Below, one piece after another: positions 1 to 35,719 of a stretch of DNA of 35,719 nucleotides. The notes under the pieces were generated by a model, which worked only from the letters and a program-made list of their open reading frames with translations, ran no database searches and was not told where the DNA came from. Positions within the stretch are counted from its first letter, which is position 1. Each line of letters starts with the position of its first letter. The position numbers and the translations under genes are program-made. The stretch lies in contig JAUWMQ010000012.1 of assembly GCA_030613065.1 (NCBI GenBank), positions 1 to 35,719 of the forward strand, written 5' to 3'. Origin of the DNA: Candidatus Aegiribacteria sp. GTDB lineage: Bacteria > Fermentibacterota > Fermentibacteria > Fermentibacterales > JCC-6.

Positions 1-774
1 GACGGGAATCCGGTAGTAGCAGTAAATTCCGTAGAACCTCATTATTTTGCAGGATATACCGGAGGCAGAAAATCATTTCTTCCAGGTGTTTCGTCCAGGG
101 AATCCATAGTAATGAATCACTTCCATGCCTGCCTGCCGGGGGCGCTGCCCGGAAGGCTTGACGGTAACCCTGTACACACCGACATGATGGATGCTCTTTC
201 CATGCTGGAGGATAGAGTGGAGATAGTCCAGGGGAACGGGGTCGTACACCGCGGCAGACTCGCGCATTTTTACGCGGGTACATGCAGAGAATCATTCATG
301 AAAGCATCCGAGGCTTCAGCAGCACTGTCTACAGTTAGCGTTCCATACAGATCCCCTGTAGTTATCCTTCATCCAGGAGAACCTCTTGATATAAATCTCT
401 ATCAGTCTGAAAAAGCCATTTACAACTGTCATTCGATTTGTGAGGATGGTGGTTTTCTTCTTCTTATCAGCTCATGCACTGAAGGTCTGGGAGCGGATCA
501 TCTTGAGAAGGCCTTTATAACATCTATGGATGAAGGCTGGAATACTCCAGAGAGACATCAGTACAACCTGGGAGACCATACTATAGTCAGGCTGAAGAAT
601 ATGAGGAAAAGGATAAATCTGGCGCTTGCAAGCAGCCTCCCTGACAGTATTGTAGAAGGCATGGGCATTGAACCTGTTCATGATATTGAATCGTGGATTA
701 CACAGAAGAAATGCAACAGACCCATTTATATATCTGGAGCGGGTTTCGTAGTGCCTGCTGTTGAAGAGAATTGA
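1..774 (+). CDS. larA: LarA-like nickel-dependent lactate racemase family protein (5' truncated by window edge)
   Basis: Reading frame 1 is open from the first base, so this is the last 257 residues of a protein that starts outside the window. The first visible stretch contains EPHYFAGYTGGRKSFLPGVS, which matches the conserved LarA/DUF2088 segment around the nickel-pincer cofactor site (typical HFFAGYSGGRKSILPG). LarA racemises D- and L-lactate with a nickel-pincer nucleotide; relatives act on other 2-hydroxy acids, so the substrate cannot be fixed from this part. Family members are about 420 residues, so roughly the first 160 are missing. An internal ATG at 112 is not the start because homology extends upstream of it. 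The stop (772-774) lies 1 bp before the next start, placing it in the same operon as the kinase. Confidence 0.85.
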   Translation, partial: DGNPVVAVNSVEPHYFAGYTGGRKSFLPGVSSRESIVMNHFHACLPGALPGRLDGNPVHTDMMDALSMLEDRVEIVQGNGVVHRGRLAHFYAGTCRESFMKASEASAALSTVSVPYRSPVVILHPGEPLDINLYQSEKAIYNCHSICEDGGFLLLISSCTEGLGADHLEKAFITSMDEGWNTPERHQYNLGDHTIVRLKNMRKRINLALASSLPDSIVEGMGIEPVHDIESWITQKKCNRPIYISGAGFVVPAVEEN

Positions 775-775
775 C

Positions 776-2143
776 ATGTGGAGCATAAGAACCCGACTTT
801 TTCCATTGTTGGCGGTGATCATTCTCGTCTGGGTATTCTTCTACTACAGTTACAGTCTGGTTTCCCGCCTGAGGGAGGCCAGATCAGGCGCAAACGAAAC
901 CATAGCATGGTTCTGGGCGGGCGCGCAGGTTCCCATGAGCAGGCTGGCAGAGCTTGGTATGATGTACGTCTGTTCAGGATGCGGTTCAGCAAGCCCTGCG
1001 TACGGGTTTGAATCGGATTCAAGTAAAATGTATTTCTGCAGCGAATGCGGCACCGTAACCGAATGGTACTTCGTATCCATTGGAGGCATTGAAGAACGGG
1101 AGCGGCTTTTCCGCAGAACCAGGGATCTCTTCAAGGAGCTGGTTGAAAGACTGGATTATACGACTATTCTTTCCGATACGGATATGGTTCCCCAGGTTGT
1201 AAATGGTATTGCGGTTACGGACTCGATGAGCCTGGAGGATCTTAAATCGCTGATACTGCTTACCGAAGGACTGGACAACGAGAACACACCTATTCCAATA
1301 GAGGATTCCTATGGTGAAACAATTGGATACCTTCATTACGGATCGGATGAACTGGCGAAGGAACTTCTAATTGTGCCGTATATTGAACTAGCCATCCTGG
1401 TTGTTCTGATGCTCCTGTTTTTCTACGTCATCAAGGTAGAGATGAGAAAGGAAAAAGAACTTTCATGGATTGGTTTTGCCAGAGAAACGGCACATCAGAT
1501 CAGTACTCCTCTCTCATCCCTTATGGGCTGGATAGAATTGCTCAAAGAGAAGCCTGAAGTCGAGATGGATAAAGAGTTCGCTGAAGCTCTGGAATTTATC
1601 GAGAATGATGTTGATAGATTAACACAGATCGCCAGCAGGTACGGCCAGATTGGTAAGAAACCGAAGCTTGAGACGTGTATGATCAATCCAGTCATTCTCG
1701 ATACGGTACACTATTTCTCCGGGCGTCCCGGATTTCTGGTAAATACGAATCTGGAAACTGAATTGAAATCTGAGTATCAGGTTTATCTTAACAGGATTCT
1801 GTTCGGCTGGGTCATCGAAAACCTTTTGAAGAATTCAATTGCCGCCCTTAAAGATTCAAGAGGCGGAGTAATAATGATAAGCACAAGGGATGTTCAGGAA
1901 GGATCTGGACTGGTCGAAGTTGAAATTGCAGACAACGGGAAGGGAATCCCCTTTGCCGATCAGAAAAGGGTTTTCACAACGGGTTTCAGTACCAGACGAG
2001 GAGGATGGGGGCTGGGTCTTACTCTCAGCAGGCGTATCATAGAACAATATCATAATGGTACCCTGAATCTGATAGCCAGCTCACCCGGAAAGGGAACCAC
2101 TTTCATAATTAAGCTGCCTGCTTCATCGGAGGTTACGGAATGA
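776..2143 (+). CDS. porY: PorY-like sensor histidine kinase with an extracytoplasmic zinc ribbon
   Basis: Membrane sensor kinase of 455 residues. From the ATG at 776: transmembrane helix about residues 8-29, an extracytoplasmic sensor region, a second helix about 200-220, then HisKA and HATPase_c domains. The H-box ETAHQISTPLSSL places the phospho-acceptor at His240. The N-box (NLLKNSIAAL), G1 (DNGKGIP), F-box (FTTGFSTRRGG) and G2 (WGLGL) are all present, so it should be active. The segment before the second helix (YLHYGSDEL...PYIEL) and the ETAHQ motif resemble the Bacteroidetes PorY kinase. Four cysteines as two CxxC pairs (66/69 and 88/91) form a likely zinc ribbon just outside the first helix, which I do not associate with PorY. 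An in-frame TTG at 761 is an alternative start; AAGAGAA at 764-770 favours the ATG. It overlaps porX by 4 bp, so the pair is probably cognate. Confidence 0.85.
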   Translation: MWSIRTRLFPLLAVIILVWVFFYYSYSLVSRLREARSGANETIAWFWAGAQVPMSRLAELGMMYVCSGCGSASPAYGFESDSSKMYFCSECGTVTEWYFVSIGGIEERERLFRRTRDLFKELVERLDYTTILSDTDMVPQVVNGIAVTDSMSLEDLKSLILLTEGLDNENTPIPIEDSYGETIGYLHYGSDELAKELLIVPYIELAILVVLMLLFFYVIKVEMRKEKELSWIGFARETAHQISTPLSSLMGWIELLKEKPEVEMDKEFAEALEFIENDVDRLTQIASRYGQIGKKPKLETCMINPVILDTVHYFSGRPGFLVNTNLETELKSEYQVYLNRILFGWVIENLLKNSIAALKDSRGGVIMISTRDVQEGSGLVEVEIADNGKGIPFADQKRVFTTGFSTRRGGWGLGLTLSRRIIEQYHNGTLNLIASSPGKGTTFIIKLPASSEVTE

Positions 2144-3696
2144 TTACTGTGCTATGGGTAGATGATGAGATAGAGCACCTCAAAAGTCATATACGATTTC
2201 TTGAAAAGCGCGATTACAGGGTGATTGCCGCACACAGCGGGCAGCAGGCCCTTGATTTACTGAAGGAAAATCAGGTGGACATTGTTCTCATGGATCAGAT
2301 GATGGTGGGAATGGATGGAATGGAAACCGTATCCAGCATACGAAAAAGTTATCATGTACTTCCGATTGTCATGGTAACCCAGAGTGAAGAAGAAGAACTT
2401 ATGGATCTTGCAATAGGCGGTGAGGTTGATGATTATCTGACAAAACCTGTGAACCCCAGTCAGATCCTTCTTGTGATCAAGAGGTTGCTGATGGGCAACC
2501 GCCTGAGGACCCAGAGAGCCGCCAGAGAGGTGGTTGATCAGACAGCCAGGGTCATGGATATGCTCAGCCATGAGATGAACTGGAGAAAATGGGTCAATAT
2601 TTACCGCTCGTGGGTAGAGAAGGATGTCGCTTCTGACGGCTCCCTCACTGACGAGATGAAGAGTATTGACAAAAACAGGTTCAGTGATCTGGAGCTTGAT
2701 TTCTCAAAACATGTTGAACTCCATTTTCCAGACTGGATATCCGGCACAGATCCGGATTCTCCCCTTATGTCGCACAACTATCTTGAACGTGTTGTTGTTC
2801 CTCAAATGGAATCATCCGAAGAGCTGGTTATGATAGTAATTGACTGTATGAGGTACGACCAGTGGCTTACTATGGCTCCTATTCTTGAGAAGTGGTTTCA
2901 TATTGAGACTGATTTCATGCTTACTGTCCTTCCATCCGCGACACCCTATAGCAGAAACTCCCTTTTCGCCGGTTTTCTTCCAAGAGATATCTGGAGATTC
3001 TACCGGCATAAATGGGATGAGCACTACGGAGAAGCCGGATTGAACAGGCATGAGCAATACTTCCTTACGGAGGCACTTAGAAGATTGGGCGCCAACAAGA
3101 GTATCCAGCCGGAATACGTTAAGGTAAGTAACAGAAGAGAGGGAGAGGCACTGATACATTCCCTCTCAAAATCTCTAAAGGATGGATTTCTTGCGATAAT
3201 TGTTAATTACATAGATCATTTGACCCACGGCAGGTCAGAGCTGGATCTTATCAGAGACCTTGCTCCCGATATATCCAGCTTCCGAAAACTGGCTGAGACA
3301 TGGTTCAGATCTTCATTTCTGAAGGATTTATTCCATACCCTTGCGGCAAGGGGGTCTACGGTTGTAATTACCAGCGATCACGGTTCCGTTTTTACATCTC
3401 GCGAGACAAGGATAAAGGGCAGAGGTGTTTCAGGCAGTATAAGATTCCGTTTTGGAGACTCAATGACAGCTGATCCAAAGGCGACTATTACTGTACAGAA
3501 TCCGGCTGAATGGGGTCTGCCTGATGAAAGATCTTCAAAGAGATATCTCTTTGCGAGATCTGACTATTTCATGATGTTCCATAACATACCCAGGGAAGAG
3601 ATGTACAAATTCAGAAATACATTTCAGCATGGCGGGGTTTCGCTTGAGGAGATGATAGTTCCCAGCATTATCCTGAAGCCCAAAAGCATGAGATGA
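2140..3696 (+). CDS. porX: PorX-type response regulator with PglZ phosphodiesterase domain
   Basis: 518 residues. The N-terminal receiver domain (about 1-120) has the acidic pair Asp8/Asp9, phospho-acceptor Asp52, Thr80 and Lys102. A helical linker follows, then a PglZ domain of the alkaline phosphatase superfamily (about 210-515). Metal and nucleophile candidates are Asp235 (IDCMRYDQW), Thr268 (SATPYSRNS), Asp359 and His363 (YIDHLTHGRS), and Asp413-His414 (ITSDHGS). In Bacteroidetes, PorX is phosphorylated by PorY, regulates the type IX secretion system and hydrolyses oligonucleotides, including cyclic ones. All key residues appear intact here. It follows a PorY-like kinase with ATGA overlap and precedes tsaE, an order also seen in Bacteroidetes. 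No type IX secretion structural gene lies in this window, so the output pathway is inferred. Confidence 0.9.
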   Translation: MITVLWVDDEIEHLKSHIRFLEKRDYRVIAAHSGQQALDLLKENQVDIVLMDQMMVGMDGMETVSSIRKSYHVLPIVMVTQSEEEELMDLAIGGEVDDYLTKPVNPSQILLVIKRLLMGNRLRTQRAAREVVDQTARVMDMLSHEMNWRKWVNIYRSWVEKDVASDGSLTDEMKSIDKNRFSDLELDFSKHVELHFPDWISGTDPDSPLMSHNYLERVVVPQMESSEELVMIVIDCMRYDQWLTMAPILEKWFHIETDFMLTVLPSATPYSRNSLFAGFLPRDIWRFYRHKWDEHYGEAGLNRHEQYFLTEALRRLGANKSIQPEYVKVSNRREGEALIHSLSKSLKDGFLAIIVNYIDHLTHGRSELDLIRDLAPDISSFRKLAETWFRSSFLKDLFHTLAARGSTVVITSDHGSVFTSRETRIKGRGVSGSIRFRFGDSMTADPKATITVQNPAEWGLPDERSSKRYLFARSDYFMMFHNIPREEMYKFRNTFQHGGVSLEEMIVPSIILKPKSMR

Positions 3697-4118
3697 TAGA
3701 TCAGACTTCTCTGGAAAAGCTTGCCAGGGGAATCGCCGGTCGCATGGGACCCGGCAGCAGGCTTTTTCTATCAGGAGACCTGGGTGCCGGGAAATCGGTA
3801 TTCGCAAGGGCTGTTCTCAGGGAACTGGGGGTGAACGGCAGTATTCCAAGCCCCAGTTTCATAGTGAATGCACTTTACAGTGTCGCAGGTCTGGAAATCC
3901 ATCACATAGACCTCTACAGGCTGAAAGGAATTCCTGATGAACTGGAATTCTACGGTATTTACGAAGTATTTGAAAGCGATGCCGCAATAATTGTTGAATG
4001 GGCTGAGCGGCTGGATGCAGCCATCCTGCAGAAGGGGATATTCGTAAGTATAGGCTTTACCGATAATGCGATGATGAGGGAGGTGAGTGTTGATGAAAGG
4101 GGTCTGGCTGGGAATTGA
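3693..4118 (+). CDS. tsaE: tRNA t6A37 biosynthesis ATPase TsaE
   Basis: 141 residues, a normal length for TsaE. The Walker A motif GDLGAGKS is at residues 28-35; the SPSF segment, a Tyr/His-Asp-containing HHIDLYRL and the VEWAERL motif follow, all typical of the family. TsaE is the ATPase that drives turnover of the TsaB-TsaD complex, which transfers threonylcarbamoyl to A37 of ANN-decoding tRNAs. The last Walker A residue is Ser where Thr is more common; both can coordinate Mg. The start ATG overlaps the porX stop (ATGA), and the 3' end overlaps tsaB by 26 bp, so translational coupling is likely. TsaD and TsaC are not in the window. Confidence 0.93.
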   Translation: MIDQTSLEKLARGIAGRMGPGSRLFLSGDLGAGKSVFARAVLRELGVNGSIPSPSFIVNALYSVAGLEIHHIDLYRLKGIPDELEFYGIYEVFESDAAIIVEWAERLDAAILQKGIFVSIGFTDNAMMREVSVDERGLAGN

Positions 4119-4764
4119 GACCACAACTGCCACCGGTGGGGTTGCGGTAATGAAAAATGGAATTCTTCTGGCGGAGGAGTGTTTCCCGATCAGGGCAACA
4201 CATTCAGAAAAAGTCCTTCCGGGTATCGCAGGACTTCTCATGCAGGTTGATGTGGGACAGGAAGAAATAGCCGGAATCGCCGTATCATCGGGTCCTGGAT
4301 CCTACACCGGGCTTCGTATCGGTATCGCCACCGCCTATGGACTGTCTGCTGGATGGGGCATTGGCGCAATTGGTGTAGAGACACTCAGAGTTCTTGCAGT
4401 ATCAGTTACAGCTGAATGCCCTGTCCTTTCATGTATAAGTGCCAGAAATAATGAGGTTTTTGCCGCTGTTTATGAAAACAGTTCCTTCGAAGCCGGCGAA
4501 ATTGTGCCTCCAGGTATTTACACTTCTTCTGCCATTGAGAAGAGGATATCCAAACTGGGTAAAGTGATAGCAGTTGGCAGCGGGAAGGACTTATTGTCGT
4601 TTCCCGAGAGTGTAAGAATAACCGAGCCGCTCTGGGATACTCCCAGACCTTCGGTTGTTGCATTACTGGGTTCATTCAAGGCGGAATCGTACGGTTTCGA
4701 TGAGCAGCCGACTCCCGTATACCTTCGTGGATTCAACGAGAAAGCGAATAGCAATGTTCCCTGA
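4093..4764 (+). CDS. tsaB: tRNA t6A37 biosynthesis protein TsaB
   Basis: 223 residues. ASKHA-fold protein beginning GIETTTATGGVAV, with the hallmark SGPGSYTGLRIG (about residues 65-77) and the ISARNNEVFAAVY segment typical of TsaB. It acts as the non-catalytic scaffold partner of TsaD in N6-threonylcarbamoyladenosine synthesis. In-frame GTG (4087) and TTG (4090) precede the chosen ATG at 4093; the GGAGG at 4079-4083 sits 9 nt before the ATG and too close to the GTG, so the ATG is preferred. It lies between tsaE and the RimI-PNP fusion, the classical tsaE-tsaB-rimI order. Confidence 0.92.
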   Translation: MKGVWLGIETTTATGGVAVMKNGILLAEECFPIRATHSEKVLPGIAGLLMQVDVGQEEIAGIAVSSGPGSYTGLRIGIATAYGLSAGWGIGAIGVETLRVLAVSVTAECPVLSCISARNNEVFAAVYENSSFEAGEIVPPGIYTSSAIEKRISKLGKVIAVGSGKDLLSFPESVRITEPLWDTPRPSVVALLGSFKAESYGFDEQPTPVYLRGFNEKANSNVP

Positions 4765-5986
4765 GATCCGCCTTGCATCTACCATTGATATTCCAGACAT
4801 AATGGATATTGAGGTCAAATCATTCCCGTATCCATGGGATACGGAAACCATTACCGCGTGTGTTGAATCTCCGGCTTTCCGAACATGGACCTCAAGATTC
4901 GAAGGTAGAGTCGCCGGATATATTACCGCCGAACTCGATACCAGCGGTCTTCATATTGTTAACCTTGCGACAGGCAAAGATGAAAGAAGGCAGGGTCTGG
5001 CAACCTGTCTTCTAAGAACAGCCGAATCGTGGGGTCGGCGCCTCGGTGCCGCGACTTCCCTTCTTGAAGTAAGGAATAGCGCTCTGCCTGCTCTGGCGCT
5101 TTACGAGAAAAACGGCTACATCCGCACGCGGCTTATCAGAAGATACTATCCTGACGGAGAAGACGGACAGGAGTTCAGGAAAAACATCCTTCCGAACAGG
5201 GTTACCACAGCTATCGCGGAAAGGATCATCAGCAGGTGTACTATCATCCCCCCCGTGGGAGTTATTTTGGGTTCCGGCCTGTCATGGCTGGCAGAGGAGT
5301 TCGGGTCATCGCTTGAGATAGGTTATGAGGAATTACTTGGAGAAACCAGCCCGGAAGTTCCCGGGCATCCCGGAAAGATCTCATTCAGCCGCTGCGGCAG
5401 GTTCGTATTCATGCTGGGCAGACGCCACCATTATCAGGGTTATATCGGAGACGAGATATCTTTGCTGCCCGGCGTACTTGGAGATCTCGGTGTTACAGCA
5501 TGGATACTCACGTCATCTTCCGGTGCAGTCGATACGGAACTTCGTCCGGGTGATGCCGTTCTGTTCAGGGATCATGTAAACTTCTCAGGATGTGTACCGG
5601 AATGCATAATTGGAAGGGTTGGAAGATCAGTCTACTCAGACAGGCTCAGAAAAGCGGCTGAGAAAGCTGCGCAGAGAACCGGAATTGAACTCAAGCAAGG
5701 AATCTTTGCATCTGTTTCAGGCCCTGCCTACGAAACATCCGCAGAGATAGGATTTTTAAAGAACATGTGCTTTTCCACAGTATCCATGTCAACTGTACCC
5801 GAAGCTCTCCTTCTTGCTTCACGCGGATTCGATGTGGCAGCCGTGTCACTGGTGACTAATTCGGCATCCCCGGAAGAGGTGCTTACTCATGAGGAAGTTC
5901 TCTCATCACAGGGAACGGTCAAAATAAAACAGGAAGACTTCCTTTCTTCCTTCATCCGGGAGGTTGCCTCAGTTGAATTACAGTGA
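4754..5986 (+). CDS. RimI-type N-acetyltransferase fused to class II purine nucleoside phosphorylase
   Basis: One continuous frame of 410 residues carries two full domains. Residues about 1-145 are a GNAT acetyltransferase like RimI, which acetylates the N-terminal alanine of ribosomal protein S18: acetyl-CoA loop RRQGLATCLL (79-88 region), LEVRNSALPALALYEKNGY, and the closing RRYYPDGEDGQEF. Residues about 148-410 are a trimeric-type purine nucleoside phosphorylase: phosphate loop GSGL (173-176), VPGHPGK, GRRHHYQGY, DHVNFSG, GPAYETSAEI, VSMSTVPEA and VTNSASP. Both halves retain their family motifs, so both are probably active. Typical RimI ends and typical PNP begins almost exactly at the junction, with no spare linker. 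The start ATG overlaps the tsaB stop by 11 bp; an upstream frame extension to 4655 lies inside tsaB and is rejected. Confidence 0.88.
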   Translation: MFPEIRLASTIDIPDIMDIEVKSFPYPWDTETITACVESPAFRTWTSRFEGRVAGYITAELDTSGLHIVNLATGKDERRQGLATCLLRTAESWGRRLGAATSLLEVRNSALPALALYEKNGYIRTRLIRRYYPDGEDGQEFRKNILPNRVTTAIAERIISRCTIIPPVGVILGSGLSWLAEEFGSSLEIGYEELLGETSPEVPGHPGKISFSRCGRFVFMLGRRHHYQGYIGDEISLLPGVLGDLGVTAWILTSSSGAVDTELRPGDAVLFRDHVNFSGCVPECIIGRVGRSVYSDRLRKAAEKAAQRTGIELKQGIFASVSGPAYETSAEIGFLKNMCFSTVSMSTVPEALLLASRGFDVAAVSLVTNSASPEEVLTHEEVLSSQGTVKIKQEDFLSSFIREVASVELQ

Positions 5987-7250
5987 TGTGGAGAAATACC
6001 TCTTCGACAGGAGGAGGATGGGTATGAAATTCGGCCTGGACCGGGTCAGAAAACTCATGAAGGAAGCCTGCGACCCGCAGGAGAATTTCAGAACAGTTCA
6101 TTTAGTTGGCACAAACGGAAAGGGCAGCACAACTGCACTTCTTGCCGAGATTCTCAGGCATCTCGGTTTCAGAACAGGGAGAATTACCTCCCCCCATCTT
6201 TTACACTTCAGGGAAAGGACTGCAGTTGACGGCATATGGATTCCCGAAAAAGAAGTTGTGAAATTCGTAGAACTTTTCAGAGATAGAATTGAGGAGCACA
6301 GCGCAACTTTTTTCGAGATTGCAACTGTTATGTCAGCATGGCATTTCATGAACAGCGGTGTAGATCTGGTGGTTGCTGAGGCCGGTCTGGGAGGAAGACT
6401 CGATGCTACAAGACTTCTGAGCGGTGAGTGCACTGTCTTCACCGGAGTGGAGATCGAGCACAGGAGAATTCTTGGATCAACTGAAGCTGCCATCACAGCG
6501 GAAAAAGTTGCCATAGCAAGGGAGGGATCTGCGCTGATCGCTTACAGACAGGAACCCGAAGTAGAGAAAGTAATCACCAGAGTCGTCAAAGAGGGAAATC
6601 TTCAGCGCATAATCCCGGACCCCGCTTCGAGCGCTCCCCTTCCGGGTGAGCATCAGAAGCGTAACGCAGGATTGGCAATTGCAGCAGCGCTTCATATATC
6701 GGGAAACGATGAGACTTCGGTTGTGCGAAGTTTCGAGAAAGCATGTTCTACACTGAGATGGGCCGGGCGTACCGATCTGCGTTCAGGATCTCCTTCCATC
6801 CTGTTTGATGTTGCCCATACCCCGGGTGCTATTGCTTTACTGGTGAAGCATCTGAAAAGCTGCTTCAGTATTCCTGTACCGGCTGTGGTAGGTTTCCTGG
6901 AGGACAAATTCTGGCGGGAAATGACCCTCCAGCTGAAAGGAATATTCAACCCGGTAATTACAACCACTCCGGTTAACGAGCGATCACTGCCGGCGAAAAC
7001 ACTTGCTGCGGAGTTCAGGAAACACGGAGTTGAAGCTCTCTGGGATGATGATATAGGCAGGGCAGTGGAAAAGGGCAGATCACTGGCTTCAGATATCCTG
7101 GTCGTAGCGGGTTCGTTCTTCGTTGTCGGAGATGCCATGCGGCAGGCGTGGGAGAAGGGTTGGATAACTATGCCTGCAGAAGGGGAGGAGCAGAGACAGC
7201 TTTTCGATAATGTTACCAATGTTGACAGTCCTCTGAGGACTGATGTATAG
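5973..7250 (+). CDS. folC: Folylpolyglutamate synthase / dihydrofolate synthase FolC
   Basis: 425 residues, Mur-ligase fold. Motifs in order: P-loop GTNGKGSTT, GRITSPHLLHFRERT, FEIATVMSAWHF, AEAGLGGRLDATR, a region equivalent to the DH..LG segment (VEIEHRRILGST) followed by AITAEKVAIAREG, then HQKRNAGLA and FDVAHTPGA. FolC adds glutamate to dihydropteroate and to folates, fitting the folE and folP genes at 16-18 kb. In the last motif the usual AHNP is AHTP, a substitution of the conserved Asn. A TTG at 5964 directly abuts GGGAGG (5958-5963); the TTG at 5973, 9 nt downstream, is the better start and overlaps the PNP stop. The stop codon falls in the first copy of a 19-bp tandem repeat. Confidence 0.9.
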   Translation: MNYSDVEKYLFDRRRMGMKFGLDRVRKLMKEACDPQENFRTVHLVGTNGKGSTTALLAEILRHLGFRTGRITSPHLLHFRERTAVDGIWIPEKEVVKFVELFRDRIEEHSATFFEIATVMSAWHFMNSGVDLVVAEAGLGGRLDATRLLSGECTVFTGVEIEHRRILGSTEAAITAEKVAIAREGSALIAYRQEPEVEKVITRVVKEGNLQRIIPDPASSAPLPGEHQKRNAGLAIAAALHISGNDETSVVRSFEKACSTLRWAGRTDLRSGSPSILFDVAHTPGAIALLVKHLKSCFSIPVPAVVGFLEDKFWREMTLQLKGIFNPVITTTPVNERSLPAKTLAAEFRKHGVEALWDDDIGRAVEKGRSLASDILVVAGSFFVVGDAMRQAWEKGWITMPAEGEEQRQLFDNVTNVDSPLRTDV

Positions 7251-7280
7251 GTATTGTTCATATGTATAGGTATTGTTCAT
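7243..7280. repeat. 19-bp perfect tandem direct repeat at the folC 3' end
   Basis: ATGTATAGGTATTGTTCAT occurs at 7243-7261 and immediately again at 7262-7280 without mismatch. The folC stop codon (TAG, 7248-7250) is inside copy one, and the next gene starts 41 bp after copy two. It could be a recent local duplication or a pair of protein-binding half-sites in the leader of the next gene. Confidence 0.85.
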
Positions 7281-7320
7281 ACAAGTAGATGTTAGATCCA
7301 TATGCTGGAGGTAGAATTCA

Positions 7321-7557
7321 ATGGCGAAAAAGAACAAAGCTGCTTCTGAAGTTATCGATCAGAAGGAGAGTACAGAGGGTGCAGCTCCATTTACACTTGT
7401 AAATTATATCCTGTTTGCTGCCGGGCTGCTTGATATTATCATCGGATGGTTCCTCCTCCGTGGGGGACGTATCACCATTGCCCCTGTCATGCTGATTGCA
7501 GGATACTGCGTAATCATTCCTCTTGCTATCGTATTCAGAAAAAAGCAACCTGAGTGA
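7321..7557 (+). CDS. Small two-helix membrane protein (DUF3098-like)
   Basis: 78 residues: a charged N-terminus, then two hydrophobic helices (about 27-46 and 52-71) separated by GGRITIAP, and a short basic tail ending RKKQPE. GGAGGT at 7307-7312 lies 8 nt before the ATG. The size, the NYILF...G opening of helix one and the short glycine turn resemble DUF3098 proteins of the Bacteroidetes group; this is an impression, not a search result. Function unknown. Its stop overlaps the GTG start of the next lipoprotein gene by 4 bp, so the two are translationally coupled. Confidence 0.8.
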   Translation: MAKKNKAASEVIDQKESTEGAAPFTLVNYILFAAGLLDIIIGWFLLRGGRITIAPVMLIAGYCVIIPLAIVFRKKQPE

Positions 7558-8303
7558 AATACATATTCACTGCACTTCCCCTTATTCTGCTCCTCGCCTG
7601 TGGCAACAGCGAAGAGCAGGTATTCAGACCAGACCCAATTCCATTAATTGCGCAGGACACAGCCTTCGTTTACGTAACAGGTGGAGTGTTCCTGACCTCT
7701 GACGGAGATACCGTTGAAATATCAGATTTTTATCTGGGGAGGTACGAAGTATCCAACAGACTCTATTGTTATCTGGCCGATGAAAATGCTCTTGAACTGC
7801 CGCCGGATCCCGAATTTTCCGGAATGAACCGTTACCTTTTTGAGTGCCCGGATTATCCTGTGGTAAACGTAAGCGTTAGAGAAGCAGCAGCGGCTGCAGC
7901 AGTATTAGGAGGAAGACTTCCCACAAGGTCCGAGTGGGAATACGCCGCATCACTGGGCGTATCAGGGGATGTCGCCGGGCAGTATCCATGGGGTTCTCTC
8001 AACCCTGAGGACGCGGAATATCCTGCAAACTTCCTGGCTGGAGATGAGTGGGAGACCAGAGGAATTGATGGCTACTTATGGACAGCCCCTGTTGATTCAT
8101 TCCCTCTGACTAATTCGGGTTTTGCATGCCAGGCGGGTAATGTCGCCGAATGGACCTATTCACCTCTTGATTCGGTATTAGCGGTATGCGGAGGAGCATG
8201 GCTGTCACCTGGTGATGAGATTACAGTTGATGCGGTAAGATACCTGGCTCCGGGTGACCGGGCACGCCACGTCGGCTTCCGTATCCTGCTACCGGGGACG
8301 TAG
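7554..8303 (+). CDS. Formylglycine-generating-enzyme (SUMF1)-fold lipoprotein
   Basis: 249 residues with a lipoprotein signal (LLLLAC, lipidated Cys16). The mature part is an FGE/SUMF1 domain: YVTGGVFLTSDGDTVEISDFYLGRYEVSN, PVVNVSVREAAAAAAVLGGRLPTRSEWEYAAS, CQAGNVAEWTYS, CGGAWLS and HVGFRILL. FGE enzymes convert a sulfatase Cys to formylglycine with a copper-bound cysteine pair; the cysteines here sit in the GFACQAGNV and VCGGAW positions rather than in an evident catalytic pair, so a structural or binding role is likely. GldJ and GldK of gliding/type IX systems are also SUMF1-fold lipoproteins, but I see nothing specific enough to name it so. The last codons (PGT) and the TAG stop are supplied by a REP-like repeat. 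Confidence 0.85.
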   Translation: MKYIFTALPLILLLACGNSEEQVFRPDPIPLIAQDTAFVYVTGGVFLTSDGDTVEISDFYLGRYEVSNRLYCYLADENALELPPDPEFSGMNRYLFECPDYPVVNVSVREAAAAAAVLGGRLPTRSEWEYAASLGVSGDVAGQYPWGSLNPEDAEYPANFLAGDEWETRGIDGYLWTAPVDSFPLTNSGFACQAGNVAEWTYSPLDSVLAVCGGAWLSPGDEITVDAVRYLAPGDRARHVGFRILLPGT

Positions 8304-8362
8304 CACACTTTTTCAACCAATTTGTGCTACCGGGGACGTAGCACACTTTTTCAACCAATTTG
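8287..8362 (+). repeat. Two tandem 38-bp REP-like units
   Basis: Two identical units (8287-8324 and 8325-8362). Each begins TGCTAC, then CGGGGAC, then GTAGCA, giving a perfect 6-bp stem with a 7-nt loop, followed by a CACTTTTTCAACCAATTTG tail. The 31-nt core GGGGACGTA...AATTTG (8294-8324) matches 27 of 31 positions of the repeat at 19513-19543 next to the RAYT transposase gene. Unit one overlaps the 3' end and stop codon of the upstream lipoprotein gene. These are presumably non-autonomous REP elements mobilised by a RAYT. Confidence 0.88.
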
Positions 8363-8422
8363 GCAGTATACAATAAGTGAATTACAATAAAATATAGATT
8401 AGTGTGATTTAAAGGAGTTTCT

Positions 8423-8470
8423 GTGAATAACAGATTTTGCATTTGCTTTACCATATTTATTGGATTCTAA
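8423..8470 (+). pseudogene. Possible 15-codon remnant with good ribosome binding site
   Basis: AAAGGAG (8411-8417) is 5 nt before a GTG at 8423 that opens a 15-residue frame (MNNRFCICFTIFIGF) closed by TAA. The peptide looks like the beginning of a signal peptide. No continuation is obvious in another frame, so it may be a decayed secreted-protein gene or chance. The rest of 8363-8588 shows nothing I can support. Confidence 0.2.
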
Positions 8471-8588
8471 CTTTTATTCCAGCCGGTACGGTTGCGGCTG
8501 TACTATCCGATTAATCGGGTGTATTCCGGGAAGAACTTTGTCCATTCGTAATTGGTGGAAGCATCATTATAAGGCCTGAAATGAGGGA

Positions 8589-8664
8589 TGGTGGGCGAAG
8601 AGGGACTTGAACCCCCGACGTCCTGCTTGTAAGGCAGGCACTCTACCATCTGAGTTATTCGCCC
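8589..8664 (-). tRNA. tRNA-Val (anticodon UAC)
   Basis: On the minus strand the cloverleaf reads acceptor GGGCGAA, D arm ACTC/GAGT, anticodon stem CCTGC/GCAGG with loop CTTACAA (anticodon TAC, reading GUA), variable ACGTC, T arm GGGGG/CCCTC with loop TTCAAGT, acceptor TTCGCCC, discriminator A and an encoded CCA (8589-8591). The mature body is 8592-8664 (73 nt) plus CCA. Confidence 0.96.
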
Positions 8665-8675
8665 ACAAAAATGAT

Positions 8676-8694
8676 GGTTGCAGCTTCTGCAACC
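8676..8694 (-). other. Perfect 8-bp hairpin followed by T-run in the tRNA-Val leader
   Basis: GGTTGCAG / CTGCAACC with a 3-nt loop. Read on the minus strand it is followed by ATCATTTTT and then, after two bases, the tRNA-Val 5' end. It has the form of a small intrinsic terminator, but sits between the candidate tRNA promoter and the tRNA, so it might instead mark 5' leader processing or attenuation. Confidence 0.45.
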
Positions 8695-8700
8695 GGGGAG

Positions 8701-8731
8701 CATATATTGTTTGACGGGTGCTTTCTGTCAA
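8701..8731 (-). promoter_or_regulatory. Candidate sigma-70 promoter for tRNA-Val
   Basis: On the minus strand a perfect TTGACA (8726-8731) is followed by TATATG (8701-8706, 19-nt spacer) or AATATA (8703-8708, 17-nt spacer). The tRNA 5' end lies about 37 bp downstream. The -35 is strong and the -10 weak. Confidence 0.45.
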
Positions 8732-8776
8732 GCACCTCTGGTAATTGGAGCCTGGCATGATTGGAGAATAAGCGTT

Positions 8777-10534
8777 TTGAGCAAAGCAGATAAGAAACCC
8801 GATGGCTGTCCCGGAAGCATTATTCCTTCCGAAAGAAGATCGGTTATTTTCAATGAGCTTCTCGATATGGATAAGTCATGTGAAACCAAGGTTGTCATTA
8901 ACCAGAACGAAGATGATGATCTTGTTCTTGTCGGAGTAGGGGCTGTTGACTGGCCGGGCCTGGCAACTGTTGTACTGAGTGAGCTTCATCACTACGGATG
9001 GAATCTGGATCTTCTGGAAGGCTTTGCACTAAATACTGATGGTATTCGAAGAGGATTTATAATAACAGGAATCAGAGATGAGAATTCAAGTCGGCGGGAT
9101 GAATTCGTTGCGGATGCCGGCAAAATGGCTGATCTTCTTGCCAACCTTGCAAAGGGGCGTGCGGGAACAGTATCTCTACTGTCAAGGGCAGCTGAAAGGC
9201 TTGAAAAATTTGAAGAGGTACGGACCGCCTTAGAAATACTGTATGGTGATAAGATGGTGCCGCCGGGTATTCTCGCGGAAGAGGGAGAACTCGTTCTTTT
9301 CATTTCATCAAGGTCTGACGAGTACCTTGCTGAGAGAAAAGCAATTGACCTTGCCTGGATAATAAAGACGAATTTCCAGCTTGTTAACATGGTCAGGACA
9401 AGCGCGGGAAAACCCCAGTTCGCCATCAAGAACCTTCAAACATCAAGGGAACATCTGACAGGCATAAACATTGCAGGTTTTGAAAGGGACATTTCGTTTC
9501 AGAACTGTGTAACCGCACTCACACACGCGTGGTATGGAGCTTCCATACGCCATCAGAGACGATATACGACGCGTGATGGTATCATCTCCATAAGAATAGA
9601 GATGACCGGACCCAGCGGTTTGAGTGCAACCAGAGCTGAACAGATAATTGTACGAAGGAGTCTGAAGAAACTTCTGGTTGCTCATGAACTGGAAAAACTG
9701 AAAAGGATCTACAGGTATGGAGGGGGGGAGCATTACGCAAGAGCTCTGATCCCCCTGCTGAAGAAAGAATGCGAAACAACAGGTCTCAATCAGGCGTATA
9801 TAGCCATAGTCTCTTCAACAACGTTCCAGGCACAGCTGAAACTTGTTCTTGTTACGAGTCAGCTTGACATGAATACGCACGATACAAAAATCATCGATCT
9901 GGTAGGCTCGGTAAACGGTATGAAAGGTCTTACCGTGGTATCGTTCAGATCTCCCTCTAACTACAGCAATATCTGGGTGGATCTTCTAAGCGTAACCATT
10001 GAGCGGGAAGATTTCGCTGAAATGGAAGACGCTTACAGAGACATAAAGCTGGCTATCGAAGAAAACTTTGGTCAGTTCAGAGATTTTGACAGAGGGATGA
10101 GACTTAACGATGTGAAGCAGCTGAATGAAATTAGGTCCGAGCTGAACGAGATCCCTGATAGCGTTATAACAGATTTCTATTACCATATTGAGGATTTTCT
10201 AAGGGCCAGTATTTCAGTGCACGAACTGTCTCAGCATATCAGGCTTGTTTACGATTCAATATCTTTGTTTCATGCAAAAAGTGGGGCATCGGAGAATCCG
10301 TGTTCACAGAACGTATTGGAGGGTGAGAGAAAGGTAGCGACTCTGATCTGCTTTGTGTGCGAAAATGAAGCGGTTGCATTCCAGCATCTTCTTGAAGCGG
10401 TAAAGGATTACACAGTAAATGTAAGTATTATCGAATGGGCAGGTGTGTCCGCCATTCTCTTCAGATTACAGAAAAGCGGCAAGGGACTTGCCGATGAAGA
10501 ACTTGTTGATGTGATCGGAAAACTGAAAGCTTAG
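8777..10534 (+). CDS. Large protein of unknown function with an N-terminal ACT-like region
   Basis: 585 residues from the TTG at 8777 (GGAG at 8763-8766, 10 nt upstream); the frame stays open upstream to 8678 but that part runs over the tRNA leader and reads as non-coding. The region about 50-95 (LVGVGAVDWPGLATVVLSEL, then HYGWNLDLLEGFALNTDGI) has the order of an ACT domain, as in GlnD or serine/homoserine regulators, ending with a beta strand GFIITGI. The rest is mixed alpha/beta, without transmembrane segments or a catalytic motif I recognise. Segments about 230-330 and 370-480 may be further ligand-binding folds, with strands such as GIISIRIEMTGPSG and QLKLVLVTSQLD. It is soluble and presumably cytoplasmic. 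It stands alone between two tRNA genes, so context gives no function. The single TTG start is uncertain; the ATG near 8867 would also keep the ACT-like part. Confidence 0.72.
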   Translation: MSKADKKPDGCPGSIIPSERRSVIFNELLDMDKSCETKVVINQNEDDDLVLVGVGAVDWPGLATVVLSELHHYGWNLDLLEGFALNTDGIRRGFIITGIRDENSSRRDEFVADAGKMADLLANLAKGRAGTVSLLSRAAERLEKFEEVRTALEILYGDKMVPPGILAEEGELVLFISSRSDEYLAERKAIDLAWIIKTNFQLVNMVRTSAGKPQFAIKNLQTSREHLTGINIAGFERDISFQNCVTALTHAWYGASIRHQRRYTTRDGIISIRIEMTGPSGLSATRAEQIIVRRSLKKLLVAHELEKLKRIYRYGGGEHYARALIPLLKKECETTGLNQAYIAIVSSTTFQAQLKLVLVTSQLDMNTHDTKIIDLVGSVNGMKGLTVVSFRSPSNYSNIWVDLLSVTIEREDFAEMEDAYRDIKLAIEENFGQFRDFDRGMRLNDVKQLNEIRSELNEIPDSVITDFYYHIEDFLRASISVHELSQHIRLVYDSISLFHAKSGASENPCSQNVLEGERKVATLICFVCENEAVAFQHLLEAVKDYTVNVSIIEWAGVSAILFRLQKSGKGLADEELVDVIGKLKA

Positions 10535-10557
10535 AACGAAGAACAGCATTAAGTATC

Positions 10558-10586
10558 TTGACAGTTCGTCCAAGTAATTCTATTTT
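10558..10586 (+). promoter_or_regulatory. Sigma-70-type promoter of tRNA-Met
   Basis: TTGACA (10558-10563), a 17-nt spacer, then TATTTT (10581-10586). The expected start site is about 10593, just before the tRNA 5' end at 10597. It lies in the short gap after the unknown 585-residue gene. Confidence 0.7.
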
Positions 10587-10596
10587 CCTCATCCCT

Positions 10597-10672
10597 GGCG
10601 GTGTAGCTCAGTTGGCAGAGCAGCGGAATCATAATCCGCGGGTCGGGGGTTCAAGTCCCTCCGCCGCTACCA
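10597..10672 (+). tRNA. tRNA-Met (anticodon CAU, elongator type)
   Basis: Acceptor GGCGGTG/CGCCGCT (first pair G-U), D arm GCTC/GAGC, anticodon stem GCGGA/TCCGC with loop ATCATAA (CAT), T arm GGGGG/CCCTC, discriminator A and an encoded CCA. The paired first base and the anticodon stem without three G-C pairs argue against initiator tRNA. A lysidine-modified tRNA-Ile2 shares the CAT anticodon, but the anticodon arm resembles elongator Met. Confidence 0.93.
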
Positions 10673-10677
10673 GAATT

Positions 10678-10713
10678 TTGCCGCGGGTGCAGTAACCTGC
10701 GGCAATTTTCTTT
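10678..10713 (+). terminator. Intrinsic terminator after tRNA-Met
   Basis: An 11-bp stem TTGCCGCGGGT / ACCTGCGGCAA (one G-U pair) with a 6-nt loop GCAGTA is followed by TTTTCTTT. It begins 5 bp after the tRNA CCA end and lies just before the convergent permease gene's 3' end. Confidence 0.88.
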
Positions 10714-10719
10714 AGTCGG

Positions 10720-12582
10720 CTAATCCACTCTTCTTCTTTTAGTCAGGAGTACTAGATCTCTCAGCTCATTGATATTGCGGCATTTCAGCCATTGCGAGTC
10801 GAAATCAGGAGCACTTGTGATTTCCGCAATTGCCATCAGCGCACGAAGATGAAAAGTTCTTTCATCCCTTGACCCTGCGAGAACAAAAATCATCCTTACC
10901 GGTGAATTCTCCCCACCGAAATCAATGCCCTCTCTGCATCTGGCCAGAAGGACGGAAAATCTATCTGAATCGGGAACGATGATATGCGGTATTGCAAGCC
11001 CCTTTCTAAGGGCAGTGGAAGACTCCTCCTCCCTCTCAATCAGGAGTCTCTCGATTTCATTTCTTTCAAGAGAAAGGGACTCCTCCAGATTTTCAGAGGC
11101 CATCCTGAAGAAATCTTTCATTCCAGTTGATTCATCGATATCCAGTATTACCGCTTTTATAACGAGGTCGTCGAATCTGTCTTCGGTTATGTGATCCCGA
11201 TCCCTGAGAACCTGTGCCAGTTCCCTTACCAGGCCATCTTTAACCAGTTCCCTTGGAAAAATTCTTGCAGTAAGATTCAGCAGTGCATATTCCCTCTTGG
11301 CCCTCTTCCTGGAGTACATGAAATACCAGATGGTTCCTCCGATAATGACCAGCAGGCTGGCAGTAAGTGCAGACTGGCCAAGTTTCGCAAGAAGAACCAG
11401 CATGCCTGCAATGCCCAGAAGCTGAATCCAGGGGTATCCGGGGCTTCTGAATATGGGTTTGTACGTATGTATACGGCTTTCGCGCATTACTATCAGAGAT
11501 ATATTAACAAACAGAAATAGAATGAGCATCATCGTTGATGCGAGCTTCACCAGATGGGTGAAATCAAGCAGGAGCAGAAGGATAATAATTACACCTGTCA
11601 GAAGCTGGGAAACCCATGGGACACCCTTCTTCCTCGAAATCCTTGATAGGCCTATTGGAAGCAGATCATCCCTGCTCATTGCAAAGGGGAATCTGGCCGA
11701 AGCCAGGATTCCAGCATTGGCTGTTGAAAGAAATGCCAGTACAGCTGCAATACTCATTACCGTCAGGCCTGTTCTGCCTGCGATTACACTGGCAGCTTCG
11801 GAGATGGGCATACCGGTTGAAGATAGAACGGAAGGGTCGAGAACACCCACACAAATGAGCACCGATACGAAGTAGAAGATCGTTACCACGCCCAGAGCGA
11901 GGAACATGCTGGCTGGAAGGTCACGCCCAGGTCGTTTTACCTCCTCCGATACACTTGTTATCTTCGTCAGACCACCGAAGGACACAAACACAAGCGCTGC
12001 CCCTGCCAGGATTCCATTAAAGCCATTTGGCGCTATGGGTCTGAACCGTTCGGGGGAAAAGTGCGTTAAGCCGAATCCGGCGAAAAGAGTCAGAGCTATT
12101 AAAAGCCCGGCAACCAGTACTATCTGAGTTTTTCCAGCGTGTCCTGTACCTCTGAGATTAACAGCTGTAAAGACAGCGCAGGATATCATTGCGAAAAGCC
12201 TGCCGTTGATCTCGGGAGATAGAAACTCCATGAATATTCCGAGACCGACAAATGCAAAAGCGGTCTTGACTGAAAGAGAGAACCAGGCTGCCAGCCCGGA
12301 AAGGGTCCCGGCAAGGGGTCCAAGAGACCTGTCAATGAAGTAGTAGGTTCCCCCTGCCCTTGGCATTGCAGTTGCAAGCTCTGCCTTGCTGAGCATGGTT
12401 GGAATCGTGAGAATTCCTGCTATGAGGTACGAGAATACCACGCCTGGACCCGCCACGGTATAGGCCAGTGCCGGCAGAACAAAAAGCCCTGAGCTTATCA
12501 TTGAGCCTGCTGCAATCGCGAAAAGAGAAGGAATCCCGAGATCCCGGGAAAGGCTGCCATTCTTTTCACTTCGGTGATGCAT
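10720..12582 (-). CDS. APC-family amino acid permease with C-terminal PTS EIIA type-2 domain
   Basis: 620 residues. Residues about 10-430 are an APC-superfamily transporter with about 12 hydrophobic helices; it opens with GSMISSGLFVLP, the family's helix-1 substrate motif, and carries SVSEEVKRPGRDLP in the usual cytoplasmic loop. After helix 12 and a basic stretch (YSRKRAKREYALL), the C-terminal 150 residues are a PTS_EIIA_2 (PtsN/fructose-type) domain: LLIEREEESSTALRKGLAIPH, then RCREGIDFGGENSPVRMIFVLAG and HLRALMAIAEI. His533 in GLAIPH aligns with the phosphorylated histidine of EIIA. The likely role is amino acid uptake controlled by phosphorylation or a nitrogen-PTS-like signal; substrate unknown. 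GGGGG precedes the ATG by 6 nt. The gene diverges from tilS and converges on tRNA-Met. Confidence 0.87.
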   Translation of the reverse strand: MHHRSEKNGSLSRDLGIPSLFAIAAGSMISSGLFVLPALAYTVAGPGVVFSYLIAGILTIPTMLSKAELATAMPRAGGTYYFIDRSLGPLAGTLSGLAAWFSLSVKTAFAFVGLGIFMEFLSPEINGRLFAMISCAVFTAVNLRGTGHAGKTQIVLVAGLLIALTLFAGFGLTHFSPERFRPIAPNGFNGILAGAALVFVSFGGLTKITSVSEEVKRPGRDLPASMFLALGVVTIFYFVSVLICVGVLDPSVLSSTGMPISEAASVIAGRTGLTVMSIAAVLAFLSTANAGILASARFPFAMSRDDLLPIGLSRISRKKGVPWVSQLLTGVIIILLLLLDFTHLVKLASTMMLILFLFVNISLIVMRESRIHTYKPIFRSPGYPWIQLLGIAGMLVLLAKLGQSALTASLLVIIGGTIWYFMYSRKRAKREYALLNLTARIFPRELVKDGLVRELAQVLRDRDHITEDRFDDLVIKAVILDIDESTGMKDFFRMASENLEESLSLERNEIERLLIEREEESSTALRKGLAIPHIIVPDSDRFSVLLARCREGIDFGGENSPVRMIFVLAGSRDERTFHLRALMAIAEITSAPDFDSQWLKCRNINELRDLVLLTKRRRVD

Positions 12583-12672
12583 TCGCTACCCCCTGAAAGC
12601 ATTATTATCTTTTGCAGACATCAAGTCCACCTCAAACTTGGTGTTCATGTATATTACTGTAAAGGGGGATAC

Positions 12673-13641
12673 GTGAGTTTTCACCGATCTTTCGAGAATA
12701 CTTTCATCGAAACAGTCAAACTCAGGAATTTGCTTCCCTGCGGTTCAGAGATTCTGGCAGCCGTTTCAGGCGGGAGTGATTCTGTTGCACTGCTGCAGCT
12801 TCTCTACCGGTTTGCCAACCATATGGATTGGAAATTGGCTGTCCTCCATATTGATCACTGTGCCAGACCCGGGAGTGGTGAAGATGCCCTTTTTGTAAAG
12901 GATCTTGCAGAAGGAATCGGTCTGCAATGTAATATTGAGAAAACCTCACCACCTGGATCTGGATCTCCCGAAGGGCACTTCAGTGCCGAAAGGAACAGGA
13001 TTTACACAGAATACGCTTTGGAGCAAATTCTTGTAACTACTGGACATACGGCATCTGACAGAGCAGAGACACTAATAATGAGACTGCTTGAAGGGTCCGG
13101 GCTCAGGGGCCTGGGGGGTATGGATTACTTCGGCCGGGGATCCGTTCGCAGACCGTTGCTGGATTTCACCCGGAGTGAGCTTCGCGAATACCTTGATACA
13201 ATCGGACAGAACTGGATTGAAGATCCGACGAACCAGGAAGATTTGTATCTCAGGAACAGAATCCGCCACAGCGTTATTCCTGTGCTTGAATCCGTATCAC
13301 CTGGAAGCACCTTCGCTATTGCCAGATCTTCAGCGAATCTATCGCAGTGGAGGGATTTTACAGACAGTATTATTGATGATTCTCTTGACGAGCTTCTTGA
13401 TGGAGATACATTCCGGAGAGAGGAGTATTTGAATCTGCCGAGAGCAGTAAGGCTGGGAATTCTCTGGGCTGTGAGTGGCCGACCCAGGAGCGGAAAACTG
13501 GAAATAGAGAAAACCGACAGATGGATTCTAGGGAAAAAGGACGGATATCATATTCTTCCCGGTGGTACGACAATTACCGCTGAAGGGGGCAGCATCCGTA
13601 TCCGAAAATCCGTAAAAAGAGCGGGAAAGGTGGAAAATTGA
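12673..13641 (+). CDS. tilS: tRNA(Ile)-lysidine synthetase TilS
   Basis: 322 residues. PP-loop ATPase with SGGSDS at 32-37, LHIDHCARPGSGEDALFV, the LEQILVTTGHTASDRAETLIMRLLEGSGLRGLGG segment and RNRIRHSVIPVL, all TilS hallmarks. It converts C34 of the CAU-anticodon tRNA-Ile2 to lysidine. The C-terminal substrate-binding part is short (from about residue 225), making this a compact TilS. The frame opens at 12574, but the GTG at 12673 with AAAGGGGG 5-6 nt upstream matches where the family normally begins. tilS-hpt-ftsH is a widely conserved order. Its stop overlaps the hpt start (TTGA). Confidence 0.92.
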   Translation: MSFHRSFENTFIETVKLRNLLPCGSEILAAVSGGSDSVALLQLLYRFANHMDWKLAVLHIDHCARPGSGEDALFVKDLAEGIGLQCNIEKTSPPGSGSPEGHFSAERNRIYTEYALEQILVTTGHTASDRAETLIMRLLEGSGLRGLGGMDYFGRGSVRRPLLDFTRSELREYLDTIGQNWIEDPTNQEDLYLRNRIRHSVIPVLESVSPGSTFAIARSSANLSQWRDFTDSIIDDSLDELLDGDTFRREEYLNLPRAVRLGILWAVSGRPRSGKLEIEKTDRWILGKKDGYHILPGGTTITAEGGSIRIRKSVKRAGKVEN

Positions 13642-14165
13642 AAAGTAATGATTGGGACGTGCTTTTCTCTTCTGCTCACATTCAGGAAGGTATTCGAAAG
13701 CTCGGGGCGGAGCTTACAGAAATTTATACAGATAAAAGGATCGTTGTTATTCCGCTTCTCAGGGGTGGCTTTATGTTTGCTGCTGACCTTGTCCGGAGCA
13801 TGGAGGTTGATCTGCAGATCGAGTTCCTTGGTGCGGCAAGCTACGGGGAGCAGACAAAATCGTCAGGAGAAGTCCGTCTTACTCTTGATACGACCCTTCC
13901 TCTGTCAGGCCGGGATGTCCTGCTGGTGGAGGATATTGTAGACACAGGACTTACACTGGCGTATATTCAGCAGCTGATTAAATCAAGAAACCCGGCCTCT
14001 TTTCGCACGGTTGTACTGCTTGATAAGGAAGCCAGGCGGCAGGTTGATGTAGATGTATATAAATCCGTATTCTGCATTCCGGACAGATTCGTATTCGGGT
14101 ACGGACTGGATAGTCCCGGGGGATTTGGTCGCAATCTTCCCGATATCGTAGTACTTAAGGATTGA
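13638..14165 (+). CDS. hpt: Hypoxanthine (guanine) phosphoribosyltransferase
   Basis: 175 residues, normal length. The PRPP-binding motif VLLVEDIVDTGLTL is clear, with the earlier VVIPLLRGGFMFAADL and the flexible-loop region GAASYGEQTKSSGEV, and the base-binding VFGYGLD near the C-terminus. It makes IMP or GMP from hypoxanthine or guanine plus PRPP, complementing the fused purine nucleoside phosphorylase upstream. It starts at a TTG overlapping the tilS stop, with GGTGG about 5 nt upstream. Confidence 0.94.
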   Translation: MKSNDWDVLFSSAHIQEGIRKLGAELTEIYTDKRIVVIPLLRGGFMFAADLVRSMEVDLQIEFLGAASYGEQTKSSGEVRLTLDTTLPLSGRDVLLVEDIVDTGLTLAYIQQLIKSRNPASFRTVVLLDKEARRQVDVDVYKSVFCIPDRFVFGYGLDSPGGFGRNLPDIVVLKD

Positions 14166-14181
14166 AAAAACCAGGAGTTTC

Positions 14182-16218
14182 ATGAACAAAGATGATAAAC
14201 GACCACCGGGCAAATTGCCTCTGCAGCCATTAACTTCAGGATGTTCTGTTAAAACACTTACAATGTGGCTGCTCATGGCTCTGATAGCGTTCACAGTATT
14301 TCGGGTTTTCGACACTGGGACTGACAGCATCGAAATACCGTACTCCGGTTCTTCCGGTCTGATGGATTACATCAGCCGGGGTAGAGTGGAATCAGTCGTC
14401 ATAGAAACCGGCGGATCAATTACCGGGGAATTCTCTATCCCGGTTGTTAAGGATGAGGTTGAATACAGCAGGTTCGTAAGCTTCATCCCGTTTGAGAATA
14501 CCGGTGTGCTTGATTCACTGGCTGCTTACGATGTGCTGGTAACAGCCAAACCTCCAAATGAACTGCTTGCGCAGGTACTTTCCTTTATTCCTTTCCTGCT
14601 TCTAATAGGTTTCTTTATCTATTTCATGAGAAGGGCTGGAGGGGGCGGCAAGGCTTTCTCATTCGGGAAAAGCAGAGCCAGACTCTTTTCCAGCGACAAA
14701 CCTCAGGTTACCTTTGAGGATGTGGCCGGAGTAGACGAGGCAAAAGCCGAACTGCTCGAAGTGATTGAATTCCTCAATAAGCCTGACAAGTTCCGTCGTC
14801 TGGGTGGAAAAGTTCCCAAAGGCGTACTGCTGGTCGGCAGACCCGGAACAGGTAAAACTCTTCTTGCAAAAGCTGTTGCGGGTGAAGCAAAGGTTCCATT
14901 CTATTCAATGAGCGGCTCCGATTTTGTAGAAATGTTTGTGGGAGTAGGCGCCAGCAGGGTCAGAGACCTTTTTGTACAGGGAAAAGCCAAGGCGCCCTGC
15001 ATTATTTTCATCGATGAGATCGATGCGGTTGGAAGACACAGGGGATCCGGGATCGGAGGTGGGCACGACGAAAGGGAACAGACCCTCAATGCCCTTCTTG
15101 TAGAGATGGACGGCTTCGAGGAAAATGCAGGGGTAATTGTTATGGCAGCAACAAACCGCCCCGATGTACTTGATCCTGCACTTCTGCGTCCGGGCAGATT
15201 TGATCGCCGGATTGTCGTTAGCATGCCTGATGTTAAGGGCCGGGAGGCCATACTTAAAGTACATACACGCAAAATGCCGGTTAATGCGAATGTCAGCCTT
15301 GAAAAGGTTGCACGGAGTACTCCTGGTTTCAGCGGCGCAGACCTTGAAAGCCTGGCCAATGAGGCAGCTCTAAGGGCGGCAAGACGTGGTGCAAAGAAAG
15401 TCGAACAGGAAGATTTCGACTATGCGATTGACCGTATCATACTCGGTCTGGAACGCAAGAGTATCGTTATCAGCCCCGACCAGAAGAAGTGCACAGCCTA
15501 CCACGAGAGTGGACATGCGGTAGTTGGCATATTTATCCCAGAATCGGATCCGATACACAAAATCACAATAGTCCCCAGAGGAATGGCTATGGGTGTGACC
15601 AGTTTCCTTCCATCCGATGACCGATACTCCTATACCGAAAAGAAGCTTGTCAGTATGCTCGCCACACTGATGGGGGGAAGGGCTTCTGAAATTCTCTTCC
15701 TTGATACTCTGAGCACCGGTGCTGGGAATGATCTGGAAAAGGCAACCGAACTAGCGAGGAAAATGGTCTGTGAGTGGGGAATGAGCAAGGAACTCGGTCC
15801 TGTCTCACACTCAGATTCGGGAGACATGATCTTCCTTGGAAGGGAATTTAACAAGACCAGGGATTACAGTGAGCATACAGCCAGGGTAATAGATTCAGAG
15901 GTTAAGAGGATCATTGAGGAAGCGAGCGATGTAGCACTTGAAATACTGAATAACAACCGGGACATCGTAGAAAGATTAGCAGAACAGCTTCTGGAAAAGG
16001 AAACGATTTCAAGCAGCGAGATAAACAGCATATTCGGGGAACTGCGCCCTGATATGGGTCCTATACCCTCCATTCAAACCATTTCAGAGATTAAGGAAAC
16101 AACCGATTCTTCCGATGATGATCCTGAACAAGAAGAGGAAGTCCGTGAAAATGATGGATCTGAAGAAAATAGAGCAGGGAGTGAGGCTGATGCTGGAGGG
16201 AGTGGGGGAGAATCCTGA
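14182..16218 (+). CDS. ftsH: ATP-dependent membrane zinc protease FtsH
   Basis: 678 residues. Transmembrane helices about 28-47 and 130-148 flank a short extracytoplasmic domain. The AAA domain has Walker A GRPGTGKT (219-226), Walker [11 protein letters not shown] and the second region of homology with [20 protein letters not shown]. The M41 zinc site is H441-E442-S-G-H445 with the third ligand near Asp517 (GAGNDLEKA). It degrades misassembled membrane proteins and short-lived regulators as a hexamer. Walker A has Arg where Pro is usual (GPPGTGKT). The tail of about 35 residues is very acidic and Gly/Ser-rich, and its DNA overlaps the folE start by 74 bp. AGGAG lies 4 nt before the ATG. Confidence 0.96.
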
Positions 16219-16723
16219 CAGAGAAGGTCTGAAGGAGACTCCTTACCGCGTATCCAAGTCAATGGCTGAGTTGTGCCGAGGTCTGAACCCCGATGAGATC
16301 GTGCCCGTCAAGACCATGTCCTGTAAAGGTCAGAACGAAATGATCATAGTGAAGGACATCAGTTTTTCATCCATGTGCGAACATCATCTGCTTCCCTTCA
16401 TCGGCAGGTGTGATGTTGTCTATCTTCCCGCGAACGATCGAATAGCAGGATTGTCATCGATAGTTGAGATGGTTGAAATCATGGCTGCAAGGCCGACAAT
16501 TCAGGAGAGGCTTACCACCGAAATAGCCGATAGACTTATGGCAGAACTATCTGCTAAGGGCGTCATGGTCGTGATGGAAGCTGAGCATATGTGCCTCGCA
16601 ATGCGCGGTGTAAAGAAACGTGATTCTAGGATAGTCACATCAGCCATGCGCGGCTACCTGAAGAAGCTTGAAACAAGAACCGAAGCACTATCCCTAATTG
16701 GAAGAGCGATAAGAGTCACCTGA
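16145..16723 (+). CDS. folE: GTP cyclohydrolase I FolE
   Basis: 192 residues from GTG 16145; ATG 16151 and ATG 16154 are close alternatives. GAGG at 16135-16138 is 6 nt before the GTG, which tips the choice. Motifs: [16 protein letters not shown], the zinc and active-site SMCEHHLLPF, YLPANDRIAGLS, and CLAMRGVKK with the second zinc-binding cysteine. It converts GTP to dihydroneopterin triphosphate, the first step of folate synthesis. The 5' end lies within the acidic tail of ftsH in another frame, so the two are coupled; the stop overlaps folP (TGATG). Confidence 0.94.
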   Translation: MKMMDLKKIEQGVRLMLEGVGENPDREGLKETPYRVSKSMAELCRGLNPDEIVPVKTMSCKGQNEMIIVKDISFSSMCEHHLLPFIGRCDVVYLPANDRIAGLSSIVEMVEIMAARPTIQERLTTEIADRLMAELSAKGVMVVMEAEHMCLAMRGVKKRDSRIVTSAMRGYLKKLETRTEALSLIGRAIRVT

Positions 16724-17919
16724 TGAGAATCAGGAGACTCCATATTTCAAGCGATGATCAATGGCGTGGAGAACTGAGTTCCATAGGTGCGGATCCTGTC
16801 ACCTGGGATAGGTTGTCAAAAAAATGCAGAATATCCATTTTTTCTACAGGATTATTACCAGTAACTGCGGCGAATATTCTTAAGCAATGCATGCTTTCCG
16901 GAGGAGCGGACGCAATTGTATCCAGAGATGCGGTTTCCTGCAGAACAATTGAGACCAGAGCGCTGATCGTGGGAACCTCAAAGCAGATAAAGCGCGGGTG
17001 CGAATCACTTATTGGACAGCCGTTTGGACTCCCTGAACTTGCACTTGAACTCAGAACTGCTCTGGAAGATTTGCCGCGTTTACCTGAATTGATCCAGACC
17101 CGCGGCAAAGTGCTTGATTTCAGCAGACGGCCGCTTGTAATGGGTATTCTGAATGTGACTGCCGATTCTTTCAGCGACGGCGGGAAATATCTGGATACCA
17201 ATGCAGCGGTTGAACATGCAAGAATTATGACGAGTCAGGGAGCCGATATAATAGATATCGGGGCGGAGTCCACCAGACCAGGTTCACCGCCTGTTCCTCC
17301 TGCCATTCAGCTTGAACGACTGCTTCCCATTGTGAAAAGGCTTTCAGGTGACTGCAGGGCTGTTATATCCGTTGATACAGCCAGCGCGGAGGTTGCTGAT
17401 TCCGTTCTCTCGGCAGGGGCTGAGATGATAAACGATGTAACTGCTTTGTCCGACCCGGCAATGCCGCATGTAGTAGCGAATGCGGATATTCCGGTGGTTC
17501 TGATGCATATGCAGGGAAAACCTGAGACAATGCAGGATAATCCGGGATATACTGATGTGGTGGAAGAAGTCTACACATTTTTGCAGAAAAGAATCACGGC
17601 AGCAGCTGCGTCGGGGATATCAAGAGAGCGCATTATCGTTGACCCGGGTATTGGCTTCGGCAAAAGACTCGAGGATAACCTGCAGCTTATCTCCAGACTG
17701 GCAGAATTCAAATGGCTGGGCTGCAGAGTTCTTCTTGGACACTCAAGGAAGAGTTTTCTCGCGAAGCTGACCGGAATCGATAATCCTTCAGCACTTGAAG
17801 CTGGTACGCATGCAGTGACTGCACTATCTTCCAGCTGTGCGGATATCGTCAGGGTTCATGATGTTGAAGGAACGATGCAGGTTCTCAAAACCTCCAGGGA
17901 GTTTGGACAGAGAATATGA
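16723..17919 (+). CDS. folP: Dihydropteroate synthase FolP with N-terminal extension
   Basis: 398 residues. The DHPS TIM barrel starts near residue 135: VMGILNVTADSFSDGG, IDIGAESTRPGS, ISVDTASAEVA, MINDVTALSD, VLMHMQGKPETMQ, IIVDPGIGFGK and LLGHSRKSF, with the closing VRVHDVEGT. All pterin- and pABA-binding motifs are present, so it should condense p-aminobenzoate with the pterin. About 125 residues precede the barrel, whereas ordinary bacterial DHPS is about 280 residues in all; the extension has no motif I recognise. The gene starts 1 bp within the folE stop and overlaps cdaA by 4 bp. Confidence 0.93.
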   Translation: MRIRRLHISSDDQWRGELSSIGADPVTWDRLSKKCRISIFSTGLLPVTAANILKQCMLSGGADAIVSRDAVSCRTIETRALIVGTSKQIKRGCESLIGQPFGLPELALELRTALEDLPRLPELIQTRGKVLDFSRRPLVMGILNVTADSFSDGGKYLDTNAAVEHARIMTSQGADIIDIGAESTRPGSPPVPPAIQLERLLPIVKRLSGDCRAVISVDTASAEVADSVLSAGAEMINDVTALSDPAMPHVVANADIPVVLMHMQGKPETMQDNPGYTDVVEEVYTFLQKRITAAAASGISRERIIVDPGIGFGKRLEDNLQLISRLAEFKWLGCRVLLGHSRKSFLAKLTGIDNPSALEAGTHAVTALSSSCADIVRVHDVEGTMQVLKTSREFGQRI

Positions 17920-18725
17920 TGATCCAGCCACTGGGACACTCTATCATAAGTGGCTTCTGGCTTGCACAGCTGGCAAACATCACAATCATCGCCATCATGG
18001 TTAGAATGCTGCTGAAGTATCTCTGGAGAACTCCTGCAATGCCTGTAATCCTGATGTTCATGATCATTATTCTGCTTGCGAACATTCTTGGAAAAGTAGG
18101 ATTTTATACATTCGGTTATCTGCTTCAGCAACTGACACCGATTCTGTTCATTGCCGTGGTGCTTATCTTCCATGAAGAAATCAAGGATCTGCTCGGCACA
18201 ATGGGACGTAAACTGAGAAGATTCTCTGGGCATGCTGATATTATTGAGCAAAGCGAGATTGAATCACTTGTTGAATCTTGTGTGCTTTTAAGAGAGTCCG
18301 GGCTTGGAGGACTCTTCGTAATGGAAAGAGAGGAATCTCTTGAAAATATCTATGGTGATCCCGTGATACTTGATAAACTCAAGATCGACCCTCGTGTCGT
18401 TGCCTCACTCCTTCAGCCCCCTGGAGTTCTCCATGACGGTGCCATCATTATAAGCAATGGACGTATTGTCGGAGCCAGGGCAATCCTGCCTCTTTCGCGC
18501 AAAACTTTCTTTGGAAGGTCCAGGGCGAATAAACCCCGGCCGGCACTTGGAACACGTCACAGAGCGGCTATTGGAGTAACAGAGATTTCCGATGCGATAG
18601 CTGTTGTAGTAAGTGAGGAAACAGGAAATTTCAGCATTGCCCATGATGGAATTCTCGAAGAAGCCATTGTGCTGGATGAGCTTGGCAAAAGACTGGTAGA
18701 GCTTACTTCGGAAAGAGAAAAGTAG
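17916..18725 (+). CDS. cdaA: Diadenylate cyclase CdaA (c-di-AMP synthase)
   Basis: 269 residues. Three N-terminal hydrophobic helices (about 13-95) and a DisA_N/DAC catalytic domain with DGA at 174-176 (GVLHDGAIII) and RHR at 214-216 (GTRHRAAIG), the residues that bind ATP and metal. It makes cyclic di-AMP at the membrane, which controls potassium and turgor homeostasis and the cell wall. It follows folP, a common arrangement in the Bacteroidetes group. The usual partner cdaR is not found downstream; a polyprenyl-synthase-like gene occupies that place. Confidence 0.95.
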   Translation: MMIQPLGHSIISGFWLAQLANITIIAIMVRMLLKYLWRTPAMPVILMFMIIILLANILGKVGFYTFGYLLQQLTPILFIAVVLIFHEEIKDLLGTMGRKLRRFSGHADIIEQSEIESLVESCVLLRESGLGGLFVMEREESLENIYGDPVILDKLKIDPRVVASLLQPPGVLHDGAIIISNGRIVGARAILPLSRKTFFGRSRANKPRPALGTRHRAAIGVTEISDAIAVVVSEETGNFSIAHDGILEEAIVLDELGKRLVELTSEREK

Positions 18726-18730
18726 TAACC

Positions 18731-19513
18731 GTGCTTGATAAGCTCAAGCAGGAACTTGTAGATACTGCTCACACAGTTATCAGTAAATCTGCACAGAAGA
18801 TGCCCGGAGCTTTCCAGTATGCCTTGCATTCATGTATTGAGCATAATTACAATCTTGAACTGAGCCTTCTCGCCTGCGCCTCATCCAGGTGGTGCGGCTC
18901 AACCGAGTATGCGGGCATGCCTGCCGCAGTTGCAGCTCTCATGCTTCGCGCAGGCATCACTGTTCATCTTGAAACAAGTGGTTTTACCGATATTTTCAAT
19001 AGATTACCGCAATTGCTGGATGAGAGGGATGACACGCTGGCAATACTGGCCGGTGACGGGCTTATTGCGCTTGCTATTGAGTATCTGGCGGGCAATGGCG
19101 GTATGCATGCCTCAAGATTGGTTTCGGAAGCTGTTAAGGCTGTGGGAGCCGGTGGGATGCTTGCAGGATTATCCCTGGAGGTTGATCGTGCAGATGGATT
19201 TGAGACAGAAGTCCCCGATGGACGGTCTCTTTCGGAACTGTACAGTGGTCAACTGGCCAGGTTCGCTTCCCACGGCGGAGCTCTTCTCGCAGGAGCATCG
19301 GATATGATGCTTGATGATGCGGCACAGATAGGTGTACTCACTGGAAGGGCAAAGTTTCTTGTGAGGAAGGCTGAATCCAGTAAAGACAGGAATGAGATAA
19401 GGGACCTCGATTTTCAGGCCAGGACTTTAATTGAACTTGCAGAGACAATAGCAGGCCACAAGCCAAACGCTGCATTATTCAACTCAATAATGTATTTATC
19501 AGACTTCATCTAG
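18731..19513 (+). CDS. Polyprenyl synthetase-like protein lacking the catalytic DDxxD motif
   Basis: 260 residues, probably all alpha-helical. The middle and end follow the isoprenyl diphosphate synthase layout: a LELSLLACASSRW helix, MPAAVAALMLRAG, the very typical ILAGDGLIALAIEYLA (IspA: ILAGDALLTLAFELLA), AGGMLAGLSLEVD (GMVGGQ...D) and LSELYSGQLARFASHGGALLAGAS (KTGALI...GALLAGA). Where the first aspartate-rich motif should be, the sequence reads HLETSGFTDIFNRLP; the second is replaced by MMLDDAAQIG. Catalysis is therefore doubtful, and a regulatory or scaffold role is an inference. It starts at GTG 18731, 5 bp after cdaA, with only a weak AG-rich ribosome site. Its TAG stop directly abuts a REP-like repeat. 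Confidence 0.7.
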   Translation: MLDKLKQELVDTAHTVISKSAQKMPGAFQYALHSCIEHNYNLELSLLACASSRWCGSTEYAGMPAAVAALMLRAGITVHLETSGFTDIFNRLPQLLDERDDTLAILAGDGLIALAIEYLAGNGGMHASRLVSEAVKAVGAGGMLAGLSLEVDRADGFETEVPDGRSLSELYSGQLARFASHGGALLAGASDMMLDDAAQIGVLTGRAKFLVRKAESSKDRNEIRDLDFQARTLIELAETIAGHKPNAALFNSIMYLSDFI

Positions 19514-19543
19514 GGGACGTACCACAGTTCTTCAACAAATTTG
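19513..19543 (+). repeat. REP-like repeat, left end of RAYT locus
   Basis: GGGGACGTACCACAGTTCTT continues with CAACAAATTTG; 27 of 31 positions equal the unit at 8294-8324. It begins directly at the last base of the upstream TAG stop codon. Confidence 0.85.
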
Positions 19544-19662
19544 CCTAGATATCAGCTATATTAAGATTATATCTACTAAAATAGTCATTTTATATTAATA
19601 TATTATAATAACAAATTTTCACACTTGAAACATGTCGCGAATATGCGTACACTATCAGTATT

Positions 19663-20700
19663 ATGAGTAGATCAAACAGGTTGGACTGGATAAGTGCGGT
19701 GCACCATGTCATGGCAAGGGGCATAGAGAGAAGAACTTTATTCAAAGATGATAAAGACAAAGCACAGTTTGTTTCTCGTATTGAGAAATGCGTCGCCGAA
19801 ACAGGAGTATCGATATATGCTTGGGCATTGATGCCCAATCATATACACTTCCTAATCCAAACCAGGAAGATGCCCCTTTCGAAATTCATGCAGAAGCTTC
19901 TTACAGGCCATGCAAATTATTTCAATATAAAATATGATCGAGTCGGACACCTTTTTCAGAATCGCTACAAATCGATTCTCGTTCAGGCTGAGATATACAT
20001 GCTCAAACTCATACGATACATTCACATGAATCCATTGACAGCAGGAGAGGTAAGTGATTTCAAAACGCTCAAAATGTATCCCTGGACGGGGCATCCAGGA
20101 TTAATCTATCCCGGTTATTATCCATGGCAGGAAACCGCTCAAATACTGAATACGTTTTCCGGAAATAAAACGAACAAAATTAAACAATATGCGCAATTTA
20201 TTGAAGAACCTGAGGAAACTGTCTATCAGGATGGAAGATTCGATGAAGGATCCTTTCTTCTTGGTGCAAATGGGTTACTCAGTCTGGAAGAATCAAGAGA
20301 AGAAATCAGGGGATACTCTCAGTATAGAATACTTGGAGAGATGGATTTTGCTCGAAGTATTTACAATCAAGTCAATCGCACGTCTAAAGATCATCTGAGG
20401 GATCGTAGATTTGAACATGAATCGGTAGAGAAGATACTGAAATACGTTCAAGATAAATGGTTGATAAGTGAAAGAGTACTTACTTCAAAAGGACGAACCA
20501 GATCGCTATCCCGAGCGAGAGAATTAGTCAGCTATGTGTTTGTAAATATCATTGGTATGAGTCTTGTGGATTCCGGTAGAATTTTGAACCTCAGTTGCCA
20601 GGGAGTTCGCGCTGCTGCAGCTAGGTTCCTCCCGGAATATGATTTCAATTCCGAGATAAATAAGATTCTTTCTGACAATACGGATACCAAGATATTCTGA
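19663..20700 (+). CDS. REP-associated tyrosine transposase (RAYT, Y1/HUH family)
   Basis: 345 residues. The Y1 transposase domain (about 1-150) starts with HHVMARGIERRTLFKDD, carries the HUH metal motif in MPNHIHFLI, then GHLFQNRYKS, and ends with the catalytic tyrosine in IRYIHMNPLTAGEV. This is the single-strand DNA nuclease/strand transferase of the IS200/IS605 superfamily. The C-terminal half (about 230-330) contains a DnaA-like helix-turn-helix region (LSRARELVSYVFVNIIGMSL, then RILNLSCQGVRAAAARF), common in longer RAYT proteins. All catalytic residues are present, so it may be functional. It has no obvious ribosome site and is flanked by inverted REP-like repeats, with two further units 11 kb upstream. 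Codon use is more AT-rich than neighbours. Confidence 0.92.
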   Translation: MSRSNRLDWISAVHHVMARGIERRTLFKDDKDKAQFVSRIEKCVAETGVSIYAWALMPNHIHFLIQTRKMPLSKFMQKLLTGHANYFNIKYDRVGHLFQNRYKSILVQAEIYMLKLIRYIHMNPLTAGEVSDFKTLKMYPWTGHPGLIYPGYYPWQETAQILNTFSGNKTNKIKQYAQFIEEPEETVYQDGRFDEGSFLLGANGLLSLEESREEIRGYSQYRILGEMDFARSIYNQVNRTSKDHLRDRRFEHESVEKILKYVQDKWLISERVLTSKGRTRSLSRARELVSYVFVNIIGMSLVDSGRILNLSCQGVRAAAARFLPEYDFNSEINKILSDNTDTKIF

Positions 20701-20750
20701 GTTACAATGTAGAAATTAGTATATTGAAAAGAGTATAAAATCACCTATAA

Positions 20751-20773
20751 GTTGATGAAGTGTGGTACGTCCC
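20751..20773 (-). repeat. REP-like repeat, right end of RAYT locus (inverted)
   Basis: On the minus strand it reads GGGACGTACCACACTTCATC then AAC, and begins immediately after the priA TAA stop. It matches the left-end copy at 21 of 23 positions. Confidence 0.83.
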
Positions 20774-23182
20774 TTAAAGGAGATGGTAGGGGTCTACATC
20801 GATCTCAAGGCGGACGCCTTTGTGGGGGAGATTATCAAACTGCTTCCTTACCTCCAGCGATATTAAAGCAAGAGTCTTTCTTGAGGGTGATTTTGCGATA
20901 GCGCTCCATCTCCATCTTCTGTTAATCCGCGGGAATGCCGCTTCAAGAACATCTGATATAGACGTATCACCTTTGCTGATACCTCGTACAGAGGCGTTTG
21001 CCGCTTTCTGAACCCTGCTTTTATCAAGCCCGCTCCAGACGAATCTCACAAGATAACCGTAAGGAGGGTATCCGAATATTCTTCTGATTCTGCTTTCCGT
21101 TTTCCAGAAATCAGCGAAATCATGATACGCCCCTGCCCTTATCACAGGGTTATTTGGATCATGGGTCTGAATGATAACTTCCCCCGGGATTTTTCCCCTG
21201 CCCGCTCTGCCGGCAACCTGCAGAATCAGCTGAAAAGTTCTTTCAGCTGCCCTGAAATCGGGGAAAGCCAGACCCATATCAGCAGAAATGATACCAACAA
21301 GCGTAACACCGGGAAAATCATGCCCCTTGGCAACCATCTGTGTACCCAGAAGTACATCTCCCTCGCCGCGCGCAAACCTGCTCAGTATATCCCAGTGAGC
21401 ATCCTTGCCCCTTGTCGTGTCGGCATCCATCCTGATCACCCTGGTCTCAGGCAGCAGTTTACTCAGGTGCTCCTCGACTTTCTGTATGCCGGGTCCCATA
21501 TGAGCGAACTCATCGAACCCGCATTGCGGGCACCTGAGCATTGCAGCTTTCCAGTGATTACAGTAATGGCACCTTAGAACCTGTCCCTTTCTGTGGTAAG
21601 TCAGTGTTACTCCGCAGTTGGGGCATTCCTCCCTGTGTCCGCAGTTTCTGCACATCTGAGTGGGAGAGAAACCCCTGCGGTTTATGAGGATGATACTCTG
21701 TTCTCCCTTCGCGGTTCTGCATCCGATACCTTTCAGCAGTTCATCCGAAAGCAGAGGATGATTCATACTTCCTTCATTAACCAGGACAGTGGAAGGCATC
21801 GGAATACCGTCTATCCTGCTGTCAAGTTCAAGAAGCCGGTATCTTCTGTTCACCGCGTTTCCGTATGATTCCATGGAAGGACTCGCGGAGCCAAGAATAA
21901 CCGGGATACCTTCCATTGCTCCTCTTACGACCGCTACGTCCCTTGAATTGTATCTCGGAAGTTCGTTCTGCTTGTAGCTGCCGTCGTGTTCTTCATCCAC
22001 GACGATAATTCCCAGATCAGGAAGCGGTGCGAAGACTGCGCTTCTCGGACCAATTACAATTCTTCGTTCTCCAAGTTTAGCCAGGTTCCAGCTGTCGAGC
22101 CTTTCGCCGCCGGTCATGCCACTGTGCAGTACGGTCACCAGCCCCGGAAACCTCCTGCTGAATCTTGAGACTGTCAGGGGTGTAAGGGATATTTCCGGAA
22201 CAAGAACGAGGGCTGTCCGACCCCTTGAAATGACTTCGTATATTACCTGCAGATAGACTTCCGTTTTGCCGCTTCCAGTAACACCGTGTATGAGGAACAC
22301 GCTGTTACGATCCAGGCTTTCAATAACTGCTTTAAGGGCGAGGTCCTGAGCTCCGGAAAGTACAGGGATTTTCTTTTCCTTCTCAATATCTGCCCTGATC
22401 AGAGATTCTCTGTTCCTTCTTCGATAGGATTCCTTCACAAGTCCTTTTTTACTGAGACCGTCAAGGGAGGATGCCGAAGCACCTGTTGCTTTCATTAGCT
22501 GCCTGCGTGTAACCGCTCCTTCAGAGGTTGCCAGAAATAGAAGGATTTCAGCCTGCCTGGGAGCCGTCCGTTTCATTGTTTCAGCTTTACGGGTAAGCTT
22601 CGAATCATCAATAGCAGCTTCAATGATTCTCTCCCTGACCGGTTCAGGGCCTGAAACAGATTTCCACATCGTCCTGAGAACTCCCTCATTCTCAAGCACG
22701 GACAATTCCTTCTCCAGGGGATAATCAGTATCCATACTGTCCCGGAGAAGTTTAACGGAAATACTTCTTGTGGCCGGGAGGAGAGTGCTGAATGGATGTG
22801 ATGGATCAATCCAAGCGATCAATGTCACCACTCTTTCTGCCTTCCCTGAGATTCCGGGAGGATGAGCCGCCGCCATCATCATTCCAGGAGGTGCCTGGTA
22901 GTAATCAGCCACCCATCGAACAAGTTTCAGAACAGATTCAGGAAGAAGAGGGTTAGCATCAAGTCTGTCCAGAACATCTTTTACTTCCGGCAGGTTATCC
23001 CGGTCGCTGGTAGTGAATCCCCAGACATAGCCGATTAACCTGTCTGTTCCGAAAGGTACCGCTACTCTGCAGCCTATAAGGTTACCGCCTGAAAGCCTTG
23101 ATGTTAGAGAGTATGTAAAGGATTGCCAGAGCGGCCTGTTGAAGACGACTTCAATCAGTTTGTTGTTCTTTTTATTTTTCAC
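20774..23182 (-). CDS. priA: Primosomal replication restart helicase PriA
   Basis: 802 residues. The N-terminal DNA-binding domain (NRPLWQSFTYSLTSR, GCRVAVPFG, IGYVWG) is followed by a superfamily 2 helicase core: Walker A GVTGSGKTEV, DEEH box VVDEEHD, GSASPS, then the zinc-binding insert with four cysteine pairs (CRNCG, CPNCG, CHYC, CPQCG), GTQMVAKGHDFP and QVAGRAGRG. It reloads the replicative helicase at stalled forks. It starts at GTG 23182, overlapping the amidohydrolase stop (GTGA), so the two are one minus-strand operon. Its TAA stop abuts the inverted REP-like repeat. Confidence 0.96.
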   Translation of the reverse strand: MKNKKNNKLIEVVFNRPLWQSFTYSLTSRLSGGNLIGCRVAVPFGTDRLIGYVWGFTTSDRDNLPEVKDVLDRLDANPLLPESVLKLVRWVADYYQAPPGMMMAAAHPPGISGKAERVVTLIAWIDPSHPFSTLLPATRSISVKLLRDSMDTDYPLEKELSVLENEGVLRTMWKSVSGPEPVRERIIEAAIDDSKLTRKAETMKRTAPRQAEILLFLATSEGAVTRRQLMKATGASASSLDGLSKKGLVKESYRRRNRESLIRADIEKEKKIPVLSGAQDLALKAVIESLDRNSVFLIHGVTGSGKTEVYLQVIYEVISRGRTALVLVPEISLTPLTVSRFSRRFPGLVTVLHSGMTGGERLDSWNLAKLGERRIVIGPRSAVFAPLPDLGIIVVDEEHDGSYKQNELPRYNSRDVAVVRGAMEGIPVILGSASPSMESYGNAVNRRYRLLELDSRIDGIPMPSTVLVNEGSMNHPLLSDELLKGIGCRTAKGEQSIILINRRGFSPTQMCRNCGHREECPNCGVTLTYHRKGQVLRCHYCNHWKAAMLRCPQCGFDEFAHMGPGIQKVEEHLSKLLPETRVIRMDADTTRGKDAHWDILSRFARGEGDVLLGTQMVAKGHDFPGVTLVGIISADMGLAFPDFRAAERTFQLILQVAGRAGRGKIPGEVIIQTHDPNNPVIRAGAYHDFADFWKTESRIRRIFGYPPYGYLVRFVWSGLDKSRVQKAANASVRGISKGDTSISDVLEAAFPRINRRWRWSAIAKSPSRKTLALISLEVRKQFDNLPHKGVRLEIDVDPYHLL

Positions 23183-24468
23183 CTGGAAAGGGGATCTCCA
23201 GGGATTCCGGTGGCCCTGTCAAGAATAAGCTGCCTTGCCTTACTGAGCTTCATGGGAAGCGAGGGCAGCGTTGGAAACTCGCCATTTCGATAGACTGTTC
23301 TACCCGCCACCATGGTCAATACGATTCTCTCAGGCCATATCAGCTCAAGTAGATATCTTACAGGATCTTCTGCGAGCGCAAGTTCTTCCCACTCGTCATC
23401 TGAGGGTTCGATAAGAGTAATATCCGCGGTGAAATTCTCGGCAAGCCTTCCAGTATTCTTCCATCCCAGCGCCAGAGCAGCTGCTTGAGTAGTACTGTTG
23501 AACCAGAATTCTGTACCTGGTGATTTCTTAATCGAGGCAAGACCCATTGCCAGTCGCAGATCACCTGCCAGATCGAGTCGGTTGTTGCAGGGAGCCCCGT
23601 CGCTTGCAACGGTCACCCTGATGTTTGAGGAATTCATTGCAGGAATATCTGCTATACCACTTCCCAGCCTGAGATTTGTCCAGGGACAGTGCACCACGGT
23701 AGTCCCGGATTCCTGCAGTATTTTCATCTCTCCGTCCTGCAGATATATGCAGTGGGCAAGCAGTGTATCCGGACCGGTGAAACCCCTTCTGTTCAGAAAA
23801 TGTATATTGCCGTTACTCTCTCTAACGGACGGATGCCTGATCTCATCCGGGGATTCTGAGGCATGTGTTGTTCTCTTTATGCCTGAGGGAAGCCCGGCCA
23901 GCCATTCCCAGATACGTTCCGAACATGAAAGGGCGAATCTGGGCGTATACGCGTATGTCACAAGATCCCCGCAGGAATTTATCACCCTTTCGGTTTCCTC
24001 CTTCAACCAGGAGAGTTCCTCCGTTATCCAGTCGGGTCCCACATCCATCAGGGAATTGCCGGTGAGAGCCCTTGCTCCGGATCTTCTGAGAATATCAACG
24101 GTAACTTCTGAGTGCCTGAGTACTCCCATATCGAGAAGCCCCGTACATCCTGACGAGAATAATTCCTTCAACGATTGTATCACCGATACTGCAAGCGTAT
24201 CGGGTGTATGGGACGCTTCGAAGGGCCATATCCTGTTTTCAAGCCAGGGGAGAAGCGTTCTTCCTTCAGCCATCCCGCGGAACAATGTCTGTCCCAGATG
24301 AATATGTGACTGTATCAGACCGGGAATCGCGATACAGTTTTTCCATTTCCCGGTGGTTTTTCGTCCGGTGACGGATCCTATATGACCATTTTCCACTTCT
24401 ATGGAAAACCCGCCTGTAAAGAATTTACCGTTATCAATGATTCCAGCTACATCAAGTACTTTTTCCAT
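23179..24468 (-). CDS. Amidohydrolase, ATZ/TRZ-MtaD type (probable purine-nucleoside or related deaminase)
   Basis: About 429 residues. Metal-dependent amidohydrolase barrel: HxH in IQSHIHLGQTLFRGMAEG, a catalytic His in THASESPDE, LLAHCIYL, CPWTNLRLGSG, and the metal Asp in ASDGAPCNNRLDL. The SDGAPCNN signature is typical of the MTA/SAH or 5'-deoxyadenosine deaminase and chlorohydrolase group, but substrate cannot be read from sequence and a guanine-deaminase-like role is possible. The frame opens at TTG 24510; the ATG at 24468 (MEKVLDVAGIIDNG) matches the usual N-terminus, so I prefer it. It is cytoplasmic and lies in an operon with priA, with no obvious functional link. Confidence 0.83.
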   Translation of the reverse strand: MEKVLDVAGIIDNGKFFTGGFSIEVENGHIGSVTGRKTTGKWKNCIAIPGLIQSHIHLGQTLFRGMAEGRTLLPWLENRIWPFEASHTPDTLAVSVIQSLKELFSSGCTGLLDMGVLRHSEVTVDILRRSGARALTGNSLMDVGPDWITEELSWLKEETERVINSCGDLVTYAYTPRFALSCSERIWEWLAGLPSGIKRTTHASESPDEIRHPSVRESNGNIHFLNRRGFTGPDTLLAHCIYLQDGEMKILQESGTTVVHCPWTNLRLGSGIADIPAMNSSNIRVTVASDGAPCNNRLDLAGDLRLAMGLASIKKSPGTEFWFNSTTQAAALALGWKNTGRLAENFTADITLIEPSDDEWEELALAEDPVRYLLELIWPERIVLTMVAGRTVYRNGEFPTLPSLPMKLSKARQLILDRATGIPGDPLSR

Positions 24469-24611
24469 ATCCGTATTATGTACCAATCCTATGCTGATTG
24501 AAAAGCTCAACCATGGATTTAGAGGACACTTTTAGAAAATCTTATTAGATTCATTTGATTAATCGATAAAATCAACTACACCCGTCCGAGTATAGCCGGA
24601 GGGAGGTTTGT

Positions 24612-25925
24612 ATGAAAGCCTTAGTTATTCTTTTTGTTCCGCTTATTCTGGCTGCTTCTGCAGCCGAATTTGAGACGAAGCTCCTGGAGAACGGTTTAAC
24701 TGTCATTGTCAGCCCCGATAACACATCTCCTGTTGTGACGATCTGTATTGCTGTGAAAACGGGAGCAACATGCGAGATTCCCGAAACAAATGGTCTGGCG
24801 CATTTTTACGAGCATATGTTCTTCAAGGGGAATGAAGCTCTGCCGGATCAGACCGCTTACAATCGCCGAATGGGAGAGCTTGGAATAATCCAGAACGGTA
24901 CTACCTCCGCTGAGAAAGTTCAGTATTTCATTACACTGGGAAGTGAGAATTTTCAGGAGGGGCTCGAGTTCATGTACGATGCCATTTCCTCACCTCTCTT
25001 CGACCAGGAAGAGATGGAAAGGGAGCGCGAGGTTATAATGAACGAGTATGACAGGGGACTGACAAGCCCCTTTCATAATCTTTATCTCGCGCAGGAGGAA
25101 GTCATCTATACCAATGCCCCATGGAGACAAAGCCCCATCGGAGTTCCGGAAGTTATCCAGGCCGCTGCGCCCCACGCTATGCATTCTTTTCAGGAGCACT
25201 ATTACACTCCTGACAATTCAGCATTAATAATTACCGGCGATGTCGGTTATGAAGAAGCTTTCAGACTGGCCGAAGAGCAGTTCCGGGACTGGAAGTATGG
25301 GGGCAGCAGTAATTACGACAGTCTCCCGGTGCTTATCAGCATTGAAAGGGATACTACAGTCTTTGTTGACAGTCCCTCTGGTGCGGGATACGTGTCTGTG
25401 GTGTACGAAGGTCCATCGATATCAACAGATCCCGGAGACAGTTATCCGGCAGACGTATGGGGTTCGTACCTTTCCCTCATGAGCAGGGAATTCTACACAG
25501 ACCTGGTTACGAATGGGCCCTTTATCAATGTATACGGTTCGTACTATACACAGCGCTTTTCACCCTCTATAACTTTTGCGGGAATGGTGCCGCCTGACAG
25601 GGCTGAAGAGGCGCTGGACCTTCTTCTTGAAGAGATCCAGCAACTTCAGTCCCCTGATTATTACGATGAAGAGGGTATCCTGCTGGCAAAAGAGGACCTT
25701 TACCGTCACAGAATTCTGGCAGAGGAGACTTCCAGAGATGTAGCTGTGGAATCCATGCCTTTCTGGTGGGTAGTTGCCGGCAGCCTGGATTACTACGTTA
25801 CCTACCAGGACAGTCTTGATGCTGTGGAACCGTCCGACATTAACGAATTTCTGGAAACCTGGATTACTGGAAAACCCCGCGCTGCATTTGTCATGATGCC
25901 ACTCGACGGAGAGGTGAGCCGATAA
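24612..25925 (+). CDS. M16 zinc metallopeptidase, catalytic subunit (exported)
   Basis: 437 residues with a cleavable signal peptide (about 1-18, ...LAASAA). The inverzincin site is H64-F-Y-E67-H68, and the downstream glutamate lies in MEREREVIMNEYDR. The M16B fold shows the GLAHFYEHMFFKG block, FITLGSENFQEGLEFM and HYYTPDNSALIITGDV. It cuts peptides in the periplasm or at the envelope. GGAGGGAGG lies just upstream of the ATG. It overlaps the next M16 gene by 1 bp, and that gene lacks the zinc motif, so the two should form the usual active/inactive heterodimer. Confidence 0.93.
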   Translation: MKALVILFVPLILAASAAEFETKLLENGLTVIVSPDNTSPVVTICIAVKTGATCEIPETNGLAHFYEHMFFKGNEALPDQTAYNRRMGELGIIQNGTTSAEKVQYFITLGSENFQEGLEFMYDAISSPLFDQEEMEREREVIMNEYDRGLTSPFHNLYLAQEEVIYTNAPWRQSPIGVPEVIQAAAPHAMHSFQEHYYTPDNSALIITGDVGYEEAFRLAEEQFRDWKYGGSSNYDSLPVLISIERDTTVFVDSPSGAGYVSVVYEGPSISTDPGDSYPADVWGSYLSLMSREFYTDLVTNGPFINVYGSYYTQRFSPSITFAGMVPPDRAEEALDLLLEEIQQLQSPDYYDEEGILLAKEDLYRHRILAEETSRDVAVESMPFWWVVAGSLDYYVTYQDSLDAVEPSDINEFLETWITGKPRAAFVMMPLDGEVSR

Positions 25926-27229
25926 TGAAGATTATCTGTATTACAGCTGCTGTCCTGCTTGGTTCGTTGTATGCGTCGGTTCCCGACGACGTGGAGGAAT
26001 TTATTCTTTCCAACGGTATCCCTGTCATCACCAGAACCATTGATAATAACGATATAGAGGGCGTTTCTCTTTTCATAATAGGCGGTTCCAGCGCTTTAAC
26101 GGAAGAGACGCAGGGCCTTGAACGGTTTTCTCTTGAGTGCGCAATGATGGGGTCGGAGGATTTTCCCGGACTGCAATGGCGCGAACTGATGGACAGAACA
26201 CAGGCTGAATGGACCAGCAGTTTTAACTACGATTACAGCAGGTATCACCTCCGATGCATAAGTGAAGATCTACCGGTGCTCACTACTGCATTCGGTAACT
26301 CTCTGCTGAATCCGGAGCTTGAGGAGCAGGCATTTGAACAGGTACGCACAAGCACCATTCATGATCTGCAGGAGAAGTACAACGATCCGGACAGCTGGAT
26401 ATGGTTTGTGGCTAACGATGCATTCATGCCCGGACACACTTACAGGCGGCTTCCCGAAGGTACAGTTGAGACAGTATCCGGCTTCACAAGGGAAGATGTC
26501 TCGAATATGCTTGAGGAGAGAATACGCTCAGGGAATCTGCTTATTACGCACGCCGGGCCTACGGAACCTGAAGCGCTGCGGAGTATACTGGAACTTGCCT
26601 TCGGTGGTATACCTGAAAGTGGACAGGTGTTCCAGCAGGTTGAACCCTTTACGGTCAACAGGGATACGGTTGTTGTTCAGCACAGAGAAGTGTCCACAGC
26701 CTATGCCGTTGTTAAATTCCACGCTCCACCCCAGGGCCATGAGGATCTACTGCCCTTCCGTGCCGCAATGACAGTTGTTTACGATCTCTTATGGCAAGTA
26801 CTTAGAACCGACAACGCTCTGACATACGCAACACATTCTGGTGCAACCCGGTATAGAGAAAACTGGGGCTACATGTACGTCAGTTCTCCGCAGCCTGTTC
26901 TTGCCTGCTCACTTATGGCAGGAGTGCTTGCGGACGTGATCGAAAATCCCGTTGAAGAGGACATTGTCAGGGGAACGATAGAGAAGAGCAGGACACTTGA
27001 GAACCTCAGTGCTGCCAGCAAGGACGATCAGTGCTGGATGATGGGGAATTTTGAAATCTGCACAGGAGACTGGCGAAACGCCTACACAGTGTTCGATAAC
27101 GTTTCGGAGCTGTCATCCGAAGACCTCAGTGCAGTATTGGACAGATGGGTAGGTTACGGAGCCTGGGGAATCATTGCTGACACAACAGTTGTTTCTGTTG
27201 ATCAGCTTCAGCCCTGGTCACTCAAATAA
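25925..27229 (+). CDS. M16 peptidase-like subunit without zinc motif (exported)
   Basis: 434 residues with a signal peptide (about 1-18). The M16 fold is evident (VEEFILSNGIPVITRTIDN, GVSLFIIGGSSAL, SRYHLRC, ALTYATHSGATRYRENWGYMYV), but the HxxEH position reads GLERFSLECAMMG, so it cannot bind zinc. Such inactive partners contribute the conserved Arg-Tyr pair to the active subunit's substrate site. It is coupled to the catalytic subunit by a TAATG overlap. The following lipoprotein starts 10 bp later. Confidence 0.88.
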   Translation: MKIICITAAVLLGSLYASVPDDVEEFILSNGIPVITRTIDNNDIEGVSLFIIGGSSALTEETQGLERFSLECAMMGSEDFPGLQWRELMDRTQAEWTSSFNYDYSRYHLRCISEDLPVLTTAFGNSLLNPELEEQAFEQVRTSTIHDLQEKYNDPDSWIWFVANDAFMPGHTYRRLPEGTVETVSGFTREDVSNMLEERIRSGNLLITHAGPTEPEALRSILELAFGGIPESGQVFQQVEPFTVNRDTVVVQHREVSTAYAVVKFHAPPQGHEDLLPFRAAMTVVYDLLWQVLRTDNALTYATHSGATRYRENWGYMYVSSPQPVLACSLMAGVLADVIENPVEEDIVRGTIEKSRTLENLSAASKDDQCWMMGNFEICTGDWRNAYTVFDNVSELSSEDLSAVLDRWVGYGAWGIIADTTVVSVDQLQPWSLK

Positions 27230-27239
27230 GGGGATTGCC

Positions 27240-27569
27240 ATGAAGTACTTATTAACAATAATCATTGTTCTTATCGCTGCGTGCGGTACTACGCAGCGCA
27301 TTCAGGACGAATATCTTCATTATACCGGATCGACTCAGGTAATGGCTGTCGGTACCCGTTCTGAGACAGTGGTTTTTGAGGACTATGAAACAGGAGAACG
27401 GTTTGCCCTTGTGGGTGATCTTGCTCGTGAACTGGTTCCGCAGTACGGCCTTACAATTATTGTAACTGTCATCCCAACTGAAGCAGGCTGGTCAATGGAC
27501 CCTGATCTGCAGAAACTTAAGCTAATAGAATACGTCCTGATAGGATCAGAGGAGGACGTATACGAGTGA
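27240..27569 (+). CDS. Small lipoprotein of unknown function
   Basis: 109 residues from the ATG at 27240; the longer frame to 27174 lies inside the M16 gene. The signal MKYLLTIIIVLIAACG carries a lipobox with Cys15. The mature part (about 95 residues) contains the beta-rich MAVGTRSETVVFEDYETGERFALVGDLA and ends acidic. I do not recognise a family. It is in an operon with the M16 pair. Confidence 0.8.
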   Translation: MKYLLTIIIVLIAACGTTQRIQDEYLHYTGSTQVMAVGTRSETVVFEDYETGERFALVGDLARELVPQYGLTIIVTVIPTEAGWSMDPDLQKLKLIEYVLIGSEEDVYE

Positions 27570-27635
27570 TCATGCGGCTGGTATGATCTGCTGATAAACC
27601 GATAGATTCCGAACGCTTCAGCTGAATGGAGACTT

Positions 27636-29435
27636 TTGAAATCAGTATCACATAAGAAGAAAATTAACAAATCCAGTCTGAAGCTTCTGTTCAAGAGAAT
27701 TCTCAAGCATAAGAAAGCTATTGGCCTGGGGCTTTGCACCCTCATAATAGTTGATGCCATGCAGCTCATTGTCCCGAAGGTTTTCGAAAAGGTTATCGAC
27801 AGCCTGGCCAGTGGGATGGCGACCAACTCTCTTCTGCTTAAGCTGGGATTCCTGATACTCGGGCTTTATCTGATCATGGGCATCTTCCGGTTCTTCTGGA
27901 GATATCTTGTCATCGGTTCAAGCCACAGGATCGACAGGAATATTAGACAGGAACTTTACGATCATCTTCAGACACTCTCTCCACAGTATTACGATCAGAC
28001 CAAGGTGGGCGATATCATGGCCCACGCAACTAACGACATAAGTGCAATACGAATGGCCACCGGTATTGCGACAATAGCGTCGTTCGATGCTATTTTTCTT
28101 TCGGTGTCCAGCATCACCATCATGACTATCATGAACTGGAGACTTACCCTTCTTACTATGATACCTCTTCCTCTTATTGCTTTTATGATGCTGAAGTTCG
28201 GAGCTCTGATCCATAAGAGGTTCGAATCTGTTCAGAAAGCTTTCTCAACACTTACCGAGAAAGCCCAGGAATCCCTCTCAGGGGTGAGGGTTATAAAGGC
28301 CTACGGAGATGAGCAATCGGAAGACAGATACTTCTCTGAGAAGGCCGAGGACTGTGTCCTGCAGAATGTCAGACTTGCCCGGATCTGGGGAATGTTCCAG
28401 CCGATGATCGGTGCCCTTGCCATGGTCAGCATGGCCATACTGCTTGGTGCAGGAGGTTCGATGGTTATAAAAGGAGTCATCTCACTGGGTGAATTTGTCG
28501 CCTTTTCCAGTTACCTGATGATGCTTATATGGCCGATGATAGCAATAGGTTGGGTGGTCAATCTGCTTCAGAGGGGTGCTGCCAGTATGGACAGACTTCA
28601 GAAGATTTTCACAACCTTGCCTGATATCGTAGATGGCGCAAAGGATATTGAACCCGAGCCTGCCATAATTGTGAAAAACCTTTCCTTCACCTATCCCGGC
28701 ACCGAAATAGAGGTTCTTAAGGATGTATCCTTTCATCTGCCGGCAGGAGGAACTCTTGGTATTGTCGGACGTACCGGATCGGGCAAGACTACTCTTGTTG
28801 AGCTTCTGATGAGGCTGTACGATCCCCCCGAAGGTACGGTTTTTCTGGGGGAACTTGATGTTCATGAAATGAAACTGGCAAACATACGTGGACTCTTCGG
28901 GTACGTTCCCCAGGAGACATTCCTGTTCGCCATGTCCATCGCTGACAACATAGCCTTCGGAAATAGTGATGTATCCCGCGAAATGATTAAGGAATTGTCT
29001 TCCGTTGTTGATATAGATAATGAGATACAGGGCTTTACCGACGGGTACGATACAATGGTGGGAGAGAGAGGGGTTACCCTCTCCGGAGGGCAGAAGCAGA
29101 GGGTAGCGATTGCCAGGGCACTTGCAGTAGAACCCAGCATACTCGTTCTGGATGATTCTCTTTCCAGTGTCGATACTGAAACTGAAGCCGCCATTCTGAA
29201 TCGCCTGAAGAAGGACATAAGTGATCTGACAAGCATCCTTATCGCCCACAGGATAAGCACCATACAGAATGCCGACAACATCATCGTAATGGATGATGGC
29301 AGGATAGTCGAACATGGAACCCATATTGAACTCCTGGAGCATGACGGATTCTATGCCGAGCTTTTCAGAATGCAGCAGCTGGAGGAAGAAGCAATGAAGG
29401 AAGAAACCCTCAACAGTGAAGGGGGTGAAGGCTGA
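27636..29435 (+). CDS. ABC exporter, half-transporter with degenerate catalytic site
   Basis: 599 residues: six-helix exporter domain (about 20-320), then the nucleotide-binding domain. Walker A GRTGSGKTT begins at residue 378; the signature LSGGQKQR is canonical; Walker B ends VLDDS with Asp507 where the catalytic Glu belongs. That Asp is the mark of the degenerate-site subunit in heterodimeric exporters such as TM287. TTG start at 27636 with GGAG 4 nt upstream. It overlaps the next half-transporter by 1 bp. Substrate unknown; lipid or drug/peptide export is typical. Confidence 0.92.
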   Translation: MKSVSHKKKINKSSLKLLFKRILKHKKAIGLGLCTLIIVDAMQLIVPKVFEKVIDSLASGMATNSLLLKLGFLILGLYLIMGIFRFFWRYLVIGSSHRIDRNIRQELYDHLQTLSPQYYDQTKVGDIMAHATNDISAIRMATGIATIASFDAIFLSVSSITIMTIMNWRLTLLTMIPLPLIAFMMLKFGALIHKRFESVQKAFSTLTEKAQESLSGVRVIKAYGDEQSEDRYFSEKAEDCVLQNVRLARIWGMFQPMIGALAMVSMAILLGAGGSMVIKGVISLGEFVAFSSYLMMLIWPMIAIGWVVNLLQRGAASMDRLQKIFTTLPDIVDGAKDIEPEPAIIVKNLSFTYPGTEIEVLKDVSFHLPAGGTLGIVGRTGSGKTTLVELLMRLYDPPEGTVFLGELDVHEMKLANIRGLFGYVPQETFLFAMSIADNIAFGNSDVSREMIKELSSVVDIDNEIQGFTDGYDTMVGERGVTLSGGQKQRVAIARALAVEPSILVLDDSLSSVDTETEAAILNRLKKDISDLTSILIAHRISTIQNADNIIVMDDGRIVEHGTHIELLEHDGFYAELFRMQQLEEEAMKEETLNSEGGEG

Positions 29436-31522
29436 TGCGTGACAATCCATTCGTAGAAGATGCAGCTGGAGGGAAGATGTACGACCGCGCCCTTATCAGG
29501 AGACTGCTCCGATATGTAAAACCGCATCGACGCCTGATCTTCCTGGCCATGTTCTTCATGGTCATTACTGCCGGAATCGAGCTGCTCATTCCTTACATAA
29601 CAAAAGTGGGAATTGATAATTACCTGGCGAAGCTCTACCAGATTTATTCGGCTCCAGCAGCGGTATGTACAGAACTTGTTGAATCGTCACAGGATACAAC
29701 CGACTTCATTCCCGTTTCAGCAGACACTCTGCTGCTTGTCCGGAAAGCGGCGCTCGATAGGATGGACCCGACGGAGCGGGTTGAGATGGAGAATGACGGC
29801 AACCTCTCAAGGGAGACATACTACCTCTTCCCCGGAGACAGATCTAACGGGCATACGGGCGAAGTCATTGATGGTTACTGGATTGTACCCGAAACGGAAC
29901 TCTCCAGCGTACCTCTTTCGGTGATCGTAGATGTCAGAGGCGATGATATCGCCGGTATAAGCAGGCTCGCCTGGTTACTTGGCATACTGATAGTAATAAG
30001 CCTTGCAGCAGGATACGGTCATGTCATGACCCTGGTGGTGGCGGGGCAGAGATCCATGTTTGATGTCAGAACTGAATTATTCAGGCATATACAGCACCTG
30101 TCACTCAAGTTCTATTCTCAGAATCCCATAGGAAGGCTTGTTACCAGGGTAACAAACGACATCGAAGCCCTCAATGAAATGTTCACAGCGGTCCTTGTTA
30201 ACCTTGTCAAGGATGTTATTCTGATAGTCGGTACAGCCATAATTCTCTTTCTTCTGAACTGGAGACTCGCTCTGGTTTCCCTCTCTGTTGCTCCGGTTTT
30301 CATAGTCGTTACCGTGATCTTCCGCGTTAAGGCAAGGGGTGCTTACAGGCTTGTAAGGAAATTCCTCGCCAAACTTAATTCAAGGCTTTCAGAAGATCTC
30401 AGCGGAATAAAGATCGTACAGGTTTTCAGGCAGGAGAAAAGGCGGAGAGACGAATATCAGGAGACCAACACAAACTATTTCAAGGCTAACATGAAGCAGA
30501 TGGTTATCTTCGGTATCTTCAGACCGCTGATTGAGATAACAGCGGCTGTCGGTGTCGCTCTTGTACTGGTTTACGGTGGAGGCAACGTTCTCACCGGTGG
30601 TCTTACCATAGGTGCCCTCGTAGCCTTCATAAGCTACGTGAGACAGATGTTCCAGCCACTGGCGGATATAAGCCAGAAGTACAACATAATGCAGAGTGCT
30701 ATGGCTGCGGGGGAGAGAATTTTCGCAATACTCGATACCGAACCTGAGATAGCTGATAAATCTTCCGCAAGGGATACAGCTCTAACAGGTACCATTGAAT
30801 TTGATGACGTAACCTTCTCTTACGAAACGGACAGAAAGGTTCTCCGTCATGTCAGTTTCAAGGTCGAATCAGGAAAGAGTGTTGCGCTGGTGGGTCCCAC
30901 GGGAGCGGGGAAAACTTCTATAATCAGCCTTCTATGCAGATTCTACGATGTTGATTCAGGCAGGATACTCCTGGATGGCATCGATCTGAGGGATCTGCCT
31001 GTACAGACACTGAGGGAGAGCATTTCCATTGTCCTGCAGGACGCCTTCATCTTCAGCAGGAGTATAGAGGACAACATACGTCTGGGACAGGATCTTTCAA
31101 GAGAACAGGTACTCAAAGCTTCGGACATGGTTCAGGTCACGCCCTTCATCGAAAAACTGCCGGAGGGTTTCGATACTGTCATGGCTGAAAGGGGAGCCAC
31201 CCTCTCAACGGGACAGAAACAGCTTATCTGCTTCGCCAGAGCTCTGGCTCACGACCCGAGGATTCTCGTACTTGATGAAGCCACGAGCAACGTTGACCCT
31301 GCAACAGAGCAGCTGATACAGAACGCCATAGATGTGCTTATGAAGAATCGTACCAGTATCGTGGTTGCCCACAGGCTCAGCACAATACAGAAGGCTGATC
31401 AGATACTTGTAATAGACGACGGAAGGATACTTGAAAGAGGTAACCATCAGGAATTGCTTGCCAGGAGAGGTATCTACTACAATCTCTACCTTCTTCAGTA
31501 CGCGGCAAACAATAATTCCTGA
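29435..31522 (+). CDS. ABC exporter, half-transporter with large TM1-TM2 loop insertion
   Basis: 695 residues, about 100 longer than usual. Helix 1 is about 35-56 and helix 2 about 180-200; the 115 or so residues between them (normally a short external loop) form an acidic, soluble-looking extracytoplasmic domain. The nucleotide-binding domain has Walker A GPTGAGKTS, signature LSTGQ (590-594, Thr replacing Gly) and Walker B VLDEA with catalytic Glu615. The altered signature with an intact Glu complements the partner's canonical signature with Asp, as in TM287/288. The external insert may serve substrate recognition or docking. Confidence 0.92.
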   Translation: MRDNPFVEDAAGGKMYDRALIRRLLRYVKPHRRLIFLAMFFMVITAGIELLIPYITKVGIDNYLAKLYQIYSAPAAVCTELVESSQDTTDFIPVSADTLLLVRKAALDRMDPTERVEMENDGNLSRETYYLFPGDRSNGHTGEVIDGYWIVPETELSSVPLSVIVDVRGDDIAGISRLAWLLGILIVISLAAGYGHVMTLVVAGQRSMFDVRTELFRHIQHLSLKFYSQNPIGRLVTRVTNDIEALNEMFTAVLVNLVKDVILIVGTAIILFLLNWRLALVSLSVAPVFIVVTVIFRVKARGAYRLVRKFLAKLNSRLSEDLSGIKIVQVFRQEKRRRDEYQETNTNYFKANMKQMVIFGIFRPLIEITAAVGVALVLVYGGGNVLTGGLTIGALVAFISYVRQMFQPLADISQKYNIMQSAMAAGERIFAILDTEPEIADKSSARDTALTGTIEFDDVTFSYETDRKVLRHVSFKVESGKSVALVGPTGAGKTSIISLLCRFYDVDSGRILLDGIDLRDLPVQTLRESISIVLQDAFIFSRSIEDNIRLGQDLSREQVLKASDMVQVTPFIEKLPEGFDTVMAERGATLSTGQKQLICFARALAHDPRILVLDEATSNVDPATEQLIQNAIDVLMKNRTSIVVAHRLSTIQKADQILVIDDGRILERGNHQELLARRGIYYNLYLLQYAANNNS

Positions 31523-31637
31523 TCCATAACTGACCTTCTGAGGGAATTCTTACTATCGGTCTGGGGTTATACTTTCGATACTGCGGAAGTATACTAACAA
31601 ATGCAGTTGATACAACGGTTTTCAAGGAATGGATGAA

Positions 31638-32171
31638 ATGAAAGTCAATGTATTTCTGAGGACATCATTATTAATCCTGGCACTGATGCCGCTTATTCTG
31701 CCTGGTTGCGTACATTCAACTTCACGTATCAGCATTTACGATCGCTTTCTGGTGTCTTCTGATAATACTATCACGGATATAGTAACCGGTCTTCAATGGA
31801 AGGTCGGCCCGAACAAGGATTTCGACTGGTACGACGCCTGGATATGGATAGAAAATCTTGGTGGCAACTGGAGAATGCCCACCCATGACGAGCTTGAACA
31901 ACTTTACACTGCAAGCATTACAACTTTAACATGGGGTCCCTTTGATAATAGTGGATGGCTTGTCTGGTCTGTGGATTTCGGACGCAGGAATATGTCTTTC
32001 CTGTTCTGTTTCATTCCCTACGATGTTTTTCGCGGCAGCCACATGGGTGTGTCTACCGGACAACGTGTCTTTGCGGTACTTTCCCCTCCCGGATACTGGA
32101 TAAACGCCCAACGTACATTCCGCAGTTTGAACCTATGCGGTTTTCTCTTGTCTCGCCTATACTCAGGATAG
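31638..32171 (+). CDS. Lipoprotein with Lcl/DUF1566-like domain
   Basis: 177 residues from ATG 31638 (AAGGA 9 nt upstream); an ATG at 31629 has no room for a ribosome site. The signal ends LILPGC (lipidated Cys near 24). The mature part has ITDIVTGLQWK, DWYDAWIWIENLGGNWRMPTHDELEQLY and RVFAVLSP, matching the Lcl_C/DUF1566 layout (TGL.W, Y..A...C..L, WRLPT..EL, FAVR). The natural domain end is near FAVLSPPG; the last 30 residues continue into a 119-bp overlap with the convergent radical SAM gene and look unlike any domain, suggesting loss of an earlier stop. Function unknown. Confidence 0.75.
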   Translation: MKVNVFLRTSLLILALMPLILPGCVHSTSRISIYDRFLVSSDNTITDIVTGLQWKVGPNKDFDWYDAWIWIENLGGNWRMPTHDELEQLYTASITTLTWGPFDNSGWLVWSVDFGRRNMSFLFCFIPYDVFRGSHMGVSTGQRVFAVLSPPGYWINAQRTFRSLNLCGFLLSRLYSG

Positions 32172-32988
32172 TATCAAAACCAGCGTTCCTGAAACCATTC
32201 ACCAGTTCTTCGGCAGTTTCCGGATAATCAGGATCAATGACGCCGAGAAGCCCACTGCTCCGGGAAGAGATTGTCGGATTAACAGGCGTCAGCTTTACCA
32301 TGAAATACTCGGGTGAAAAGAGGTCAGCGATTACTGCAGGATCCACCGGATAACCTTTAACCGCCGCGAAGTTAAGTGAAATTTTCCTGTCACCGCAGCT
32401 GAAGAATCCCTCACCCCATCCGCTCATTTCAGCGAAGCTCCATGTGGTGCAGGGAACCAGATCTCTCCTTGAATTCTCCGCGGAGGTATGGATGGAGAAC
32501 TGCATCTGGAATCTTCCGTCGGTGTATAACCTGTTCTTTATATCCGTCAGATTTTCCCAGAAATCATCGCAACCGCGGGGTGCAATAGTTGATATACTCG
32601 GCAACAGTCCGGGAGCATCGTAAACGAGGGGCAGTTCCTGAAGAACATCCAGAACAGCCGGATTGAAAGCGGGATCGCCCATCCTCGCGAATTGAATCTT
32701 GAATTTTGAAACGGGCACTCTACCGTCACTGTATCTATTTCGCACCATGTGGTCTATCTGGCCTAATATTTCCCCGAATGAAAGTTTCCCCGAGTAGGAG
32801 GTTCCGGCATCGCATATGGGGCAGTTAACGGGGCAGCCTTTTAGTGTGGATACGATGAGCACCCATTTCTCACTCTGCGGTACGGGAGGCTGCACCGATT
32901 CCACGAACTCAATAAGTTCACCGTCTTCAAGCTCGGCTATGTAAACGGTTGCGAGATCGGATTCTCCTCGCTGCCCTGCGATTCTCAT
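32053..32988 (-). CDS. RlmN-like radical SAM protein
   Basis: 311 residues. The iron-sulfur motif is C52-x3-C56-x2-C59 (GCPVNCPIC). The whole layout parallels RlmN/Cfr: VSTLKGC before the cluster (RlmN VSSQVGC), RMGDPAFN (RlmN GMGEP), then LVPCTT, KISLNFAAVKG and LTPVNPT (LIPYNP), and a C-terminal GSNCGMYV with Cys289 at the place of the methyl-carrying Cys of RlmN (AACGQL). The Cys seven residues before the cluster in RlmN (C118) is Ile45 here, so the chemistry is probably different from plain RNA methylation. It overlaps the flavoprotein gene by 1 bp, which could supply electrons. Substrate unknown. Confidence 0.85.
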   Translation of the reverse strand: MRIAGQRGESDLATVYIAELEDGELIEFVESVQPPVPQSEKWVLIVSTLKGCPVNCPICDAGTSYSGKLSFGEILGQIDHMVRNRYSDGRVPVSKFKIQFARMGDPAFNPAVLDVLQELPLVYDAPGLLPSISTIAPRGCDDFWENLTDIKNRLYTDGRFQMQFSIHTSAENSRRDLVPCTTWSFAEMSGWGEGFFSCGDRKISLNFAAVKGYPVDPAVIADLFSPEYFMVKLTPVNPTISSRSSGLLGVIDPDYPETAEELVNGFRNAGFDTILSIGETRENRIGSNCGMYVGRLSSIREGKVPQRHVVR

Positions 32989-33872
32989 TATCGAACGCTC
33001 CCTGCTTTCAGAAACTCAAATGCGTGTACCGCTGCCAGAACGCCCTGGCCGGATGCTATGGCAGCCTGCCCCAGACTGCCAAGAGAAACATCTCCTGAAA
33101 GGTAAAGTCCATGAATTGTTGTTTTAACATTTCCCGCGTCATGAACGAAATCATTCATAATCTCAGGTAACCTGGACTCCCTGCCCACAGCTGCAAGCAG
33201 AGCGTCCGCTTCGATGATCATTCTCTTTCCGGATGACTCGGCCTCAAGATGGATATTACCTTTCGAACCTGATGCTGCCACGGGAACGGTATTATAAAGA
33301 ATTTTAACTGCACTGCGTTCTTGAATCTTCTTCTTGAGATAGCCCGTGGCTTTCAGCGTGGAGCCTCTGACAAGCACGCTGACAGAGGAACCTGAATCTG
33401 AAAGGTTCAGCGCGTAGTCCAGGGCAGCCTCACCACCCCCGACTATAACCGTTGTTTTCGGAGGTTGCTGAATCAGGTCAAGGACAGACCGGTGTACTCT
33501 AACATCTCCGTTAATCGTAAGACTGAAATCCTTGGGAACCGTTCCCACAGCGACTATCACAGAGCGTGATCTGATGCATTCACCGTTTCTCGATATTTCG
33601 AAGATAGCATCGCTTTTAACGATCGAGTCAGCGTGATAACATCGAATTGCCAGATTGTGTGCCGACATGATGGAAATCAGCCTTTGCGCGAATGCAGGCC
33701 CCGCAAGAGGTCTTTCAAGTCCTGGATAATTCTCGATGAGCCTTGCCTCGCGGACTAGTCCACCTGCTTCTCCGCGGGTATCGACTACAGTGACAGCCAG
33801 ACCCAGCCTTCTGCACTGAACAGCCGCCGCGCAGCCTGCGGGACCCGCTCCGATAACGGTTACATCATTCAA
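32988..33872 (-). CDS. Thioredoxin-reductase-like FAD/NAD(P) oxidoreductase lacking the CxxC
   Basis: 294 residues. FAD-binding GAGPAGCAAAVQ at the N-terminus, GGLVREARLIENYPG, the second nucleotide motif VIVGGGEAALDYAL, and the C-terminal GLYLSGDVSLGSLGQAAIASGQG; length and order are those of thioredoxin reductase. The redox-active CATC segment expected before the NAD(P) domain is absent, so it should not reduce thioredoxin. TrxR-like ferredoxin-NADP reductases have the same lack. As it sits between a cysteine hydrolase and a radical SAM gene with 1-4 bp overlaps, an electron-supply role to the radical SAM enzyme is a reasonable inference. Confidence 0.87.
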   Translation of the reverse strand: MNDVTVIGAGPAGCAAAVQCRRLGLAVTVVDTRGEAGGLVREARLIENYPGLERPLAGPAFAQRLISIMSAHNLAIRCYHADSIVKSDAIFEISRNGECIRSRSVIVAVGTVPKDFSLTINGDVRVHRSVLDLIQQPPKTTVIVGGGEAALDYALNLSDSGSSVSVLVRGSTLKATGYLKKKIQERSAVKILYNTVPVAASGSKGNIHLEAESSGKRMIIEADALLAAVGRESRLPEIMNDFVHDAGNVKTTIHGLYLSGDVSLGSLGQAAIASGQGVLAAVHAFEFLKAGSVR

Positions 33873-34540
33873 GGTTTTGGTAATCCGTCACCGCAGATGG
33901 ATGAAGTATCGGTGATAACCGCGAAGCCGCTAGCAAGGTTCATCAGGCTGCCGATGTGAAGCTCCTCCGAGCTTGTCGTAAGAGCGTCCGCCGGAATGTA
34001 CACCTCGTATCCCCTGACGAATGCCGATCTTGCAGTCGTCTCACAGCACATCTGCGTCAGTACCCCGGTAACAAGAACCTGCTCCACAGATCTGCTTTTT
34101 AGATACTCATCAAGATCCGTATTATAGAATGCATCGTAGGTATTCTTCCGGACTATCTTCTCACCGGGGAGGGGGGATAGTCCGGGGACGATCTCGGACT
34201 CCTTCTTCCCGCAGCGGATATAATCACTGAAGAATTTCCCAAGCATTCCGAGGTCCTCAGATCCGATGTGGCAGTGCCTGGTAAAAACAACGGTTCCACC
34301 GATAATTCTCCAGTGTGAAAGAAGATCCGCTATCTTAGGAATGATCGCTCTTGTAGAGGGCAGATAAACCCTGCCCTCCGGACTGGCGAAGCAATGCAGC
34401 ATATCTACAACCAGAAGGGCGCACTTTTCCGGTTTCAGTGTAAGATTCGGTCTGGGATGAGTATAGCTGTTTATCCGAGCCAGCCAATCCCAAAGTTTGT
34501 CATCGATATTATCGGGTGTTACAAATGGTTCAGTGTACAT
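33869..34540 (-). CDS. Isochorismatase-family cysteine hydrolase
   Basis: 223 residues. The catalytic triad of the family is visible: Asp46 in ALLVVDML, Lys in IVRKNTYDAF, and Cys in TGVLTQMCCETTARSAFVRG; YEVYIPADALT and the preceding GGTVVFTRHCH are also typical. Members hydrolyse nicotinamide, N-carbamoyl amides, ureidoacrylate or isochorismate; the substrate cannot be told. It opens a minus-strand run with the flavoprotein (4-bp overlap) and radical SAM gene. A lipoprotein gene lies 10 bp upstream in the same direction. Confidence 0.88.
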   Translation of the reverse strand: MYTEPFVTPDNIDDKLWDWLARINSYTHPRPNLTLKPEKCALLVVDMLHCFASPEGRVYLPSTRAIIPKIADLLSHWRIIGGTVVFTRHCHIGSEDLGMLGKFFSDYIRCGKKESEIVPGLSPLPGEKIVRKNTYDAFYNTDLDEYLKSRSVEQVLVTGVLTQMCCETTARSAFVRGYEVYIPADALTTSSEELHIGSLMNLASGFAVITDTSSICGDGLPKP

Positions 34541-34550
34541 GATCGATGGA

Positions 34551-35156
34551 TCAGAATTCCTTGATCAGACCCACACCGATACCGGGTGAGACCCATACAT
34601 CTCCGCCTTCGTACTCCGCTGCAAGCATCCAGCCGGATCCACTTCCAAGTTTCACCAAAGTTCCAAGGGTATAACTTACAAAACCGTCTGCATTTAAAAC
34701 ATCACTATCGTTAAAATCAATTAGATCAGTAATGGATACAACGGCGTAAGGTTCGATGATGCCGAACCTTCTGGACATAAACAGTCTTATTTCACCAGGG
34801 ACGTAACCCCATATATCCAGTCCCAATGCAATATCCACAATGTTGTTCTGAGGTATCTGTACCTTGCCTCCCCAGACTAACATAAAACCATTGTCATCCT
34901 CCTGATCGTTGTAAATGAATGCACCAACTCTGAGATGAAGCCCCAGCCCGAAGCGCGATTGGTCCGCAGGCCATCCTTTTTCAAGGATCATACCAGGAAT
35001 TGTGAAGGAATCATCTTCGTCGGCATCAACTGTTGTAAAACAAGTAGCACCCACCTTTAAAGGTACTACTCTGGCCGTCTCAAATGTACCCATACAGCCT
35101 GAAAAGAGCAGGACAACCGAAGCAGTCGCAATTATCATGAACAGTCTATTCATCAT
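34551..35156 (-). CDS. Beta-rich outer-membrane-type lipoprotein of unknown function
   Basis: 201 residues with a lipoprotein signal (VVLLFSGC, lipidated Cys about 21). The mature part has alternating hydrophobic strands rich in Gly, Tyr and Trp (RFGLGLHLRVGAFIY, FMLVWGGKVQIP, IVDIALGLDIWGYV, WMLAAEYEGGDVWVSPGIGVG) and ends in Phe, as a small beta-barrel would. AAGGAGG lies 7 nt before the ATG; a second ATG follows directly. I do not recognise a named family. It may be co-transcribed with the three genes downstream. Confidence 0.8.
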   Translation of the reverse strand: MMNRLFMIIATASVVLLFSGCMGTFETARVVPLKVGATCFTTVDADEDDSFTIPGMILEKGWPADQSRFGLGLHLRVGAFIYNDQEDDNGFMLVWGGKVQIPQNNIVDIALGLDIWGYVPGEIRLFMSRRFGIIEPYAVVSITDLIDFNDSDVLNADGFVSYTLGTLVKLGSGSGWMLAAEYEGGDVWVSPGIGVGLIKEF

Positions 35157-35273
35157 CTACATTCCTCCTTATCCTGACAGATAACATTAATAAATGCATA
35201 TGAAACTTGAATAGTATACAATCGATTGTTCCCCTTAGCAAAGCGGCTGAACGTCATCGAAAATTCTGCTGGT

Positions 35274-35302
35274 TTGACATTGTTAAAATTAATGATTAAA
35301 CT
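35274..35302 (+). promoter_or_regulatory. Candidate sigma-70 promoter of the right-edge lipoprotein gene
   Basis: TTGACA (35274-35279), 17-nt spacer, TAAACT (35297-35302). The expected start is near 35309, 24 bp before the ATG, with GGAG at 35323-35326 between. Confidence 0.55.
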
Positions 35303-35332
35303 CCTATTATTAGTAAATGAATGGAGTGTATA

Positions 35333-35719
35333 ATGAAAAAATCAGCAGTGGTTTCAGCACTGTTCTTCCTTCTTTTTCTCCTGTCCTGCGGAGATTCCGC
35401 AGTCAGCATGATGGACCCCGAAGGGGGAAGTACATTTTCAGTCTTTTTTGATGACCCTGGAGAAGTTGAATTATGCCATGACAACATGGGAGACTTAAGC
35501 ACAGCGATTTGCATGTTCTATGGAATGAACGGCAGGTTCCCTGACAGTCTCATCGAGCTTGAGACAGTTGAACCGGGAATTAGCAGCCTCACATGCCCCT
35601 CGTGCAAACTTACATACCTGTACGATCTCAGCAGCGGGGAGGACTGGACAGGCACCTGCCCACTTCCTGTCGATCCAAATCACGCGCATATTGTAACTGC
35701 TCAGAGCAGCTGGCCGCCT
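35333..35719 (+). CDS. Lipoprotein with pseudopilin-like CPSC segment (3' truncated by window edge)
   Basis: At least 129 residues, running off the window. The signal MKKSAVVSALFFLLFLLSCG carries a lipobox with Cys19. The mature part reads MGDLSTAICMFYGMNGRFPDSLIELE, then LTCPSCKLTYLYDL. This order (N-terminal helix, Y...NG.YP.SL..L, then CPS...Y.Y) is that of pseudopilin-like domains in which two cysteines close a loop, here on a lipid anchor rather than a class III signal. GGAG lies 6 nt before the ATG. Function unknown; a substrate- or surface-binding role is only a guess. Confidence 0.78.
   Translation, partial: MKKSAVVSALFFLLFLLSCGDSAVSMMDPEGGSTFSVFFDDPGEVELCHDNMGDLSTAICMFYGMNGRFPDSLIELETVEPGISSLTCPSCKLTYLYDLSSGEDWTGTCPLPVDPNHAHIVTAQSSWPP

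Follow-up and report, generated by a model that had tools for sequence, protein, structure and literature searches.

Terminal inverted repeats of a TIRYT-type transposase element lie, mostly in sense, at the 3' ends of genes in Candidatus Aegiribacteria

In Candidatus Aegiribacteria, a family of short repeats sits at gene 3' ends, mostly in the sense orientation and with its outer GGGG end first, and often gives the gene its stop codon. Those in the window (the whole stretch of 35,719 nt analyzed here) belong to a Y1/HUH transposase element and its derivatives, of which they form the terminal inverted repeats (TIRs). The features are as follows.

7554..8303, + strand: FGE-sulfatase-domain ORF (Pfam PF03781, E 4.4e-24), with its final codons and TAG stop (8301-8303) inside repeat unit 1
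8287..8362, + strand: 38-nt tandem duplication, two copies, each made of 7 nt of upstream flank (TGCTACC) and a repeat unit
8294..8317, + strand: TIR copy, unit 1 of the tandem, G-type, providing the TAG
8332..8355, + strand: TIR copy, unit 2 of the tandem
8295-8307 (+), 8333-8345 (+), 19514-19526 (+) and 20761-20773 (-): the cores, GGGACGTA[G/C]CACA
18731..19513, + strand: polyprenyl-synthase-like ORF, whose stop TAG (19511-19513) adjoins the left TIR
19513-20773: TIRYT-type transposase element, whole
19514..19536, + strand: left TIR of the element; the G at 19513 is common to TIR and stop codon
19663..20700, + strand: Y1/HUH transposase of TIRYT (RAYT-like) type with a DnaA-domain-IV-like C-terminal helix-turn-helix (HTH)
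20751..20773, - strand: right TIR of the element, sense to priA
20774..23182, - strand: priA, whose stop TAA adjoins the right TIR, directly beside GGGACGTACC

The earlier note had reported four copies of one sequence here, and all four cores were located. The window holds five matches to the core at up to 2 mismatches, a number reached by none of 100 dinucleotide shuffles (mean 0.74, largest 3). In the genome itself, the 23-nt core at up to 3 mismatches occurs 16 times and its backwards control not once. Chance was rejected as the source of the repeats and their placement by these two comparisons and by random positions (below). The ORF coordinates confirm that the FGE-like stop lies inside a unit and that the stops of priA and the polyprenyl-synthase-like ORF (no Pfam match; weak NCBIfam matches under their cut-offs) adjoin the repeat. 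Two details were corrected: the TAG ending at 19513 does adjoin the repeat, but its own G doubles as the fourth of GGGG, and repeats do stand at stops in three loci, but the second tandem unit (8333) is not at a stop and belongs to the 38-nt duplication.

The transposase matches Pfam Y1_Tnp with 53.1 bits (cut-off 23) and carries an HIH motif at residues 60-62 and a catalytic Tyr at 119; H60, H62 and Y119 are invariant in an alignment of 21 members, all of which contain PF01797. Bac_DnaA_C was found in the window protein with 27.2 bits (E 4e-06), under the cut-off of 31.5, and at E<=0.01 in 14 of the 21 members. In the closest group, to which the window belongs, all 14 loci (L250-L263) have the transposase enclosed by TIRs. 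TIR pairs are 19-49 nt long in 31 of 34 matched transposase loci (23 nt in the window), no clear pair being found in L264, L271 and L278; L032 was unmatched. The earlier description of the repeats as REP-like was not supported, since two single copies folded no better than their shuffles (z = +0.57 and +1.00), and classical REPs were rejected for want of a hairpin in these folded copies; the TIRs of one paralogue (L034) are palindromic. The window repeats also have no GT[AG]G-headed palindrome, as RAYT-linked GTAG REPs do, and the protein scores 62.6 bits against the NCBIfam equivalog REP_Tyr_transpos, below the cut-off of 80. An IS200/IS605 insertion sequence was rejected as well: those elements are without TIRs according to PMC2817692, TIRs are present here, and NF033573 is matched with 21.6 bits against an equivalog cut-off of 55.

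The closest known kind is instead the TIRYT/TIRtron (Di Nocera et al., 2013; PMC3733652), subclass 2.1 of TnpA_REP in Quentin et al. (2018; PMC6006769). As far as the excerpts of these papers describe them, such elements share with ours a Y1 HUH transposase with a DnaA_C or HTH C-terminus, GGGG-starting TIRs unrelated to REPs, and the dispersal of TIRs as singles, dimers and clusters. Their published motif in these excerpts, GGGGWSAS, applies to some TIRYTs; here the TIRs are mostly GGGG[A/T/C]CG, and that of the window, GGGGACGT, fits GGGGWS and not AS.

We then looked at placement in 155 copies, 16 from the genome itself and 139 from relatives (of at least 146 places listed), the count leaving aside six places of G012, one 3-mismatch place of G013 and about 20 in G016-G018 and G031. 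Genes were called with an in-house codon-score ORF finder rather than a standard gene caller, and four places where the contig end cuts the neighbor gene (L038, L041+, L045-, L118) were scored as misses. A sense-strand stop lies within 25 nt of the outer end in 90/155 copies, and an opposite-strand stop is nearby in only 5. The earlier note had held that copies without enrichment at stops, or in random orientation, would speak against it; both enrichment and sense bias are seen, and in this respect it is not refuted. One could argue that insertion is random and that only copies at 3' ends escape selection, as the fetched loci are dense in genes (coding fraction 0.88) with short spacers. Yet random intergenic positions give a mean of 12.1 copies near a sense stop (max 24 in 200 draws) and random positions anywhere 3.5 (max 10), against the 90 observed, and the 90 to 5 strand ratio adds to this, which makes such passive survival very improbable.

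After merging by orthology, 31 of 37 loci lie at CDS or tRNA 3' ends, a count that single-linkage may have over-merged. The other six lie at no called 3' end, and 7 genomes share one of these six, which lies in a divergent spacer. There are 46 copies with no sense stop between -45 and +62, and 13 of these come after a tRNA or a terminator-like hairpin. By class, the 155 copies comprise 102 singles, 33 dimer arms and 20 transposase arms or long-spaced copies; short tandem clusters occur too. Among copies that have a sense stop between -130 and +70, the stop is within 9 nt in 4/17 dimer arms vs 52/80 singles, and such a stop is missing from 16 of the 33 dimer arms and 22 of the 102 singles. The median distance in the 17 dimer arms is 19 nt. 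Of the transposase-arm class, 18/20 arms are within 9 nt of a stop, although these largely represent one ancestral locus. Thus the suggestion that the element targets translation ends was not upheld: because some copies follow tRNAs and hairpins and dimer arms lie off the stops, insertion seems to take place in the 3' spacer of the gene, fusion to the stop coming later.

As for the idea that the repeat may supply 3' ends to genes, the repeats do provide stop codons. Base 9 is G in 24/31 of the copies that a gene enters in the right frame, so that the repeat gives TAG, compared with G in only 5/124 of the remaining copies (p 2.6e-17); by gene cluster, the G-type is found in 8/14 vs 4/35 (p 0.002). 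Between orthologues, a native TAG followed by GGGACGTAC in one stands at the same position as TCG or TCA followed by GGGACGTAG in another. This stop toggle suggests that selection repairs the damage.

Another TIR family, belonging to a paralogous transposase, is likewise found where genes end and mostly in sense, although this is more weakly shown. In 30 fetched loci among 87 listed places there are 35 distinct copies, 17 of them at sense stops (random mean 2.3, max 6 in 300 draws), with a weaker strand bias (17 sense vs 9 opposite); five copies have an in-frame TAA at +14.

Individual sites give a closer view. At a gene for a 473-aa Wzi-like protein, native post-stop bases precede the repeat in G000 (TAAACGGCAG followed by GGGACG), as in the empty sites of G016, G012 and G007, while in G003, G002 and G009 these bases are gone and TAG runs directly into GGGG; presence and absence here are not called gain or loss with confidence, since support in the four-protein species tree is low at this point (nodes of 60-78). 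Next to an isocitrate/isopropylmalate-dehydrogenase-family gene, G003, G014 and G007 have a TIR dimer or its remnant, and the same place holds a strong hairpin in G016 (folded) and a similar one in G002 (by eye), the latter not listed by the consensus terminator scan at that locus, as its 9-nt loop exceeds the limit of 8. At rpsD, a dimer exists in G003 only, of 18 genomes. The exact target-site duplication could not be fixed at rpsD, the dehydrogenase gene or FGE, where the empty sites are too diverged for both borders.

The explanation that we prefer, tentatively and with ample room for being wrong, is that the TIRs of the TIRYT element and its non-autonomous copies arrive in 3' spacers as dimers and erode to stop-fused, retained singles. 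The transposase would carry TIR dimers, inverted pairs that can fold into hairpins, to sites where insertion would be least harmful and where a hairpin or single-stranded DNA may lie exposed: short 3' spacers, tRNA trailers and terminator regions. The distal arm would later be lost by deletion, as would the spacer as far as the coding sequence, fusing the gene-proximal TIR to the stop. Where this fusion runs beyond the native stop and the repeat is read as GGG-ACG-TAC, selection would favor a change of C to G (TAC to TAG) and the repeat would become the new stop, and the remaining single cores would be kept by selection or renewed copying. This reading gains from the element anatomy, the placement, the second family, the dimer and single distances, the three sites above and the stop toggle. 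Against it stand the near-intact core, which neutral erosion leaves unexplained, the two ends of the full transposase element directly at stops, the stop-less arms and singles, the six loci off 3' ends and the weaker strand bias of the second family. That dimers are young was only partly borne out: the one at rpsD is lineage-specific, but others are common to at least two genomes (L045/L093, L087/L137, L130/L136 and the dehydrogenase site), which weakens erosion and raises site-directed insertion. In the compared loci no single deletion step within one lineage was caught. Decayed partners (15-19 of 23 positions, within 350 nt) accompany 16/149 copies vs 14 in the reversed-sequence control, so singles are unsupported as dimers with a still-visible partner.

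Site-directed insertion would mean that a transposase coupled to transcript 3' ends puts single TIRs at stops or terminators in one orientation, with no erosion. The coupling envisaged is to a hairpin, a paused polymerase or the non-template single strand. The strong sense bias and closeness to stops fit this, as do the same-orientation copies behind tRNAs and terminator-like hairpins, and at FGE two TIR families occupy the identical codon in different clades while a third clade is empty, which fits targeted insertion too. Bases next to the repeats are weakly biased (to R at -1, to C at -2 and to T at -5), and a clear target motif was rejected. The CT dinucleotide is the cleavage site of E. 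coli TnpA_REP; it is absent from the twelve strongest dinucleotide-position biases in the repeat flanks. With this weak motif, dimer arms mostly away from the stop itself and singles shifted by up to 17 nt between orthologues, we consider site-directed insertion rather unlikely.

Core conservation raises another alternative, that the sense TIR is an RNA-level 3'-end signal under purifying selection and that mobility is merely its source. Termination, processing and ribosome release are the roles that were named for such a signal. Between orthologous sites of 11 gene clusters, core identity is 0.89-1.00 (found by their cores, hence biased to conserved ones), whereas the 40 nt alongside reach 0.49-0.63 and fourfold sites 0.39-0.78. 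Among loci found by protein, window-family copies have at most one mismatch in 9/11 cases at FGE and 11/12 at the 473-aa gene, and these cores are nearly identical between species with synonymous sites near saturation. The TIR dimer in place of a terminator-like hairpin at the dehydrogenase-family site also favors a signal. Yet decayed copies (G012 and G016 at FGE, G013 at the 473-aa gene) and orthologous gene ends without any TIR exist, the single TIR has no stable fold, and renewed copying by the transposase could equally keep cores alike; domestication of this kind is in our view unlikely. A broader possibility, which we regard as doubtful, is that the TIR cores of at least two transposase families are recurrent, orientation-specific 3'-end modules that replace stops and at least one terminator-like hairpin, with families swapping at the same codon and cores near-unchanged while neighboring and most synonymous sites saturate.

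Stop-adjoining repeats have precedents. E. coli REPs lying 15 nt or less from a stop reportedly stall ribosomes, in work by Liang, Rudd and Deutscher in 2015 (reference 17 of PMC12306157); those REPs are palindromic and affect translation, and TIRs here likewise lie directly behind stops, but as singles they have no stable fold. RAYT/GTAG REPs and REPINs are, like our family, transposase-linked non-autonomous repeats, from which the absence of a hairpin in the folded singles and of a GT[AG]G palindrome, and the unreached REP_Tyr_transpos cut-off, set ours apart. In the excerpted texts, RAYT-linked REPs lie near gene 3' ends in several genomes (PMC2817692, PMC3116915, PMC3733652), REP dimers are the likely mobile unit (PMC3116915), and GTAG REP termini often give a TAG stop (PMC3733652), so the claim that no described RAYT/REP system has such a stop placement must be dropped. 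For TIRs, the excerpts of PMC3733652 and PMC6006769 do not report stop placement, orientation, frame-dependent stop supply or junction duplications.

The element type is already known, and REP-like repeats at stop codons had been described before from other bacteria; unusual here is how clearly the placement, its conservation and the adjoining scars can be seen. Empty sites, dimers and stop-fused singles form natural series in which the route of REP-like repeats to stop codons can be studied. Tandem duplications at the junctions begin 6-10 nt outside the TIR (the scan of the second family accepted one fewer matching base than that of the window family). Judged from sequence, they may be footprints, legible in the genome, of the cutting sites of a little-studied class of transposases, and if TIR cores are indeed 3'-end modules, this 6-10 nt offset would mark a transposase cut outside its own TIR.

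The four copies in the window are present as the earlier note described them, by sequence and ORF check. Its name for them, REP-like, had to be given up, since the repeats are the terminal inverted repeats (TIRs) of a TIRYT-type element with a Y1 plus DnaA-like make-up. The window transposase has a Y1 domain, HIH and the catalytic tyrosine, and its C-terminus resembles DnaA domain IV (E 4e-06, yet under the Pfam cut-off), a likeness matched in 14/21 aligned transposase members. In the parts of PMC3733652 and PMC6006769 consulted, published TIRYTs have the same transposase make-up and the TIR motif GGGGWSAS, of which the window TIR fits the first six bases only; on this make-up and partial fit we name the element TIRYT-type and not REP. 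Homologous transposases number up to 9 per genome and most of them (31/34 loci) have their own TIR sequence. In two paralogues, L265 (G016) and L266 (G011), the left TIR begins right where a tRNA-like sequence ends in CCA. A shorter Y1 transposase in the own genome (L034; G000, C150) differs from the window family in having palindromic TIRs (AGGGACGGAGGTAATTA...).

The 23-nt core GGGACGTANCACANTTCTTCAAC gives 16 matches with up to 3 mismatches in the own draft genome G000 (2.81 Mb, containing the window), where the backwards core gives 0. It was found in 17 of the 36 genomes of the family search, namely 16/19 of the genus and, as one single match, another genus. The general form GGGACGBASNNNNNTTYNKCAAS occurs in 20/42 genomes of the phylum, made up of 18 from the genus, G019 and, with one match, G035. 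Variants of the window family also stand at the polyprenyl-synthase-like/priA stops in G004, G001 and G019 (another genus of the same taxonomic family).

Placement was analyzed for 155 copies (139 fetched of the 146 listed relative copies, and 16 own) with gene calls from a simple codon-score gene finder and distances counted from the first G of the repeat. The placement at stops and the sense orientation that the earlier note saw in the window recur genome-wide and in the relatives: a same-strand stop lies within 25 nt in 90/155 copies, against a mean of 12.1 (max 24, 200 draws) for positions drawn at random from the intergenic DNA of these loci and 3.5 (max 10) for draws from anywhere in them, and an opposite-strand stop is near only 5/155. 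After merging by orthology, the sense stop is no further than 25 nt away in 24/37 loci and falls from -45 to +62 in 5/37 more; 2/37 lie behind tRNAs and 6/37 belong to none of the placement classes. A second family, with the TIR GGGGYCGKRCGTNACTTCYGGTYACTT, repeats the enrichment: a sense stop is no more than 25 nt away in 17 of its 35 distinct copies, where 300 random intergenic draws average 2.3 and reach at most 6, and an opposite-strand stop is near in 9/35, so that its strand bias is less clear. An in-frame TAA at +14 is supplied by this TIR itself in 5 copies, and two of the copies lacking a nearby stop follow tRNA genes, at 6 nt from tRNA-Phe and 9 nt from tRNA-Glu.

Is the target then the stop codon, as the earlier note suggested? 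The enrichment stands, but what the repeats occupy is the 3' end of genes and not the stop codon itself. In the window family 46/155 copies have no sense stop from -45 to +62. A same-strand tRNA gene precedes seven of these (L041, L093, L091, L092, L146, L127, L120), and a hairpin and T-run test is positive in 8/46 (including L093, in its tRNA region, and L120, both already tRNA-linked) against 2/109 copies having a nearby stop. Combined, a tRNA or terminator-like hairpin precedes 13/46, and contig ends cut four more. For the others no placement rule was found, including seven orthologous copies (L088, L115, L129, L139, L158, L174, L190) in a spacer between divergent genes, where a tRNA was sought in all seven and an Rfam scan was run on L088, L139, L174 and L190, both with no match. 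A conserved ATAGATACCC(T/C)CAA stretch precedes six of these seven.

Two further features were seen beside the repeats. Copies L091, L092, L120, L143 and L173, behind tRNA or tRNA-like ends, have in common a longer, AGAAGAAACCGCCT-like downstream stretch, perhaps another, longer non-autonomous element. In G003, G007 and G014, GCCA or GATA often stands directly outside the TIR, perhaps through a target preference or because a few bases were carried along.

The dimers (inverted TIR pairs) offer a possible route to the stop. Of 18 genomes compared at rpsD, identified by an NCBIfam match above cut-off, G003 alone carries a dimer, which lies between the stop and a terminator-like hairpin. At an isocitrate/isopropylmalate dehydrogenase-family gene (PF00180) a dimer or remnant is found in G003, G014 and G007, that of G003 folding into a 27-bp hairpin (-46 kcal/mol). 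In G016 the place is taken by another hairpin (-24.9 kcal/mol), and by eye G002 has one resembling it, which the consensus scan missed because its loop is too long. Behind a 473-aa gene (Pfam Caps_assemb_Wzi) the site is empty in G016, G007 and G012; native post-stop bases are kept in front of the repeat in G000, and TAG is fused to it in G003, G002 and G009. When the sense stop of an arm falls between -130 and +70, it is within 9 nt in 4/17 dimer arms vs 52/80 singles, and the 15 copies with a stop beyond +9 are all singles. We infer, mainly from these distances, that dimers would land in the 3' spacer and that later erosion would bring a single TIR to the stop. The comparisons caught no deletion step, and not all dimers are young, as several occur in more than one genome. 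In the same 473-aa gene spacer, L040 and L361 (G000) also contain a TIR from another family, TAGGGCCAGGTCTTGCATTT, which runs in the opposite direction, adjoins the convergent gene and carries a ladder of junction duplications of ~13 nt each.

Exact tandem duplications spanning flank and TIR start occur in 17/155 window-family copies (14 sites including multi-unit tandems, 12 after merging two orthologous pairs), against 5/2837 random positions and 5/293 stops without a repeat, and in 6/35 second-family copies vs 13/1627 in the control. By the spans and periods of the scans, the duplicated block of the window family starts 6-10 nt ahead of the first GGG and that of the second family 6-7 nt ahead of GGGG, and the far border falls 1-12 nt inside the TIR or coincides with the end of the repeat. 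The offset is similar in the two families, which suggests that an enzyme may cut the DNA ~7 nt beyond the TIR.

The proposal that the repeats may supply gene ends is borne out for stop codons. Base 9 is G, giving TAG, in 24/31 copies read in the frame GGG-ACG-TAS vs 5/124 outside it (p 2.6e-17), or 8/14 vs 4/35 with each upstream gene cluster counted once per state (p 0.002). The stop switch is shown by orthologue pairs, in which a native stop before the repeat is set against TCA or TCG read into it: DFI-TAG before GGGACGTAC vs NFF-TCA or DFF-TCG before GGGACGTAG in the polyprenyl-synthase-like gene, and NFF-TAA before GGG vs NFF-TCG before GGGACGTAG in another gene. Read-through yields short protein tails in seven copies in this frame and eight in other frames, and in L090 only the last base of the gene's stop is common with the repeat. 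The FGE-like protein ends RILLPL (G001), RILMPID (G004) or RILLPLNR (G008) without the repeat and RILLP-GT in most repeat-filled genomes.

In 11 upstream-gene clusters (at least 3 genomes each) core identity is 0.89-1.00, against 0.49-0.63 in the next 40 nt and 0.39-0.78 at fourfold sites. Because these loci were picked by the core pattern, the question was repeated on loci found by protein. At the FGE-like gene (19 genomes) 9/11 window-family copies have at most 1 mismatch and the other two are decayed; the TCTG-type variant of the family stands at the stop in five genomes (G006, G010, G013, G017, G018), and three more carry no repeat. For the 473-aa gene, compared over 18 rows of which one is a second, more distant G016 copy, the figures are 11/12 and one decayed, with two rows holding other families and four empty. 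Either selection on the core or its renewed copying could account for this.

The earlier note knew of no system with such placement. Stop supply is already published for GTAG REPs (PMC3733652); for TIRs, our literature search found no account of a sense bias at stops, of a frame-dependent TAC/TAG switch, or of the dimer/single series, core conservation and junction scars. Across this genus, the placement of the repeat at gene 3' ends is a genuine, strong and general pattern.
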